From: Rhizobium sp. CB3090
Lineage (GTDB): Bacteria; Pseudomonadota; Alphaproteobacteria; Rhizobiales; Rhizobiaceae
Assembly (NCBI RefSeq): GCF_029714285.1
Contig: NZ_CP121663.1
Span: 124,001-188,000, forward strand
Length of the DNA stretch: 64,000 nt
Reading direction: 5' to 3'
In this document: positions 1 through 64,000 of the stretch, piece after piece
Layout: each line of letters opens with the position of its first letter
Numbering within the stretch: the first letter of the stretch is position 1
Program-made: the position numbers and the translations under genes
Notes under the pieces: generated by a model
Database searches by the model: none
Seen by the model: the letters and a program-made list of their open reading frames with translations, nothing else
What the model was told of the DNA's origin: nothing

Positions 1-292
1 TGGTTGCGGCGGCGGCACCGGCCGGAATGTAGATGAGCGCATCGATGTTCTGCGTGAGAAGATCCTGGACCTGGTTGACCTGGGTCGGACCGTCGCCCTT
101 TGCGTCAACGGTGATGACTTCGATGCCGCGGGTCTTGGCTTCCGCTTCGACAGCCTGCTTGATCTGGTTGAAGAAGTTTGCCTGAAGGTTGGCGACCGCG
201 AGGCCGAGTTTCTTGACTTCCTTGGCCTGAACCGATCCCAGCGACAGTGCGAGTATGGCTGCCGTGGTCAAGAGAGTGCGGGAAAGTTTCAT
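1..292 (-). CDS. Sugar ABC transporter periplasmic binding protein, N-terminal part
   Basis: Partial gene entering from the left edge. The ATG at 292-290 gives a protein beginning MKLSRTLLTTAAILALSLG with a signal peptide that should be cut after VQA (about residue 23). The mature part starts KEVKKLGLAVANLQ and continues into a segment like IDALIYIPAGAAAAT. This is the fold start of ribose/xylose-type (RbsB-like, Peripla_BP_4) binding proteins that hand a sugar to a membrane permease. It lies 115 nt downstream of the permease at 408-1388 on the same strand, so the two belong to one importer operon. The ATPase must lie outside the window. The substrate cannot be read from this fragment. Confidence 0.85.
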   Translation of the reverse strand, partial: MKLSRTLLTTAAILALSLGSVQAKEVKKLGLAVANLQANFFNQIKQAVEAEAKTRGIEVITVDAKGDGPTQVNQVQDLLTQNIDALIYIPAGAAAAT

Positions 293-353
293 GAGTTCCT
301 CCTTTGGTTTCAATGCGCCCTTGGAAACGTCCTCCGCCCTCGGGCTTTCACAA

Positions 354-378
354 TCCCCGTCCGTGCGACGGAAGGGGA
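354..378 (-). promoter_or_regulatory. Intercistronic hairpin between permease and binding-protein genes
   Basis: Positions 354-364 pair with 368-378 around a 3-nt loop (11-nt arms, one G/A mismatch at 359/373). No T-run follows, so it is more like an mRNA-stabilising or processing hairpin than a terminator. It would help set the high binding-protein level usual for ABC importers. Confidence 0.5.
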
Positions 379-407
379 ATTCCGGCTATCGGCCTTAGCG
401 GCCTGTC

Positions 408-1388
408 TTATGCCTTCCTCCGGCGCAGCGTTTCAGCGCCGACTGCAAGAACGATGACGACACCGATGATCACTTGCTGCAGGAATGGGGAGACGTTGAG
501 CAGGTTCAGGCCATTGCGTAAAACGCCGATGATAAGCACGCCGATCAGTGTTCCGCCGATGCCGCCGGCGCCGCCCGACAGAGACGTTCCTCCGATGACG
601 ACGGCCGCAATGGTGTCGAGCTCGTAGCCAAAGCCGCTTGAAGGCTGGACGGCATCCAGGCGCGCGGCAAGGACGATCCCGGCAACGCCCGCCAAGACGG
701 CGCAGACGACATAGACGCCGATCGTGACCACCGGCACATTGATACCGGCCAGGCGGGCGACCTCGGGATTGCCGCCGATCGCATACAGCATGCGCCCTTC
801 GGAGCGGTATTTGAGAAAGAGCCAGGAGACGATGACGATCGCCAGCATCAGGAAGACCGTCGCGGTCAAGACGCCGAAGTGACGATCGATCGCCAGCATG
901 GTGAACCAGTCGGGAAAGCCGACGATCTGCTGGCCATCGGTAATCATATTGGCAATGCCACGGGCGACCGACATCATCGCAAGAGTGGCAATGAAGGCGG
1001 GCACACGGAAACTCGTCACCATCACGCCGACGATCAGGCCGCTCACCGCTGAAGCCAGGAGTGCCAGCGGGATCGCGACGGCCATCGGCAAGCCGGCAAC
1101 ATTCGCGACCCAGCCCATCACCATCATCGACAGCGCGAGAACCGAGCCGACGGAAAGATCGATGCCGCCGATCAGAATGACGAACGTCATACCCACGGAC
1201 ATGACGCCGAGCACAGTAATCTGATCGAGGATGTTGAGCGCATTGCGCACCGAAAGAAACCGGTCCGTCGCAACGCTCAGGAACATGCAGAGTATCAGCA
1301 AGCCGATGAGCGGACCCGTGGCTCCGCTGAGCCATGCAAGTGAGGTTCGCGGCTGCTGGCTTTGTTCGTTGACGCCCAATGCTGACAT
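408..1388 (-). CDS. Ribose-type sugar ABC transporter permease
   Basis: 326-aa integral membrane protein of the BPD_transp_2 (RbsC/XylH) family, which forms the inner-membrane channel of monosaccharide importers. About 8-10 hydrophobic segments are visible, the first near residues 24-44. The family signature is seen in segments such as VGMTFVILIGGIDLSVGS (about residue 62-80) and VVIGGTSLSGGAGG (about 262-276). It is first in a leftward operon followed by the binding-protein gene. The divergent gene at 1613 encodes a transketolase half, so the imported sugar probably feeds the kinase/transketolase operon on the other side of the promoter. Which pentose, tetrose or branched sugar is carried is unknown. 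Confidence 0.93.
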   Translation of the reverse strand: MSALGVNEQSQQPRTSLAWLSGATGPLIGLLILCMFLSVATDRFLSVRNALNILDQITVLGVMSVGMTFVILIGGIDLSVGSVLALSMMVMGWVANVAGLPMAVAIPLALLASAVSGLIVGVMVTSFRVPAFIATLAMMSVARGIANMITDGQQIVGFPDWFTMLAIDRHFGVLTATVFLMLAIVIVSWLFLKYRSEGRMLYAIGGNPEVARLAGINVPVVTIGVYVVCAVLAGVAGIVLAARLDAVQPSSGFGYELDTIAAVVIGGTSLSGGAGGIGGTLIGVLIIGVLRNGLNLLNVSPFLQQVIIGVVIVLAVGAETLRRRKA

Positions 1389-1434
1389 GGCTCCTCCACC
1401 CCTATACTCGCTTCGGATGATTTTCCTTCAAGCG

Positions 1435-1448
1435 TGCATATTTATGCA
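1435..1448. promoter_or_regulatory. Candidate operator palindrome TGCATA-tt-TATGCA
   Basis: Perfect 6-bp inverted repeat with a 2-nt centre in the divergent promoter region. It sits just downstream of a plausible leftward promoter. The TATGCA half recurs on the other side (1566-1571 and 1594-1599). The SorC-type regulator at 4941-5900 is the obvious candidate ligand; this is inference. Confidence 0.5.
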
Positions 1449-1463
1449 TTCATGCTGGAAAAT

Positions 1464-1492
1464 TCATTACCAACTCATATTTGGGCTGTCAA
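1464..1492 (-). promoter_or_regulatory. Predicted promoter of the sugar ABC operon
   Basis: On the minus strand a perfect TTGACA (1492-1487) is followed after 17 nt by TAATGA (1469-1464). The palindrome at 1435-1448 would lie shortly after the start point, as expected for repression. The -10 match is weak. Confidence 0.4.
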
Positions 1493-1548
1493 GCACTGAA
1501 AATGGCGCATAGCTTTCCATTGGAACTGTGCTTCATCGATAAATAGGC

Positions 1549-1578
1549 TTGACTGAATGAACTTTTATGCAAAAATAT
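1549..1578 (+). promoter_or_regulatory. Predicted promoter of the transketolase/kinase operon with embedded TTATGCA
   Basis: TTGACT at 1549-1554 and an AT-rich -10 candidate (AAATAT, 1573-1578) are 18 nt apart. A TTATGCA copy (1565-1571) lies in the spacer and another (1593-1599) just before the Shine-Dalgarno sequence. Both are placed to let one regulator control this promoter and the divergent one. Confidence 0.4.
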
Positions 1579-1612
1579 CTACGACTGAATAATTATGCAA
1601 CGAGGGAGCATC

Positions 1613-2422
1613 ATGCAAGTTAAGGAACTTGAGCGCGTCGCGCGCCAGATACGCCTGCGCGACCTGCAAGCGGTTTATGACGCAGGTGCGGGACATATTG
1701 GCGGTGAGATGTCGGCGATCGACATCCTGACTGCTCTCTATTTTCGCGTTCTGAAGATCTATCCCAGCGAACCGAAGCGGCCCGATCGTGATCGGTTCAT
1801 TCTGTCGAAGGGCCACACCGCCTGCGCGCTGTACATCACTCTCGCAAAGCGCGGGTTCATTTCGGAGGAGGAGATATCGACATTCCTGCAGCCGCATTCG
1901 CGGCTCAACGGCCATCCCAATTGCAACAAGGTTCCAGGCGTCGAAACCAACACCGGTCCCTTGGGGCACGGGCTGCCGGTCGCCGTCGGCGTTTCGAAGG
2001 CCGGTAAGCTGACCGGCGCCGGCTATCACACCTATGTCATGACCGGGGACGGCGAGATGCAGGAGGGATCGAACTGGGAAGCCATAATGGCCGCATCGCA
2101 GTTTAATCTGGACAATCTGACCCTGATCGTCGATCACAATCGTTTCCAGCAGGGCGCGGCACTCGCCGATACCAACAATGTCGCCCCGCTAAGGCCGAAA
2201 CTCGAAGCATTCGGCTGGGAAGTCAGCGAAATCAACGGCAACGAAATGGCGCAAATCGTTCCCGCGCTGGAGCATCGCAGCACCCGTCCGCACTGCATCG
2301 TCGCCCATACGAACAAGGGCCATGGCATCTCCTTCATGCAGGATCGGGTGGATTGGCATCATAAGGTGCCGAACAAGGAACAATACGAACAGGCTGTCGC
2401 AGAACTGTCGGAGGCACTCTAA
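1613..2422 (+). CDS. Transketolase, N-terminal (TPP-binding) subunit
   Basis: 269-aa split-transketolase half, carrying the thiamine-diphosphate pyrophosphate-binding domain. TPP motif: the segment TGDGEMQEGSNWEA, followed by VDHN. A histidine-rich substrate region (SKGHTACALY, PLGHGLPVAVG) is also present. An in-frame ATG exists 18 nt upstream (1595), but the strong GAGGGAG site ends a few nt before the ATG at 1613, so I use 1613. The stop overlaps the start of the second half (TAATG), implying translational coupling and a heteromeric enzyme that moves a two-carbon ketol unit between sugar phosphates. First gene of a rightward operon with the kinase and SorC regulator. Confidence 0.92.
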   Translation: MQVKELERVARQIRLRDLQAVYDAGAGHIGGEMSAIDILTALYFRVLKIYPSEPKRPDRDRFILSKGHTACALYITLAKRGFISEEEISTFLQPHSRLNGHPNCNKVPGVETNTGPLGHGLPVAVGVSKAGKLTGAGYHTYVMTGDGEMQEGSNWEAIMAASQFNLDNLTLIVDHNRFQQGAALADTNNVAPLRPKLEAFGWEVSEINGNEMAQIVPALEHRSTRPHCIVAHTNKGHGISFMQDRVDWHHKVPNKEQYEQAVAELSEAL

Positions 2423-3378
2423 TGGACGCATCCAACTCGAACACCAATCTCTACGACTGCCGTGACGCTTTCGCTGCGACTTTGGAGGCGCTGGCGGCTG
2501 GCGAGCGGACGATCATTGCGGTCTGCAACGATTCCGTCGGCTCATCCAAGCTCGGCGGCTTCAAGTCCAAATTTCCGGAACGATTGGTCAATGTCGGCAT
2601 TGCCGAACAAAACATGGTCGGCGTCGGAGCGGGGCTGGCAAACGGCGGACAGATTCCATTCGTCTGTGGGGCCGCATGCTTCCTGACGGGTCGTGCGCTG
2701 GAGCAGATCAAAGCCGACATTTCCTATTCGAATGCGAACGTCAAACTGATCGGCATTTCCTCCGGCATGGCCTATGGCGAGCTCGGTCCGACACATCATT
2801 CCATCGAGGATTTCGCCTGGACGCGAGTCCTGCCGAACCTTCCGGTCATCGCGCCATGCGATCGCATTGAAACGGCTGCTGCCGTGAAATGGGCGGCAAG
2901 CTATGCCGGCCCCTGTTTCCTGCGCCTGTCGCGCGTCGGTGTTCCCGACCTGCTGCCGGACGATCACAAGTTCGAACTCGGCAAAGCCAATGTGTTGCGC
3001 GAGGGGGGGGATGTGACCCTGATTGCCAACGGCACGCTGACGCATCGCATCCTCAAGGCCGCAGAAATCCTCGCAACCCAGGGGATCGACGCCCGTGTTC
3101 TCAACATGGCAACCGTGCGGCCGATCGACGAACAGGCTATCATCGCCGCTGCAAAGGAAACTGGCGCTATCGTGACCGCCGAGGAGCATTCGATTTATGG
3201 CGGTCTCGGTTCGGCGGTCGCCGAAGTGGTCGTCGACCATGCACCCGTTCCGATGAAGCGTCTGGGCGTTCCTGGTATCTATGCTCCGACAGGCTCGGCT
3301 GAATTCCTTCTGGATGAATTCGGAATGGCGCCTGATGCCATTGCCCAGGCAGCATCGGCACTTCTCAAGAGGAAGTGA
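2422..3378 (+). CDS. Transketolase, C-terminal (pyrimidine-binding) subunit
   Basis: 318-aa partner of the preceding gene: transketolase pyrimidine domain (about residues 10-175) plus C-terminal domain (about 190-310). The conserved VNVGIAEQNMVGVGAGLA carries the glutamate that activates the TPP aminopyrimidine ring. The GPTHHSIEDFA motif is typical of transketolase/DXS-like C halves. Its ATG overlaps the stop of the N-terminal subunit gene. Split transketolases in sugar loci often act on specialised substrates (for example apulose-4-phosphate transketolase AptAB) rather than in the pentose-phosphate pathway; that application here is inference. The gene holds an eight-G run at 3003-3010. Confidence 0.92.
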   Translation: MDASNSNTNLYDCRDAFAATLEALAAGERTIIAVCNDSVGSSKLGGFKSKFPERLVNVGIAEQNMVGVGAGLANGGQIPFVCGAACFLTGRALEQIKADISYSNANVKLIGISSGMAYGELGPTHHSIEDFAWTRVLPNLPVIAPCDRIETAAAVKWAASYAGPCFLRLSRVGVPDLLPDDHKFELGKANVLREGGDVTLIANGTLTHRILKAAEILATQGIDARVLNMATVRPIDEQAIIAAAKETGAIVTAEEHSIYGGLGSAVAEVVVDHAPVPMKRLGVPGIYAPTGSAEFLLDEFGMAPDAIAQAASALLKRK

Positions 3379-3400
3379 CCTGACGCTGACGGCGTGCTTG

Positions 3401-3426
3401 CCGGGGCATCGCGCTGAATGCCCCGG
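3401..3426 (+). promoter_or_regulatory. Intercistronic hairpin between transketolase and kinase genes
   Basis: CCGGGGCAT (3401-3409) pairs perfectly with ATGCCCCGG (3418-3426) around an 8-nt loop. The kinase Shine-Dalgarno GGAGG follows about 10 nt later and there is no U-run. It is probably a differential-stability or partial-attenuation element rather than a full terminator. Confidence 0.5.
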
Positions 3427-3449
3427 GTCATTCTTGGAGGAAAGATTTT

Positions 3450-4919
3450 ATGCGAGCCATCCTGGCAATCGATCAGGGTACGACGAATTCTAAAGCCATT
3501 CTGGTATCGGAAAAGGGCGAACTCATTTCTCGCGGTGCCGCCCCCGTCGGCATCAGCTATCCGCAACCAGGCTGGGTCGAGCAGGATGCAAATCGCATCT
3601 GGCAATCGGTGTGCGAGGCGGTTGGTGCTTGCATCGAAGCTGCGCCGGCAAAGGTTGCGATTGAAGCGGTTGCGATTTCCAATCAGCGGGAATCGGTGAC
3701 GATTTGGGATGGCGATACGGGGGAGGCGCTCGGCCCCGTCGTGAGCTGGCAGTGCCGCCGCACGGCTTCCGATTGCGAAAGGCTGATCGGGCTTGGGCAT
3801 TCGCAACGGATCCAGGAGACCACGGGCTTGCCGATCGATCCGATGTTTCCCGGCTCGAAGATGAAATGGCTGCTGGATCGCGCGCCGGCCAGACGCACTG
3901 AGCGCATCGGCACCGTGGATAGCTGGCTTGTTCACTGCCTGACAGGTGGCAGAAAGCATGTCTGCGATGCGTCGAATGCGGCCCGCAGCCAGCTCTTCGA
4001 TCTCAAGACCCAGCGTTGGAGCGAAGAGCTTTGTGCCTTGTTCGGCGTGGACAAAAACCTGCTGCCCGAAGTTCTCGATAGCGCGGGGCAATTCGGAACG
4101 ACCACGGGCCTTGCGGGGGTGCCGGACGGAACGCCGATTTGTTCTGCCATCGGCGATAGCCATGCCGCTCTTTTCGGGCATGGGGCCCATAGAGCGGGGG
4201 ACGGCAAAGTGACATTCGGCACGGGTTCGTCGGTCATGACGACATTGCCGCGTTTTATCGCACCGCAACATGGGATCACGACGACCGTTGCCTGGCGCAT
4301 CGCTGGAAACCCGACTTTCGCTTTCGAAGGCAATATCCTCGTTTCAGCGGCAAGCCTGCCGTGGATGACGGAAATTCTCGGCCTTCCCGACGTTACGGCT
4401 CTTGTCGATCTGGCTGCAACGGCCGAGCCGGGCGGCCCCGGCTTCGTTCCCGCCTTTGTCGGTCTCGGTGCGCCCCATTGGAATTCGGATGCGCGCGCTC
4501 TGTTTTCGCAAATCAACTTCAGCACCACGCGGGCGCAATTGGCGAGAGCCGTTACCGACTCCATCGCCCTTCAGGTGCACGATGTCTTCTGTGCGATGCA
4601 GAAGCAGAACGCGGGGAGCATCGGCTCTCTTTATGTGGACGGAGGACCCAGCCAGAACACGTTTCTCATGCAGTGTGTCGCTGATCTGTTGGGGCATGCG
4701 GTCATTCAATGCGCAGCACCCGAAGCGTCCGCGCTGGGGGCGGCCTATCTTGCCGGCCTATCGTTGGGCATGTGGGCGGATCTTGACGCCATCGGCCGCC
4801 TTCCTCGGCAGAGCACAATCATCAAGCCGCAGGCAAATGACAACGCGGAAAAGTTTAAAACGTGGAATGATGCGATTGCACGCTCGACGTTCGAACCGCC
4901 GCCCGCTATTGGTGAATAA
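3450..4919 (+). CDS. FGGY-family carbohydrate kinase, glycerol-kinase-like
   Basis: 489-aa FGGY kinase with both actin-like ATPase domains. The N-terminal phosphate loop is AIDQGTTNSKA. ISNQRE and the WQCRRT motif near residue 95-100 strongly resemble glycerol kinase. The C-terminal signature region reads GSLYVDGGPSQNTFLMQ. It phosphorylates a polyol or ketose with ATP in the cytoplasm. In this operon it most likely makes the phosphorylated substrate of the adjacent transketolase. Size fits the family (about 480-510). A GGAGG site lies about 11 nt before the ATG. The glycerol-kinase resemblance leaves glycerol, a tetrulose or a branched ketose as possibilities. Confidence 0.88.
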   Translation: MRAILAIDQGTTNSKAILVSEKGELISRGAAPVGISYPQPGWVEQDANRIWQSVCEAVGACIEAAPAKVAIEAVAISNQRESVTIWDGDTGEALGPVVSWQCRRTASDCERLIGLGHSQRIQETTGLPIDPMFPGSKMKWLLDRAPARRTERIGTVDSWLVHCLTGGRKHVCDASNAARSQLFDLKTQRWSEELCALFGVDKNLLPEVLDSAGQFGTTTGLAGVPDGTPICSAIGDSHAALFGHGAHRAGDGKVTFGTGSSVMTTLPRFIAPQHGITTTVAWRIAGNPTFAFEGNILVSAASLPWMTEILGLPDVTALVDLAATAEPGGPGFVPAFVGLGAPHWNSDARALFSQINFSTTRAQLARAVTDSIALQVHDVFCAMQKQNAGSIGSLYVDGGPSQNTFLMQCVADLLGHAVIQCAAPEASALGAAYLAGLSLGMWADLDAIGRLPRQSTIIKPQANDNAEKFKTWNDAIARSTFEPPPAIGE

Positions 4920-4940
4920 AAATTCACCGACGGAACAAAT

Positions 4941-5900
4941 ATGGGACGGATCAACGAGCTTCGCCTGATTTCTCGTGTGGCGCAGATGTATCACATCGAG
5001 CGCAAGCGGCAGGCTGACATTGCCCAGCATCTGAGGTTGTCGCAGGCGACCGTCTCGCGAATGCTGAAGCGCGCGGAAGCCGAAGACATCGTGCGGACCA
5101 CGGTGATCCCGCCTGTCGGGACCTATACAGAGCTTGAATCGGCACTCCGGGAACGCTTCAATCTCCCCGAAGCGATCGTCGTGGAATGTTCCGAAGACCG
5201 AGAAGGTGCCATCATGGCGCGGATTGGCGAAGCCGCCGCTCACCTTCTCGAAGTCACCCTGTCCGAAGGTGAAATTATCGGCGTTTCAAGCTGGAGCCAG
5301 ACGATCTTTAAAATGGTGGAGAATATCCACCCGCAAAAAAGCGCCCAGGCAAAATATATCGTCCAGACGCTCGGCGGAATGGGCGATCCCTCCGTTCAGA
5401 CCCATGCGACGCAGCTAACCACAAGGCTGGCCCGCCTGACGGGCGCAGAACCCAAACTCCTTCCGGTCCAAGGCGTGACAAGTTCGCGGGAAGCCAAGCT
5501 GCTGATGATGGCCGATCCTTTCGTGCGGGAAACCATCGAGCTTTTCGGCGCAATCAGCGTCGCAATCGTTGGTATCGGCGCGGTCGAACCGTCAGAGCTT
5601 CTCGCACGATCCGGAAATATTTTTTCGTCGCGCGAATTGGCCGATCTCGCGGATGCAGGAGCGGTCGGCGATATTTCCCTGCGGTTTTTCGATGGCAAAG
5701 GCAGGCCGGTCAAAACGCCGCTTGATGAGAGGGTAATCGGCATCTCGCTCGACGAGCTTGCCAAGGTCGATCGGGTGATTGCGCTTGCGGGAGGCGAAAA
5801 GAAAACCGCGGCGATCGCCGGCGCACTGCGCATAGGTGTGATCGACACCTTGGTCACCGACAAATTCACTGCCCAGCGGCTGATCGATCAGCCAGCTTAG
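4941..5900 (+). CDS. SorC-family (DeoR-like) sugar-responsive transcriptional regulator
   Basis: 319-aa regulator. The N-terminal helix-turn-helix lies at about residues 20-48 (QADIAQHLRLSQATVSRMLK). A SorC/CggR-type sugar-binding domain follows from about 55 to the end, with the typical VGIGAVEPS and DTLVTDKFTAQ segments. Such proteins bind a sugar phosphate and release or activate promoters. It is the last gene of the operon, 21 nt after the kinase, so it should be made with the enzymes it controls. The TGCATA/TATGCA sites near 1435-1599 are the best candidate targets. Confidence 0.9.
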   Translation: MGRINELRLISRVAQMYHIERKRQADIAQHLRLSQATVSRMLKRAEAEDIVRTTVIPPVGTYTELESALRERFNLPEAIVVECSEDREGAIMARIGEAAAHLLEVTLSEGEIIGVSSWSQTIFKMVENIHPQKSAQAKYIVQTLGGMGDPSVQTHATQLTTRLARLTGAEPKLLPVQGVTSSREAKLLMMADPFVRETIELFGAISVAIVGIGAVEPSELLARSGNIFSSRELADLADAGAVGDISLRFFDGKGRPVKTPLDERVIGISLDELAKVDRVIALAGGEKKTAAIAGALRIGVIDTLVTDKFTAQRLIDQPA

Positions 5901-5928
5901 GCTTGCGCGATTAGTTCCGAGACGTAAC

Positions 5929-8055
5929 TCACGCTGCCGAGGTGTGTTGACGGAGCGTCTCGCCGATCTCAGTGGACGACATGGGCTTGCCGACCAGGTA
6001 GCCTTGCAATTGGTCGCAACCCGAGGCGCGCAGTATCTCCGCTTGGCGAGGGTTCTCGATACCCTCCGCGGTCACCGGAATGTCAAGGGCGGTTGCCAAA
6101 GCGACCGTGGCACGCAGGATATCGATGCCGTTGGCGTTCTCTTCCAGGCCCAATACCAGGGACCGGTCGATTTTCATGCGATCGAACCCGAACTGCCGCA
6201 AGGCACCGATACTTGCATAGCCGCAGCCAAAATCATCAAGCGCGATTTTGATGCCGATACGCCTGAGCACGTCTATTGAGCGGCGTGCCTGGTCAGGATT
6301 CGTCATTAGGACGCCCTCGGTTATTTCCAGTGTCAAGCGGCTAGGATCGAAGCCGGATTCATCGAGGACTGCAATGACCTGTGCAGCGAAGTCCGGATTG
6401 CAGAGCTGAACGGGCGAGACATTGACCGAAAGCGCCAGGCCCGGCCACGCCTTCGCATGATGAATCGACGCCCGTAGCATATGAACGCCCAAAGCATCGA
6501 TAAGGCCGGACTTTTCGGCTAGCGGAATAAAAACTTCTGGGCTGATGCTCCCGGCCGCGCCGCGCCAGCGTGCCAGAGCCTCAAGACCGATAATTGCACC
6601 GGTGGATGCCGACACCAGGGGCTGGAAAAACGGTTCGATCGCGCCATTGTCGATGGCATTTCTCAACTCGCTTTCCAATTCGGCGACACGCTGGCGTTCG
6701 CGATCCAGCCCGCGATCGTAGGTAACGGCCTGGCCCTTGCCATTTTCCTTGGCGCGGTAGAGAGCCATGTCGGCTCTGCGAAGAAGCTCAAGTGACGTTA
6801 TATCGCCGACGCGGCTTGCCATGCCGATGCTCGTCCCCACTTCGATCGTTCGTCCGCCGATTTTGAAGGGAGTGCGAAAAAGCTTAAGGATGGAGTCCTC
6901 TATATCCCGATGTGAAGCGGATCCGAACTGCACCAACGCGAATTCGTCACCCCCTAGTCTTGCCGAGGCATGGATTTCGGGATGACAGTCTTGCAGAGCT
7001 TTTGCGACGATCCGGATAAGCTGGTCTCCGACCGCATGTCCCCATGCATCGTTGACGGCCTTGAAACCGTCGAGATCGATCATATAGAGCGATACTGCGG
7101 AGTAGCTGCTGTCCAATCGATCAAGCATGTCAAGAATGCCGTGTCTGTTGAACAGGCCGCTCAAACTGTCATGACTTGCTTCAAACCTGGCCGCCTCAGT
7201 CAAACGGCGAAGACGCCCGGCCTCCGACGTACCTGCAAGCAAGACGGCTGCCAGAAAAAGGACGAGTATGCTGGCTGCGGCGATCACGTAGGGCCGAACC
7301 CCGTTGAAAATGGCGTTTCCCGGAGCTTTGCTTGGCCAAACCAGATAGCCAATGATCGCACCGTCCATGTCCTTGATGGGAGAATTCAGTTCATTCGGTT
7401 CGGGCGTCCCCTGGAGGCGCAGGCCGTCGAGCTCGTGTTCATCCGAGAGTGCATCGACGACTTCCGGGGTCAACTCTTTAAAAAAGGTCAAAACGCTGAG
7501 ATTCGAAAGCTCGCCAGTCGGGCTGAAGGGCTGGATCGCCTGTGATGCCACAAGCAGGATTCCCGTCTCGGTCTTGAAGAAATTGAGCAAAGGCGCCGGC
7601 TGCGGCTTTGCGGCTGCCTCCATCTGGCGGTCGAAGGTCTCTCCGAAATAGTCGCGCGGCTGAAACGGTTTGCCCTTCAGATAGGCGGAAACCGCACTGC
7701 CATCAGGCCCAATTACAACGGCCCCATCATAGAGGGAATAATCCGCGCTGGTCTTGCCCCAATTTTCATAGGCCCAATCAGCGGCGGCAGGCGTGCCGAT
7801 GGCCTTATAGGCATCATCCCAGACGGCATTATCTTTGATTGTGGCACCCAGCTTGGCCATGAACGAAACGATCGCGGCATGGGCGGCGCGGTCTGCTCGC
7901 GCGTCGTCGATTGCGTTCGCCGATCGCGTCATCGTCGTAACCACATGTGCTACGAGGCCGGTCAAGACCAGCGCAACGGCGAGAAAGCACACCGTTATAG
8001 CGCTCACGGAAGATGTGTGGGTACGGAACTGGCGGGGCGTCAAATCGGAAGACAT
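5929..8055 (-). CDS. Membrane GGDEF-EAL protein with CHASE4 sensor (c-di-GMP turnover)
   Basis: 708 aa. Order: TM1 (about 15-38), periplasmic CHASE4 domain (about 45-190, with KDNAVWDDAY and LYDGAVVIGPDG), TM2 (about 255-275), GGDEF domain (intact RLGGDEF), and EAL domain (intact GLEALARW plus DDFGCGYAS). Both cyclase and phosphodiesterase motifs look complete, so it may make or destroy c-di-GMP. There is no RxxD inhibitory site five residues before GGDEF. I use the ATG at 8055; a TTG four codons upstream (8067) is less likely. It stands alone, convergent with the sugar operon. Confidence 0.92.
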   Translation of the reverse strand: MSSDLTPRQFRTHTSSVSAITVCFLAVALVLTGLVAHVVTTMTRSANAIDDARADRAAHAAIVSFMAKLGATIKDNAVWDDAYKAIGTPAAADWAYENWGKTSADYSLYDGAVVIGPDGSAVSAYLKGKPFQPRDYFGETFDRQMEAAAKPQPAPLLNFFKTETGILLVASQAIQPFSPTGELSNLSVLTFFKELTPEVVDALSDEHELDGLRLQGTPEPNELNSPIKDMDGAIIGYLVWPSKAPGNAIFNGVRPYVIAAASILVLFLAAVLLAGTSEAGRLRRLTEAARFEASHDSLSGLFNRHGILDMLDRLDSSYSAVSLYMIDLDGFKAVNDAWGHAVGDQLIRIVAKALQDCHPEIHASARLGGDEFALVQFGSASHRDIEDSILKLFRTPFKIGGRTIEVGTSIGMASRVGDITSLELLRRADMALYRAKENGKGQAVTYDRGLDRERQRVAELESELRNAIDNGAIEPFFQPLVSASTGAIIGLEALARWRGAAGSISPEVFIPLAEKSGLIDALGVHMLRASIHHAKAWPGLALSVNVSPVQLCNPDFAAQVIAVLDESGFDPSRLTLEITEGVLMTNPDQARRSIDVLRRIGIKIALDDFGCGYASIGALRQFGFDRMKIDRSLVLGLEENANGIDILRATVALATALDIPVTAEGIENPRQAEILRASGCDQLQGYLVGKPMSSTEIGETLRQHTSAA

Positions 8056-8446
8056 GGGGATACGCAAACAGGGATTGACGGATCATGCCTTTGCGAGACG
8101 GCAGGAGACATCATGTCCGCTATGCGCTGCGATGTAAGTTCTAACGCCCGAGGTTATAAACTATTGTTAACGGCGGCAGCGCAAATGTTGCCTTTACAGC
8201 AAACCATGCGCGAATCGGCTACGCACGGCGCAATTTGCTCGGCCGGCATGGCTCGATGGAAGCGGACTGGCCGGCGGGATATCAGCCGCGTTCAGATCCG
8301 AATGCAGGGCTGACAGTCTTGCAGATCGACGCGGGTTGAATTGCCAACCGCCGATAGTGTGTGGTACGCCATAATACGATTCTTATGAAATCGATGCCGA
8401 ACGGAAGTCGAGCTTGCGAAACACGTCCAACATTTGAGGTGCAGGA
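8056..8446. other. Intergenic region upstream of the GntR gene
   Basis: 391 nt between two divergent genes. No credible gene is seen. The only clear element is the GntR-type operator at 8361-8372, 75 nt before the regulator start. Confidence 0.6.
8361..8372. promoter_or_regulatory. Candidate GntR operator (copy 1)
   Basis: GTGGTACGCCAT matches the two operators before the downstream cluster (consensus rTGG-yAyr-CCAT). Its place just upstream of the GntR gene suggests autoregulation. Confidence 0.6.
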
Positions 8447-9142
8447 ATGAGCGGTGCCCTGAAGGACGCAGCGATCAGAGTGGAGCGTCCCGCAAAGACG
8501 TTGCGAGAGCTTGCTCTCGACAAGGTTCGCGAGGCCATCGTGAACGGGTATTTTCGCCCGGGAGATCGACTTGTCGAACGTGACATGTGTGCCCAGCTCG
8601 GTGTGAGCCGGACGATCGTGCGCGAAGTTCTGCGGCATCTGGAATCGGAAGGGCTGGTTGCCAATCTGCCGAACAAAGGCCCGATTGTCGCCCAGCTCGA
8701 TCTCGACGAGGCCAAGCAGATCTATGAGATCCGCGGTGTGCTCGAGGGTATGGCGGCGCGATTATGCGCGCAGCGCGGAAGTCCCGAGATTGTCGCGGCG
8801 CTGGAAACGTCGCTGCAGGGAATCCGCGACAGCTACCGCGACAAGGACATGCCCGGAGTGCTGGCGCACACGTCTTCTTTCTATCAAACCCTATTCACCA
8901 TGGTCGACAGACATGTCGCCTGGGGTGTCGTCAACCTCCTCACGGTGCGAATAAACCATCTGCGGTCGATGACGATCAAGACGAAGAACCGCGACATCGA
9001 GGGCCCGCGCCAGATGGCGAAGATCGTGGAAGCGATCCGCCGTGGTGACGGGGAGGGGGCCTACAAGGCTGCCATGGACCACGTTGCCGCCGCCAGCGCC
9101 ATTGCGGAAGCGGTTCTATCCGCAAAGGAATCCGCCGGATAG
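8447..9142 (+). CDS. GntR-family regulator (FadR/FCD subfamily)
   Basis: 231 aa. A winged helix-turn-helix lies at about residues 20-85 (GDRLVERDMCAQLGVSRTIV, then LRHLESEGLV). An all-helical FCD effector domain lies at about 95-220 (IYEIRGVLEGMAARL). Such regulators repress catabolic operons and are released by a pathway metabolite. It precedes the catabolic cluster at 9664-20282 in the same direction but is separated by 521 nt containing two operator copies. A third copy precedes its own gene. It is therefore the likely specific regulator of that cluster. Confidence 0.92.
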   Translation: MSGALKDAAIRVERPAKTLRELALDKVREAIVNGYFRPGDRLVERDMCAQLGVSRTIVREVLRHLESEGLVANLPNKGPIVAQLDLDEAKQIYEIRGVLEGMAARLCAQRGSPEIVAALETSLQGIRDSYRDKDMPGVLAHTSSFYQTLFTMVDRHVAWGVVNLLTVRINHLRSMTIKTKNRDIEGPRQMAKIVEAIRRGDGEGAYKAAMDHVAAASAIAEAVLSAKESAG

Positions 9143-9306
9143 GCCGGTGAAGGCTCTCCGGTATGCAGCCCGGAGCGACTGGAGCCTCTTTCGACTTTCT
9201 CTTTCGATCTGCTTCGGCACGCGAGTTTCCACGTGGGGGCGCCCCTGACTCCCCAAAAGATGGCAAAGCAATATTGCAAGCTTGACACCTAACTTTGCTC
9301 AATGTG

Positions 9307-9318
9307 ATGGTATGCCAT
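9307..9318. promoter_or_regulatory. Candidate GntR operator (copy 2)
   Basis: ATGGTATGCCAT is a near-perfect palindrome 20 nt after a TTGACA hexamer (9282-9287). It would block the promoter that reads into the small frame at 9344-9451 or the cluster. Confidence 0.6.
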
Positions 9319-9343
9319 ATTAAATAATAAGGTGGAGCATCGT

Positions 9344-9451
9344 ATGAAGTGCATTGCATGCCTCCCAACGCCCACCCGTATGCAAAGATATCCGAGCAGC
9401 CAGCGCCAAAGCCGCGCCAGACGCCGCGTTTGGAGAGAGCGGGCGGGCTGA
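9344..9451 (+). CDS. Possible 35-aa arginine-rich leader peptide
   Basis: A short frame (MKCIACLPTPTRMQR..., ending ERAG) starts 8 nt after an AGGTGGAG ribosome-binding site. It lies 25 nt downstream of an operator-bearing promoter. It has about ten arginines and matches nothing I recognise. It could be a leader peptide, a decayed gene start, or chance. Confidence 0.25.
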   Translation: MKCIACLPTPTRMQRYPSSQRQSRARRRVWRERAG

Positions 9452-9606
9452 CTGATATCCGTCCGAAGTGGCTTACATCGACGTTGAAGTCTTCGTGATC
9501 TGAAGGAGGCGTATGTCGGCGGCTTCGTTCGCGCTCCGGCAAGCATTTGATTTTGCTGAGTTATTTTTATGTTTACGTTGAATCTTTGCAGCGGAAAGGA
9601 ATCGGC

Positions 9607-9637
9607 TTGACACTTTTATATTATGGCATACCATAAT
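9607..9637 (+). promoter_or_regulatory. Predicted promoter of the catabolic cluster
   Basis: TTGACA at 9607-9612 is perfect. The -10 is either TACCAT (9629-9634, spacing 16) or CATAAT (9632-9637, spacing 19). Either overlaps the operator at 9623-9634, the geometry expected for repression by the GntR protein. The first gene starts at 9664. Confidence 0.5.
9623..9634. promoter_or_regulatory. Candidate GntR operator (copy 3)
   Basis: ATGGCATACCAT is the core of a longer inverted repeat (9621-9636, TTATGG...CCATAA). It overlaps the -10 region of the cluster promoter. Confidence 0.65.
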
Positions 9638-9663
9638 ACATAACGTCAAAACTGAGGTGTTCG

Positions 9664-10266
9664 ATGACCATTCAAATTCGCAAGACCGGGCTGCAGATCG
9701 AGACGACGCTGATCGAGGGTGGCAAGGCGGCGCAGGTTCCGCTGAAGCTGTTTACCGCTTACGCCGTCGTGAAGAATCCTTGGGCGGGACGCGGTTTCGT
9801 CGAAGACCTGAAGCCCGAAATTCACGCGGCTGCGCCTGTTCTCGGCGAGCTTTTGACCAAGATGATCATCGAGGCCGTCGGCTCCGGCGGCGCGGTCGAA
9901 GGGTATGGAAAATCCGCAGTGGTCGGTCTGGACGGCGAGCTCGAGCATGCCTCGGCACTGATCCACACGCTTCGCTTCGGCAATCACTATCGTCATGCCG
10001 TTGGCGCGAAATCCTACCTCGCCTTCTGCAATACGCGCGGCCCTGCCAATGCGCCGATCATGATCCCGCTGATGGACAAAAACGATGAAGGGCGCCGCTC
10101 GCATTATCTGACGATCCAGACCGCAATCCCGGATGCGCCTGCAGCCGATGAAATTGTCGTGGCGCTTGGCGCATCCGTGGGTGGACGTCCGCATCATCGC
10201 ATTGGCGACCGTTACCAGGATCTCAAGGATCTGGGCCAGGACGTCGCCAATCCCGCCGGCGTTTGA
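9664..10266 (+). CDS. AA_synth/DUF1185-family protein
   Basis: 200-aa protein of the family labelled 'amino acid synthesis' (PF06684). Evidence is the start IQIRKTGLQIETTLIEGGK, the region KNPWAGRGFVEDL and the C-terminal GGRPHHRIGDRYQDL. The biochemical role of the family is not established as far as I know. It is cytosolic (no signal peptide or TM). It is the first gene after the GntR operator and is followed directly by an alpha/beta hydrolase, flavin reductase and LLM monooxygenase. A catabolic or ring-handling role is therefore more likely than biosynthesis. GAGGTG precedes the ATG. Confidence 0.8.
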   Translation: MTIQIRKTGLQIETTLIEGGKAAQVPLKLFTAYAVVKNPWAGRGFVEDLKPEIHAAAPVLGELLTKMIIEAVGSGGAVEGYGKSAVVGLDGELEHASALIHTLRFGNHYRHAVGAKSYLAFCNTRGPANAPIMIPLMDKNDEGRRSHYLTIQTAIPDAPAADEIVVALGASVGGRPHHRIGDRYQDLKDLGQDVANPAGV

Positions 10267-10283
10267 AAAGGCTGGATGCTGAC

Positions 10284-11120
10284 ATGCTGACCGTTGGATC
10301 AACTGCGCCGGGCGCTTCCGCAAAGACCAACTGGGTCTTTGTAAGGAACAAGACTGCGGGTGGAACGGCCTATCACGAAGCCGGCAACGGCGAGCCGCTT
10401 GTCCTGATTCATGGTGTCGGCATGCGGCTTGAAGCCTGGGCGCCCCAGATTCTGGCCCTGTCGGCAAGCCATCGCGTGATCGCTGTCGACATGCCCGGCC
10501 ATGGTGAAACTGCCCGCCTACCGGTCGGAAGTCGCCTTGAGCAATTCGTCGCGTGGTTCGGGAAGTTCCTGGACGAAATGGCGATTGAGACCGCAAATAT
10601 CGCCGGCCACTCGATGGGTGCGCTTGTGTCCGGAGGTGCGGCGGCAACGTTCGGCAACCGAATCAAGCGCGTGGCGTATCTCAACGGCGTCTACCGGCGT
10701 GACCCGGAGGCAAAAGCGGCGGTGCTGGCGCGTGCCGCGGCCATTCCGCTGATGGGTGTGGATAAGGAAGGCCCGTTGCTTCGATGGTTCGGCGACGATC
10801 CCGACAGCGTTGTCGCGCGCGACCTGACGCGGAATTGGCTGAACCTCGTCGATCCTGAGGGGTATGCTGTCGCTTATTCGGCATTTGCCGAAGGAGACGA
10901 GACCTATGCCGATCGCTGGAAGGACGTGGCAGCCCCGGCGCTGTTTCTGACGGGATCGGATGATCCCAATTCGACGCCGCTGATGGCGACCCAAATGGCG
11001 GCAATTGCTCCCAATGGCTGGGCGCGGATCGTCGAGGGCCATCGTCACATGGTCAATCTGACGGCCCCCGACATCGTCAATGCGCTGCTCGTCGAATGGC
11101 TTTCAGAGGGGAGGATGTGA
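10284..11120 (+). CDS. Alpha/beta-fold hydrolase
   Basis: 278-aa alpha/beta hydrolase. The oxyanion-hole segment LIHGVGM, the nucleophile elbow AGHSMGA (Ser about residue 110), the acid region TGSDDPNSTP and the catalytic His of EGHRHMV form a complete triad. It likely cleaves an ester, amide or carbonyl bond in an intermediate released by the neighbouring monooxygenase, as RutD or ring-fission hydrolases do. I take the ATG at 10284 with GAAAAGG about 12 nt before it. A TTG at 10263 overlapping the previous stop is the alternative. Confidence 0.88.
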   Translation: MLTVGSTAPGASAKTNWVFVRNKTAGGTAYHEAGNGEPLVLIHGVGMRLEAWAPQILALSASHRVIAVDMPGHGETARLPVGSRLEQFVAWFGKFLDEMAIETANIAGHSMGALVSGGAAATFGNRIKRVAYLNGVYRRDPEAKAAVLARAAAIPLMGVDKEGPLLRWFGDDPDSVVARDLTRNWLNLVDPEGYAVAYSAFAEGDETYADRWKDVAAPALFLTGSDDPNSTPLMATQMAAIAPNGWARIVEGHRHMVNLTAPDIVNALLVEWLSEGRM

Positions 11121-11121
11121 A

Positions 11122-12057
11122 ATGACCGTACAGCAAGCGGACCCAAGAGCACTGCGCGATGCCTTCGGCGCATTTGCGACAGGGGTAACGGTCGTGACAG
11201 CCCAGGATGCGGACGGAAAGCCCATTGGCTTTACGGCGAATTCCTTTACATCGGTGTCGCTCGATCCGCCTCTTTTGCTTGTTTGCCTGGCCAAGACCTC
11301 CCGCAATTACGGGACCATGACGGGTGCGAAGCATTTCGCCGTCAATGTTCTCTCCGAAGGTCAGAAGGATGTCTCCAACACGTTTGCGCGGCCGGTCGAA
11401 GACCGGTTCGCCGCGGTCGACTGGCAAGCAGGCGCTGCCGGCTGCCCGATCCTGGCGAATGTCTCGGCGTGGTTCGAATGCGCTACAGAAAAGCTGGTCG
11501 AAGCGGGCGATCACGTCATCCTGATGGGGCGGATCGAAGCCTTCGAAAACAGCGGACTGAACGGATTGGGTTATGCCCGCGGCGGCTATTTCACGCCGAT
11601 CCTCGCCAGCAAAGCCGTTTCGGCGGCGGCGGAAGGCAATATCGAACTCGGAGCCGTTCTGGAGCGTCATGGCGAGGTTCTTCTTATCGGTGATGATGTC
11701 TTTTCACTGCCGACCTGCGACGGCAAGGACGGAAGCCCCGCTGACATACTTCGGGACTATCTGGAAGAGCTCACCGGTCTTTCGGTGACCATCGGCTTCC
11801 TCTACTCGGTCTACGAGGGCAAGAGCGATGGAAAGCAACACATTGTCTACCGCGCCTTCGCCTCGGAAGGCGAGCCGCGCAATGGCAGGTTCTTGAAGCC
11901 CGATTCGCTGGCCAAGACCCATTTCAAGACAAGTTCGACTGCCGACATCGTTGCGCGCTTCGCGGTGGAGAGCCAACTCGGCAATTTTGGCGTTTATTTC
12001 GGCGACGAGACCGTCGGCACGGTCCGTTCGGTTCCAACAAAGGCGGCACAGCCATGA
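11122..12057 (+). CDS. Flavin reductase with extra C-terminal (Nudix-like) domain
   Basis: 311 aa. Residues about 8-165 are a flavin reductase (FMN-binding split barrel: GVTVVTAQDADGKPIGFTAN, SVSLDPPLLLVCLAKTS, FAVNVLSEGQ). It supplies reduced FMN to the adjacent LLM monooxygenase. Residues about 170-300 form an additional domain. Its stretch LRDYLEELTGLSV and following strand pattern recall a degenerate Nudix fold, but the Nudix box is incomplete. Simple flavin reductases are about 160-190 aa, so this is a fusion. GGGAGG lies before the ATG at 11122, 1 nt after the hydrolase stop. The stop overlaps the next gene start by 4 nt. Confidence 0.9.
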   Translation: MTVQQADPRALRDAFGAFATGVTVVTAQDADGKPIGFTANSFTSVSLDPPLLLVCLAKTSRNYGTMTGAKHFAVNVLSEGQKDVSNTFARPVEDRFAAVDWQAGAAGCPILANVSAWFECATEKLVEAGDHVILMGRIEAFENSGLNGLGYARGGYFTPILASKAVSAAAEGNIELGAVLERHGEVLLIGDDVFSLPTCDGKDGSPADILRDYLEELTGLSVTIGFLYSVYEGKSDGKQHIVYRAFASEGEPRNGRFLKPDSLAKTHFKTSSTADIVARFAVESQLGNFGVYFGDETVGTVRSVPTKAAQP

Positions 12058-13094
12058 AATTCTCTCTTTTCGTTCACATGGAGCGCCTCGACGCCAGCCA
12101 GAGCCACAAGAGCCTATATGAGGAGTTCGTCGCTCTCTGCGAGATCGCCGATAAGGGTGGCATGCATGCCATTTGGACAGGCGAGCATCACGGCATGGAT
12201 TTCACCATTGCACCCAATCCTTTCGTGACCATTGCCGATCTGGCGCGCCGCACATCGCGGGCAAGGCTCGGCACGGGGACGGTGATCGCGCCCTTCTGGC
12301 ATCCGATCAAGCTCGCCGGCGAAGCGGCCATGACCGACATCATCTGTGACGGAAGGCTCGATATCGGTATTGCGCGCGGCGCTTATTCCTTCGAATACGA
12401 GCGCCTGCTGCCGGGTCTCGACGCCTGGGGCGCCGGCCAGCGCATGCGCGAGCTCATTCCGGCGATCAAGGGCATATGGAATGGCGATTACGCCCATGAT
12501 GGGGAGTTTTATAAGTTCCCGTCGACTACTTCGGCGCCGAAGCCCCTGCAACAGCCGAACCCACCGATCTGGGTTGCTGCGCGCGATCCGAATTCGCATG
12601 AGTTCGCCGTCGCCAATGGCTGCAATGTCCAGGTGACGCCGCTCTGGCAGGGCGATGAGGAAGTTGCGGCACTGATGGGCCGTTTCAATGATGCCTGCGC
12701 CAAGAACCCGGACATCGACCGGCCCAAGATCATGCTGCTGCGCCATACCTATGTCGGCTCGACGGAGGCGGACATAGCACAGGCCGCCCATGAACTGAGC
12801 GTCTATTACAACTACTTCTTCGCCTGGTTCAAGAACGAGAAGCCCATCAAGCAGGGCCTGATCGAGCGGATACCCGAAGAGGAGATCGGCGCGAACGCGA
12901 TGCTTTCCGATGCGGTTATGCGCAGCAACAACGTCGTCGGCAATGCCGAGACCGTCATTGCCCGGCTCAAGGCCTATGAAGCCATGGGCTACGACGAATA
13001 TTCCTTCTGGATCGATACGGGCATGTCCTTCGAGCGGAAGAAAGCGTCACTCGAACGCTTTATCGCCGAGGTCATGCCGGCATTTGCGGAGTGA
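12054..13094 (+). CDS. LLM-class flavin-dependent monooxygenase
   Basis: 346-aa luciferase-like (bacterial LuxA/LLM) TIM-barrel oxidoreductase. Motifs: IWTGEHHGMDF, LGTGTVIAPFWHPIKLAGEAAMTD split over residues 75-100, and GRLDIGIARGAYSFEY. It should use FMNH2 from the preceding reductase and O2 to oxygenate or cleave a substrate. LLM/reductase pairs open uracil (RutA/RutF) and pyridine-type rings. It overlaps the reductase by 4 nt and is followed by an aldehyde dehydrogenase. The pathway substrate is not known. Confidence 0.92.
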   Translation: MKFSLFVHMERLDASQSHKSLYEEFVALCEIADKGGMHAIWTGEHHGMDFTIAPNPFVTIADLARRTSRARLGTGTVIAPFWHPIKLAGEAAMTDIICDGRLDIGIARGAYSFEYERLLPGLDAWGAGQRMRELIPAIKGIWNGDYAHDGEFYKFPSTTSAPKPLQQPNPPIWVAARDPNSHEFAVANGCNVQVTPLWQGDEEVAALMGRFNDACAKNPDIDRPKIMLLRHTYVGSTEADIAQAAHELSVYYNYFFAWFKNEKPIKQGLIERIPEEEIGANAMLSDAVMRSNNVVGNAETVIARLKAYEAMGYDEYSFWIDTGMSFERKKASLERFIAEVMPAFAE

Positions 13095-13099
13095 ACCCC

Positions 13100-14563
13100 A
13101 TGCAGCGTTTCCAGTGTTACATCGATGGCGAATTTCTGGACGGAGAGGCCCGCTATCGGAGCATCGATCCTGCCACCGGCAAGGACTGGGCGGATATGCC
13201 GGAAGCGCGTGAGGGGGATGTCGATCGGGCGGTCAATGCGGCCGAAAAGGCGCTCTATGAAGGCCCCTGGTCGAAACTGACCGCCACGCAACGCGGCAAG
13301 CTTCTGTATAAGCTTGCCGATCTGGTTGCTGCCAATGCTCAGAAGCTCGCCGAACTGGAGACGCGCGACACCGGCAAGATCATCCGCGAGACCTCTGCGC
13401 AGATCGCCTATGTCGCCGACTACTACCGTTATTATGCCGGCATCGCCGATAAGATCGAAGGCTCCTACCTGCCGATCGACAAGCCCGACATGGATGTCTG
13501 GCTTCGCCGTGAGCCGATCGGCGTCGTAGCCATGGTCGTGCCCTGGAACAGCCAGTTGTTCCTCTCCGCCGTCAAAATAGGTCCGGCGCTGGCGGCCGGC
13601 TGCACGATGGTCGTCAAGGCGTCCGAGGATGGGCCGGCGCCGCTTTTGGAATTCGCTCGCCTCGTTCATGAGGCAGGCTTTCCGGCGGGTGTCGTCAACA
13701 TCATCACCGGTTTTGGTGCGTCGTGCGGCGCAGCCCTTAGCCGGCATCCGAAGATCGCACATGTCGCCTTCACCGGCGGGCCGGAAACGGCGCGCCATAT
13801 CGTGCGAAATTCGGCCGAAAACCTTGCCTCGACATCCCTGGAGCTTGGCGGCAAATCGCCCTTCATCGTCTTTGCCGACGCCGATCTCGAAAGCGCCGCC
13901 AATGCCCAGGTCGCGGGCATCTTCGCCGCGACCGGACAAAGCTGCGTCGCCGGTTCACGGTTGATCGTGGAGCGGAGCATCAAGGACCGGTTCCTGAATC
14001 TCTTGAAGGACAAGGCGGAGGCGATCCGTGTCGGCACGCCGTTGGACATGGCGACTGAAGTGGGTCCGCTTGCGACGAAGCGCCAGCAGGATCACGTTGC
14101 CGCACTCATCCACAAATCCGTTCAAAGCGGCGCCCGCATTGTCACGGGTGGGCAAATGCCGGAAGGCGAGGGCTTTTACTTCCCGCCGACGATTCTTGAC
14201 TGTGACGGCGTGGCATCCCCCTCGCTTGCCGAGGAGTTCTTCGGTCCTGTGCTGTCCGTCGTCGCATTCGACACCGAAGCCGATGCGCTGAGGCTCGCCA
14301 ATGATACCCGCTACGGCCTGGCTTCCGGCGTCTTCACCCAGAACCTCACCCGCGCCCATCGCCTGATGAAAGGCATTCGCGCCGGTATCGTCTGGGTCAA
14401 TACCTATCGCGCCGTATCGCCGATCGCACCCTTTGGCGGATTTGGTCTTTCCGGCCACGGCCGGGAAGGCGGCCTGGCTGCGGCGCTCGATTATACCCGC
14501 ACGAAGACGATCTGGCTCAGGACGTCGGACGATCCGATCCCCGATCCTTTCGTCATGAGGTGA
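13100..14563 (+). CDS. Aldehyde dehydrogenase
   Basis: 487-aa NAD(P)-dependent ALDH with all catalytic residues: Asn of PWN (about 150), Glu of LELGGKSPF (about 248), and Cys of TGQSCVAG (about 282). It would oxidise an aldehyde formed after ring or chain cleavage by the LLM monooxygenase. The stop of the LLM gene overlaps a possible GTG start (13091). GGAG at 13088-13091 is properly spaced (8 nt) only for the ATG at 13100, which I use. Confidence 0.93.
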   Translation: MQRFQCYIDGEFLDGEARYRSIDPATGKDWADMPEAREGDVDRAVNAAEKALYEGPWSKLTATQRGKLLYKLADLVAANAQKLAELETRDTGKIIRETSAQIAYVADYYRYYAGIADKIEGSYLPIDKPDMDVWLRREPIGVVAMVVPWNSQLFLSAVKIGPALAAGCTMVVKASEDGPAPLLEFARLVHEAGFPAGVVNIITGFGASCGAALSRHPKIAHVAFTGGPETARHIVRNSAENLASTSLELGGKSPFIVFADADLESAANAQVAGIFAATGQSCVAGSRLIVERSIKDRFLNLLKDKAEAIRVGTPLDMATEVGPLATKRQQDHVAALIHKSVQSGARIVTGGQMPEGEGFYFPPTILDCDGVASPSLAEEFFGPVLSVVAFDTEADALRLANDTRYGLASGVFTQNLTRAHRLMKGIRAGIVWVNTYRAVSPIAPFGGFGLSGHGREGGLAAALDYTRTKTIWLRTSDDPIPDPFVMR

Positions 14564-14568
14564 TGCCG

Positions 14569-14901
14569 ATGTTCTATGAAATCCGGACCTATCGGCTGAA
14601 GAACGGTGCGATCCCGCAATATCTGAAGGTCGTCGAGGAAGAAGGGATCGCCATTCAGAAAGCACATCTCGGCAATCTGGTCGGCTATTTCTATTCGGAG
14701 ATCGGGACCATCAACGAGATCGTTCATATCTGGGCCTATGCGAGCCTCGACGATCGCGAGGAAAGGCGCCAGAGGTTGGCGTCCGATCCACAATGGCAGG
14801 CTTTCCTGCCGAAGATACGCGACCTGATCGAAGTGGCCGAGAACAAGATTATGAAGCCGGCGAATTTCTCTCCTCTCGGGAAGAGCGCGCCAGCCGCATA
14901 A
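14569..14901 (+). CDS. NIPSNAP-family protein
   Basis: 110-aa NIPSNAP domain protein (FYEIRTYRLKNG at the N terminus, then IWAYASLDDREERRQRLASD), a ferredoxin-like dimeric alpha-beta fold. The molecular role is uncertain; small NIPSNAP proteins often accompany oxygenase or catabolic genes. GAGG at 14557-14560 is 8 nt before the ATG at 14569, favouring it over the ATG at 14563. It ends the enzyme part of the cluster; the importer follows after 38 nt. Confidence 0.85.
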   Translation: MFYEIRTYRLKNGAIPQYLKVVEEEGIAIQKAHLGNLVGYFYSEIGTINEIVHIWAYASLDDREERRQRLASDPQWQAFLPKIRDLIEVAENKIMKPANFSPLGKSAPAA

Positions 14902-14939
14902 AACATGCCTGTAAGACAACAATACAAGGACAAGGGAAC

Positions 14940-15950
14940 ATGAAAAGAACAATTGCACTCGCGGCTTTCGCCGCAATACTGGCTGTGTCGGGGACTGCAA
15001 AGGCCGATACGCTCGTCTTCACGAGCTGGGGAGGAACGACTCAGGACGCGCAAAAAGTCGCCTGGGCCAATCCGTTCACGGACAAGACCGGCATCGTCAT
15101 CGCACAGGACGGACCTACCGATTACGGCAAGCTGAAAGCTATGGTCGAAGCGGGCCAGGTCAGCTGGGATGTCGTCGACGTCGAAGGCGACTACGCCGCA
15201 CAGGCAGGCAAAGACGGGCTGCTGGAAAAGCTGGATTTTTCGGTCATCGACAAGTCCAAGCTCGATCCCCGTTTCGTCACCGACTATTCCGTCGGCAGCT
15301 TTTACTATTCCTTCGTGATCGGCTGCAATGCGGATGCCGTGAAAGCCTGCCCCAAGACCTGGGCCGATCTCTTCGATACAACGAAATTTCCCGGCAAGCG
15401 CACCTTCTACAAGTGGTCGGCTCCGGGCGTGATCGAAGCGGCTCTGCTCGCTGACGGCGTTCCCGCAGACAAGCTTTACCCGCTCGATCTCGATCGCGCT
15501 TTCAAGAAGCTGGACACGATCAAATCGGATATCATCTGGTGGTCCAGCGGCGCTCAGTCGCAACAGCTTCTCGCATCCGCCGAGGCGCCCTTCGGCAGCC
15601 TGTGGAATGGCCGCATGACCGCACTCGCCGCCAGCGGCGTCAAGACGGAAACCTCCTGGGAACAGAACATCACGGCCGCCGATTCACTCGTCGTTCCAAA
15701 GGGGGCGCCGAACTTTGAAGCCGCGATGAAGTTCATTGCACTGGCAACGTCGGCCCAACCCCAAGCCGATCTGGCGAAGGCGACCGGCTACGCGCCGATC
15801 AATATCGACTCGGCCAAATTGATGGATCCGGCGACGGCCAAGACCTTGCCGGATCAGCAGACCGCCAGCCAGGTCAATGCCAGCATGGCTTATTGGGCCG
15901 AAAATCGCGATGCCATCGGCAAGCGGTGGTACGCTTGGCAGGCCAAGTAA
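14940..15950 (+). CDS. PotD-like ABC transporter binding protein
   Basis: 336-aa periplasmic binding protein of the spermidine/putrescine (SBP_bac) type. A signal peptide MKRTIALAAFAAILAVSG... should be cut after AKA (about residue 22). The mature protein starts DTLVFTSWGGTTQDAQKVAW. Start: ATG 14940, a standard secretory N terminus preceded by AAGGGAA. With the two permeases and ATPase downstream it forms a complete PotDBCA-like importer. Such systems carry polyamines, opines, aminobutyrate-like or other small cationic or zwitterionic compounds. Being embedded in the cluster, it probably imports the cluster's substrate. Confidence 0.92.
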   Translation: MKRTIALAAFAAILAVSGTAKADTLVFTSWGGTTQDAQKVAWANPFTDKTGIVIAQDGPTDYGKLKAMVEAGQVSWDVVDVEGDYAAQAGKDGLLEKLDFSVIDKSKLDPRFVTDYSVGSFYYSFVIGCNADAVKACPKTWADLFDTTKFPGKRTFYKWSAPGVIEAALLADGVPADKLYPLDLDRAFKKLDTIKSDIIWWSSGAQSQQLLASAEAPFGSLWNGRMTALAASGVKTETSWEQNITAADSLVVPKGAPNFEAAMKFIALATSAQPQADLAKATGYAPINIDSAKLMDPATAKTLPDQQTASQVNASMAYWAENRDAIGKRWYAWQAK

Positions 15951-15971
15951 GCTGAAGAAACTCCGAGGCAG

Positions 15972-15999
15972 CACCGCGAGCGTCATTCTGCTCGCGGTG
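15972..15999 (+). promoter_or_regulatory. Strong intercistronic hairpin after the binding-protein gene
   Basis: CACCGCGAGC (15972-15981) pairs perfectly with GCTCGCGGTG (15990-15999) around an 8-nt loop, 22 nt after the stop. No U-run follows. It probably stabilises the upstream mRNA and/or attenuates reading into the permeases. Confidence 0.6.
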
Positions 16000-16069
16000 T
16001 GTGGCGCAGGTTCTAAATCTTCCTGGGAGCTGGCGCCGTTGTCTGATCCTACGGCGGGAAAGGATTGCC

Positions 16070-16942
16070 ATGTCGACCTATATTGACGTCGCCAGTGAAA
16101 CTGCGACTACATCCAAGGCCATCAGGCCTACGGGCTTCGGCGAAATCATACCGGCGCTGCTTTTCGTCGGGATCTTCTTCATTGTCCCGGTCGTCGCGCT
16201 CCTGTTGCGAAGCGTGTTGGAACCGGTTGTCGGCTTCGGCAACTATGCCGAACTGCTGGGATCGGCGACTTATCTGAAGATATTCGCCAATACCTTCATC
16301 GTCTCCGGTCTGGTCACCGCGATTTCGCTGCTGATCGGCTTTCCCGTCGCCTGGACGCTGGCAATCATGCCCTCAAGACTGGCTTCGCTGATTTTCGCAG
16401 TCCTGTTGCTATCCATGTGGACCAATCTGCTGGCCCGAACCTATGCCTGGATGGTCCTGCTTCAACGCACCGGACTGATCAACAAGATGTTGATGGGAAT
16501 GGGACTGATCGACCAGCCGCTGCCGCTCGTCAACAACCTGACCGGTGTGACGATCGGCATGACCTATATCATGCTGCCGTTCATCATCCTGCCGCTCTAC
16601 GGCGTCATCAAGAAGATCGACCCGACGGTCCTGCAGGCGGCAGCACTTTGCGGAGCGAACCGCTGGCAATGTCTGACCCGCGTCCTTCTGCCTTTGGCCG
16701 CGAGAGGCATGGTCGCCGGTGCGTTGATGGTCTTCGTCATGTCGCTTGGCTACTACGTTACCCCGTCGCTTCTCGGCGGAACGGCGAACATGATGCTGGC
16801 CGAACTCATCGCCCAGTTCGTGCAGTCCCTGGTCAACTGGGGAATGGGCGGTGCGGCGGCCCTGGTCCTCCTTGTCGTCACGCTTTCGCTCTATGCCGTC
16901 CAGCTACGGCTGTTCGGTGTGCAGAACACGGGAGGGCGTTGA
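16070..16942 (+). CDS. PotB-like ABC transporter permease
   Basis: 290-aa inner-membrane permease (BPD_transp_1) with six predicted membrane segments. The EAA-loop region is near residues 195-215 (DPTVLQAAALCGANRWQC). It is the first half of the importer channel. I start at ATG 16070, preceded by AAAGGA; upstream in-frame codons lack a ribosome-binding site. The next permease gene starts 2 nt after the stop. Confidence 0.9.
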   Translation: MSTYIDVASETATTSKAIRPTGFGEIIPALLFVGIFFIVPVVALLLRSVLEPVVGFGNYAELLGSATYLKIFANTFIVSGLVTAISLLIGFPVAWTLAIMPSRLASLIFAVLLLSMWTNLLARTYAWMVLLQRTGLINKMLMGMGLIDQPLPLVNNLTGVTIGMTYIMLPFIILPLYGVIKKIDPTVLQAAALCGANRWQCLTRVLLPLAARGMVAGALMVFVMSLGYYVTPSLLGGTANMMLAELIAQFVQSLVNWGMGGAAALVLLVVTLSLYAVQLRLFGVQNTGGR

Positions 16943-16943
16943 C

Positions 16944-17744
16944 ATGCTGCTCAATTTCGATCGCCTCGGCTGGTGGAAGTATGTGCTTGTGGCGGTGACC
17001 ATCGTGACGGCTGCCTTCCTGCTGCTGCCCATCCTCTTCATCGCCGCGCTTTCCTTCGGATCTTCGCAGTGGCTGATCTTTCCGCCTCCGGGCTGGACGC
17101 TGCAATGGTACAGCCAGCTTTTCGCCGATCCGCAATGGCTGGCATCGGCCTGGACGAGCTTCAGGATCGCCTCGATCGTCACGGTTCTTTCCGTGTTACT
17201 GGGGCTGGTCACCTCCTTCGGCCTGGTGCGCGGAACCTTCATGTTCCGCGACGCGCTGAAAGCGCTTTTCCTGACGCCGATGATCCTGCCCGTCGTCGTC
17301 CTTGCCGTTGCCCTTTACGCCTTCTTCCTGAGGATGGGTCTCGGCGGCACCCTGATCGGCTTTGTCATTTCACACCTCGTTCTGGCACTGCCCTTCTCCA
17401 TTCTTTCCATTTCCAACGCGCTCGAAGGCTTCGACAAATCGATCGAGGATGCAGCGGTGCTCTGCGGCGCCTCGCCCCTTGAGGCGAAGATCAGGGTGAC
17501 CCTACCGGCCATCAGCCATGGACTGTTTTCGGCCGCGGTTTTCTCGTTCCTGACATCCTGGGACGAAGTGGTGGTGGCGATCTTCATGGCAAGCCCCACG
17601 CTACAGACGTTGCCGGTGAAAGTATGGGCCACCCTCCGGCAAGATCTGACGCCGGTCATCGCTGCGGCATCGTCCCTTCTCATCCTCTTGACGATCACTT
17701 TGATGGCGCTTGTCGCTATTGCACGCAAGGTACTGAAATCATGA
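16944..17744 (+). CDS. PotC-like ABC transporter permease
   Basis: 266-aa second permease of the importer, BPD_transp_1 family, about six membrane segments. The EAA motif region ALEGFDKSIEDAAVLCGASP is near residue 150-170. The GGAGGG site ends a few nt before the ATG at 16944. Its stop overlaps the ATPase start (ATGA), so the channel and motor are co-translated. It pairs with the preceding permease as PotC pairs with PotB. Confidence 0.92.
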   Translation: MLLNFDRLGWWKYVLVAVTIVTAAFLLLPILFIAALSFGSSQWLIFPPPGWTLQWYSQLFADPQWLASAWTSFRIASIVTVLSVLLGLVTSFGLVRGTFMFRDALKALFLTPMILPVVVLAVALYAFFLRMGLGGTLIGFVISHLVLALPFSILSISNALEGFDKSIEDAAVLCGASPLEAKIRVTLPAISHGLFSAAVFSFLTSWDEVVVAIFMASPTLQTLPVKVWATLRQDLTPVIAAASSLLILLTITLMALVAIARKVLKS

Positions 17745-18817
17745 ACGAGTCTTTCCTACAGATCAGAGGCATCCGCAAGGAATACGGTCCTGTCGTCGCG
17801 GTGCAAGATGTCAATCTCGAGGTTCAGCGTGGCGAGTTCCTGACCTTTCTCGGACCGTCCGGTTCGGGCAAAAGCACGACGCTCTACATCTTGGCCGGCT
17901 TCGAAAACCCGACGAAAGGCGACATACTCCTCAATGGACAAACGCTGCTGTCTACGCCGTCGCATAAGCGCAATATCGGCATGGTCTTCCAGCGCTATAC
18001 CCTGTTTCCGCATTTGACGGTCGGCGAAAACATCGCTTTTCCCCTTAAGGTACGGCGCAAATCCAAGGCGGAAGTCGACAGCAAGGTGAAGGAAATGCTG
18101 CGGCTTGTCCGGCTTGAAGGATTCGAGGATCGCAAGCCTGCGCAGATGTCGGGGGGCCAGCAGCAGCGCGTCGCGCTCGCCAGGGCTCTCGCCTATGACC
18201 CGCCGGTGCTTTTGATGGACGAGCCGCTTTCTGCGCTCGACAAGAAGCTTCGTGAGGAAATTCAGCACGAGATACGCCGGATCCACCAGCAGACCGAGGT
18301 GACGATCCTTTACGTCACGCACGATCAGGAGGAAGCATTGCGTCTTTCCGATCGCATTGCCGTCTTCTCCAAGGGCGTCATCGACCAAATCGGAACCGGG
18401 CCGGAACTTTACGCCAATCCCCGCACGCGCTTTGTTGCCGAATTCATCGGCGACAGCGATTTTATCTCCTGCGATCTGCTGTCATCGACGGATGGGCACG
18501 CGACGATCTCGCTGGGCGGCGACGCGGTCTTCAGAATCCCCGTGCATGGCAATGCCATTTCCGGCAAGAGGGGAGCCTTGATGCTGAGGCCCGAACGCAT
18601 TCGGTTGTCGCGAAACCGCGTGCAGAAAGGCAGCCTCGCGGCAACTGTCAGCGATATCACTTTCCTCGGCAACAATGTTCATGTTGCCACCGAGACTGCC
18701 GGCGGTGAGGCATTGGCGGTGCGTCTTCCCTTCGGCCATGAGGCCATCACAGGGCTCAGCCGCGGCGAACAGGTGCATTTGGATTTCGATCCGGATGCCG
18801 CTCACGTATTTTGCTGA
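17741..18817 (+). CDS. PotA-like ABC transporter ATPase
   Basis: 358-aa ATPase. Walker A GPSGSGKST (about residues 38-46), Q-loop in MVFQRYTLFPHL, signature SGGQQQR, Walker B LLMDEPLSALD, switch His in VTHDQEEAL. A C-terminal TOBE regulatory region (about 275-350) follows. It energises the PotDBCA-like importer. Start ATG 17741 overlaps the permease stop by 4 nt. The gene continues straight into the semialdehyde dehydrogenase (10 nt gap). Confidence 0.95.
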   Translation: MNESFLQIRGIRKEYGPVVAVQDVNLEVQRGEFLTFLGPSGSGKSTTLYILAGFENPTKGDILLNGQTLLSTPSHKRNIGMVFQRYTLFPHLTVGENIAFPLKVRRKSKAEVDSKVKEMLRLVRLEGFEDRKPAQMSGGQQQRVALARALAYDPPVLLMDEPLSALDKKLREEIQHEIRRIHQQTEVTILYVTHDQEEALRLSDRIAVFSKGVIDQIGTGPELYANPRTRFVAEFIGDSDFISCDLLSSTDGHATISLGGDAVFRIPVHGNAISGKRGALMLRPERIRLSRNRVQKGSLAATVSDITFLGNNVHVATETAGGEALAVRLPFGHEAITGLSRGEQVHLDFDPDAAHVFC

Positions 18818-18827
18818 AAGTCGTCAG

Positions 18828-20282
18828 ATGAAGCTCAATGATCTCTCACTCTTTCGCCAGGCGTGTCCGATCGCGGGCAATTGGATCGAAGCGAAGGATC
18901 ATCAGGCGACGACCATCCGCAATCCGGCCACAGGCGAGGCGCTCGGCGCAGTTCCGGATCTCGGTGCGGCGGAAACCGAGGAGGCAATCCGGACCGCCGT
19001 CGTCGCTCAGAAGCTCTGGGCAAAGAAGACCGCGGGGGAGCGCGCTGCCATACTGAAGGTGTGGCATCGCCTGATGATCGAAAATATCGATGATCTGGCA
19101 ATGATCCTGACGCTGGAGCAGGGAAAGCCCTTGGCCGAGGCTAAGGGGGAGATTGCCTATGGCGCGAGCTTCATCGAATGGTTTGCCGAGGAGGCGAGAC
19201 GCATCAACGGCGAAACCATACCCGGCCATCAGCATGACAAGCGGATACTTGTCCTGCGCCAGCCGGCGGGCGTCGTCGCTGCGATCACGCCCTGGAATTT
19301 TCCAAATGCCATGGTGACCCGCAAGGTCGGCCCGGCGCTTGCCGCCGGCTGCGCAGTTGTTCTGAAGCCAGCGCCGCAGACGCCTTTTTCCGCAATCGCG
19401 CTTGCCGTCCTTGGTGAGCGCGCGGGTCTGCCGCCGGGTCTCCTCAACATCGTCACCGGTGATGCTGTAGCGATTGGCGGAGCGTTGACCGCAAGCCCGG
19501 CGATCAGGGTTCTGACCTTCACCGGCTCCACACGCACGGGCGAACTGCTTTATCGGCAATGTGCGCCGACGATCAAGAAACTCGGTCTCGAGCTTGGCGG
19601 CAATGCCCCATTCATCGTGTTTGACGACGCGGACCTCGACGCTGCGGTCGAGGGTGCGATTATCGCCAAATTTCGCAACAACGGACAAACCTGCGTTTGC
19701 GCCAACCGCCTGTATGTCCAGGATAGCGTCTACGAAGCCTTCGCGGCCAAACTCGCCGACGCCGTTGCAAAATTGAAGGTGGGCAACGGGCTCGATCAAG
19801 GCGTCGTTCTTGGCCCGCTGATCGACCAGAACGCCGTCCTCAAGGTTGAAGTGCACATTCGCGATGCGGTGGCCAATGGCGCCGAAGTCATCTCAGGCGG
19901 CAACCGTCACCCGCTTGGCGGCAACTTCTTTGAGCCGACCGTCCTTCGCAACGTCGACGACAGCATGCAGCTTGCCCGCGAGGAAACCTTTGGGCCCGTC
20001 GCGCCGCTCTTCCGCTTCCGCAACGAGAGCGACGTCATCGAACAGGCAAATGACACCGAGTTCGGTCTTGCCTCCTATTTCTATGCGCGCGATTTGTCGC
20101 GCGTATTCCGGGTGGCGGAAGCACTGGAATACGGGATGGTGGGTGTCAACACCGGCCTGATTTCCACCGCCGAGGCCCCCTTCGGAGGCGTGAAAATGTC
20201 CGGCTTGGGCCGCGAAGGCTCGCGCCACGGCATCGAAGAATATACCGAACTGAAATATGTTTGTTTGGGCGGTATATCGTAG
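18828..20282 (+). CDS. Succinate-semialdehyde-type dehydrogenase
   Basis: 484-aa ALDH of the GabD branch. Catalytic Asn in PWNFPN (about 157), Glu in LELGGNAPF (about 255), Cys in GQTCVCANR (about 289). GabD enzymes oxidise succinate semialdehyde to succinate with NAD(P)+. As the last gene of the cluster it suggests that the degraded compound ends as a C4 or C5 semialdehyde entering the TCA cycle. Start at ATG 18828. Other semialdehydes (glutarate type) are possible. Confidence 0.9.
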   Translation: MKLNDLSLFRQACPIAGNWIEAKDHQATTIRNPATGEALGAVPDLGAAETEEAIRTAVVAQKLWAKKTAGERAAILKVWHRLMIENIDDLAMILTLEQGKPLAEAKGEIAYGASFIEWFAEEARRINGETIPGHQHDKRILVLRQPAGVVAAITPWNFPNAMVTRKVGPALAAGCAVVLKPAPQTPFSAIALAVLGERAGLPPGLLNIVTGDAVAIGGALTASPAIRVLTFTGSTRTGELLYRQCAPTIKKLGLELGGNAPFIVFDDADLDAAVEGAIIAKFRNNGQTCVCANRLYVQDSVYEAFAAKLADAVAKLKVGNGLDQGVVLGPLIDQNAVLKVEVHIRDAVANGAEVISGGNRHPLGGNFFEPTVLRNVDDSMQLAREETFGPVAPLFRFRNESDVIEQANDTEFGLASYFYARDLSRVFRVAEALEYGMVGVNTGLISTAEAPFGGVKMSGLGREGSRHGIEEYTELKYVCLGGIS

Positions 20283-20283
20283 A

Positions 20284-20298
20284 GCTGCCTTCGGCAGC
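20284..20298 (+). terminator. Tetraloop hairpin after the catabolic cluster
   Basis: GCTGCC-TTC-GGCAGC, i.e. a CUUCGG-capped stem, starts 2 nt after the dehydrogenase stop. There is no clear U-run, so it is a possible Rho-assisted terminator or 3'-end protector. Confidence 0.4.
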
Positions 20299-20344
20299 GA
20301 ACGGCGCCACAGTTTCATAGGGATGGTTCCTTCGCATTACTCCA

Positions 20345-21727
20345 TCAGGTGATCGAAGCTGTGCCGCCGGAAAGAGGGGAAAGGCGGCCATCGCCGTCGT
20401 CGCGAACAGGCGGAAGAACGATTTCCACCACAAGGCCATTCGGCGTCCGATCCAGCAACGTCAGTTTCCCGCCATGACCTTTCCTGATGATGCCCTCCGC
20501 AGTCGGAAGCCCAAGGCCAAAACTGCCTCCGACTCCGGTCGTGCGAGCCTCATCCGCTTTGAAGAAGGGCTCCAACACCCGAGCCCTGAGCTCATCCGTC
20601 AGGCCCGGACCATTATCGCTCACTCTTACGAATATCCCTTCGTCGCCCGCGTCCTGCAATTCGATATCGATTTGGGTCGCATAGCGGGAAGCGTTTTCAA
20701 CCAGATTGGATATCGCCCTCGTAATCGCCTCGGATTTGCACATGTATTTTAGCCGTCGAGGCCCGGAAAACCGGACATCGATGCCGGTTTCCGAGAAGTC
20801 CGTCGCAATCGTTTGCAGCAGGCTCGACAGGTCCACTTTCCGGGACGGGACGTTGTGGCCTGCGTTTGTGAGAAACGCCAGACTCTCGTTGATCATGCCA
20901 TCGAGCACGGTCAGATCATGGAGCATCTTGCGCTGAAGCTCGGGCTGCTCGCAGCGCTCCGCGCGCATTCGCAATCGCGTTAGAGGTGTTCTGAGATCGT
21001 GGCTGATCGAACTCAGCATTCGCGTCCGACTTTCCGCCATTTGCAATATCCGGCTGCGCATGGTGTTGAGCGATGCGGCGAGGCTTCGAATCTCGGAGCT
21101 GCCTTCCGCCACGAACGGCTTTTCCAGACTGTCATCGGTACTTGCGCGTTCCGCCGCCGCTGCAAAGCGGCCCATCGGCCTGATGATCAGCCAACTGCTG
21201 ACATAGGCGAGCACGATCAGCGGAATGACAATTTTCAGAATTCCACTTGCGACTGCGGGGAAGAACCACAAGGACCGGGAGAAGACGGGCATATGAAAAA
21301 CAAGAGCCCGTTCCTGGTCGACCTTCACGATGAGGGGAACGGATATCGCTTCCTTATCAAAAAGATGACGCAGGCCGTCGAAGAAGTCGTCTTCCAGAGC
21401 GCGTCGCGTTCTCGCGAGAATGTCGGCCGATGTCGCCTCGGCCTCGTCGCGCGTAGAGAGCTGGCCTGCCGGCAGCTTTTCCACCGAGATGTGCAATTTC
21501 GCGGCCAAGCTCAGAGCTGCTGCCTCCTCTTCAGGAGAACGGGCCTCTCGGAATTGATCGGCCACACGCTCGATCCGTCCCGCCAGCAAGCCGATCGCCA
21601 TGCCTTTGTCGTGACGCCCGTAGATAAACGGCTCTGTGGTCGCAGCGACCACGGACACGAGAACGATCAGCAGGAATGCCAGCACGAGGATCTGAGTGCG
21701 GATGGAGGCCATGCGGAGACTTTTCAC
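20345..21727 (-). CDS. Sensor histidine kinase
   Basis: 460 aa. TM1 about residues 10-30; periplasmic domain about 32-155; TM2 about 160-182; HAMP; HisKA with SHDLRTPLTRL (phospho-His); HATPase with NLVENASRY, DNGPG and GLGLP boxes. The ATG overlaps the stop of the response-regulator gene by 4 nt, so the pair is one operon. The periplasmic sensing domain is not one I recognise. It is convergent with the catabolic cluster, so a functional link is uncertain. Confidence 0.94.
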   Translation of the reverse strand: MKSLRMASIRTQILVLAFLLIVLVSVVAATTEPFIYGRHDKGMAIGLLAGRIERVADQFREARSPEEEAAALSLAAKLHISVEKLPAGQLSTRDEAEATSADILARTRRALEDDFFDGLRHLFDKEAISVPLIVKVDQERALVFHMPVFSRSLWFFPAVASGILKIVIPLIVLAYVSSWLIIRPMGRFAAAAERASTDDSLEKPFVAEGSSEIRSLAASLNTMRSRILQMAESRTRMLSSISHDLRTPLTRLRMRAERCEQPELQRKMLHDLTVLDGMINESLAFLTNAGHNVPSRKVDLSSLLQTIATDFSETGIDVRFSGPRRLKYMCKSEAITRAISNLVENASRYATQIDIELQDAGDEGIFVRVSDNGPGLTDELRARVLEPFFKADEARTTGVGGSFGLGLPTAEGIIRKGHGGKLTLLDRTPNGLVVEIVLPPVRDDGDGRLSPLSGGTASIT

Positions 21728-22446
21728 GGCAATTTCTCCACCATGACTGCGAAGAGATAGCCGCCCAGCCGGACAGTCTTGATGAACGTCGGGTCCTTGA
21801 GGTTCGGTTCGATCTTCTGTCGTATCCTGCTGATGTGGACATCGATGCTGCGTTCGACCGGTCCGGCCGATCCGGCATGCGTCATGGACAGAAGCTGGTC
21901 GCGGGTCAGCACTTTGTTCGGATTGGTGCAGAACGCCCAGAGAAGATCGAACTCGGCTGTCGTCATCGACACTTCATCGCCTTCGGCGTCGAACAGTTGC
22001 CGGCTGTTCGGATCGATGCGCCATCCTGCAAAAGTCAGTGGTCCGGATACCTCTTCCTCTCGCCGGGAAAAAGACGCGCGGCGCAGAATGCTTTTGATGC
22101 GGGCGAGCAGTTCGCGGGAGTTGAATGGCTTGGTGACATAATCATCGGCACCCAGTTCAAGCCCAAGAATACGATCGATATCCTCCCGCCGTGCGGTCAA
22201 CATCAAAATGGGGATGGAGCGCGTCGCCCGAAGACGCATGCAAATGCTGAATCCATCCTCACCCGGCAGCATGCCGTCAAGCACGATCAGGTCGAACCTA
22301 TGAAGACGGAGCAGTCGGTCCATCTCGGCGCCATTGGCGACAGATTGGGCAGTGAAACCGTTGTCGGTCACCAACTCGACCAGCATGGCTGCGATATCGG
22401 CGTCGTCTTCGACGATGAGAATATTGGATTGCTCGTAAAGCGCCAT
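21724..22446 (-). CDS. OmpR-family response regulator
   Basis: 240 aa. The receiver domain has acidic pocket VEDDAD and phospho-Asp in VLDGMLPGEDG (about residue 55), Thr in MLTARRED and Lys in YVTKPFNS. A winged-helix DNA-binding domain follows (about 140-235, ending FIKTVRLGGYLFAV). The ATG at 22446 has AAGG 8 nt upstream; a longer frame upstream starts within non-conserved sequence. It is translationally coupled to the kinase and transcribed away from the Omp25-like gene at 22836. Confidence 0.95.
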   Translation of the reverse strand: MALYEQSNILIVEDDADIAAMLVELVTDNGFTAQSVANGAEMDRLLRLHRFDLIVLDGMLPGEDGFSICMRLRATRSIPILMLTARREDIDRILGLELGADDYVTKPFNSRELLARIKSILRRASFSRREEEVSGPLTFAGWRIDPNSRQLFDAEGDEVSMTTAEFDLLWAFCTNPNKVLTRDQLLSMTHAGSAGPVERSIDVHISRIRQKIEPNLKDPTFIKTVRLGGYLFAVMVEKLP

Positions 22447-22835
22447 TTCAAGTGCCTTTCCGTGGTTCGAGTGAGCCCCTCGAGCCTCCGTCATTTCAGC
22501 AATGATTATGTTTGCATGCGGGTAGATCACGCCAGCAACTCCGATGACTGGAAGTCATAAAGATAGCAAAGGAATTCGTGGCGCTGTGTTTGGAAATGTT
22601 GAGATATGTTGCGGAGCTGACGGAGTCTCGGGGGCTGTCGAGATGGAGGCGTGCAGGAAAATCGTGATTTGGTTCGGGATGGCCGGGCGATCGGACAACC
22701 TTCGCATACGTCCTCGCAACATAACTTAACATCAAAAGACACTCCGCAATCTCGGCTCGGGGCATGGTGCATCGTCACGAGCGGGTCGAGCGCTTTGCCT
22801 CGCCCTCTCCCTCGCAAACAAGATGGGGCATCCCT
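22447..22835. other. Divergent intergenic region
   Basis: 389 nt between the response-regulator gene and the outer-membrane gene. It should hold both promoters. I see no gene, RNA or distinctive repeat. Confidence 0.5.
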
Positions 22836-23453
22836 ATGGATTTCAGAATATTCGCTTTCGGCGCCTTCGTTCTCTCCCTGGCAGCGCCGGCCATGGCTGC
22901 CGACATGACCTTCCAGCAGCCTGCACCGCAGCCGGAGCAACAGAACTATTCGACCTTTGACTGGTCCGGCTTCTATCTTGGTGCCCAGGGCGGATATACT
23001 TGGAATAAAGCAACCTATTTGGGCCTGGATCAGACCCTCAACAGCGGATCGGCTGGAGTCCATGCCGGCTATAACTTTCAAACCGGAAGCATCGTTTACG
23101 GCATCGAGAACGACTTCAACTACAACTTCGAAAAAGGTGACGAAGCCAAACTCGAATGGGATGCCTCCGGCCGCGCCCGCGTGGGCTACGCGCGGGACCG
23201 AAATCTCATTTTCGCGACGGCGGGTCTTGCGGCGGCGGGCGGCAAGGTCGATGTTCCCGCAGTCGGCAAAAAAGACGATATCCTGATCGGCTGGACGGCA
23301 GGTGGCGGCATTGAGCACGCGCTCACCGACAATATCCTCGTACGCGGCGAATATCGCTATTCCGATTTCGGGAACAAGGACTTTGGTTCTGGAATCGGGA
23401 AAGTCTCGGCCGACCAGCAAAAGATTACTATTGGTGCAAGCTACAAGTTCTGA
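22836..23453 (+). CDS. Omp25/Omp31-like outer-membrane beta-barrel protein
   Basis: 205 aa. A signal peptide ends AMA|AD (about residue 22). A Pro/Gln-rich linker is followed by the family hallmark WSGFYLGAQGGYTWNKA and repeated amphipathic strands ending in KITIGASYKF, with the terminal Phe for BAM-dependent insertion. This is an eight-stranded barrel of the Brucella/rhizobial Omp25/31 kind, with structural or adhesion roles. It is monocistronic, divergent from a two-component system that may or may not control it. Confidence 0.92.
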   Translation: MDFRIFAFGAFVLSLAAPAMAADMTFQQPAPQPEQQNYSTFDWSGFYLGAQGGYTWNKATYLGLDQTLNSGSAGVHAGYNFQTGSIVYGIENDFNYNFEKGDEAKLEWDASGRARVGYARDRNLIFATAGLAAAGGKVDVPAVGKKDDILIGWTAGGGIEHALTDNILVRGEYRYSDFGNKDFGSGIGKVSADQQKITIGASYKF

Positions 23454-23649
23454 GAGACGGCTTGGAACATTTTCTGATCGCTGCTTCGCCCAAACTATTG
23501 CGGGCGAAGACATCGAGCCGCCAGTTACATGGCACGCACGCGTTCATGAAAGAACGGCCGGCAAACTTGAGCGCGAGATCATAATCTCTCTGGCTCAAGT
23601 TGCCGACAGTTAGGAACTACTGAATGTAAATGGCTGCCGTCATTTTCAA

Positions 23650-24471
23650 TCAGACGGTAAGCAGGTCGCTCGTCGTGGTGTCATCCTGGTAGTTCGAGGC
23701 GAACAGCGAGCTGAAATCCGGAGCTGGCGGCGGTCCAGCCTTCATCGCGGTCTCGAACTGGCTCTCGGTCAGGGAGCCCGAACTTGTCGTATCGAGACTT
23801 TCGAACATATTCGTTGCCTGGTCCTCGCTCACGTCAGACGGACGCGCGGCGACGAATTCGGCTTCGCTGACGCTGCCATCACCATCCGTATCCATTGCGG
23901 TGAACGTGCTGGAGATCTGGCTGTCGTCCGGCGCTTCCTCAGAGGGCGGAGCCGGCGGCTGTCCATTGGACTGCATCGCGCTTGCCAACTGGTCCGTCGT
24001 CAACGATCCGCTGTTGCTGGTATCGAAGCTTTGAAACAGCGTAGTCGCCTGATCTTCGCTCACGTCGGACGGACGCGCGGCGACGAATTCCGCTTCGGTG
24101 ATGCTGCCGTCACCATTCGTATCCATCTTAGCGATCATATCGCTCTGGCTGCCGCCCTGACCGTTGGGTCCGCCAGACTGCTGAGCAGACGATGTACTGC
24201 TGGAGCTGTCATCCGAATCCGAGCTGGAATCGTCGCCCGAAGCGTTTGCCTGCAGATTGAGCATGATGTTCATGAGCTGCGAAACAAGCTGCTCGGCCGT
24301 CGATATCAAGGACTGATCATCCGTCGAAGAAGACGAAGAGGACGATGAGCTTTTGCTGGACGAACTGCTGCCGAGAATGGAAGACACGGAATCGTCCGAT
24401 GAGGACGATGTCGAGCCGGATCTTTGATACTGATAGTAATTATTTGATAAAACAGATGAAATGCTCGTCAA
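23650..24471 (-). CDS. Serine-rich EF-hand calcium-binding protein
   Basis: About 273 aa. The N-terminal third is very rich in Ser/Asp (long poly-Ser tract). The C-terminal half carries two tandem units, each with one canonical and one weaker EF-hand loop: DTNGDGSITEAE, DTSNSGSLTTDQ, DTDGDGSVSEAE, DTTSSGSLTESQ. The unit core EAEFVAARPSDVSEDQAT is identical in both copies. There is no signal peptide. GGAGG followed by five C precedes a TTG at 24471, giving a start (M)TSISSVLSNN; a GTG nine codons upstream (24498) is the alternative. The function is unknown; extracellular calcium-binding proteins such as calsymin are a loose rhizobial parallel. Confidence 0.85.
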   Translation of the reverse strand: MTSISSVLSNNYYQYQRSGSTSSSSDDSVSSILGSSSSSKSSSSSSSSSTDDQSLISTAEQLVSQLMNIMLNLQANASGDDSSSDSDDSSSSTSSAQQSGGPNGQGGSQSDMIAKMDTNGDGSITEAEFVAARPSDVSEDQATTLFQSFDTSNSGSLTTDQLASAMQSNGQPPAPPSEEAPDDSQISSTFTAMDTDGDGSVSEAEFVAARPSDVSEDQATNMFESLDTTSSGSLTESQFETAMKAGPPPAPDFSSLFASNYQDDTTTSDLLTV

Positions 24472-24965
24472 GGGGGCCTCCAGATGCGAGCGTTGCACGG
24501 ACTCCGGTTTTTACGCTTACATGACTCTACGCTTGCCATGCCGCGTTGGATGAACGCGGCAGTGCGTCTTTCGACATCAATGCAGACGGATAGAGTTGCC
24601 GAATACTGGAGGCCAAGCTTTTTCCGGATCCTCGCTTGCGCCGAAGCGCGCCTGGAAGACGGATGAAAAGATAAGCCATGACAGTTGCCGCCATCATGGC
24701 GTTATCCGCAGTCCGCATTCTCGATCTGGTACTCCCCAACGGCCTGAAACTGCACAGGCAAACTTGTGCGAACCTTGTAAAGTCCGGCCGTTATGCCGAT
24801 TTCGAGTTCCTTAGCTGGGGGCGTTGGGGCTGCGAGAGGCATGGATCACATCGAGCTGCCAAGCCGAGTTCGCCAGAAACAAAATTCAATAATTCGGCAC
24901 ACACAGAAACAACGAATCTTCCTAGATTCCGCCGGGGCGCCCGTAACGGAAAAGGGATATGGCGA
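24472..24965. other. Intergenic region without recognised genes
   Basis: 494 nt between the EF-hand gene and the glycosyltransferase-like gene. Open frames exist on both strands (one joins the downstream gene in frame from 24678) but lack good start signals and recognisable protein content. AAAGGGA near 24950 serves the gene at 24966. Confidence 0.5.
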
Positions 24966-25724
24966 ATGACGGAAAATCGACTGGTCTTCATAGCCACCCC
25001 CTGTTTCGGCGGCATGGTTGCCAAGGACTATATGCAATCCATCATTTCGCTGATGCAGGTCGGTGGGCAATCCGGTGTGCAATTGACGCTGGCGTTGCTC
25101 GGCAACGATGCGCTGATCACCCGCAGCCGCAACACGCTCGTATCGCATTTTCTCAATGATACAGCGGCGACCCATATGCTGTTCATCGATGCGGATATCA
25201 GCTTCGAACCGGAACAGGTGATGCGGCTGTTGAGTGCCGACAAGGATGTGGTCGCGGCTATGTATCCCATCAAGGACTACGACTGGAGCAATGCTGCAAA
25301 GGCACCCTCACGGAGCGCTGAAACTCTGGCGGAAGCGGCATTGCATTACGTAGGCACGCCGCTGACCGGTCCGGGCGCTGAACGGGATGGCGATTTCGTC
25401 ACCGCGATCTATGCGGGCACCGGCATGCTTCTCATCAAGCGCGCCGTCATCGAAAAGATGATCGCAGCCTATCCCGACTTGCGTTACGACGCGATCCACG
25501 CCTATCCCGGCACCAAACGCACGCCGGCCACGCAATATGCGCTGTTCGAGTGCCTTATCGAGGAACAAACCGGCATCTACCTCAGCGAAGACTTTGCCTT
25601 CTGTCATCGCTGGCGAGCTCTTGGCGGAGAGATTTGGCTTGATACCGGCAGCAAGCTCAGCCACACCGGCGCTCATCGTTTCGCTGGCAACCCTCGGCCG
25701 CGTTATGACGCGATAGGCGCCTGA
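24966..25724 (+). CDS. Glycosyltransferase-like protein
   Basis: 252 aa. The nucleotide-sugar-binding-like core includes LITRSRNTLVSHFL and the DxD-type motif of HMLFIDADISFEPEQV, followed by AAMYPIKDYDW and IYAGTGMLLIKR. This resembles GT-A fold (family 2-like) proteins of alphaproteobacteria with unassigned acceptors. There is no TM segment. The ATG at 24966 has AAAGGGA upstream; a longer in-frame extension to 24678 has no conserved features. It stands alone and is convergent with the siderophore operon. Confidence 0.75.
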   Translation: MTENRLVFIATPCFGGMVAKDYMQSIISLMQVGGQSGVQLTLALLGNDALITRSRNTLVSHFLNDTAATHMLFIDADISFEPEQVMRLLSADKDVVAAMYPIKDYDWSNAAKAPSRSAETLAEAALHYVGTPLTGPGAERDGDFVTAIYAGTGMLLIKRAVIEKMIAAYPDLRYDAIHAYPGTKRTPATQYALFECLIEEQTGIYLSEDFAFCHRWRALGGEIWLDTGSKLSHTGAHRFAGNPRPRYDAIGA

Positions 25725-25777
25725 AAAAGCGCCGAACGACCCGTTCACGAACGGCACTACCGGCCCGCTACGGGTTC

Positions 25778-27748
25778 TCAGCCTTTTCTTCGCAGCATCA
25801 TCATGAGGAAAGGCGCACCGACGATCGCCGAGACGAGGCCGGCGGGTATCTGGTATGGCCAGACGATGGTGCGGCCGATGAAGTCTGCAAACACCATCAG
25901 CGCGCCGCCGATGGCGGCTGCTCCCACCATTTGCGGCAGCGCACGGACGAGCCCGGCTTCCCTTGCCAGGTGAGGCCCCATCAGGCCGATAAATGTCAAT
26001 GGGCCGACGCTCAACGTTGCGGCCGCGCTCATCAGGCCCGCAAGGCCGAACAGCGCGAAACGGGACTTGCGTAAGGGAACGCCGATGGCTGCCGCCTGCG
26101 ATGGGCCGAGCGGCAAGATGTCCAACCAGCGTCGAGCGAGGAAAGCAGCCGCGGTCAGAATCACGGCCGCAGTGGTAACGGTCATGGCGGTACGGGCGTC
26201 GACGCCGTAGGTCGAACCGCTCATCCAGCGCATCAGGAGGACAGCGCGCGGATCGCCGGTGGAGCTGAGGACACCGACAATGGCATCCACCATGGCGCTC
26301 AAGGAGATGCCGGCAAGCAGCACACGCTCCGGCGCCAGCCCCGTGCGCATCGCGCTGAGCAGGATCATGGCGAGCACGAGAAGCGCGCCTATGGCCGCGA
26401 AGGCCATTTGCCCGAAAAGCCCGGGAACAATGATAAAGACGGCAACTGCCACGCCGAAGGTCGCGCCCGCGCTGACGCCGAGCAACTCAGGGCTCGCCAT
26501 CTCATTACCGGTGATCCTCTGTAGGATGACGCCTGCGACGGCGAGCATCGCGCCGGAGGATAACGCGGCAAAAACCTTGGGGAGGCGCATCGGAACGATC
26601 TCGCCAAAGAGCGCCCCATGAGGGAAGCCCCAGCTTCCGTCGACGCCGCGTCCGAGGAACACACCGATGGCGAGCGCGACAAACAAACCGACGAGAGCAA
26701 TGGCAAGCACGCCCGTTCTGGCCGATGTCCACGAGCGAGCTCTCTCTTTCAACTGCAGCGCTCGATGCCGGACTTTCAACCTGGGAAGCAGCAGCAGAAG
26801 CAAGGGCGAACCGAAGATCGCCGTGACCGCACCCGTGGGCAGGAACTCTCCCAATTTGCCCGCAATCAACTGAATGGCAGTATCCGCAATCAGCAGCAGC
26901 CCAGCGCCGATCAAGGGTGACCACAACAGCAATTGCTGCGGTCGCCGTGCCCCGGAAAGCCTGGCAATCGTCGGCGCAACCAGACCAATGAAGCCGATAA
27001 CCCCGACAGCGCTGGTCACAACAGCGGCAAGCGCTACCGCGCCGCCAACGACGATGAAGCGCAGCCGGGTAAGGCGGACGCCGAGCGCCGACGCGGTGCC
27101 CTCACCGAGATCGAGGAGGGAGAGCGGCCGCATGACGAGCGCGCAGATGACTGCGATGACCGCCGTCTTCCAAAGGAGCGACAGCGGAATGACCCAGCTC
27201 TGCTGTGCAAGCGATCCCGCACCCCAGATGAAGAGGCTGACGAGATAGCGCTCGTTGAGAAGAGTGAGGATTGCCGACAAGGCGCCGCACCACAGGCTGA
27301 TGACCAGGCCCGACAAGACCAGCGAAAAGGGTGAAAAGCCGCGCTGTGCCCCGAGGCTCATGACGATGCAAGCGACCACTGTGCTTCCCGCGAGTGCAAC
27401 CATGTCCCGGCCCAACCCGAGCAAACCCGGGAAGAACAAGCTCGTGACGACCAGCGCCAGATTGGCACCAGCGGAAATTCCGAGCGTCGTCGGATCGGCA
27501 AGGGGATTGCGCAAAACCTGTTGGAGAAGTGCACCAGCAAGCGAAAGCGCTGCCCCGGCGAGCAGGGCCGTCGCAAGGCGAGGGAGCGTCGAATAGAAAA
27601 GAACCATCCTCGGCACGTCATAGCTCGTCTGGCTCATGGCTTCCAACAAGGGGGAAATGAGGAACCACGACAGGAGGCTGCCGGCGCCGAGGAGCACCAG
27701 CGCGACGATTGCGGGTCCGAAGGCGAACTTTCCAAAAATCCTGTTCAT
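25778..27748 (-). CDS. fhuB: Ferric hydroxamate-type ABC permease (fused FhuB)
   Basis: 656 aa, twice the length of a single FecCD permease. Two homologous halves (about 1-320 and 335-655) each carry roughly ten membrane segments and motifs such as LPRLATALLAGAALSLAGALLQ and LPKVFAALSSGAMLAVAG. This internal duplication is the FhuB hallmark (E. coli FhuB 660 aa). It moves ferric siderophore across the inner membrane. The ATG at 27748 overlaps the fhuD stop by 4 nt. It is the third gene of fhuCDB. Confidence 0.94.
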   Translation of the reverse strand: MNRIFGKFAFGPAIVALVLLGAGSLLSWFLISPLLEAMSQTSYDVPRMVLFYSTLPRLATALLAGAALSLAGALLQQVLRNPLADPTTLGISAGANLALVVTSLFFPGLLGLGRDMVALAGSTVVACIVMSLGAQRGFSPFSLVLSGLVISLWCGALSAILTLLNERYLVSLFIWGAGSLAQQSWVIPLSLLWKTAVIAVICALVMRPLSLLDLGEGTASALGVRLTRLRFIVVGGAVALAAVVTSAVGVIGFIGLVAPTIARLSGARRPQQLLLWSPLIGAGLLLIADTAIQLIAGKLGEFLPTGAVTAIFGSPLLLLLLPRLKVRHRALQLKERARSWTSARTGVLAIALVGLFVALAIGVFLGRGVDGSWGFPHGALFGEIVPMRLPKVFAALSSGAMLAVAGVILQRITGNEMASPELLGVSAGATFGVAVAVFIIVPGLFGQMAFAAIGALLVLAMILLSAMRTGLAPERVLLAGISLSAMVDAIVGVLSSTGDPRAVLLMRWMSGSTYGVDARTAMTVTTAAVILTAAAFLARRWLDILPLGPSQAAAIGVPLRKSRFALFGLAGLMSAAATLSVGPLTFIGLMGPHLAREAGLVRALPQMVGAAAIGGALMVFADFIGRTIVWPYQIPAGLVSAIVGAPFLMMMLRRKG

Positions 27749-28650
27749 TCCTTGGGATCCAAAAGATCGGTCAGAAGGCGGCCGAACCGCAGCGCCTCGT
27801 TGACCATGCCGAACATCAAAGCAGGCGGAAGAATTGAAAGATGTCCCGGTCGCGCGAAGGGGAGGCTTTGCCAAAGAGGACTCTGCTTGATTTTGGGCAG
27901 GACATCTGCCGGTACAGGCTCGAAGGCGATCAGACGCGCATCGGGATCGGCGACACGAGAGAGATCCTCGATGGCGATCGTTTGGAAGCCCCAGTAGTTC
28001 GATTCCTCGGTCCAGGCGTTTCGTACGCCGATGCGCTCCAGAACGTTGTGATAGAGCCCTGGCCGCGCATAAATTCTGGCGTGGCGAGCGTCCATGAAGT
28101 TGATGAGCGCCACGGAGGGAAGGGATTTTGCGGCAAGACGGGTGCGGCATTCGGTGAAGAAGGCGTCCGCGCGCTGGAGAAAACCTTCCGCCTCCGCTTC
28201 CCGGTCGATCGCTGCCGCTAGTTTTCGTGTGGCCGCGATGGCCGCCGGCAATATGGGGCCGATATCGGGCGCGTAAATCTCAAGGCGGACGACCTTCGCG
28301 ACTTGCTTCAGCTTCGGCAGCAGTTCGTCGAGATAGGGCGTCGTCAGAATGATGTCCGGCTTAAGGGCAACAAGGAGTTCGAAATTGACCTCCCATGAGC
28401 TACCCAGGTTCACGACGGACTGAGGCATTGCCGGTTCGACCACCCATTTATCCCAATCGGCCAGATCGGACACCGCCAACGGAACGATGCCGAGCGAAAG
28501 AAGCGTCGATACGAGACCGTAGTCGAGGCTGACGATCCGCGGTGCGGATTGCGCAAAAGCCGGGGCATTGCCCGCCACCGCCGCGGCGGCCATTGTCCGC
28601 AAGAGCGCCCGACGTGACAGTGGGGAAAAAGGAACCGAGTTAGCAGGCAT
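27745..28650 (-). CDS. fhuD: Ferric siderophore periplasmic binding protein (FhuD type)
   Basis: 301 aa. An N-terminal twin-arginine-like signal (SRRALLRTMAAAAVAG) ends near AFA (about residue 33). The rest is a class III binding protein (Peripla_BP_2): RIVSLDYGLVSTLLSLGIVP, then KPDIILTTPYLDELLP and a Trp-rich ligand area (NYWGFQTI). It delivers ferric siderophore to FhuB. The start lies inside the end of fhuC (11-nt overlap) and the stop overlaps fhuB. Tat export fits family members seen in E. coli and rhizobia. Confidence 0.92.
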   Translation of the reverse strand: MPANSVPFSPLSRRALLRTMAAAAVAGNAPAFAQSAPRIVSLDYGLVSTLLSLGIVPLAVSDLADWDKWVVEPAMPQSVVNLGSSWEVNFELLVALKPDIILTTPYLDELLPKLKQVAKVVRLEIYAPDIGPILPAAIAATRKLAAAIDREAEAEGFLQRADAFFTECRTRLAAKSLPSVALINFMDARHARIYARPGLYHNVLERIGVRNAWTEESNYWGFQTIAIEDLSRVADPDARLIAFEPVPADVLPKIKQSPLWQSLPFARPGHLSILPPALMFGMVNEALRFGRLLTDLLDPKE

Positions 28651-29452
28651 AGGCGAGCGGATAGCCGGTCTTCGGCGCGGCGATTACATCCATGTCGATT
28701 CCGTAGATATCCTGCAGCCGCTCGCGCATCAGGATCTGATCCGGCCTTCCGCTGGCGACGACGCGTCCACGTTTCAGCGCGCTGATGCGATCACAGAAAC
28801 GGGCAGCCATGTTGATGTCGTGAAGGACGATGACCACGCTCAGGCCCTTTTCATGGGAGAGCCTGCGTATCAAAGATAGGACCTCGATCTGGTGCGCAAT
28901 GTCGAGCGCCGCGGTCGGCTCGTCCAGCAGCAGGCATTCGGTATCCTGCGCGACGAGCATGGCGAGCCAGGTTCGCTGCCTTTCGCCGCCGGAAAGCGTC
29001 GCCACGATGCGGTCGGCGAGCGGTTCCAGATGCGTCAGGGCAAGCGCTTGCTCCACCTTTTCTCCATCTCTCCTGGAAAAGCGCCCGAGCGGGCCATGCC
29101 AAGGATAGCGCCCGCAGCGCACCAGCTCCCGAACCGTCATGTCGGTGCTGGCGCTCACATCCTGCGGCAGATAGGCGACCGAGCGCGCAAAGGCGCGTTC
29201 CGGAAACGAGCTGATATCCCGACCGGCATAGCGGGCCGAACCTGCCGTAGGCTGAAGCTGTCGGCCGAGAATTTTCAGCAGGCTCGATTTTCCCGAACCG
29301 TTATGCCCGACCAACGCGACGAACTCGCCTTTTGGAAACGAAAGATCGACATCGCTCAGGATGTCGGTTCCGTCGATCGAAAGCGAAATGCGATGCGTCG
29401 CGAACGCCTCGGTCGGCGCGCTTGCGCCGGCGATGTCTTTGCGATTTTCCAC
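28640..29452 (-). CDS. fhuC: Ferric siderophore ABC transporter ATPase (FhuC type)
   Basis: 270 aa. Walker A GHNGSGKSS, Q-loop LPQDVSAS, signature LSGGERQRTW, Walker B LLLDEPTAALD, and switch VLHDINMA are all present, typical of the FecE/FhuC subfamily. It starts at GTG 29452 with GAGGG about 8 nt upstream. First gene of the leftward fhuCDB operon, divergent from the TonB receptor. A TGA-N9-TCA iron-box candidate lies 41 nt upstream. Confidence 0.93.
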   Translation of the reverse strand: MENRKDIAGASAPTEAFATHRISLSIDGTDILSDVDLSFPKGEFVALVGHNGSGKSSLLKILGRQLQPTAGSARYAGRDISSFPERAFARSVAYLPQDVSASTDMTVRELVRCGRYPWHGPLGRFSRRDGEKVEQALALTHLEPLADRIVATLSGGERQRTWLAMLVAQDTECLLLDEPTAALDIAHQIEVLSLIRRLSHEKGLSVVIVLHDINMAARFCDRISALKRGRVVASGRPDQILMRERLQDIYGIDMDVIAAPKTGYPLAYAC

Positions 29453-29492
29453 GTGTCGTCCCTCGCGGCAAGGTGCCTGTCGGTACTAAAGA

Positions 29493-29507
29493 TGACTGCT
29501 GTAATCA
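29493..29507. promoter_or_regulatory. Candidate RirA-type iron-responsive operator
   Basis: TGACTGCTGTAATCA fits TGA-N9-TCA, the IRO motif reported for RirA in rhizobia. It lies in the divergent region between fhuC and the TonB receptor gene. A chance match in this 288-nt interval is possible (a few per cent). Confidence 0.45.
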
Positions 29508-29635
29508 AGTATTATTTCCTACGCCTGCAATCCTAGCTTAGGTTGCCGCTGGCGTATCGATGAAATCGAGAAGGTGGCTAATGGCGGTGCTGCGGTAGCC
29601 TCTCCAGCCGAGCGTCGGACATCCGATTTTTTAAG

Positions 29636-29663
29636 TTGACTCTTTTGGTTATGTTTATATTTT
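29636..29663 (+). promoter_or_regulatory. Predicted promoter of the TonB receptor gene
   Basis: TTGACT (29636-29641), 16-nt spacer, TATTTT (29658-29663) in an AT-rich stretch about 80 nt before the receptor start. Confidence 0.45.
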
Positions 29664-29740
29664 GCGCCCAACGCAGGCGGATCGCCGGGGACCGCTGCTC
29701 CGCTGCGTGACCAGAAAATGACAAACAGGAGTGGCTTTGC

Positions 29741-31900
29741 ATGGTGATCATCCGGCAGGCAGGATTTCGCGCGTCCTTAAATTGCGCGGATCGGCGTCAT
29801 GTGGCGTGGCATCTGATTGCCAGCGGTGCTTTGACGGCCGTTTCCCTGACCTTGGCGCCGGCGTCTTGGGCGCAGGACTCCGCAACCGAACTTCCGAAGA
29901 TCGTCGTGGTCGGCAAATCCGACCGCGCAATCGGCCCTGACGCCACCATTGTCGCCACGGAAACGACGACCGGCACCAAGACGGACACCCCGATCATCGA
30001 TATCCCTGCAGCAGTTTCGGTCGTGACGGAAAAGGAGCTCGAGGAGCGCCATGTCGACAATCTGCAGCAAGCCGTGGCCTACACGGCAGGCGTCTTCTCC
30101 GACGAGTTCGGGAATGACGACCGTTATGACTATTTCCGCATTCGCGGCTTCGATCAGACGGCGCTGGGCACTTACCGCGACGGGCTTACGGCACGCATTC
30201 CAGCCTGGTATACGGCAAGCCGCCTTGAGCCCTACGGCTTGCAGCGCGTTGAAGTCCTGAAGGGATCGACGTCGACGCTTTTTGGTCTCAACGCTCCGGG
30301 CGGTCTCATCAATGCGATCACGAAGCGGCCGCCGGAGGAAAAGCAGGGCGAGGTCTACACATCCTTCGGCGATGGAACCAAGGAGGTCGGTACCGACTTC
30401 GGCGGACCGCTCGATGCCGACGGAGTCTGGAGCTACCGGTTTACCGGCCTCGCCAAGGACGGAGATCTCGGCTGGGTCTATTCCAACGACGACCGTCTCT
30501 ATGTCGCGCCGGCTCTGACCATCAAGCCCGAGGAAGGAACATCGCTCACCATCCTTACCGACTACTACAAGCGGAACGGGACTGGCGCGCGCGGGTTTCC
30601 GACCGGCGCCAACCTGAATATCAATACCTTCCTGGGCGAACCGGACTTCAATCGCTTCAACACCCGTCAAAGCGATATCGGTTATCAGTTCGAGCATGAA
30701 ATCGACGATGGCCTGACCTTCCGCTCCAATGCCCGTTACACGCATCTCAGCCTCGATTATGCCGAGGTCTACGGAGCCTCCCTCGATCCGACCGCCGACC
30801 GTCAAGCGTTCTCGGTGGATGGCCTGTCGAACCGCTATGTGATCGACAACCAGCTTCAATACGATACGGGGTGGAAAGCCTTCGACAGCAAGACGCTTGT
30901 CGGCATCGACTACGCCAACGACAACACCCGCGAAAACATCCAGTATGGCACGGCGGGACCGATCGACATCTACAACCCCGTCTATTGCGGTCTCTCCTGC
31001 ATCAATCTCAACCCTTATGTGAACTGGCGCGTCAAGCAGCAGGCCATCGGGCTCTATGCGCAGGAGCAATTGACCTTCGACGATCGTTGGATCGCGACGC
31101 TGGGCGGCCGCTGGGACCATGTCCATACGACCGCTGACTATGTCGACCTCGGTACCAGGGACGACAATACCGAATCCGCCTTCACCAAACGCGTCGGGCT
31201 GACCTACAAGATCAACTCCAATCTTGCCGCCTATGTGAATTATTCGGAAAGCTTCCAGCCTATCGTGACGCCATCGGCCAATGGCTATGCATTGAGCGGT
31301 TCGCTCAAGCCTCAAAGGGGCGAGCAGTACGAGGTCGGGTTGAAGTATCAGCCCGACAATTTCGATGGACTGTTTAGCGCTGCCCTGTTCGATCTGACCC
31401 AGACAAATGTACCGACCTATGTGACGCCGCTCATTCAGGAGCAGATCGGCAAAGTGGGCGTGCGCGGCATCGAGTTGGAGGGCAAAGCGGCACTGAACGA
31501 TCGTGTCAACCTGACACTCGCTTATTCCTACTGGGATGCCGAGATCCGTGAGGATGGAACGGGTGGAAATATCGGCAACAGGCCGCAGCGCGTCCCGAGG
31601 CATCTCGCCTCGGCGTGGCTCGACTACACGATCCCGGGAGAGGGGCAACGCGGCGACCTGACCCTCGGCGGCGGGGTGCGTTATATCGGGCAGACCTATG
31701 GCGATGACGCCAACACGGTCTCGGTCGGCGGATATACCGTGTTCGATGCAGCGGTCAGCTACAATGTGACCAAGAATGCCAAGCTGGCGGTCAATGCCAC
31801 AAATCTCTTCGACCGCAAGTATGTCGCAAGCAGCTACTACGGCACTGAATACTATGGCGATCGACGCAAGGTCGTCGGTACGCTGAAATATACCTGGTGA
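29741..31900 (+). CDS. TonB-dependent siderophore receptor
   Basis: 719 aa. A long signal peptide is cut near SWA|QD (about residue 44). A TonB-box-like LPKIVVVG (about 51-58) follows, then a plug domain (about 90-195: IDIPAAVSVVTEKEL, NLQQAVAYTAGV, GGLINAITKRP) and a 22-strand barrel ending KYTW. It imports ferric siderophore across the outer membrane. The FhuA/FoxA class and the fhu genes alongside suggest a hydroxamate, but ligand specificity cannot be read. AGGAG precedes the ATG. fhuF follows after 9 nt. Confidence 0.94.
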   Translation: MVIIRQAGFRASLNCADRRHVAWHLIASGALTAVSLTLAPASWAQDSATELPKIVVVGKSDRAIGPDATIVATETTTGTKTDTPIIDIPAAVSVVTEKELEERHVDNLQQAVAYTAGVFSDEFGNDDRYDYFRIRGFDQTALGTYRDGLTARIPAWYTASRLEPYGLQRVEVLKGSTSTLFGLNAPGGLINAITKRPPEEKQGEVYTSFGDGTKEVGTDFGGPLDADGVWSYRFTGLAKDGDLGWVYSNDDRLYVAPALTIKPEEGTSLTILTDYYKRNGTGARGFPTGANLNINTFLGEPDFNRFNTRQSDIGYQFEHEIDDGLTFRSNARYTHLSLDYAEVYGASLDPTADRQAFSVDGLSNRYVIDNQLQYDTGWKAFDSKTLVGIDYANDNTRENIQYGTAGPIDIYNPVYCGLSCINLNPYVNWRVKQQAIGLYAQEQLTFDDRWIATLGGRWDHVHTTADYVDLGTRDDNTESAFTKRVGLTYKINSNLAAYVNYSESFQPIVTPSANGYALSGSLKPQRGEQYEVGLKYQPDNFDGLFSAALFDLTQTNVPTYVTPLIQEQIGKVGVRGIELEGKAALNDRVNLTLAYSYWDAEIREDGTGGNIGNRPQRVPRHLASAWLDYTIPGEGQRGDLTLGGGVRYIGQTYGDDANTVSVGGYTVFDAAVSYNVTKNAKLAVNATNLFDRKYVASSYYGTEYYGDRRKVVGTLKYTW

Positions 31901-31909
31901 GATAAGCGA

Positions 31910-32704
31910 TTGGTTCGGCCCCAAGCCTTGTCAACGCAGCCGAGACCGTCCGCATCCCAGGATGCGGACGGCGTTCGCGATCTCGGAGAGCTCTTGGTTC
32001 GCCATTGTGGGGAGAAATACAGCTTCTGCCGCGGAAAATTCTTGCTGGACGCGCCGGCTGGCTGCGATGTCATCGCATGCTCCGCGCTTTGCGAAGCGGA
32101 TTGTTTCAATGGCATCATCGACCGCTATGGGACGGCGTTCTTGCCGGCCGATCGTCGCGCAATCGTCTCCCTCTGGACCCTTTATTATTTCAGTATCTTG
32201 ACCATCAACACCGCGCTCGCATGGCTCGAGCTCAGACGCTGCCTGCCGGTCTCGCTTGACGAGGTCTCAGTGTGTCTCGACCGGGAAACAGCAGCTCCGG
32301 TATCGTTTCTTTTGCCTGATCTCGGACAGGTGCGGGAGCTCGATATCCACGCAGCGATGCGGCCCCTTCTGCGGCAGCATATAGCACCCTTGACCGAAGC
32401 GATTTCCCATCACGCACATCTGAGCGCGAAGCTGCTTTGGGGAAATGCGGCTGGTTATCTCGACTGGATCATCGATGAAACAGGCCGTCAAAGTACTCCC
32501 GCATTGGCGGAGGAAGGGGTGCCGCTGTTTTCCGACCCTAAGTTTCCCGACGGCGAGAAGAACCCCTTATGTGGTACCCTTCGCGGCATGACGGACGAGA
32601 GCGGCCTTCAATTCAAACGTCGCAAAGTGTGTTGTCTGCGCTACTGCCTTCCGGATGTCGGCGGATGCGGTCTTAGCTGCCCGTTGCCGCAGGGACGGCG
32701 ATAA
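31910..32704 (+). CDS. fhuF: FhuF-like siderophore-iron reductase
   Basis: 264 aa. The C-terminal cysteine cluster VCCLRYC...GGCGLSCPLP is the [2Fe-2S]-binding signature of FhuF, which reduces cytoplasmic ferric hydroxamates to release Fe2+. Spacing here is CC-x10-C-x3-C, one residue longer than the CC-x10-C-x2-C I recall for E. coli FhuF, and there is one additional Cys. The start is a TTG at 31910 with GGTGAG overlapping the receptor stop; a later TTG (31928) is possible. It completes the import-and-release route with the receptor and fhuCDB. Confidence 0.85.
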   Translation: MVRPQALSTQPRPSASQDADGVRDLGELLVRHCGEKYSFCRGKFLLDAPAGCDVIACSALCEADCFNGIIDRYGTAFLPADRRAIVSLWTLYYFSILTINTALAWLELRRCLPVSLDEVSVCLDRETAAPVSFLLPDLGQVRELDIHAAMRPLLRQHIAPLTEAISHHAHLSAKLLWGNAAGYLDWIIDETGRQSTPALAEEGVPLFSDPKFPDGEKNPLCGTLRGMTDESGLQFKRRKVCCLRYCLPDVGGCGLSCPLPQGRR

Positions 32705-32954
32705 GCTGGAAGCAAGGCCTCCCCGTGGTGACACAAAGGTGGCATTATATTTGAAGTGCGCGTGGTCGATCGGCATTTGTCATCTCTGCCGTCCGAAAGT
32801 GCAAGTACAGAGATTTACTTCAGCCGACGGTAGTGTCTGCAACGACACCTTTCTCGCGTGAAATCGCAACGGAACCGTTCTGGCCGATGAATGCTTCCAT
32901 AATGGAAAAACGGCGAGCCGCGCCTAGATGAATTATGGAGGAGGAGAATGCATT

Positions 32955-33338
32955 ATGAACGTACTGATTGTCGAAGACGAGGGACTCGTCGCCTTCCAAC
33001 TCAAGAAAATAGCCGTTGACGCGGGGTTCTCGGTCCTCGGCCCGGCATCCGGCGTCGAGCAGGCATTGGCCTATGCCAGACGAGCCGAGATCGCTTTGGT
33101 CGATATCGGCCTTTCGGAGGGTAAAAGCGGCCCCCAGCTCGCCCGCCGGCTGATCGACCGCTTTCATACGACGGTTATTTTCGTAACGGGAATACCCGAG
33201 GCGATCCGGCAGGGATTCGGCGGCGCCTTCGCGATTATTCCGAAGCCGTTCAGCGACAGGCAGGTTGCCGAAGCCCTGGGCCGTGCCCGCGACATGCGGA
33301 TGGGCCTGGAAAACCAAACCATGCTTCACAGGTCATGA
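32955..33338 (+). CDS. Single-domain response regulator (receiver only)
   Basis: 127 aa consisting only of a receiver domain: VEDEGL acidic pocket, phospho-Asp in ALVDIGLSEG (about residue 51), Thr in IFVTGIPE, Lys in IPKPFSD. There is no output domain, so it signals by protein contact or acts as a phosphate sink. GGAGGAG lies upstream of the ATG at 32955; an earlier in-frame ATG (32928) precedes the ribosome-binding site and is unlikely. It stands alone, with no kinase next to it. Confidence 0.9.
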   Translation: MNVLIVEDEGLVAFQLKKIAVDAGFSVLGPASGVEQALAYARRAEIALVDIGLSEGKSGPQLARRLIDRFHTTVIFVTGIPEAIRQGFGGAFAIIPKPFSDRQVAEALGRARDMRMGLENQTMLHRS

Positions 33339-33346
33339 GGCTGAGC

Positions 33347-33404
33347 AGCGGACGATTATCTAGATCAAATGCTTCGACCGTCAAAAAAAGAGTCGAAGTC
33401 CGCT
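33347..33404. terminator. Nested inverted repeats between convergent genes
   Basis: AGCGGAC (33347-33353) pairs with GTCCGCT (33398-33404), enclosing CTTCGAC/GTCGAAG (33372-33378 and 33392-33398) with an A7-containing loop. It could be a bidirectional terminator for the receiver and dimethylargininase genes. Confidence 0.4.
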
Positions 33405-33418
33405 CTCCCGATGCCGTC

Positions 33419-34216
33419 TTATTCGCGATACCAGCGCAGCGACAGACAGGAAAGACCTGCATCGATCCTGCCGATTTCAGCCGTCTTCATTGCCACAATC
33501 CTGTAGCCGAGCTTATCGAGCATCTCGAGGGTACGCGGATGATCGGAAGGAACCATGAGGACGTCATTGACGCGCAGCGCATTCGCAGCCGCCTCTTCGC
33601 CTTCAGGAATGATGATCTGCTTGAAATCCTTGAAGACGCCGGAGCGTGCAAGGCGGGCGGTCGAGAGCACCGTTTCCTCGTCCAGCAGCGAGCAGTCGGT
33701 CTTGAAATGAAGCACACCTTCCGGCGTGGCAACAAGCTCGGCTTTGCGGCCGAGCTCGTCGATGCAGCCGGCAAGAGCCTCCGCGCCCTTCTTGTCGGTT
33801 CGTGCCGAAAGACCGATCATAACGCTCTTCGGCGTCGTCAAGACATCACCGCCGTCAACATAACCATGACCCGGGAGATCGAGGACGGTATCGAACATAT
33901 CCTGCAAGGTGGATGCGATTGCCGCTGACTCGCCTACGCGGCTTGCTGCACCCGGGCGAAGCAGGATCGCGCCTTCAGTGAACACGAGTGCGGGATCCTC
34001 GACGAAGATGGAATCGGGAAAGGCCTCCAGCGCCGGCAGGATGGTCACCTTAACGCCAGCTTCGCGCATAGCAGCGATGTAGTCATCATGCTCCGACTTC
34101 ACGCCGTCATAGGTAGGGCTGGCATGGTCCCCGGCGCGCAGGCCATCGACGACCGAGCGCGATGGCTCGCGAACGATGGCGGAGTTGAAATGATAAACCG
34201 ATCTGGGTGAGGACAT
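33419..34216 (-). CDS. Dimethylarginine dimethylaminohydrolase (DDAH) family protein
   Basis: 265-aa amidinotransferase-fold enzyme. The substrate and catalytic elements of bacterial DDAH are visible: FVEDPALVF, YVDGGDVL, the catalytic His in LHFKTDCSLLD, and the nucleophilic Cys in DAGLSCLSLRW near the C terminus. It would hydrolyse methylated arginine to citrulline plus an alkylamine; arginine deiminase-like activity is less likely at this length. ATG 34216 is preceded by AAAAGG; the frame continues upstream without conserved sequence. Monocistronic. Confidence 0.9.
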   Translation of the reverse strand: MSSPRSVYHFNSAIVREPSRSVVDGLRAGDHASPTYDGVKSEHDDYIAAMREAGVKVTILPALEAFPDSIFVEDPALVFTEGAILLRPGAASRVGESAAIASTLQDMFDTVLDLPGHGYVDGGDVLTTPKSVMIGLSARTDKKGAEALAGCIDELGRKAELVATPEGVLHFKTDCSLLDEETVLSTARLARSGVFKDFKQIIIPEGEEAAANALRVNDVLMVPSDHPRTLEMLDKLGYRIVAMKTAEIGRIDAGLSCLSLRWYRE

Positions 34217-34489
34217 TTCCAAATACCTTTTCTTGCCGTGCAACGCGTTTCTATCGCTTATCGACGGTGGTCGATAGTTCCCGTTTGCGGCCGTCAGAGC
34301 TACCGGCCTCTGCCAAAGAGGACGATATTGGTCCAAATTTTCTGTCGGGAGCTTAAGATCGCTCGGTCCGGTCGATTTTCCGGTTGCAATAATCGTGGTG
34401 CTTAAAATCCACAGGCATGCATCCGTCCGGGCGCTAGCGCTCGTTCCCGAGACGGATTCGTGCGCAGCAAGAATGAACCGTTCAAGGCA

Positions 34490-34699
34490 TCAATCGTCAA
34501 TCCGAAATCCGACCTTCATCACCACCTGATAATGTGCGACCGCGCCATCCCTAATGTGCCCCCTGATTTGTTCCACCTCGAACCAGTCGAGATTTCTCAT
34601 GGTCTTCGAAGCCCGCGCAATCGCCGTTTCGATCGCGTCGGTCACCGAGGTCTGGGAACTGCCGATAAGTTCCACTTTCTTATAGACATGATCGTTCAC
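34490..34699 (-). CDS. Dodecin (flavin-binding dodecamer)
   Basis: 69-aa dodecin: YKKVELIGSSQTSVTDAIE, TMRNLDWFEVEQIRG and VAHYQVVMKVGFRIDD cover the whole family pattern, including the Trp that stacks on flavin. Dodecins store or buffer FMN/riboflavin-type flavins in the cytoplasm. The start is a GTG at 34699: GGGAGG lies 5 nt before it, and this gives the usual 68-71 residues. An ATG five codons upstream sits in front of the ribosome-binding site and should not be used. Confidence 0.93.
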   Translation of the reverse strand: MNDHVYKKVELIGSSQTSVTDAIETAIARASKTMRNLDWFEVEQIRGHIRDGAVAHYQVVMKVGFRIDD

Positions 34700-35012
34700 G
34701 TTATCCTCCCACATTCGTGCAAACTATGTTTCGCTTCGAACTTCCGGACCGTGTTCCTGTGGCCGGCTTAAGAGACGTCTGTTGTTCCAGCGTCTCGCAC
34801 TCACGATCCGGCAACAATGGTCCTTTGTCAAACAGTCCGAATCGCACTTGAGGCGGTTGCGCTGGCGCGATCAAGCAGACCAGTCTTTTGCTCAACATTT
34901 CCGCCATCGGGATTTTTGTAAACCAATGTTTCCAGCGGGAGTTTTCGCTGGTTTTGCCTGCGAAAAACCTTCTTTTGGAGAGGAGTTTGTATAAAAGTCT
35001 CAAAGAACTGGA

Positions 35013-35753
35013 ATGATGGCTATGACTGTGACCGCCGCGTCCGATATCTTGATTGTCGATGACGACCACGAAATCCGCACGCTTCTGAGCCGCTACCTCG
35101 AGGAGCAGGGCTTTCGCGTATCGACGGCAAGCGACCTTCGCGGCTGCAACGACGCCCTTAATCGGCGTTCCCCCGATCTCCTTGTTTTGGACGTCATGCT
35201 GCCCGACGGATCGGGCCTTGATCTTTGCCGCGATCTGCGGAACCGCCGTCCCCGTGTCCCGATCATCCTCCTGACCGCTCTCAAGGAAGATATCGATCGG
35301 ATATTGGGGCTTGAAATCGGGGCAGACGACTATCTCGGCAAGCCGTTCAACCCGCGAGAATTGGCGGCGCGTATCCGAGCGGTCCTGCGCCGGGTAAACG
35401 AGGATCCGTCCCCCGAGCCGGAGCAGCGCCGCTTCCATTTTGCCGAGATGACGCTCGATCCGCAGCTTCGCCGCGTCACGAGGGACAATGGCGAGGTTAT
35501 CTCGCTGACCGGAGCCGAATTCGATCTGCTCAAGGCCTTTATCGAACGCGCCGGCCGGCTGCTGTCCCGAGATCAATTGCTCGACCTGACGCAGGGGCGT
35601 GATCGTGATCCTGCCGATCGTTCGATCGACGTGCTGATGAGCCGGTTGCGTCGCAAGCTGGGGGAGACGGCCGAAGAGCCAGTGTTCAGAACGGTCCGAA
35701 ACGGCGGCTATCAGCTCGTCGTGCCGGTGACGGCTGTCAAGGGCGATCCATGA
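35013..35753 (+). CDS. OmpR-family response regulator
   Basis: 246 aa. Receiver with VDDDHE, phospho-Asp in VLDVMLPDGSG (about residue 58), LTALKED and YLGKPFNP. A winged-helix effector follows (about 145-240, ending FRTVRNGGYQLVV). Its stop overlaps the kinase start by 4 nt (ATGA). A run of in-frame starts MMAM leaves the exact first residue open (35013, 35016 or 35022). The pair is convergent with the macAB efflux operon; OmpR-type systems commonly control efflux genes, but no binding-site evidence was found. Confidence 0.94.
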   Translation: MMAMTVTAASDILIVDDDHEIRTLLSRYLEEQGFRVSTASDLRGCNDALNRRSPDLLVLDVMLPDGSGLDLCRDLRNRRPRVPIILLTALKEDIDRILGLEIGADDYLGKPFNPRELAARIRAVLRRVNEDPSPEPEQRRFHFAEMTLDPQLRRVTRDNGEVISLTGAEFDLLKAFIERAGRLLSRDQLLDLTQGRDRDPADRSIDVLMSRLRRKLGETAEEPVFRTVRNGGYQLVVPVTAVKGDP

Positions 35754-37018
35754 AGTCCCTGGGCGCCCGCCTGGCGCTTCTCTTGCTGACGGCCATTGTT
35801 CTGGTGGTTATCACGTCGTCTTTTGTAGCAAGCCTTGTGATGCGAGGACCGCGCCCGGAAGTAACCATGGAGCCGATGGCGCGCCAGCTCTCCATACTCG
35901 CGAAATTTGCGGAGGCAGACAAGGCTGCGGCGATCTCTGCCGGCCTGGTCATTGCCCCCGCTCCCGCGGCCGGGCGCCGGGATGACGGGCTTTCCGACTT
36001 CCTGATGGAAAGCCTGCGTCGAACCGGCGAGCCGCGGGAAGCGACCATATCCCGCAAGCCGAGGGGAGGCACGATTGCCTCGCTCAGGCTTCCGGATGGC
36101 AATTGGATCGTGATGCCGATCTCGGAACTCGGTCCGCCTCCCGGAGGGTGGAAGATTCTCGCAGGCTGGCTGGGCCTCATCATTACGGGAAGCGTGCTGA
36201 TTTCCATATTTGCCGCATCGAAGATCATGAAGCCGCTCCGCCTGCTTGAACGAGCCTCGGCCGAGATCGGCCCGGACGGGACGCTCCCGCACGTTCCGGA
36301 AACCGGTCCGGGGGAGATTCGTGTCACGGCACGGGCTCTCAACGAACTATCGGCAAGGGTGAAGGCTGCAACGGAGAGCCGGATGCGGCTGGTCGCAGCC
36401 GCCGGGCATGATCTTAGAACCCCCATGACGCGTATGCGATTGCGTGCCGAATTCATCAAGGACGATGAAGATCGGCTGAAATGGCTCGCCGATCTCGAAG
36501 AACTTGACACGATTGCCGACAGCGCCATCGGATTGGTGCGGGAAGAAATCTCCAAGGACAGCCTGCAGTGCATAAGGCTCGATACGATCGTCGCAAACAT
36601 TGTGACGGAGCTGACCACGATGGGCATGGATATCAGAGTCAGCGAGCTGCAGCCCTCGACGATTTCTGCAGGCCGTTTGGCGATCACAAGGGCCCTGCGC
36701 AACCTCTTGATCAACGCTGCAACGCATGGTGAATCGGCAGTCGTTACCGTTACTCACCCCGGCGACAAGGCCGTGGTCACAATCGTCGATACAGGGCCCG
36801 GCATTCCCGAAGAACGCTTGAGCCAAGTCTTCGAGCCCTTCTTTCGCATCGATATGGCACGGCAACGGTCTTTCCCCGGAGCAGGCCTTGGAATGGCCAT
36901 CGCCAAGGAAATCGTTTCCAGGTTCGAAGGGGAGATCACCGTACGCAACCGGCAACCCAGGGGGCTGGAGCAGCTGGTCGCTTTCAAGATGGGCAGCGAT
37001 AAACTCGCCGCCGGTTGA
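35750..37018 (+). CDS. Sensor histidine kinase
   Basis: 422 aa. TM1 about residues 8-28; periplasmic region about 30-140; TM2 about 145-168 (GWLGLIITGSVLISIFAASK); HAMP; H-box AAGHDLRTPMTRM; N-box NLLINAATHG; G-boxes DTGPGIP and GAGLGMAI. Partner of the regulator just upstream (ATGA overlap). Cognate targets are unknown; the neighbouring efflux/Spy-like genes suggest an envelope-stress theme. Confidence 0.94.
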   Translation: MKSLGARLALLLLTAIVLVVITSSFVASLVMRGPRPEVTMEPMARQLSILAKFAEADKAAAISAGLVIAPAPAAGRRDDGLSDFLMESLRRTGEPREATISRKPRGGTIASLRLPDGNWIVMPISELGPPPGGWKILAGWLGLIITGSVLISIFAASKIMKPLRLLERASAEIGPDGTLPHVPETGPGEIRVTARALNELSARVKAATESRMRLVAAAGHDLRTPMTRMRLRAEFIKDDEDRLKWLADLEELDTIADSAIGLVREEISKDSLQCIRLDTIVANIVTELTTMGMDIRVSELQPSTISAGRLAITRALRNLLINAATHGESAVVTVTHPGDKAVVTIVDTGPGIPEERLSQVFEPFFRIDMARQRSFPGAGLGMAIAKEIVSRFEGEITVRNRQPRGLEQLVAFKMGSDKLAAG

Positions 37019-37497
37019 GAGACCGCCTTTATTCAATATTGGGCGACCATTTCACGTCTGGATCGTTGCTTCGCTATCGGAAAAATCGGCCGTGATTTGA
37101 AGTGCATCAAATGAAAATAAATAGTCAAAAGAACAAAATTGATTGTAACTTTGCCAATTTCAAATGTTGTAGCCACAGAAATCATAAGAGATGACAGTAA
37201 ACGTCATGTTGTAGATAAATGTATCGAAAGTTGTACTAGATAAATGTAGGAAAGTTCGGCTATATTAGAAACGTCCGGACAAGAAATTTCCCAAAAATGC
37301 CTTGTTTCGGCAACGTTCGGAAATGCTTCTGAAGATGGTTGCTGTAAATTCACATGCGGTCCTGAGCGCTCTGCTCTGGTCACCCGCATGCCGGCTTCGT
37401 CAGACGCCCCCAACATGAATGGCGAAGCCGGTTCTTCTTTCCTTACGAACAGCGGATGATCGGTCTTGTGACGCCGGGATCCTGCGCCAGCCCACGA
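37019..37497. other. Long AT-rich interval between convergent genes
   Basis: 479 nt between the kinase and macB 3' ends. About 37090-37270 is clearly AT-richer than the flanks and holds a 12-bp direct repeat TAGATAAATGTA (37211-37222 and 37236-37247). No protein gene is convincing. See findings for a possible RNA or binding-site role. Confidence 0.5.
37211..37247. repeat. 12-bp direct repeat TAGATAAATGTA, 25-bp period
   Basis: Two identical copies (37211-37222, 37236-37247), each preceded by GTTGTA-like sequence, in an AT-rich convergent intergenic region. The period of 25 bp is between two and three helical turns. Confidence 0.6.
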
Positions 37498-39468
<1,971 letters not shown>

Positions 39469-39471
39469 CGG

Positions 39472-40791
39472 TCAGAAACCCATCGGCGGCGGTCCGCCGC
39501 CCATGCTGCTTTTCGCCGTGGTCGTGCTCGCTTCGCCGATAACGACGCGTTCGCCTTCCGAAAGGCCCGACCGCACCTCGGCGGTGACATTGTTGTTGAG
39601 GCCAATGGTGATTTTTCTGGAGGCCTGTTTGCCGTCCGCGTCGACCACCTGCACGCTATACGTACCGTCAGTGTCCTTCGCGCCAAGCGCCGATGATGGA
39701 ATGATCAGTGCATGTTTGGCCGCGCCGAGCACGATATGGACCTCGGCCGACATATAGGTGCGGAAGCGGTTATCCTGGTTAGATACGGCGAAGATGCCGT
39801 TGTAGTAGATTGCCGAAGACGATGAAGAAGAGGTCGTGGTGTTGCTGGATGAGGTCGTGCTGGAAGACGTGACGCTGCTGTCGCTGGTGATCGATTCCGG
39901 AGCCGGCTCGATCGATTGCAGCACGGCGTCATAACGGGTCGCGGGATCGCCGAGGATGGTGAAATAGATCGGCTGGCCCACCTTGACCTTGACGATGTCG
40001 GCTTCCGATATCTCGGTGCGAACGATCATCGTGTCGAGCTGGCCGAGAATGACGATCGTCGGTGCCGACTGGGCGGCGTTGACGGTCTGGCCTTGCTGAT
40101 TGACGATGGCAAGCACGGTCCCGTCCATTGGGGCGGTAATTCGCGTGTAGGATAGATTGGCTTGTGCCGTCTCCACAGCGACCTCCGCAGCCATGATCTG
40201 TGCGTCGAGCGCGGCGATCTGGGCGGTGATCTTCTTGACGCTCGCCTCCGCACTATCGAGATCGGCCTTGGAGCCGGCTTGATTGCGAAAGACGGTCTGT
40301 TGCCGCGTCAGTGTCAGTTGCGCATTGGCAAGATCGGCTTCGCTTTCTTCACGCTGCGCTTTGACATTGGCGAGCGAGGCCTGGGCTGTCCTCAGGTCGT
40401 TGTTTTGCGTCGTGGAGTCGATCTCGGCAATCAGCGTATCCTTCTTGATCTCATCGCCGAGCTTGACATTCAGTGCGGTGATCCGACCCGAGACCTGCGC
40501 GCCAACGGCAACGAGCTTGCTCGGCTTGAATGTGCCCGAGGCAAGCACGGCTTCCTCGACATCGCCCCGTGTCACCATGGCAGTGATGGCGGAAGGGTTT
40601 TCCTGGGCAAAGATGCCGCCGCGAAGCAGCAGTGCACCGGTGCAGGCGAGCAGGGTTAACGCGGCCAAGGCTAGCGCCAGACGCCTATACCGCTTGTTTT
40701 GCGACGTGCCCAGCGGCCGCGCGCGCAGCACGGTTCCATCAGCGTGTTTCAGTTCGGTTTGTGCCCTCATCGGGTCTGGAAAGTTCAACAT
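39472..40791 (-). CDS. macA: MacA-like periplasmic adaptor (HlyD/RND-MFP family)
   Basis: 439 aa. One N-terminal TM (about 32-52); lipoyl halves flank a coiled-coil hairpin (about 95-195; the segment VAVGAQVSGRITALNVKLGD precedes it); beta-barrel and membrane-proximal domains follow. An unusual Ser/Thr tract lies at about residues 300-325 inside the adaptor's beta-barrel region. It links MacB to the outer-membrane factor encoded just upstream (4-nt gap). ATG 40791; a second in-frame ATG seven codons in is possible. Confidence 0.92.
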   Translation of the reverse strand: MLNFPDPMRAQTELKHADGTVLRARPLGTSQNKRYRRLALALAALTLLACTGALLLRGGIFAQENPSAITAMVTRGDVEEAVLASGTFKPSKLVAVGAQVSGRITALNVKLGDEIKKDTLIAEIDSTTQNNDLRTAQASLANVKAQREESEADLANAQLTLTRQQTVFRNQAGSKADLDSAEASVKKITAQIAALDAQIMAAEVAVETAQANLSYTRITAPMDGTVLAIVNQQGQTVNAAQSAPTIVILGQLDTMIVRTEISEADIVKVKVGQPIYFTILGDPATRYDAVLQSIEPAPESITSDSSVTSSSTTSSSNTTTSSSSSSAIYYNGIFAVSNQDNRFRTYMSAEVHIVLGAAKHALIIPSSALGAKDTDGTYSVQVVDADGKQASRKITIGLNNNVTAEVRSGLSEGERVVIGEASTTTAKSSMGGGPPPMGF

Positions 40792-40795
40792 GGAA

Positions 40796-42310
40796 TTATC
40801 TGGCTGCGGTCAGGTGCGGACCGGTGTTGGTGTCGATCACGGCGGGTTCAGAGATATCGAGGTCGCCCTCCCAACCGCCACCGAGGGCCTTATTGAGGGC
40901 GACATAGTCGGTAGCGATCGATGCCTGGCTCTCGATCAGAGCTTCTTCGGCGCTGTAAAGTGACCGCTCGGCGTCAAGCACATCGAGGAAATCGGTCACG
41001 CCGGCTTGATTGAGTGTGCGGGACAGATCCGTTGCCCGGCGATAGGAGCTGGCCGAAGCACTGAGCTTGCTGTGTTTCAACCGTTCCTGGGTCAGCGATA
41101 CCACTGCATTTTCGACATCTTCCATGGCAGAGAGAACGGCAGACTGGTATGCGATATAATATTGGTCGCGTTGTGCTTTGGCGACGTCGACCGCCGCCAT
41201 GAGCTGACCACCCTGGAAGATCGGCACGGTAAGCGACGGACCGAACGACCAGCCGATGGTCGATTTCTTGCCGAGATCCGCAATGCTGGTCGCAGTCGAT
41301 GCGATATCGCCTGTGATCGAAATCGACGGATAGCGATTGGCTTCGGCCTGACCGATCTTCGCCGTGTATTGAGCTAGCTGCCGCTCGGCGAGGCGGACAT
41401 CGGGCCGAGTATTCAGAATGTCGGCTGGGATGCCGGTCGAAACCGCGATCTTCGGGTTTGGGATGGGACCTCCCGCTTTCAACCGCTCCTCAAGTGCTGC
41501 TGGCGGCTTGCCGAGCAATACGCTGAGACGATGGACCGCTGTAGCATAGGAGATCTCATAGGTCGGGATGTCGGCTTCCGTGCTGCTTGCCAGCGCATCG
41601 GCCTTGGCGGTATCAACGCCGGTGGCGCTTCCGGCCTTGTATTCGGCCTGCGTCAGAGCCGCCGTCTTGCGCTGCGAGACCGCGGTGCGTCGTGCAAGAT
41701 CGCGCAGCGCCTGATATTCGCGGGCCTGAACATAGTAGGAGGCGACATCGCCGACGAGGGTCAGCATCGTATCGCGCAGCTCTTCCTCGGCGGCATCCAC
41801 GCCATATTTTGCAGCCTCCGCCGCGCGCTTATTGCCGCCGAAAAGGTCTAATTCCCAGCTTGCATCGAATCCAGGCTGGTATTGCGAATAGATCGTCGCC
41901 ACCGAATTTGTATCGGATGCTGCTGTGCGGGTCCGCGCCGCCGACGCCGTTCCCTCAAAAGAGGGCAGCAGCGCACCCTTCTGTTCACGGTAGCTGGCAC
42001 GCGCCTCGCGGATCTTCGCCTTGGCTGAAGCGACATCAAGGTTGCCCGCGACCGCCTCCTCGATCAATGCATCGAGCGTCGGGTCCTTGAGCTGCTTCCA
42101 CCACCGAGACAGCGCCGGAGGTTTTGCGGGCTGGCTCGGCAGTTTGGTGCCCCAATGCGAGGGAACAGTAAGATCCGGCTTGCGATAATCTGGCCCGACC
42201 ACGCAGCCAGTCAGTGCCGCTGAAAGCACGATAGAAGCAGCGATAATCGGAAGCTGTTTAGGGAAATGCGAATATATCTGCAAAGGGCGTATCTCTGGTT
42301 TACTCGGCAT
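40796..42310 (-). CDS. NodT/OprM-type outer-membrane efflux lipoprotein
   Basis: 504 aa. An N-terminal signal with lipobox LTGC (about residue 29) is followed by VGPDYRKPD, the start of NodT-family outer-membrane factors. Two OEP repeats follow (about 65-255 and 280-480). It forms the trimeric exit duct for MacAB. I start at ATG 42310; the frame continues to 42463 without conserved sequence. It lies first in the efflux part of the operon (OMF, then macA, then macB). An adjacent Spy-like gene is upstream on the same strand. Confidence 0.92.
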   Translation of the reverse strand: MPSKPEIRPLQIYSHFPKQLPIIAASIVLSAALTGCVVGPDYRKPDLTVPSHWGTKLPSQPAKPPALSRWWKQLKDPTLDALIEEAVAGNLDVASAKAKIREARASYREQKGALLPSFEGTASAARTRTAASDTNSVATIYSQYQPGFDASWELDLFGGNKRAAEAAKYGVDAAEEELRDTMLTLVGDVASYYVQAREYQALRDLARRTAVSQRKTAALTQAEYKAGSATGVDTAKADALASSTEADIPTYEISYATAVHRLSVLLGKPPAALEERLKAGGPIPNPKIAVSTGIPADILNTRPDVRLAERQLAQYTAKIGQAEANRYPSISITGDIASTATSIADLGKKSTIGWSFGPSLTVPIFQGGQLMAAVDVAKAQRDQYYIAYQSAVLSAMEDVENAVVSLTQERLKHSKLSASASSYRRATDLSRTLNQAGVTDFLDVLDAERSLYSAEEALIESQASIATDYVALNKALGGGWEGDLDISEPAVIDTNTGPHLTAAR

Positions 42311-42484
42311 CCGCGCAGAGATTGGTCCGGGATGCCGGGCGGGGCGCCCCGGACCCTTCAGCCTTTTTACGGGCCGCTCCGTCCAATCGACAAGGACCGC
42401 ACGAACTGCGTCCGGGGGGCCGGTCCTCGTCGGATGGAGAAGGAGGTAAAGTGGATTATCCATGAAGGCGGAAGCCTCGGGCTT

Positions 42485-43132
42485 CTAACGAAATCCGTGA
42501 GGGCCTGGACCGAGGGATCGCTCGGCATCCTCAAGCTTATCAAGCTGATAAGCTGTCAGAACGGTGCGAAGCGCAGCCGCCTTGTCTTTCAACACGCGGG
42601 CCTTGACGGCTCGGTCCAGAACGCGGTCGGCGATCTCTTCCCCGAACAGTCCGGACGGCTTTCCCGCAGCGACGTCAGAACCTGACGGCTTCGTTTCGGG
42701 CGCGGAAAAAGGTCCTGGCGGCATAGGATGGGGAAAATCGAGAAAGTCCGTCAGTGCAACGGTGTAGTCCCTCCAGGCATCAAGCTGCGCGACATGGATG
42801 CCGATCATTGTCTCCATCGCCGACAGTCTGCTCGCGAGTTCTAATGTGGGATCCGGCCGATGAGGGAAATCGGCAGCCATTTCGGGCGGCGGCGGAGGGA
42901 AGGGCAAGCCGGTTCCGAATGCCATTCCATGGCCGCCCAACCGAGGGTCGCGACCAAAACCGGGGCACCGCCCTATTTCCGTACCCATTCCCACCGGCAG
43001 AGATTCCATCCTCTCAGCGCCGACGGGGGTCTGCTCGATGGCCGGGATTGGCGGCTGTTCGGCAAGCGCCGGAACGTTCACGCCGCTAATGGCTGTTGAG
43101 ATTAAAGTTGCGACAATACGCAAGTGCCTCAT
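42485..43132 (-). CDS. Spy/CpxP-like periplasmic protein (LTxxQ motif)
   Basis: 215 aa. A signal peptide ends near ALA (about residue 24). A Pro/Gly-rich middle is followed by a helical C-terminal part (about 90-205) ending in LTAYQLDKLEDAE, an LTxxQ motif as in Spy/CpxP chaperone-like stress proteins. Periplasmic. It lies 174 nt upstream of the efflux operon on the same strand and not far from a two-component system, consistent with an envelope-stress module. The assignment rests on one motif plus helical, secreted character. Confidence 0.65.
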   Translation of the reverse strand: MRHLRIVATLISTAISGVNVPALAEQPPIPAIEQTPVGAERMESLPVGMGTEIGRCPGFGRDPRLGGHGMAFGTGLPFPPPPPEMAADFPHRPDPTLELASRLSAMETMIGIHVAQLDAWRDYTVALTDFLDFPHPMPPGPFSAPETKPSGSDVAAGKPSGLFGEEIADRVLDRAVKARVLKDKAAALRTVLTAYQLDKLEDAERSLGPGPHGFR

Positions 43133-43456
43133 GATCAGTGCCTTCGAATCCGCTTCAATTCACTGATGCAAAGCTAGCCAGAGCACATAAACGGCATGCG
43201 TCTTTACGTTTCCGAGTATTTCTTCGCGGGAGATTGTTGCGAACGAAGTTTGCTACGACCCTTCCAGCAAAAATTCGTTACAAAATTTTTCTTCGCTCGT
43301 TGACGGCCTTTGGCCTAGACGAAATAACCGCTGGAGGAACATCCGCGAAGGCTTGGCATCGGTGTCTTCTCGGCAGAGCTAGAAGATTGCGTGATGCCGC
43401 CGAGATTCAGACTTCGTCAAAGAATTAAAGCTAAGTTCTTTTAAAATTTTGGAAAA
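43133..43456. other. Divergent intergenic region
   Basis: 324 nt between the Spy-like gene and the diguanylate cyclase. The right half is AT-rich, as expected for promoters. No gene or clear repeat is recognised. Confidence 0.5.
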
Positions 43457-45331
43457 GTGATTGTGGCCTGGCAAGTACTGATCGGCAATATCGCTGCCGT
43501 TTCGCTCCTCATTTCGGTGTGGATGCACCTTCACTACCGACTCTACCGCCTTACTGAGGTTCAAGCCCAAATCGCCTTTGGCTTGATGATGGGGCTTGGA
43601 GCGATCGTTTCCATGGCGCTCTCCGTCGAAATCGACAGCGGTTACTATCTCGATCTGCGCTCCACCTTGCTCGCCGTGTCGGCGGTTTATGGCGGCCCGT
43701 GGGCTATCCTGGTCACAGGCACGCTTACGGCCATCTACAGGATCTTCATGGGCGGCGCAGGCCTTCAGCCGGGCCTGATTTCGATCGTGGTGGTGTCGCT
43801 CTTCGCGGCATCCTTATATTTTCTGCTCCGTCGACAGCCGATGGATCTGAAAAGGATAGTGGCGACTGCCTTCATCGTCACAGCCGTCTCTTTGGCTGTG
43901 GGCTTAGTATATCGGGGTAATGACTCCCCGATCATGGCCCTTGGCTTCACCGTTATAGGGTTCGTTGGAACCTTGGCCGCGGCCTCCGTTATCACTTATT
44001 TCCACGCCTTCACCGCCGAGCGAGACATTCTGCGGGCCGCACTTACTCAAGCGCCTGACCTTTATTATGTCAAAGACCGTAAGAGCCGTTTCCTGGTCGC
44101 CAACCTGAATGTCGCACGAAACCATGGCCGCACGAAATCGTCGGAGATGGTCGGCCTGACCGATTTCGATCTCTATCCCAGTGAAATGGCTCAGGCGCTT
44201 TTTGATCGCGAACAGGAGATCATGTCGACGGGAAATCCGATGGTGGATTTCGAGGAGCCTTTTGTAATCGAGGACGGGCGAGAGCGCTGGTTTCTGACGT
44301 CAAAGGTTCCTTTGCGAAATCGCCACGGCGATTTCATCGGGCTCGCGGGGGTGACGCGTGATGTCACCGAGAAAAAGCGCCTGACACAGGAGGCCGTCGA
44401 GAGCAAGAATGTGCTTTTGCAAGCGATGGCGGAAATGTCGGATGGGCTTGCCATGTTCAATCCGGACGGCAGGCTGGTGTTCTGCAACGACCAGTATCGC
44501 GCCGCATTTCCTCGCTCGGGATATGCCAGACAGCCGGGTACCCACATTTCGGATATTGTCCGGGCCGTGGTGCGGAATGCCGAAAGGATCGATGTCAGTC
44601 CGGATGTCAGTGAGGAATGGATACAGGCCTCCGCTGCGCAGCTTTTCCTGACGCGCGATACTGAAATTCCTCTGTTTGACGGGCGCTGGCTCAGCCTGCG
44701 CACCCGGCTGGCATCCGACGGATCTGCGTTGGTGGTCGTCTCGGACATCACATCGATGAAGCGTTCCGAGGAACAATTGAAGCAACTTGCCCAGAAGATG
44801 ACAGGGCTTGCCTACACCGATGCGCTGACCGGCATTGCAAATCGACGGGTATTCGACGAAGTGATCCTGACGGAGTTTGCCCGCGCACGTCGCAACGGTT
44901 CTCCTCTTAGCCTGCTGCTCATGGATATCGATCATTTCAAGAGTTACAACGATACCTACGGTCATCTTGAGGGAGATAAATGCCTTAAGGCGATCGGCAA
45001 CGTGCTCCGTTCGGTGGTCATGCGAACGTCCGACCTCGCGGCTCGTTTCGGAGGCGAGGAATTTGCGATCGTTCTGCCTGGAACAGACAGAGACGGCGCC
45101 TTGGCCCTCGCCGAGCTCCTGCGCTCTGCACTGCATCAACTGGCAATACCGCACAGGGCAAGCAGCAAATCGATCGTGACGACCAGCATTGGAGTGGCGA
45201 ACATGTTCGATGGATCGACATTCGCAAGCGCTGCCGAGTTGGTGGAGGCTGCGGACCAGGCACTTTATGATGCCAAGACGAAGGGCCGTGATTGCATTGC
45301 CGCGGCCGGCGACAAGGCAACGGCCGCATAG
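43457..45331 (+). CDS. Membrane diguanylate cyclase with 5TM sensor and PAS domains
   Basis: 624 aa. An N-terminal 5TMR-LYT-type membrane module (about 5-185; SGYYLDLRSTLLAVSAVYGGP is typical) is followed by two PAS domains (about 195-320 and 330-440) and a GGDEF domain (about 465-615). The active site is RFGGEEFAI. An inhibitory I-site RTSD lies exactly five residues before GGEEF, so product feedback is expected. There is no EAL domain. It starts at GTG 43457 with GGAAAA upstream. Monocistronic. Confidence 0.92.
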   Translation: MIVAWQVLIGNIAAVSLLISVWMHLHYRLYRLTEVQAQIAFGLMMGLGAIVSMALSVEIDSGYYLDLRSTLLAVSAVYGGPWAILVTGTLTAIYRIFMGGAGLQPGLISIVVVSLFAASLYFLLRRQPMDLKRIVATAFIVTAVSLAVGLVYRGNDSPIMALGFTVIGFVGTLAAASVITYFHAFTAERDILRAALTQAPDLYYVKDRKSRFLVANLNVARNHGRTKSSEMVGLTDFDLYPSEMAQALFDREQEIMSTGNPMVDFEEPFVIEDGRERWFLTSKVPLRNRHGDFIGLAGVTRDVTEKKRLTQEAVESKNVLLQAMAEMSDGLAMFNPDGRLVFCNDQYRAAFPRSGYARQPGTHISDIVRAVVRNAERIDVSPDVSEEWIQASAAQLFLTRDTEIPLFDGRWLSLRTRLASDGSALVVVSDITSMKRSEEQLKQLAQKMTGLAYTDALTGIANRRVFDEVILTEFARARRNGSPLSLLLMDIDHFKSYNDTYGHLEGDKCLKAIGNVLRSVVMRTSDLAARFGGEEFAIVLPGTDRDGALALAELLRSALHQLAIPHRASSKSIVTTSIGVANMFDGSTFASAAELVEAADQALYDAKTKGRDCIAAAGDKATAA

Positions 45332-45580
45332 TTGGAGTTTTAAATTCGCCGTCAGGTCCGGTCCCGGGAACAAAGGACGCGATCAAAAGTTCGATGCTCG
45401 GTGAGCGACTCCCTTGGCTCGCCAACGTGCCGCTTCCCAGTGCGGCCATCAGAAGACTGTTTGCGGAACGCTTCCGGTGTCAACGCAGCCTTCTACAAAG
45501 CGCGGCAGGGAACACGCCATGCGCCCTTCCCACTGTCCCCTGCCGTGTCTGACATCATTATTGAAAAGATATTATCCTTC

Positions 45581-45618
45581 GCCGGCTCGAAAATCGCGGT
45601 TGCGCTGATCGAGCCGGC
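45581..45618 (-). terminator. Perfect 10-bp inverted repeat downstream of the MFS gene
   Basis: GCCGGCTCGA (45581-45590) pairs with TCGAGCCGGC (45609-45618) with an 18-nt loop. It starts 8 nt after the MFS stop on the minus strand. Only a weak T-rich tail (CTTTTC) follows, so termination is plausible but unproven. Confidence 0.4.
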
Positions 45619-45625
45619 AAACATT

Positions 45626-46966
45626 TCATCGAGTGGCTTCCTGCGTCCGCGGGGCGGCACGGAGTTCGTTCACGAGGATGGCAGCGGCCCCGATTGCCGC
45701 CGGAACGGCGAGTGCGCAGAAGATGCCACGGAAGTCCCAGCCGAAGCCGAGCAACAAACCACCGATCGATGAACCCAGAATGCTGCCCAGCCGGCCGACG
45801 CCCAGCATCCAGCTCACACCGGTCGCGCGGGCAAAGGTGGGATAGCGGCCCGGGGCATAGGCGTTGAGGCCGGTCTGGCCGCCGCTCATGAAAAAGCCGA
45901 CCGTGCCGACGATCAGTGCGAGAGCTGCAGAGGTCAGGCCGGTGAAAGCGAGCGCGATCAGAGCTATGGCACCGAGGAGATACGATAGGGAGATCGCGCT
46001 CTTCGATCCCATGCTATGCATGGCAAAGCCCACGACAACCGCGCCGATCGTGCCACCGAGCTGGAACATGGCGGTCACATTGGCCGCGGTTTCGATCGGC
46101 ATTCCGGCATCCTTGATCATTGTGGGAAGCCAGCTTGTCGTCAGATAGATAACCAGCAGACCCATGAAGTAGCACATCCAGAGAGACAGTGTGCGGATGA
46201 TGAATGTGGATGTGAAGAGGAGCGCAACAGGCTGCGCCGCCGTCACCGGTTCGTCTTCCAGCGTAAATTCGGATACGGTTCTCAGATCCTGACCGGTCAC
46301 GCCGGCGAGCTGGTTTCGGATGCGATCGGCAGGAGCACCGCGGACGACCATGAAGCGGGCCGATTCCGGAAGCAGGAAAAACAGGATCACGGCAAGCGCG
46401 AGCGGCACGATGCCGCCGAACACGAGCACCGAATGCCAGCCGAACTTCGGAAGCAGATATGCGGCGACAAAGCCGATGATCGCCGAGCCGAAGTTGAAGC
46501 CGGTGAACATGATTGCCAGAAGAACGGAGCGCTTATGCTCGGGCACGTATTCGGACAGCAGCGTTGTCGTGTTGGGCATCGCAGCGCCGAGGCCAAGGCC
46601 CGTCAGGAGACGGAGCACGGCCATCTCCATGGGGCTTTGAGTGAGCGCGGTGAGCAGGCTCAGGAGGCCGAAGGCGAAGACCGAGCCGAGCAGCACCCGG
46701 CGCCGTCCGAACCAATCGGAAGACGAGCCTGCAAAGATCGCGCCAATGGCGAGGCCAACCGGTGCTGCGGCCATTACGAGACCGAAAGCGGGCTTGGAAA
46801 TGCCCCAGTCGCCCGTGATGGAGGGCGCGAGAAAGCCCATGATGGCGACGTCCATACCGTCGCAGAAGACGATGAGGAAGCAGAGAACAGTCAGTGTCCA
46901 TTGCATTCGCGACATCGGGCGGCTGTTGATGTAAGACCTGATCTCCAGGACGGTTGGCTGTGTCAT
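45626..46966 (-). CDS. MFS aromatic-acid:H+ symporter (AAHS family)
   Basis: 446 aa, 12 predicted membrane segments. TM1 carries the DGMD motif (FCDGMDVAIMGF), with the Asp pair needed for aromatic-acid transport in PcaK. The loop between TM2 and TM3 has DWFGRRRVL. GGAGG is 5 nt before the ATG at 46966, which decides the start over longer frames. It is the last gene of the leftward unit (dehydrogenase, LysR, carrier) that is divergent from gallate-type ring-cleavage genes. It is the probable uptake system for gallate, protocatechuate or a relative, by analogy with GalT/PcaK. Confidence 0.9.
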   Translation of the reverse strand: MTQPTVLEIRSYINSRPMSRMQWTLTVLCFLIVFCDGMDVAIMGFLAPSITGDWGISKPAFGLVMAAAPVGLAIGAIFAGSSSDWFGRRRVLLGSVFAFGLLSLLTALTQSPMEMAVLRLLTGLGLGAAMPNTTTLLSEYVPEHKRSVLLAIMFTGFNFGSAIIGFVAAYLLPKFGWHSVLVFGGIVPLALAVILFFLLPESARFMVVRGAPADRIRNQLAGVTGQDLRTVSEFTLEDEPVTAAQPVALLFTSTFIIRTLSLWMCYFMGLLVIYLTTSWLPTMIKDAGMPIETAANVTAMFQLGGTIGAVVVGFAMHSMGSKSAISLSYLLGAIALIALAFTGLTSAALALIVGTVGFFMSGGQTGLNAYAPGRYPTFARATGVSWMLGVGRLGSILGSSIGGLLLGFGWDFRGIFCALAVPAAIGAAAILVNELRAAPRTQEATR

Positions 46967-47306
46967 GTGCTCCTCCGACATGATGGTGCGCGTGTCCGTA
47001 CGAGGAAATGGCTTCGTGAAAGCGCTTGATCGACGCTCGCCGTCAGCCTCCTCCAGCCCTGCGCTTCGTTGACGGGCCAAGCAGTACGCGTCTTGCGCCA
47101 CCACCTCCAATCCAATCAGAGGTTCAAGGCATAAGCCGCAGCTATAGGGTGCCTGCATTGTTAGCGGCTCGTAACATCGCGCTACAACCCGAAGTAACCG
47201 CGGGTTGGTGCGGCCCGCTGAGGGGGCCACTGCCATGCGGCGCTGGCATCAATACGGCGCACATGCTGCGCGCGCGTCCGTTCGAGGAACAGGTCTTAAG
47301 GGAAGG
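46967..47306. other. Intergenic region between LysR and MFS genes
   Basis: 340 nt, both flanking genes leftward. Probably holds the promoter of the carrier gene. No convincing gene is seen on either strand. Confidence 0.5.
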
Positions 47307-48491
47307 CTATAGGTGGCGGCTTTGTGTTGCTTCTGCTTCTGCTCGGATATCGTCGAGAAAGGCCGCTTGAGCTGCCGTCGGCAGCCACCCTTTCCGCATC
47401 GTGATGCCGATAGGCCGTTCGGTGTGGCGCAGATCGAACGGCAGGGACGTCATTAGGCCTCGTTCGATCTCCGCTGCCGCCTGGCCACCCGAAACGAAAC
47501 CGAGATGGTCGCTCTGGTCGAGCAGTTCGCGCATCAGGATCAGCGAGCTCGACTCGACCACGCTTTTCGGTCCCTGAGGCTGCCCTTGGAAAAGGGCGTC
47601 GAAGTGGGTTCTTATCGGAGTGCCGATCGTTGCAACCACCCAAGGATAGGAGGCGAGATCGCCTACGGATATCGGGGATTTTCCAACGAGGGGATGGCGC
47701 TTGCCTGCGACGATCACCACGATATCATTGAATAGCGTTTCCTGCTCGACGTCGTCGATGGGAAGCGGATTGCGCATCGCTCCGATCAAGAAATCGATCT
47801 CGCCGCGTCTCAGACCGCCGAGCAGTTCGGCATAGACGCCCTCAACGATCTTGATCGGCAGCTTCGGCCGCTTCTTACGAAACCGGGCGATGGCCGACGG
47901 CAGGATGAACGAGCGCGATAGAGGCATGCCGCCCACGACGATCAGTCCAGCCTCCTGCGCGCGGGCCTCGGCGAGATCCGCCTCTGCCTGATGCAATTCG
48001 GCGAAGGCAAGGCGGGTCGCCTGCGCCAGGTTCTGCGCCAGGCGCGTGGCAACCATCCCATAGGAGGTTCTTTCGAATAAAGGACGCGCAGCCTCTTTTT
48101 CGAGTTGGCTGACGGCGCGATGGACGGTCGGTTGCGCCACCCCGAGCCGTCGCGCCGCAAGCGTGAAATTCTCCAGCTCCCTGACTGCGACGAGGGCTTC
48201 GAGTTGCGCCGAAGTTGCCGTGACCTTGAGCCTCGGTGCAAGCTCCGCCAGCGCCGGATCGAGATAGGAGAAGGCACGCCTCACGCGCAGGTACAGCAGC
48301 TTGCCCTGGTCGTTGACGAATAGGCCATGCGGCGAACGCGTGAACAACGCATATCCCAGCGTCTTTTCGATCTTTGAGATGGCCTGCGTGACCGCCGGCT
48401 GGGATATATGGCAAATCTCGGCGGCGCGCGTGACAGAGCCGGTTTCCACGACGGCCAGAAAGACGCGCAGATGCCGCAGATTGTGCCTCAT
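47307..48491 (-). CDS. LysR-family regulator with two DNA-binding domains
   Basis: 394 aa, about 90 longer than a standard LTTR. Two tandem LysR helix-turn-helix domains are seen: residues about 7-64 (AAEICHISQPAVTQAISKIE) and about 95-153 (AARRLGVAQPTVHRAVSQLE). An effector-binding domain follows (about 175-380). Placed between the carrier and the divergent ring-cleavage operon, it should sense an aromatic acid or pathway intermediate. Its ATG overlaps the stop of the dehydrogenase gene by 4 nt. Double-HTH LTTRs exist but are a minority. Confidence 0.9.
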   Translation of the reverse strand: MRHNLRHLRVFLAVVETGSVTRAAEICHISQPAVTQAISKIEKTLGYALFTRSPHGLFVNDQGKLLYLRVRRAFSYLDPALAELAPRLKVTATSAQLEALVAVRELENFTLAARRLGVAQPTVHRAVSQLEKEAARPLFERTSYGMVATRLAQNLAQATRLAFAELHQAEADLAEARAQEAGLIVVGGMPLSRSFILPSAIARFRKKRPKLPIKIVEGVYAELLGGLRRGEIDFLIGAMRNPLPIDDVEQETLFNDIVVIVAGKRHPLVGKSPISVGDLASYPWVVATIGTPIRTHFDALFQGQPQGPKSVVESSSLILMRELLDQSDHLGFVSGGQAAAEIERGLMTSLPFDLRHTERPIGITMRKGWLPTAAQAAFLDDIRAEAEATQSRHL

Positions 48492-49399
48492 CGGACCACT
48501 GCTGCTCCCTTGCCCCTTTCCTCATCCATCCGTTCGAGGATGCTGTCGGCTCGGCTTCCGAGGTCATCGATATCTGCCGGCACGGAGAGCGCAGCGATCT
48601 CGTCCTGCCAATCGGCAATGGCTGCCGACATTCTATCCGGAAGTCCGAGATCGCGAACGGTGGCGGCAACTTCGCGCATCTCGGCTGCCCGACGCGCGCC
48701 ATGTACCATCATCCTTTCGAGGTTGTAGGAGCTGCGCCTGGCCCAATCTATCCCGGGATCGGATGCCTGCAGGGAAGCGATGACGGCATTCTCCACCCCG
48801 ACGCGGCGGGCCGCGAGCATCGATTCCGCCGTCAGGGCCTCCATGCCTTTGATGATGACGGACCGCAGCATCTTGATCGATGAGGCTTGCCCCACTTTCT
48901 TACCCACGGATTTCGGCTTCATCCCGAAATGTTCAAGCGCCTCGATGGCCGCTTGGGCATGGGGACCTGAGACCAAAAGAGGCGTGAGGTGGCGGGCCGG
49001 ATGCACGGGCGACATGACGGCGACGTCGACATAACGGCCGCCTGCCGCTTCGATCGCCTCGGCTGCGATAATCTTGGCAGATGGAGAGCAGGAATTGCAG
49101 TCGAAATAGAGCGCACCGGCTTCGAGCCAGCCAGCGGCGTCCCTTGCTGCAGGCAAAGCCTGATCGGCTGTGATGAGGCTGAAGATAATCCCTGCACCGG
49201 AGAGCGCCTGTCGGGCCTCATCGGCATGCCGCACGTCGAGTTCGGCGCATGCCGCTACGATTTGGCTGGCGCTATGCGGATCGGCGATCTTGATGTCATA
49301 GGCGATAAAGACGGCGCCGTCAGGTCGTGTCCAGCCCGATGCAAATGCGCGTGCTGCTTCGCCGAATCCGATCATGCCGATCTTTAAGTGGTTCATCAT
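48488..49399 (-). CDS. NAD(P)-binding dehydrogenase with DUF1932 C-terminal domain
   Basis: 303 aa. A Rossmann N terminus GMIGFGEAARAFASG (6-phosphogluconate/beta-hydroxyacid dehydrogenase-like) is followed by the conserved GGRYVDVAVMSPVHPARH region. A helical DUF1932 domain (about 190-260) contains SIKMLRSVIIKGMEAL with the family Lys. Substrate unknown. It is divergent from the galB-like gene, so it likely processes an intermediate or side product of the aromatic pathway. Starts with two ATGs (49399, 49396). Confidence 0.85.
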   Translation of the reverse strand: MMNHLKIGMIGFGEAARAFASGWTRPDGAVFIAYDIKIADPHSASQIVAACAELDVRHADEARQALSGAGIIFSLITADQALPAARDAAGWLEAGALYFDCNSCSPSAKIIAAEAIEAAGGRYVDVAVMSPVHPARHLTPLLVSGPHAQAAIEALEHFGMKPKSVGKKVGQASSIKMLRSVIIKGMEALTAESMLAARRVGVENAVIASLQASDPGIDWARRSSYNLERMMVHGARRAAEMREVAATVRDLGLPDRMSAAIADWQDEIAALSVPADIDDLGSRADSILERMDEERGKGAAVVR

Positions 49400-49560
49400 C
49401 TGCGATCCCGTGCCCGTTCAATCCAGCTATGCCCGCTTTAGACCGAGAAAGGTCGCGTCGCCATGCATTATAGCCAAAACTTATGGGAAAGGCGTCGAAA
49501 GAAAATTGGCAAACCGGCCGTTCGGAGCGACATACGATTTCGAAAAAGCTGGAGGTTTCC

Positions 49561-50295
49561 ATGTCCGAGAAGAATACCGCGTTGGTGATCAGCGCCCATG
49601 CCGCAGATTTCGTCTGGCGCTGTGGTGGTGCGATCGCTCTGCATGCCGACAAAGGTTATGACGTGACCGTCGTCTGCCTGTCCTTCGGCGAGCGAGGCGA
49701 ATCCGCCAAGCTCTGGAAACAGAAGGATATGACGCTCGAGCGTGTAAAGGCGGCGCGGCGCGCCGAATCGGAAAAGGCCGCGCAGGCGCTCGGCGTCCAT
49801 GACCTGATCTGCTTCGATCTCGGGGACTACCCCCTGCGCATGACGGATGACGACAAGTATCGGCTCGTCGACGTGATCCGCAAGGTGCAGCCTTCTTTCA
49901 TGCTGAGCCACTCGCAATACGATCCCTACAATACCGACCACATGTATGCCACGCAGGTCGCGCTCGAAACCCGCATGATCGCGCAGGCCTGGGGCCACAA
50001 TCCCGGCGAAAGCGTTCTCGGTGCGCCGCAGCTCTACCTGTTCGAGCCGCACCAGACGGAGCAGATGGGCTGGAAGCCGGACGTGTTCCTAGACATCACC
50101 TCCGTATGGGATAAGAAGCGGGCCGCCATCGAATGTATGGAAGGGCAGGAGCATCTCTGGGAGTTTTATACCCGCGTCGCCCAGAACCGAGCCAATCATT
50201 TCCAGCGCAATTCCGGCGGCCAGTCCGGCGGCCGCGCGGCCAAATATGCGGAAGGCTTCCAGTCGGTTTTCCCGCGTACGGTCGACGAGCTTTGA
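49561..50295 (+). CDS. galB: 4-oxalomesaconate hydratase, GalB-like (PIG-L family)
   Basis: 244-aa PIG-L/LmbE-fold protein. The usual AHPDD zinc motif reads SAHAADFVWRCGG here, keeping His and Asp; the second motif is DPYNTDHMYAT. The whole pattern (VVCLSFGERGESAKLW) fits GalB, the PIG-L-type hydratase of the gallate pathway that converts 4-oxalomesaconate to 4-carboxy-4-hydroxy-2-oxoadipate. GGAGG lies 5 nt before the ATG at 49561. First gene of a rightward operon with dioxygenase, aldolase and tautomerase; that context supports the call strongly. Confidence 0.88.
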   Translation: MSEKNTALVISAHAADFVWRCGGAIALHADKGYDVTVVCLSFGERGESAKLWKQKDMTLERVKAARRAESEKAAQALGVHDLICFDLGDYPLRMTDDDKYRLVDVIRKVQPSFMLSHSQYDPYNTDHMYATQVALETRMIAQAWGHNPGESVLGAPQLYLFEPHQTEQMGWKPDVFLDITSVWDKKRAAIECMEGQEHLWEFYTRVAQNRANHFQRNSGGQSGGRAAKYAEGFQSVFPRTVDEL

Positions 50296-50319
50296 TGACG
50301 CTCTCGGGAGGAGCCTGAC

Positions 50320-51285
50320 ATGGAATCGTGTTTCGACATCGCTCACCTCGCTCATGTGGAGATGTTCACCGACAAATATGGCGAGAGCCTCGATTTCTTC
50401 GTTAATGTCTATGGATTGACCTTGGCGGGCGAGGACGAGCGTTCCGCCTATTTGCGCGGCTGGGACGATTATGAGTTCCACACCCTGAAATTGACGCGCC
50501 ATGAGACGACCGGGATCGGACACGTTGCCTACCGGGTTTCTTCGCCGGAAGCGCTTGAACGAAGGGTCAAGGCGATCGAGGCGAGCGGTTACGATGTGCT
50601 CGGCTGGGTGGACGGCGATATGGGCCATGGCAGGGCATTCCGGTTCAGGGATCCTTTCGGCCATATTTTCGAAATCTATTGGGAGACGGTCCGCTACGAT
50701 CCACCACCGCAGGAGAGGCCGAAGCTTAAGAACCTCGCTCAGCGTTATCATGCGCGGGGCTGCCATCCGCGCCGCCTCGATCACCTGAACCTGCTGGCCG
50801 CCGACGTATCCGAGTTCCGCAGGTTCATGCAGACCTGTCTCGGCTCACGCGTGACCGAGATGATCCAGCTCGACAACGGTCGCCTCGGCGGGTGCTGGTT
50901 CACGGTCAACAACAAGACCTATGACCTTGCCTGCACCGAAGAACACGGCGGCGGCGATGGGCGTCTGCACCATGTAACGTATGCAACCGATACGCGCGAA
51001 GAAATCCTGCGCGCTGCCGATATCTTTCTCGAAAACGGCATCCACATCGAGACCGGGCCGCACAAGCACGCAATCCAGGGGACCTTCTTCCTCTATGTCT
51101 GGGAGCCTGCAGGCAATCGTGTCGAGCTCGCCAATTCCGGCGCACGGCTGATCCTCGCGCCTGACTGGCAACCCATCGTCTGGACCGAGGCTGAACGAAA
51201 AAAGGGCCAGGCCTGGGGTTTGAAGACGATCGAAACCTTCCATACCCACGGGACACCGCCCGTCAAGAAGCAAGGAGACCACTGA
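50320..51285 (+). CDS. Type I (VOC) extradiol ring-cleavage dioxygenase
   Basis: 321 aa, two vicinal-oxygen-chelate modules (about 8-125 and 148-275). Candidate Fe(II) ligands: His in LDHLNLL (about 152), His in LHHVTY (about 214) and Glu in NRVEL (about 268), with the conserved second-shell area FFLYVWEP. It resembles catechol 2,3-dioxygenases. The neighbours process 4-oxalomesaconate, so it probably cleaves gallate, a methylated gallate or another hydroxylated benzoate. Known gallate dioxygenases (GalA/DesB) are LigAB-type, so this would be a non-orthologous replacement. Its stop overlaps the aldolase ATG. Confidence 0.85.
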
Positions 51286-51956
51286 TGGGAGTCGTCGTTC
51301 AGAACGTTGCGCGCGCCGAAGCTGACCTGATCGGAAGACTTGCCAAGGCGGGTGTCGCAACCGTCCACGAGGCGCAGGGACGTAAGGGAATGCTGGCGAG
51401 CTACATGCGGCCGATCTATTCCGGCGTACAGGTCGCGGGATCGGCGGTGACGATTTCAGCCGCTCCGGGCGACAACTGGATGGTCCATGTGGCGATCGAG
51501 CAGCTCAGGCACGGGGACATCCTTGTCCTTGCGCCGACATCGCCTTGTGACGCCGGTTATTTCGGCGACCTGCTCGCGACATCGGCCATGGCGCGCGGCT
51601 GCCGCGGTCTCGTCATTGACGCCGGCGTTCGCGATGTGCGGGACCTGACGCAGATGGGTTTTCCCGTCTGGTCAAAGGCGGTTTCCGCGCAGGGCACCGT
51701 CAAGGAGACCCTCGGCTCGGTGAATGTCCCGGTCGTCTGCGCAGGCGCCCATATCGAGGCCGGCGATATCATCGTTGCCGATGACGACGGCGTCTGTGTC
51801 GTCAAGCGTGCCGAAGCGGCCGATGTGGTGGCAGCGGCAGAGAAACGGCTTGCCAACGAAGAAGCCAAGCGCAAGCGTTTGGCATCCGGAGAATTGGGCC
51901 TCGATATCTACGGCATGCGCGAGACGCTGGCGGCAAAGGGGCTCAAATATGTATGA
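51285..51956 (+). CDS. galC: 4-carboxy-4-hydroxy-2-oxoadipate aldolase (GalC/LigK-like, RraA fold)
   Basis: 223-aa RraA-like class II aldolase. The segment [12 protein letters not shown] near the N terminus, [20 protein letters not shown], and [14 protein letters not shown] (metal and substrate loop with Arg-Asp) match HMG/CHA aldolases. The extended C-terminal tail ([18 protein letters not shown]) is characteristic of that group. It splits CHA into pyruvate and oxaloacetate, the end of the gallate/protocatechuate 4,5-cleavage pathway. The ATG overlaps the dioxygenase stop; the next gene overlaps by 8 nt. Confidence 0.92.
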
Positions 51957-53004
51957 GGAGGGCATCCCTTGTTTGTGGATGCGGGGCGGCACATCGAAGG
52001 GCGCCTATTTCCTGGCGGAGCACCTGCCGACCGACAAGGCGGAACGCGACGATCTGCTGCTGAGGATCATGGGCTCGCCCGATCCGCGCCAGATCGATGG
52101 TATCGGCGGGGCGGATCCGCTGACGTCGAAGGTCGCAGTGCTTTCTGCATCCACGCGCCAGGACGCGGATGTGGATTACCTGTTCCTGCAGGTCTTCGTT
52201 GACCAGGCATTGGTGAGCGATGCCCAGGGATGCGGCAACATTCTTGCAGGCGTCGGCCCCGTCGCCATAGAGCGCGGTCTGGTGACCCCGACTGGAGACC
52301 TTACTGAAGTGCGCATCCACATGCTCAATTCGGGCGAGGTCGCGGTCGCCAAGATCGAGACGCCGAGCGGGCGGGTGAATTACACGGGGACGGTTTCGAT
52401 CGCGGGTGTGCCGGGCACGCATGCCGCCGTTCCGCTGCTGTTCACGAACATTGCCGGGACAATGTGCGGCGCACTGCTGCCGACGGGTAACGAGGTCGAT
52501 ATCATCGATGGTGTCGAAGCGACCCTCATCGATAACGGCATGCCCTGCGTGATCATGCGGGCGTCGGATTTCGGCCTGACTGGAATGGAGAACCGCGAGG
52601 AACTTGAAGCGAATGCCGAGGTCAAATCACGGATCGAGGCGATCCGCCTCAAGAGCGGACCGATGATGCAACTCGGCGAGGTCTCAACCGCATCCGTTCC
52701 GAAAATGATCCTGATTTCTTCGCCTGCAAATGGTGGGGCGATCTCCACGCGCAGTTTCATTCCACACCGCGTCCATGCCTCCATCGGTGTTCTTGCGGCG
52801 GTCACGGTCGCGACGGCCACACGTCTGAAAAATAGCCCGGCGGGAAAGCTGGTGAACGCGCCGTCAGGCGGCCGCTACGAAATCGAGCATCCGACGGGAA
52901 GCATGGAGGTATTCCTGGATCTGGACAGCCGGGGAGAGATAAGGGGAGCCGGCACGATCCGCACGGCGCGAAAGCTGTTCGACGGCAGGGTTTTCCCGCG
53001 CTGA
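51949..53004 (+). CDS. galD: 4-oxalomesaconate tautomerase, GalD-like (PrpF family)
   Basis: 351-aa PrpF/DUF453 protein with diaminopimelate-epimerase-like fold. [14 protein letters not shown] at the N terminus, then [11 protein letters not shown] and [13 protein letters not shown], are family signatures. GalD converts the keto form of 4-oxalomesaconate to the enol form used by GalB. Start ATG 51949 (protein begins MYEEGIP) overlaps the aldolase by 8 nt. Last gene of the operon; after it come 213 AT-rich nt. Confidence 0.92.
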
Positions 53005-53217
53005 AGGTGCTCAAGTAGGGAGAGCTGTAATCAGTCTTCTTCTGTGAGGAGAATATTATTTAGCGATAATTAAATAAAGAAATCTCTTGGATGGAGATAT
53101 ATTCGAGAAGCTGCACTTGCATATAAGATATGCTTAAGGACATTGGTTATCATAAAGTAAAATTTAACTAAAATCTCATTATAAATCCTTAGTTCGATGA
53201 ACGCCCTGGGGTGGATA

Positions 53218-54147
53218 ATGAGGAAAACCATACTTGCTGCTTTCGTGATGGCGATGTGCGCCTCCACTGCGAGCGCACAAACGATCGGTGTATCAATGTC
53301 CGATCTGGATAAATTCCGGACCGCATTGCTCAACGGTGTCCTTTCGCATGGAAAAACGATCTCCGGGCTGAAGCTGGTTACGCAGAATGCCAAGGGCGAT
53401 AATGAGCTTCAAAAGAAGCAAGTGCAGCAGCTTATCGCCGATAAGGTAGACGCCATCATCGTGGCCGTCTCCGACGGCGACCTCGGACCGCAGATGACCA
53501 AGCTTGCGGCGGACGCCCATATTCCGCTCGTCTATATCAACAACGTTCCCTCGAACCTGTCGGACCTGCCGGAAAACCAAGTCGTGGTTGCGTCGGACGA
53601 AAAGGAATCCGGAACCCTGGAGACGAAGGAAGTCTGCTCTCTCATGAAGGGCAAGGGACGTGTCGTGGTGCTGATGGGTGAGCCCTTCCACCAAGCCGCC
53701 CGCGCCCGCACTCAGGATATCGACAATGTCATTGCCACGCCCGAATGCAAGGGCATGCAGGTTGTCGAGCGGCAAGCCGCCTATTGGTCGCGTGACTACG
53801 CCGATCAGCAGATGCAGGAATGGCTGACGGCCGGGGTGAAGTTCGACGCGGTCATCGCCAACAACGACGAGATGGCGCTCGGCGCCATCCGGGCCATGAA
53901 GCGCAATGACATGGCGATGAAGGACGTCATCGTCGCCGGCGTCGATGCAACGGACGACGCGCTTGCGGCGATGGAGGCGGGCGATCTCGATGTGACCATC
54001 CTGCAGAGCGCGGTCGGACAGGGCGGGACGGCGGTCGATGCCGCAATCAAGCTCATCAATGGCCAGCAAGTGCCCCGAGTGAACAATGTTCCGTTCGAAC
54101 TCGTAACACCCCAGAACATCGCCCAATACCTGCCGAAGAGCCAGTGA
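53218..54147 (+). CDS. Orphan sugar-type periplasmic binding protein
   Basis: 309 aa. Signal peptide [20 protein letters not shown], then a Peripla_BP_4 (RbsB-like) fold: [48 protein letters not shown], and [15 protein letters not shown] 53218 with GGGGTGG before it is chosen over an ATG seven codons upstream because it gives a standard signal. No permease or ATPase gene is near. The next gene, 13 nt on, is a chemoreceptor, so this may be a ligand-presenting chemotaxis protein (as RbsB/Trg or GGBP/Trg in E. coli). Confidence 0.88.
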
Positions 54148-54160
54148 GCAAAAGAGGATT

Positions 54161-56308
54161 ATGATGTTGCGCTTTTGGAATAAACTCGGCATCCGCGCAC
54201 AGATCACGGCCGGCTTCCTGCCGCTGATCCTGCTCATGAGCTTGCTGTCGGTCAACGCGATTTCCGGTATGAGCGGACTGTCGTCCATCTTCTCCTCTTA
54301 CCGCAACACCGCGGGTCAGAGCCTTGCTATCTCCGACCACAGCAATCAGCTTCACGAAATCCAGATGTCGGTGGAAGCCTTCAGATCCAACCCGACACAG
54401 GATGTCGTTGACCGTTTCCGTGCAGGGGTTAAGGCATTTGCAGCCGACGACCAACGCTTTGCCGGCAATAGCTCTCTGGAAACGGGCATGGCGACTATCC
54501 GCCAAGATGTTGACGCCTATGGCAAGGCTTTCGAGCAGATCGTAACCCTTCAAGCCCGACGCGAGGCTCTGATCGCCAAGGTCACCGAGTTCGGACCCTG
54601 GACAAGCATTGCGCTCAATGACGTCATGCGCAGTGCCTGGAGGCAGAACGACGTGACGCTGCTGCATATGACCGGAGCGACACTCGAAGCCTTGAACCGC
54701 AGCCTCTATTTCTCGGAGCGTTTTATTCATTCCGGTGATCTGGCATCCTACGATACCGCGCAGGCGGCGCTGAACGACGCCATGGCCTTGAACGACGTGG
54801 CCGCCAAGGCGGCCAAAAACGAGCTGCAGCACAAACGCATTCTCGGTGCTGGTCAGCTCATGCAGAACTATACCGGCCGCCTTGGCGATGTGAGGGATGT
54901 GTCGCTGGCGACCAACAAGATCCGCGACAGCGAACTCAACGTTCTGGCGCCGAAAATCGCCACAGGCTTCAGAGATTTGCAGGCAACCGTCATGGATGCA
55001 CAAAAATCGCTCGACAGTTCGGTCGATGCGACGGTTGCGTCCGCGACCCGCTCGACGTTGGTGATCAGCGGACTTCTGATCGTGATCGGTCTCGTGCTCG
55101 CCTATTTCATCGGTCAGTTGATTTCCTCTGCCGTCCGCAAGATGGCACGGACAATGGAACGTCTTGCCCGCGGTGACGACACGATGACGATAGACGGCAC
55201 CGAGCATCGTCACGAACTCGGCGCCATGGCACGTTCGTTGAAGGTCTTCCAGGAGACGGGACATGCCAAGGTCGTCGCGGAAGCCAATGCCGAGCGCGCT
55301 CGGCTTGCCGCCGAAGAAGAGCGCTTGCACCAAGAAGCTGCGCGACTTTCCGATGCCCAGGTGATGGAGCACGCCTTCCAGCAGATTTCTCGCGGTCTCG
55401 ATGCCCTCGCGAAGGGTGACCTTACGGTGCGCGTCGGTGAGGTTGACGGCCGCTACGTCCGCATTCGGGATCATTTCAACAGCGCCGTTTCCAGCCTGGA
55501 AGAGGCCGTGGACTCTGTCATCCGCGCGGTCGGCACGATCCGCTCAGGCCTCACGGAAATCTCCTCCGCATCGCACGATCTTGCACGTCGTACGGAACAG
55601 CAAGCCGCTTCGCTAGAAGAAACGGTCGCGGCGCTTGGTGATGTCGCGCGAGGCGTCAATGGTACGGCGGAGGGAGCAAGCCATGCTCAGAACGCCGTGG
55701 CGACAGCACGTGCCAATGCGGAGAACGGCGGCGCGATCGTCGCCCGCGCGATCGCCGCGATGACGGAGATTCAAAATTCTTCGTCCAAGATCGGCAATAT
55801 TATCGGCGTTATCGACGAAATCGCCTTCCAGACCAACCTGCTCGCCCTCAACGCCGGTGTGGAAGCGGCGCGCGCAGGAGAGGCAGGCAAAGGCTTTGCC
55901 GTTGTCGCCCAAGAGGTTCGCGAACTCGCACAGCGCTCGGCCAGTGCCGCGAGGGAGATCAAGGAGCTGATCTCCACTTCTTCCGCCCAGGTCAGGACCG
56001 GTGTGCAGCTTGTCGGCGAATCCGGCACTTCGCTCGAACAAATCGTCGAGCAGGTCATTGCCATGAGTTCGACCGTCGCGCAGATCGCCGTCGCGGCTCG
56101 CGAACAGGCAGCAAGCTTGCGAGAGGTCTCGGCTGCCGGTGATCAAATGGACAAGGTGACCCAGCAAAACGCAGCCATGGTGGAAGAAACCACGGCAGCC
56201 GCCCAGAGCCTGACTCAGGAGACCGAGAACCTCGCCGACCTGGTACAGCGTTTCAGGACACGCAGCGCGGCTCAATCCGAGCGCCGCCTCTACGCAATGG
56301 CGTCTTAG
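54161..56308 (+). CDS. Methyl-accepting chemotaxis protein
   Basis: 715 aa. TM1 about 12-34; a long helical periplasmic domain (about 35-295); TM2 about 297-320 ([19 protein letters not shown]); HAMP and a second HAMP-like segment (about 321-460); signalling domain with hairpin-tip motif [20 protein letters not shown] (about 555-575) and [16 protein letters not shown]. There is no C-terminal CheR-binding pentapeptide (ends RRLYAMAS). It is co-transcribed with the orphan binding protein, which probably docks to its periplasmic domain. Confidence 0.95.
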
Positions 56309-56338
56309 TGCTTGGGCGAAACAGCCTCTGAAATATCT

Positions 56339-56369
56339 GAGCCCGCTGCGCGATAAGCAAGGCGGGCTC
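56339..56369. terminator. Bidirectional terminator between chemoreceptor and diguanylate cyclase genes
   Basis: GAGCCCGC (56339-56346) pairs with GCGGGCTC (56362-56369) around a 15-nt loop between two convergent stops (56308 and 56390). Confidence 0.55.
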
Positions 56370-56389
56370 GTTGATATAAACAATGCAGC

Positions 56390-57679
56390 TTATGTGTTCG
56401 GCGAGCCTGCCTTGTAAAGCACTACCCGGTTACGACCGGACTGTTTGGCAAGGTAAAGGGCCTCATCAGCCCGGTTCTGAAGTTGCTCCGGCGAGACGGT
56501 GTTGACATCAGATGTATGGACTACCCCGATGCTGACGGTAACGCACGGCGACATTGCGGATGCAGGGTTTGGGAGAGAAGCAGTTTCCACGCCTTCCCGA
56601 ATTCGTTCGGCGACAGAGATTGCCTCTTGCTCATTCACGCCTGGAAGCACAATCAGAAACTCTTCGCCGCCGTAGCGTGACACACGATCGCGATTTCCTC
56701 TCATGCTGCTTTGAATAATGCCGGCAACTTTTACAAGGCAGCGGTCCCCCTCACTGTGGCCGAGGTTATCATTCAGCAGCTTGAAGTGATCGATGTCGCA
56801 CATCAGCATGGCAATCCCCTCTGGGTGTCGGCTATCCCCGTTCCAGAGGCGGTTGAGCATTTCCATCATCCATCTTCGATTGGCGATGCCGGTCAGGGGA
56901 TCCGTTCTCGCAAGAAGTTCGAGCCGGGCATTCGCATCCGCCAATTCCGCTACTCGGCTTGTGTCACGTAGTTCAAGAAGAAAGGTCTTCTGAGCCAAAA
57001 TCGTCATAGTGCGCCGTGCTACCACCGTTGCGACGATGCCGCTGGCGAAGAATAACGTCGCAGCCTCCGAGCTTCCCAATTCGATGTGTGGGTTGTGCAT
57101 CTGGAAAAACAAATAAAGACCAAGCGCCATGACCGCGATCATCGTCGTCCAAACCAGCGGTATGGCAAAGATGATGATCGCGGTAACCGCGACGAACAGC
57201 ATGATGGTCAGATGCCGTTCGTAGAACTCGCCTCCCGCATTCACGCCTACCAGGGCTACGGACAGAAGGATAAAGAACATACCGACAATCAAGACGATCC
57301 GTTGGAGCTGGAAAGCGCGTGGAATTCTCCAGATAAAGGCAGTGGCCAGAGCGGCCGGAGGAAGGATACAGGCCGGCGGAAGCATAGACAGCGCTACCGC
57401 CCTTGGAAGCAGCATGGCGTTGAGCCCCAATGTCAGCACATCTATCAGGGCGACCCAAATCATCCAGGAACGAATGATCTTGGCCGTTCGAAACCAGGAG
57501 CGCTCTTGAAAGAGGCAATAAAGCTCGCCTTTCAGGCTGATATCGCGGGTACGCCCCCTCAGAAAGCGTTCCACCTCGGCCATAATAACAGGATTTGGCG
57601 CCTGGAGCGGCATCTGGGTGGGCGTGTCCGCAGAGTTCGCCGAAACTTTGTTCTCCCCTACATCCATCCTTGTCAACAT
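56390..57679 (-). CDS. Membrane diguanylate cyclase (GGDEF)
   Basis: 429 aa. Cytosolic N terminus of about 55 residues; six or so membrane segments between about 60 and 245; a short coiled linker; then a GGDEF domain (about 262-420) with RTDPLTGIANRRW and active site RYGGEEFLIV. The position of a canonical RxxD I-site reads GNRD, so feedback binding may be altered. Start ATG 57679, or the ATG four codons later. Convergent with the chemoreceptor gene. Makes c-di-GMP; signal unknown. Confidence 0.92.
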   Translation of the reverse strand: MLTRMDVGENKVSANSADTPTQMPLQAPNPVIMAEVERFLRGRTRDISLKGELYCLFQERSWFRTAKIIRSWMIWVALIDVLTLGLNAMLLPRAVALSMLPPACILPPAALATAFIWRIPRAFQLQRIVLIVGMFFILLSVALVGVNAGGEFYERHLTIMLFVAVTAIIIFAIPLVWTTMIAVMALGLYLFFQMHNPHIELGSSEAATLFFASGIVATVVARRTMTILAQKTFLLELRDTSRVAELADANARLELLARTDPLTGIANRRWMMEMLNRLWNGDSRHPEGIAMLMCDIDHFKLLNDNLGHSEGDRCLVKVAGIIQSSMRGNRDRVSRYGGEEFLIVLPGVNEQEAISVAERIREGVETASLPNPASAMSPCVTVSIGVVHTSDVNTVSPEQLQNRADEALYLAKQSGRNRVVLYKAGSPNT

Positions 57680-58030
57680 AGCGGAACATCTCTCGCAAGC
57701 AAGAATGATGAGGCGAGACCGGCGGCAAGTCGATCACTTAGCCACTTGGCTTTTGCGCTCCGGAAATTCCTGTCGCGCTTGCAGAGAACGAAGCTTCAGG
57801 AGAATACAAGCGTCCGTGTTGCAAAAATACACGCGGCTCACCAAAAACGAGCACGAAATCCACGCTGCGACAGTTCTAACTATCCGTGTGTCGAATGAAG
57901 TCTGCTATTGAGCAGGTCAAGCCGATGACCGGCCGCACCGTCTCAGGTGCTGTTTCATGATTTTGATGTTTTGTCGGTGAGCAAGTGTCGTCTTGCTCAA
58001 TCGAATAGCTTTGACTTTAGGAAGCCTTGC
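57680..58030. other. Divergent intergenic region
   Basis: 351 nt between the diguanylate cyclase and IalB-like genes; expected to hold both promoters. An in-frame upstream extension of the IalB-like frame to 57947 has no conserved content. Confidence 0.5.
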
Positions 58031-58720
58031 ATGACGTTTGCTGTTTTGAATGACATGTTTTCCGCCAAGAATCTCGCATCCGTAATTCTACTGTCATCCG
58101 CCCTTTATGCATCGTCGGGCATGGCTCAGGAGCTGTCGGCGGCAGGTGCGACCGCCCCGGCCAATGCAGGCGCTCAACAGAGTTCCGCTACGACATCTGC
58201 CGATCAGCAACAGCCGGCGCCGCAAGCCCGCGTGCAGAAATTCGACGACTGGTATTATCGCTGTGTCGATGGCAAGGCGCCCGACGGGTCGGCGACGACA
58301 AGTTGCGAAGTGGCTCAGATCGCGACGGTGAAGCAGGGTGAACAGGACGTCAACATCCTGACCTTGGCGATCGCCAAGGCGCCGGCGCCCGCTCAGGCGT
58401 CCTCGCCGAAGAAGGGCAGCAAAACGGTGCAGAGCGATCTCGTGCTGACGGCGCTTGTGCCGCTCAACATGTATCTGCCGGCAGGGCTCAGCATCGATGC
58501 GAGCGATAAGCCTGTCATCCAGCTTGCCTATCGCAACTGCAACCAGGCAGGTTGCTGGTCGCAGCAGAAGCTGGACGCGAAAATGGTCGCAGCACTTTCA
58601 AAGGCGGCGGACGGGGTTGGTCACGTACAGATGATGAATGGTCAGAAGGTCAACATCAAATTCTCCTTGAAGGGACTGGCCTCGGCCTTGGATGCACTGC
58701 AGAAACCCGCTTCCAACTGA
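58031..58720 (+). CDS. IalB-family (invasion-associated locus B) protein
   Basis: 229 aa. Signal peptide ending near GMA (about residue 34), an Ala/Gln-rich linker (about 38-70), and the IalB domain (about 73-215): FDDWYYRCVD, SCEVAQIA, VLTALVPLNMYLPAGL, AYRNCNQAGCWSQ. The paired Cys residues are typical. IalB-like proteins are periplasmic or outer-membrane proteins linked to host-cell entry in Bartonella. The TpsB gene follows after 21 nt, so it seems to be part of the two-partner secretion operon. AGGAAG lies before the ATG at 58031. Confidence 0.88.
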   Translation: MTFAVLNDMFSAKNLASVILLSSALYASSGMAQELSAAGATAPANAGAQQSSATTSADQQQPAPQARVQKFDDWYYRCVDGKAPDGSATTSCEVAQIATVKQGEQDVNILTLAIAKAPAPAQASSPKKGSKTVQSDLVLTALVPLNMYLPAGLSIDASDKPVIQLAYRNCNQAGCWSQQKLDAKMVAALSKAADGVGHVQMMNGQKVNIKFSLKGLASALDALQKPASN

Positions 58721-58741
58721 CGGCACGACGGGAACGATCCC

Positions 58742-60529
58742 ATGACATCGGCCCGGCAACCAACGGCTGCTCTCTGCAGCCTTGCCTCCACGGCGTCCCT
58801 TTCCATCGTGCATGTCATTGTGTTGCTCACGACGGCTTTGGCGGCATCGATGGCGGCTGCGCAGCAATCGCCGAATGACGATTTCGCGCGCCGGCACGCG
58901 CAGCAGACCGAACAGCAGCGCCTGGAGGCGCTTCGCAAGAGCACGCCGAAACCGTCAGAGGCGCCAACCGAGCAGCAGGAAGGGGGAGCAAAAAAAGGCG
59001 GCCCCTGTTTCGCGGTCACCGATGTCGAGGTGGAGGGCGTCACTCGATTAAAGGGCGCCGATGTTGACAAGGTCACGGCACCCTATCGCAACCGCTGTGT
59101 CGGTGTCGGAGATATCAACACGCTGTTGCGTGACCTGACCCAGCTCTATCTCGACAGAGGCTTCGTGACCTCGCGCCTCTACGTGCCGGCGCAAGACATC
59201 GCCAAGACGAAGACATTGCGTCTGGTCGCAGTCGAGGGCACGTTGTCCGATATCTATATCAACGGCAAGCCGGCGCCTGTTTCCGGTGTGATGGGCTCCG
59301 GCATGCTTGCCACCGCCTTTCCCGGCCTGAAGAACCATATCGTCAATCTGCGCGACATCGAGCAGGGCCTCGACCAGATCAACCGGCTGAATTCCAACAA
59401 TGCCAAAACGGCAATGTTGCCCGGCAAGGCCAACGGTACGTCGATCCTCAATATTGAGAACAAGCCCAGTCACCCCTGGCACCTCTCGGTCGGCAACAGC
59501 AATCTCGGCCAGGCGCAAACGGGCTATTCCAAGACTTCTGCCTCGATCGGCTACGACAGTCTCTTTGGGGTGAATGACCAGTGGAGCTTCGGCTACGAGC
59601 ATACGGGCCCGAACTACCCCTGGCGTGATGACGGCCAAGGCCGGAGCGATAGCTATACCGGCAATGTCAGCGTCCCCTATGGTTATTGGACGCTCTCGGC
59701 AAACGGTGCCTTGTACGGCTATGACAGCTCGGTTCCCGGCAATTTCGGGACCTTGCAGACATCGGGCGATTCCAAGCAGCTCGGCGTCGATGCCGACCGC
59801 GTCATCTTCCGCGACAAGGATTCGATCACCACCCTAAACAGCGGCTTGACCTATAAGGAAACCAACAACTTCCTGCTCGGCAGCAAGATCGAAGTCGGCA
59901 GCCGCAAATATACGGTGGGCGATCTCGGCATCTCGCACTCGCGGCGCATGCTTGGCGGCCTCTGGGTCTTCGATCTTTCCTACAGCCAGGGCCTTAACCT
60001 TTTCGACGCCGTCGATCCGGGTGATGCCGGCGCGGGCAACGCCGATCCGCGGTTCTCGAAATTCACCGGCACGATCACCACGACCCGGCCGTTCCAGCTC
60101 GGCGAACAGCACTTCGAGATCAACTCGATCGTGACCGGCCAATATTCGCCGGACAATCTGTTTGGGGCCGAACAGATATCGCTCGGCAGCTATTCCACCG
60201 TGCGCGGCACGCGCGAAAGCATGCTTTTCGGCAACAACGGCTTTTTCGCGCGCAACGACTTAGTCTGGCGTACGCAGCCCTTTGCCGACAATGCGGCGCT
60301 TTCGAAAATGTTCGGCGAGTTCCGTCCCTATCTCGGGCTCGACTACGGCCGGATCGCCTCTGAGATGCGTCATCAGATCGAGGGCGGCGACATGCTCGGC
60401 TGGACGGTCGGTGCGAAGCTCGCGGGCGGCAATCTCAATCTCGACATCGGCTATTCCGACGTGCTGGCCGGCACTGTCGATAAAAAGGATGGGGGGCTTC
60501 TCTTCGTCAGCTCCTCCGTAAAATGGTAA
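58742..60529 (+). CDS. Two-partner secretion outer-membrane transporter (TpsB/FhaC/ShlB family)
   Basis: 595 aa. Long signal region ending near SMAAA (about residue 39); charged N-terminal linker; POTRA domains (about 85-240: FAVTDVEVEGVTRLKG, LYLDRGFVTSRLYVP); 16-strand barrel ending SVKW. The L6 motif is VRGT (STVRGTRESMLFG) rather than the usual VRGF/Y. It secretes the large exoprotein encoded at 61356 across the outer membrane. Operon: ialB-like, tpsB, lipoprotein. Confidence 0.93.
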   Translation: MTSARQPTAALCSLASTASLSIVHVIVLLTTALAASMAAAQQSPNDDFARRHAQQTEQQRLEALRKSTPKPSEAPTEQQEGGAKKGGPCFAVTDVEVEGVTRLKGADVDKVTAPYRNRCVGVGDINTLLRDLTQLYLDRGFVTSRLYVPAQDIAKTKTLRLVAVEGTLSDIYINGKPAPVSGVMGSGMLATAFPGLKNHIVNLRDIEQGLDQINRLNSNNAKTAMLPGKANGTSILNIENKPSHPWHLSVGNSNLGQAQTGYSKTSASIGYDSLFGVNDQWSFGYEHTGPNYPWRDDGQGRSDSYTGNVSVPYGYWTLSANGALYGYDSSVPGNFGTLQTSGDSKQLGVDADRVIFRDKDSITTLNSGLTYKETNNFLLGSKIEVGSRKYTVGDLGISHSRRMLGGLWVFDLSYSQGLNLFDAVDPGDAGAGNADPRFSKFTGTITTTRPFQLGEQHFEINSIVTGQYSPDNLFGAEQISLGSYSTVRGTRESMLFGNNGFFARNDLVWRTQPFADNAALSKMFGEFRPYLGLDYGRIASEMRHQIEGGDMLGWTVGAKLAGGNLNLDIGYSDVLAGTVDKKDGGLLFVSSSVKW

Positions 60530-60550
60530 CCAGAATTTTAGAGGAAAATC

Positions 60551-61015
60551 ATGGGTTTATTCATTCGGAAAGATAACAAGGCGACCTCTTCGGTATCGCT
60601 TCCCGCGACTGCACTTCTTTGTTGTGCCATCGTGCTTTCGAGCTGCGGCGGCCGCGAAGCGCATCCGATTGCCTCGACCAACGTCGGCGACAGCGGAATG
60701 GATTGCGGCGGGATCTCGCGCGAATTCGAAGCCAACGAACGGCGGATCCTCGCAACCGTCAAGGAGCGTTCGCAAGCTCAAGGCAAAAACGTCATTCTGG
60801 GCGCCACCGGCGTTCTTCTCTTCTGGCCGGCGCTGTTCTTCATGGATCCCAAATCCCCGGAAAAGGTCGAGATCGACGCCTTGCGCAATCGCAACCAGGT
60901 GCTGACCCAACTTGCCCGCTCGCGAAAGTGCCCAGTGCCGAAGTCGCAATTGGATGAAGTCTACAAGAAGCTCGACGGCGGTGTGAAGACACCCGCGGCC
61001 AAGAGAGGCGGCTGA
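60551..61015 (+). CDS. Small predicted lipoprotein in the TPS locus
   Basis: 154 aa. Lipobox LSSC at about residues 29-32, then CGG. A hydrophobic stretch (about 80-97, ILGATGVLLFWPALFFM) is followed by a charged helix (KVEIDALRNRNQVLTQLA). I do not recognise a family with a known function. It lies 21 nt after tpsB, between transporter and exoprotein genes, so it may assist secretion or membrane anchoring of the exoprotein. Confidence 0.75.
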   Translation: MGLFIRKDNKATSSVSLPATALLCCAIVLSSCGGREAHPIASTNVGDSGMDCGGISREFEANERRILATVKERSQAQGKNVILGATGVLLFWPALFFMDPKSPEKVEIDALRNRNQVLTQLARSRKCPVPKSQLDEVYKKLDGGVKTPAAKRGG

Positions 61016-61355
61016 GGCGACGGGCAAGCCGCAGGTTGCTCCGCCTGTAGGCGGGGCGCCACATTGCGGCGCCGCAAGACCTCACACGCTTGGAAAAATC
61101 ATCCAGCACGCGTGTTTGGCTCAGAGTTACCAATAGTTATTAGTGTAAAATTCACACAGGCTTTACCAAATTTACGCGAACTCCCTCAAGGCTGCTCTCC
61201 ATATCCGTGTAATGAATTGACCTTCGCGGCTAAGTCCATCAAGGAAAAATCTTCAAATGGTGCCGCATGACGCGGCCCGGGCGAGGTGAGACGCAGGCTA
61301 CATTTTTGGCGGAAACCGCCGACGTAGCCCGACCTCAGAAGGGCAAGAACGTATC
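61016..61355. other. Intergenic region before the exoprotein gene
   Basis: 340 nt. The left part has clustered inverted repeats (61028-61073). The right part is AT-rich and includes GTGT/ACAC arms at 61143-61157 that may mark a promoter region. No gene is recognised. Confidence 0.5.
61028..61073 (+). terminator. Clustered inverted repeats after the lipoprotein gene
   Basis: GCCGCA (61028-61033) can pair with TGCGGC (61065-61070), enclosing CCGCCT/AGGCGG (61041-61054). GGCGCC repeats at 61055-61060 and 61068-61073 offer an alternative fold. Starts 12 nt after the stop; no U-run, so a terminator or attenuator separating the exoprotein gene. Confidence 0.4.
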
Positions 61356-64000
61356 GTGCGCGCACATCCAAGGCAGGATTCCGGCAAGACATTCAGAGAG
61401 CGGATCGCTTTGCGATCGCCCGCAGGCAACGTCATTCACCGTCTCGCGCGCCTCGGACATCAATCGCTTGCCGTCACCCTCAGCGCCCTCCTATTTCTAC
61501 AGCCGGCGATTGCGAATGCTCAATCGATTTCGGCAAGCACGACCGCCCCTGTTGTCAACCAGCCGAGCATCGGTGCTGCTCCAAACGGCGTGCCGCTCGT
61601 CGACATCGTCACGCCGAATGCGAGCGGCCTGTCACACAACAAATACGACAACTTCAATGTCGGAACCCAGGGCGCGATCCTCAACAATTTCAAGGGCGAG
61701 CAAGGCACCTCGAACCTTGGCGGCGTAACGCCGGGCAATCCGAACCTCAATGCCTCGAACCCCGCTTCGGTGATCCTCAACGAAGTCACCAGCGGCAATC
61801 GCTCGGCGCTCAATGGCCCGACGGAAGTGTTCGGCACCAAGGCCGATGTCATAATAGCAAATCCTAATGGAATAACCTGCAATGGCTGCGGCTTCATCAA
61901 TACACCGCATGCGACGCTGACGACCGGTGTTCCTACTATCGGCGCCGACGGCAGCCTGACCGGCTTCACCGTCAATGGTGGCGACGTCACCTTCGAAGGG
62001 GCAGGGGGCAACTTCGCCGCCGCTCCTGGCTCGGTTGACCTATTCGATGTCGTTGCGCGCAACATCCACGTCAATGCGGCGATCTACGGCAAAACCATCC
62101 GGCTGACGGGCGGCGCGAGCCAATACAACTATGCGACCGATGAGGCGACGGCGCTGACGGCCACGTCGGGCACGCCGGAATACGCCATCGACGGTACCGC
62201 GCTCGGCGCCATGCAGGCCGACCGCATCAAGATCGTCGTCACCGAGAAGGGTGCCGGCGTCAATATGAGCGGCGACATGGCCGCCAATGCCGGCGAACTG
62301 TCGCTCTCGGCCGACGGCAAGATCTCGATCGGCAATGCCTCGGGCAGCCAGGGTGTCACCATCACCTCGAAGAACAAGGTGACGGCCGCCAAGGTGACCT
62401 CGAAGGCAAAGGTCGCCATTCAGGCCGATCAGGGGATCACCCTGCAATCGGTGGCGGCCGACGATGATATTGCCCTGTCGAGCGGCAGCGGCCTGTTGAG
62501 TGTTGCGGGTGACAGCAACAGCGCCGCCAATCTCGCAATGACATCGGCCGGCGGCATTGCTGCTGCCAATGTGACGGCCGGCGGACCAGCAACGCTGTCG
62601 GCCTCTGCCGGCAATATCGGCCTGACGGGAGCGGCCAACAGCACGGGTGCGCTGTCGATCACCGCGACCTCCGGTTCGATCACGGCCGCCTCGCTCCTGA
62701 GCTACAACAATATCGGCCTCAATGCCGGCCTCGATATCGCCGTTGCCGACACCGTCTTTGCTCAAGGTACGATTACCGCCACCGGCCGGTCGATATCGAC
62801 CGGCGCCACCGTTTCCGGTCTCGACATTGCCGCCACCCAGGCAGGTGGCACGACCGTGCTGGCGAGTGCCGCCGACCTGCAACTGATGGCAACAGGCGGT
62901 GCGGTCAGTGCCGCAAGCCTGCTCTCCTCCGGCAATATCACAGTCGATGCGACTTCCCTGACGGCCCAGACGATCACGGCGCATGGTGCCGTCGGCATCG
63001 ATGCCGCCACCAACGTTTCGGGCCAGCTCCTTGCCTCCGGTGATGTCTCCATCAATGGCCAAGGCATTCAGGCGGCGACGATCGCCTCCGGCGTCGACTT
63101 CTCCGCCACCGATGCGGCGGGTGGCAGCATCGCTCTTGGTTCCTCCGGCACCCTCAATCTGACTGCCGGCGCCGGTACCATCACCGCCGGCACGCTGCTG
63201 TCGGCCGGCGATCTGACGGCTGAGGCTGCGCTGCTGAAGACCGACAATCTCACCAGCCACGGCAAGGTCGGCATCGACGGCGGCGTTGATGTCGCCAGCC
63301 AACTGCTCGGCGCCGGCGCGATCACCATCAACGGCAACGCCAATGGCGTCAGCGCCGATCTTCTCGCCTCCGGCGTGGACTTTGCCGCGACCAAATCGGC
63401 CGGCGGCAATATAGTGCTCGCGAGTAGTGGCGATCTGACCATCAATGACAGCGCCGGCGGCATCCAGGCCGGCACCATCCTGACAGCCGGCGCAATCGAT
63501 GCCGTCGGCCAGACGATTAGCGCCGACAACATTACCGGCCATAAGGACATCACGCTCGCTGGCGCTACCAGCACAACGGCCGGCAACGGTCGCGTGGACA
63601 TCAACGGCAAGGTCCTCGGCGCTGGCAATGTCGGCATCACCGGCTCTAGCATCGCGGCCGACGCCATCGTCTCCGGCGTCGATATCACCGCCACCGATGC
63701 CGCCGGCGGCAGGATCGTGCTTGGCACAACGGCAGCCGGGACCGGCAATCTGACATTGACGGCCTCCGGCGCGCTCAGCGCCGGGACGCTGCTGTCGTCA
63801 GGCGATCTCAATGCCAATGCCGCGACCATTGCGGCCGACGACATCTCGGCCCATGGCGACATGACGCTCGGCGGCGCAATCAGCGTTACCGACCAGATCC
63901 TCGGCGCTGGCAACGTATCGATCACCGGCCAGAGCCTTTCCGCTCAGACCTTCGTTGCCGGCATCGACTTTGATGCGACTAGTGCCGCCAGCGGCAATAT
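61356..64000 (+). CDS. Filamentous-haemagglutinin-type TPS exoprotein (TpsA), N-terminal part
   Basis: Open from 61290 to the window end without a stop; at least 881 aa. The start is probably GTG 61356 (AGAAGGG about 12 nt upstream). The extended signal region contains HRLARLGHQSLAVTLSALLF and is cut near ANA|Q. The TPS secretion domain (about residues 60-300) shows GLSHNKYDNFNV, VIIANPNGITCNGCGF and TPHATLTTG. From about residue 480 the protein is built of degenerate beta-helix repeats. It would be exported by the TpsB at 58742. Adhesin or contact-dependent toxin (CdiA-like) roles are both possible because the C terminus is not in the window. Confidence 0.92.
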   Translation, partial: MRAHPRQDSGKTFRERIALRSPAGNVIHRLARLGHQSLAVTLSALLFLQPAIANAQSISASTTAPVVNQPSIGAAPNGVPLVDIVTPNASGLSHNKYDNFNVGTQGAILNNFKGEQGTSNLGGVTPGNPNLNASNPASVILNEVTSGNRSALNGPTEVFGTKADVIIANPNGITCNGCGFINTPHATLTTGVPTIGADGSLTGFTVNGGDVTFEGAGGNFAAAPGSVDLFDVVARNIHVNAAIYGKTIRLTGGASQYNYATDEATALTATSGTPEYAIDGTALGAMQADRIKIVVTEKGAGVNMSGDMAANAGELSLSADGKISIGNASGSQGVTITSKNKVTAAKVTSKAKVAIQADQGITLQSVAADDDIALSSGSGLLSVAGDSNSAANLAMTSAGGIAAANVTAGGPATLSASAGNIGLTGAANSTGALSITATSGSITAASLLSYNNIGLNAGLDIAVADTVFAQGTITATGRSISTGATVSGLDIAATQAGGTTVLASAADLQLMATGGAVSAASLLSSGNITVDATSLTAQTITAHGAVGIDAATNVSGQLLASGDVSINGQGIQAATIASGVDFSATDAAGGSIALGSSGTLNLTAGAGTITAGTLLSAGDLTAEAALLKTDNLTSHGKVGIDGGVDVASQLLGAGAITINGNANGVSADLLASGVDFAATKSAGGNIVLASSGDLTINDSAGGIQAGTILTAGAIDAVGQTISADNITGHKDITLAGATSTTAGNGRVDINGKVLGAGNVGITGSSIAADAIVSGVDITATDAAGGRIVLGTTAAGTGNLTLTASGALSAGTLLSSGDLNANAATIAADDISAHGDMTLGGAISVTDQILGAGNVSITGQSLSAQTFVAGIDFDATSAASGN
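62817..64000 (+). repeat. Degenerate 91-101-residue repeats in the exoprotein gene
   Basis: A marker motif like GVDFxATxxAGG recurs in frame at 62817, 63090, 63372, 63675 and 63960 (spacings 273, 282, 303 and 285 nt). Each is followed by segments such as SAGDL and GAGNVxI. This is the repeat array of the beta-helical shaft. Confidence 0.75.

Follow-up and report, generated by a model that had tools for sequence, protein, structure and literature searches.

Which compound is taken up and degraded by an operon that joins a flavin-dependent monooxygenase system to an ABC importer? The question is raised by positions 9664-20282 of a 64-kb stretch of Rhizobium sp. CB3090 DNA, called here the window. 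Open reading frames and family profiles define an operon of 11 genes there, with a conserved operator in front (Table 1). The preliminary description had listed a flavin reductase, an LLM-class monooxygenase, an alpha/beta hydrolase, two aldehyde dehydrogenases, a NIPSNAP protein, an AA_synth protein and the importer genes. Open frames for all of these occur in the order given there, and the profile searches agree on every family; the second aldehyde dehydrogenase scores 700.8 bits against the succinate-semialdehyde dehydrogenase (SSADH) family TIGR01780, whose cut-off is 646.35.

Table 1. Features of the operon and its control region (window positions). Starts 14940, 16070, 16944, 17741 and 18828 were chosen among in-frame alternatives, and the hydrolase starts at TTG 10263 or ATG 10284. 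Percentages are identities to the A. baylyi counterpart.
Feature	Position	Strand	Evidence
GntR/FCD regulator, GtsR / Atu4232 / tgn regulator type	8447..9142	+	Pfam GntR and FCD
Second, upstream operator copy ATGGTATGCCAT	9307..9318	.	Follows a TTGACA-type element (seen by eye)
Sigma-70 type promoter TTGACA-16-TACCAT	9607..9634	+	TTGAC and operator kept in an 8-row rhizobial alignment
Main operator ATGGCATACCAT	9623..9634	.	Overlaps the -10; core kept in relatives
AA_synth / DUF1185, TgnF counterpart, SSADH helper	9664..10266	+	PF06684; 72%
Alpha/beta hydrolase, TgnD counterpart	10263..11120	+	Pfam; 48%
Flavin reductase, TgnA counterpart	11122..12057	+	PF01613; 42%, same position
LLM-class monooxygenase, TgnB counterpart	12054..13094	+	PF00296; 74%
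Aldehyde dehydrogenase, taken as TgnC counterpart	13091..14563	+	PF00171; 70%, same position
NIPSNAP protein, accessory	14560..14901	+	PF07978; near Atu4242, PDB 2ap6
Periplasmic binding protein, PotD-like, GtsA / Atu4243 type	14940..15950	+	591 bits to PDB 4eq7/4euo
Hairpin between binding-protein and permease genes	15972..15999	+	Fold of 15945-16080
ABC permease, GtsB type	16070..16942	+	PF00528
ABC permease, GtsC type	16944..17744	+	PF00528
ABC ATPase, GtsD type	17741..18817	+	PF00005 and TOBE_2
SSADH, TgnE counterpart	18828..20282	+	TIGR01780; 58%

Six of the genes, for the AA_synth protein, the hydrolase, the reductase, the LLM enzyme and the two dehydrogenases, match a locus of the Acinetobacter baylyi type strain (L026). 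This locus is our counterpart for the tgn cluster, which Perchat and colleagues are said to have described in 2018 as the trigonelline catabolic cluster of that bacterium. The order AA_synth-hydrolase-reductase-LLM-aldehyde dehydrogenase is common to both and recurs in 74 of 80 loci from genome contigs, while the A. baylyi SSADH gene lies further on. As in the window, a GntR/FCD regulator gene adjoins the A. baylyi cluster and an operator with one mismatch is found, but there the regulator gene is divergent. Neither the ABC importer nor the NIPSNAP protein of the window has a match in the A. baylyi locus, which instead carries a permease of the cytosine/purine type and an open frame that matches no Pfam family.

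The names attached to the closest relatives point the same way. The 74% identity of the LLM enzyme to that of A. baylyi extends over the whole length. Three of the four best matches of the A. baylyi enzyme bear the name "flavin-dependent trigonelline monooxygenase oxygenase component"; the first of these three, an Acinetobacter protein, has 72% identity to the window enzyme. This name is also carried by 7 of the best 120 of the 4154 relatives of the window enzyme. The hydrolase of A. baylyi has 100% identity to P0238, an A. baylyi protein that goes by the name (E)-2-((N-methylformamido)methylene)succinate hydrolase, and with which the window hydrolase shares 122 of 252 aligned residues. In a quick tree that carries a long-branch warning, the window LLM enzyme falls into a 17-row group with the A. 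baylyi enzyme (support 86), and paralogues from pAt-type clusters form a long branch of their own. The AA_synth protein had been thought foreign to the uracil and pyridine routes; the part of the source available describes TgnF, a DUF1185 homologue, as a stimulator of TgnE (PMC7913881). Comparison thus establishes the gene set, its order, its operator and its likeness to the tgn cluster, and on these grounds the operon very probably encodes a form of the trigonelline (N-methylnicotinate) degradation pathway already known from bacteria. The preliminary description had named close, already characterised orthologues as what would refute its claim of an undescribed pathway, and the A. baylyi cluster supplies them. 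Its proposal of a flavin-dependent opening of an N-heterocycle that ends in succinate semialdehyde, and its linkage of importer to enzymes, have held; the novelty of the pathway and the foreignness of the AA_synth protein have not. Its remark that the NIPSNAP protein does not belong stands, since this protein lacks a match in the A. baylyi locus. The protein has no place in the trigonelline scheme and is encoded in 2 of the 80 contig loci.

The same set is found in other rhizobia. On pSymA of Sinorhizobium meliloti, the regulator and all 11 genes are present at 61-88% identity (the LLM enzyme at 88%, the SSADH at only 61%), and the entire replicon carries one LLM enzyme of the TgnB kind. Its trigonelline-growth locus presumably corresponds to the old trc genes. 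An S. meliloti strain that lacks pSymA fails to grow on trigonelline, according to an extract of the report (PMC4207669). The gts operon on pRL10 of Rhizobium leguminosarum / johnstonii 3841 has the regulator and the full set of 11 genes, in unchanged order (77-94%). The Agrobacterium counterpart, Atu4232-Atu4243, was compared by its binding protein (Atu4243) and its NIPSNAP protein (Atu4242). The gts literature, in the portions available, describes GABA transport and does not name the enzymes' substrate. The surroundings differ: in S. meliloti the genes nodL, noeA and noeB are about 7 kb distant, whereas a GGDEF/EAL gene on the minus strand is the upstream neighbour in the window. In Ensifer canadensis, the trigonelline-type locus adjoins nodulation genes.

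The regulator gene lies just outside 9664-20282 but belongs to the gene set. Its product is 80-98% identical to the regulators preceding AA_synth genes in seven rhizobial records and 43% to that of A. baylyi, and it is likely to be the repressor of the operon. The shared operator that had been claimed is real: the 14-base form TATGGYATRCCATA gives two matches in the window with at most one mismatch, against 0.00 expected, and the 12-base form occurs at three places genome-wide, two of which are the copies in Table 1 (a reversed control pattern occurs once). Its core TGGYATRCCA lies 30-95 bases upstream of the AA_synth gene in 74 of 86 alpha-, beta- and gammaproteobacterial loci, and the upstream copy is also found in loci L011, L097 and L099. 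A pattern scan of the region gave four promoter-like sites against 3.2 +/- 1.8 in shuffled sequences; as this count is not above the shuffles, the promoter is placed by its conservation in the alignment. By eye, a small gene of about 35 codons could be read from 9344, after the upstream operator, but it was not taken as a gene: the rhizobial alignment shows no conservation of this stretch, and the two operators are 81 bases apart in R. etli. We read the arrangement as a probable doubled promoter-operator.

From these likenesses we infer the reactions in this strain, the transport step and the inducer. The operon would be repressed and substrate-inducible, and would serve the uptake and use of trigonelline, a plant betaine. 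A GtsABCD-type importer would bring trigonelline in, and the TgnA flavin reductase would supply reduced flavin to the TgnB LLM enzyme, which would open the pyridinium ring. The ring-opened product would be oxidised by the aldehyde dehydrogenase that we take to be TgnC, and the TgnD hydrolase would split the result into CO2, formate, methylamine and succinate semialdehyde. TgnE, aided by the AA_synth protein (TgnF), would then form succinate. The GntR/FCD protein would sit on TGGYATRCCA over the -10 and be released when trigonelline or a product binds.

The importer, described earlier as PotDBCA-like, is by its sequence of a known kind too, namely the rhizobial Gts type, and its binding protein resembles Atu4243. 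The window protein is closest to Atu4243 of Agrobacterium and keeps all eight GABA-site residues (W9, T13, F100, Y102, W202, R205, D228 and Y264, in sensor numbering, located from motif and spacing). High specificity for GABA is reported for the Atu4243 type (PMC3907764), and a GABA sensor based on a Pseudomonas relative of it showed selectivity for GABA over the other compounds tested (PMC12999171). A further paper, in the passages available, gives Gts as the system by which Rhizobium leguminosarum and Agrobacterium transport GABA, and reports uptake of labelled GABA by a remoter relative (<40%) in another genus (PMC7449393).

This GABA-type importer is tightly linked to the trigonelline enzymes. 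Among 151 genomes of the family, the window's own included, all 18 Gts-type binding proteins are encoded 1.5-2.7 kb from a TgnB gene, which bears out the earlier view that importer and enzymes belong together. In a sample of the phylum that again includes the window's genome, a TgnB-like gene is found no more than 7.5 kb from that of the binding protein in 9 of 9 importer genomes. Three of these nine seemed at first thresholds to be without an LLM gene, but this apparent counter-evidence fell since their neighbourhoods hold LLM genes at 46-49%, below the cut-off used (two of the three matches run off the end of the stretch examined). In all, the neighbouring LLM enzyme is only 46-49% identical in four importer-bearing genomes of this sample, and one of these four stretches also has AA_synth and hydrolase genes nearby. 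Conversely, no importer was detected in 11 of the 17 LLM-bearing genomes of the phylum sample when the five best first-look candidates were scored per genome, a limit that makes absences in this sample weaker than those in the family sample.

Since an importer filed as a GABA type sits in a trigonelline operon, it may really serve trigonelline. On balance we favour, from this arrangement of genes, the reading that the importer of this operon carries trigonelline; we lean, slightly less firmly, towards the wider proposal that the Gts / Atu4243 type is a natural trigonelline importer with GABA as a second or look-alike ligand, and that trigonelline or a product of it acts as inducer on the GntR repressor. 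The alternative that survives best agrees with the trigonelline pathway in all but the importer step: the importer would carry GABA only, and trigonelline would enter by another route. It draws on the reported GABA selectivity of Atu4243 type and sensor, on the A. baylyi locus, which does without such an importer, and on the 11 phylum-sample genomes just mentioned. In addition, the site aspartate contacts the amino group of GABA, as stated in an extract of the sensor paper (PMC12999171), and a quaternary nitrogen should not permit this contact. The linkage in 18 of 18 and 9 of 9 genomes speaks against it, the five aromatic residues and the arginine of the site (W9, F100, Y102, W202, Y264 and R205) would suit a ring betaine, and the word "trigonelline" is absent from the main text of the sensor paper (PMC12999171). 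We regard a GABA-only importer as a serious but tentative possibility, less probable than trigonelline transport.

It is very unlikely that the operon as a whole is devoted to GABA, or to a larger GABA-yielding compound that the monooxygenase set would degrade, with GABA import by the transporter and the SSADH as the final enzyme. The closeness of the binding protein to Atu4243, the kept GABA site, the naming of Gts and the GABA uptake by the remoter relative would fit such an operon. White and colleagues reportedly obtained high uptake of GABA in 2009 with gtsABCD by itself, and are said to have suspected that the operon handles a more complex precursor to GABA. But family profile searches found no aminotransferase match among the 11 proteins, and the enzymes match the trigonelline pathway, on which grounds GABA was set aside as the main reading. 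In the trigonelline pathway, succinate semialdehyde is formed without passing through GABA. The Atu4232 product represses expression of atu4243, and how this repression is lifted was unknown in a 2014 review (PMC3907764); an inducer different from GABA would agree with that.

LLM enzymes readily switch substrate, and the same family holds paralogous clusters at about 40% identity that include AA_synth and, in one case, NIPSNAP genes. These pAt-type clusters (A. fabrum, R. phaseoli) encode an LLM enzyme, a flavin reductase, an aldehyde dehydrogenase, a hydrolase, an AA_synth protein and a carboxymuconolactone decarboxylase, that of A. fabrum a NIPSNAP protein too; their gene order, transporter and regulator genes differ from those of the window, whose LLM enzyme, only 40-41% identical and on a separate branch in the quick tree, is not of the pAt clade. 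That the operon handles a different but similar N-heterocycle (homarine, pyridine or N-methylnicotinamide) through an LLM enzyme of changed substrate is very unlikely indeed, given how close the LLM enzyme is to that of A. baylyi (74%) and their common tree group, the association of the 88% identical pSymA enzyme with growth on trigonelline (PMC4207669, from an extract) and the reasoning that TgnA/TgnB are unlikely to act on homarine (PMC8269262). In the Rut uracil pathway, too, a ring is opened with the help of flavin, and a flavin reductase and an alpha/beta hydrolase take part, but this route was rejected at scores far below the cut-offs (98.7 of 254.75 bits for RutF and 55.4 of 238.5 bits for RutD).

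The pathway itself is already known; the new point is that a GABA-type importer is encoded with a trigonelline operon, by which two lines of work, on the trigonelline pathway and on plant-bacterium GABA transport, are joined. Titles and the openings of abstracts yielded no link between the two among the papers listed in the searches, although Perchat 2018, White 2009 and Planamente 2013 may hold it. Should trigonelline be what the importer carries, conclusions drawn on GABA sensing, and on what the Atu4232 regulon costs in plants, would have to be reconsidered; the derepression question of the 2014 review (PMC3907764) is touched as well. In that case, the binding protein from which the iGABASnFR sensor was made, a Pseudomonas relative of that of Agrobacterium, would be one of a trigonelline-type operon. 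For rhizobia, the finding would mark a plant-betaine locus that adjoins nodulation genes in E. canadensis and is about 7 kb away from them in S. meliloti. Solved structures exist for close relatives of the binding protein and for relatives of the AA_synth protein. The hairpin that follows the binding-protein gene has a z of -1.97, with 8 of 200 shuffles folding equally well.

The open frames of the window hold all genes of the operon in the same direction, with short gaps or overlaps, and together with the family matches they confirm every gene and family named in the preliminary description. Its interpretation, an undescribed pathway with its own importer, is only partly supported, since the catabolic pathway is already known as that of trigonelline (N-methylnicotinate), encoded by the tgn cluster of Acinetobacter baylyi. 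In the type strain of this species (L026), the genes for the AA_synth protein, hydrolase, flavin reductase, LLM monooxygenase and aldehyde dehydrogenase (ALDH) stand in the window's order. Next come genes for a permease of the cytosine/purine type (PF02133), for a protein that no Pfam family matches and for the GabD-like dehydrogenase (SSADH), and the GntR/FCD gene is divergent. Over 88-100% of each window protein, the identities are 74% for LLM, 72% for AA_synth, 70% for the ALDH (presumably the counterpart of TgnC), 58% for SSADH, 48% for the hydrolase, 43% for GntR and 42% for the reductase. In a protein search, the A. baylyi hydrolase has as its top match an identical (100%) Acinetobacter baylyi protein that bears the name (E)-2-((N-methylformamido)methylene)succinate hydrolase. 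Among the four top matches of the A. baylyi LLM protein, three (91-92%) go by the name of flavin-dependent trigonelline monooxygenase, oxygenase component. Seven JGI entries named trigonelline monooxygenase oxygenase component are among the best 120 of 4154 relatives of the window LLM, where the other names are mostly general (LLM class or alkanesulfonate monooxygenase, for example). The later-step products of the pathway and the label TgnC are reportedly those given in Perchat 2018. The aromatic ring of trigonelline is opened by the TgnA/TgnB oxygenase, and Ruegeria pomeroyi grows less effectively on homarine than on trigonelline (PMC8269262, in excerpt). TgnF, a DUF1185 homologue, stimulates TgnE-dependent succinic semialdehyde oxidation in A. 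baylyi ADP1, and those authors found no such stimulation by the homologue that they studied themselves (PMC7913881, in excerpt). The sole DUF1185 gene of the A. baylyi locus is AA_synth.

Features of the operon and its surroundings (window coordinates)
Feature	Position	Setting	Basis
CHASE4-GGDEF-EAL protein	5929-8067	minus strand, upstream of regulator	
GntR/FCD regulator gene	8447-9142	directly ahead of operon	
Tandem operator copies	9307-9634	precede operon	
Promoter-like TTGACA-16-TACCAT	9607-9634		promoter scan and conservation
Operator ATGGCATACCAT	9623-9634	overlaps promoter-like element	
Operon	9664-20282	AA_synth start to GabD-like dehydrogenase end	
28-base hairpin	15972-15999	between binding-protein and permease genes	fold prediction
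Histidine kinase and response regulator pair	20345-22530	minus strand, directly after operon	
Serine-rich protein with several EF-hand calcium motifs	23650-24498	minus strand	

The gene set was followed in 80 named-genome loci, retrieved by an Acinetobacter LLM protein as the best 80 of at least 547 relatives and leaning to Acinetobacter, Burkholderiales and Rhodobacterales. All five core genes are found in 78 and have the same order and direction in 74, counts that, like those of the operator, stand for fewer independent events because many loci are close kin. Among the 80, 34 have the binding protein and two have NIPSNAP; when only the 58 loci that span at least 21,000 bases are counted, the binding protein is in 26. 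Of the 26 LLM proteins in a quick tree, 17 form one group (support 86) that includes those of the window and A. baylyi; pAt-type paralogues form a separate branch, in which the program flagged long branches. Paralogous clusters with an LLM of about 40% identity, an AA_synth and a carboxymuconolactone decarboxylase lie on A. fabrum pAt (L013 9466-15255) and in R. phaseoli (L016 4550-12277). The former also has a NIPSNAP and is near a glycine betaine type transporter, the latter is near genes named for ectoine transport and use, and these clusters probably act on another N-containing substrate. The host genome comprises 6.49 Mb in 4 contigs, with the window at G000:C2:124001-188000, and among plasmids the closest relatives of the window's LLM gene come from Rhizobium. 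The regulator and all 11 genes are present on pSymA of S. meliloti 1021 (SSADH 61%, the others 67-88%). A search of the whole plasmid with the LLM enzyme gave a single match down to E 1e-10. The need for pSymA in growth on trigonelline (PMC4207669, in excerpt) does not prove that the cluster is the cause, though the plasmid has no second LLM enzyme of the TgnB kind. The nodulation genes nodL, noeA and noeB adjoin the cluster in Ensifer canadensis (L101 310-4349), and in S. meliloti (L009 7747-11781) about 7 kb separates the two.

The importer and the enzymes do stay together, as the preliminary description had proposed. Among 151 genomes of the family, the LLM gene is found in 20 (E 1e-150) and the binding protein in 18 (E 1e-120), and 18/18 binding proteins have an LLM gene on the same contig and strand, 1.5-2.7 kb away by manual calculation from the tabulated positions (this sample and the next include the window's own genome). 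The other two LLM genomes of the family (G039 and G135) carry the enzyme set, with LLM at 62-64% identity and no importer within the stretch read. Among 398 genomes of the phylum, the binding protein occurs in nine (E 1e-90) and the LLM gene in 17 (E 1e-120). Five of the nine have the LLM gene within 2 kb; in a sixth (G206) it is about 7.4 kb off on the opposite strand (49-50% identity), and in the remaining three 5.4-6.4 kb off, with identities of 46-49% that are under the threshold used. From these neighbourhoods, all nine importers are therefore near a TgnB-like gene. The four stretches with an LLM of 46-50% include AA_synth and hydrolase in one case and an ALDH match in three. In 11 of the 17 LLM genomes of the phylum sample, the search, which scored five candidates in each genome, detected no importer of this type. 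The importer accompanies the enzymes, which for their part do not require it. In L107, L108, L109 and L110, whose four genomes all belong to a single family of the phylum, LLM, flavin reductase and GntR genes surround an importer with about 60% identity to that of the window.

The binding protein gives a gap-free alignment with PDB 4eq7/4euo across residues 25-337 (591 bits), and 4EUO is Atu4243 (PMC6829864, legend). In an excerpt of PMC3907764, Atu4243 is described as highly GABA-specific and repressed by the Atu4232 product, and how derepression comes about is left open there. The window NIPSNAP matches Atu4242, so the Agrobacterium neighbours are probably the same, judging from the consecutive tags Atu4242 and Atu4243. 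The GABA site of a sensor from a Pseudomonas relative has eight defining residues, with Y102 an engineered change there (PMC12999171). All eight are present in the window protein at matching motifs and spacing, by which they were placed rather than by alignment to the sensor. The fetched loci hold 44 binding proteins with at least 55% identity and 80% coverage. Seven site positions never vary among them, and at the eighth 42 have Y and two have F, a count uninformative on linkage because the loci were fetched through the enzymes.

White 2009 reportedly described the rhizobial operon already, as the GtsR-controlled gts operon (pRL100242-pRL100252) that encodes, besides a hydrolase and dehydrogenases, two monooxygenases, with the substrate of these enzymes not known. 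GABA uptake is said there to be given by gtsABCD and to be inhibited by aromatic compounds of similar charge spacing. The 11 genes of R. johnstonii 3841 would fit these numbers, with the binding protein seventh, and pRL100248 appears as a polyamine/opine/phosphonate-type uptake system in a listing excerpted from PMC3333776. We propose that Gts may import trigonelline, on the basis of the linkage, the binding site with its arginine and aromatic residues, and the question of which compound is the inducer. Against this, the binding protein is reported to be selective for GABA, and the aspartate contact of the site would be impossible for a quaternary nitrogen. In the literature on both topics, no paper linking a GABA-type importer with trigonelline was found among the matches listed.

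TTGAC and the operator are conserved in an 8-row rhizobial alignment, and the promoter call rests on this conservation because the scan gave four sites against 3.2 +/- 1.8 in shuffles, hence no excess. TGGYATRCCA stands 30-95 bases ahead of AA_synth in 74 of 86 usable loci (out of 88), and the remaining 1,711,757 bases of these loci contain it 37 times, or 0.009 per 420 bases. It is missing in 12 loci, including A. baylyi, which has a one-mismatch version. The 12-base form is found at three places genome-wide, two of them at this operon (reversed control pattern, one), the second copy being 316 bases upstream of the main one. An upstream copy no more than 420 bases from AA_synth is also present in R. 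johnstonii, R. etli and Rhizobium sp. CB3060, and absent in S. meliloti, E. canadensis and two further Rhizobium records. Within the operon, the stretch with the hairpin folds slightly better than shuffles (8/200 as good), and the predicted hairpin would resemble those often credited with maintaining an excess of binding-protein mRNA.
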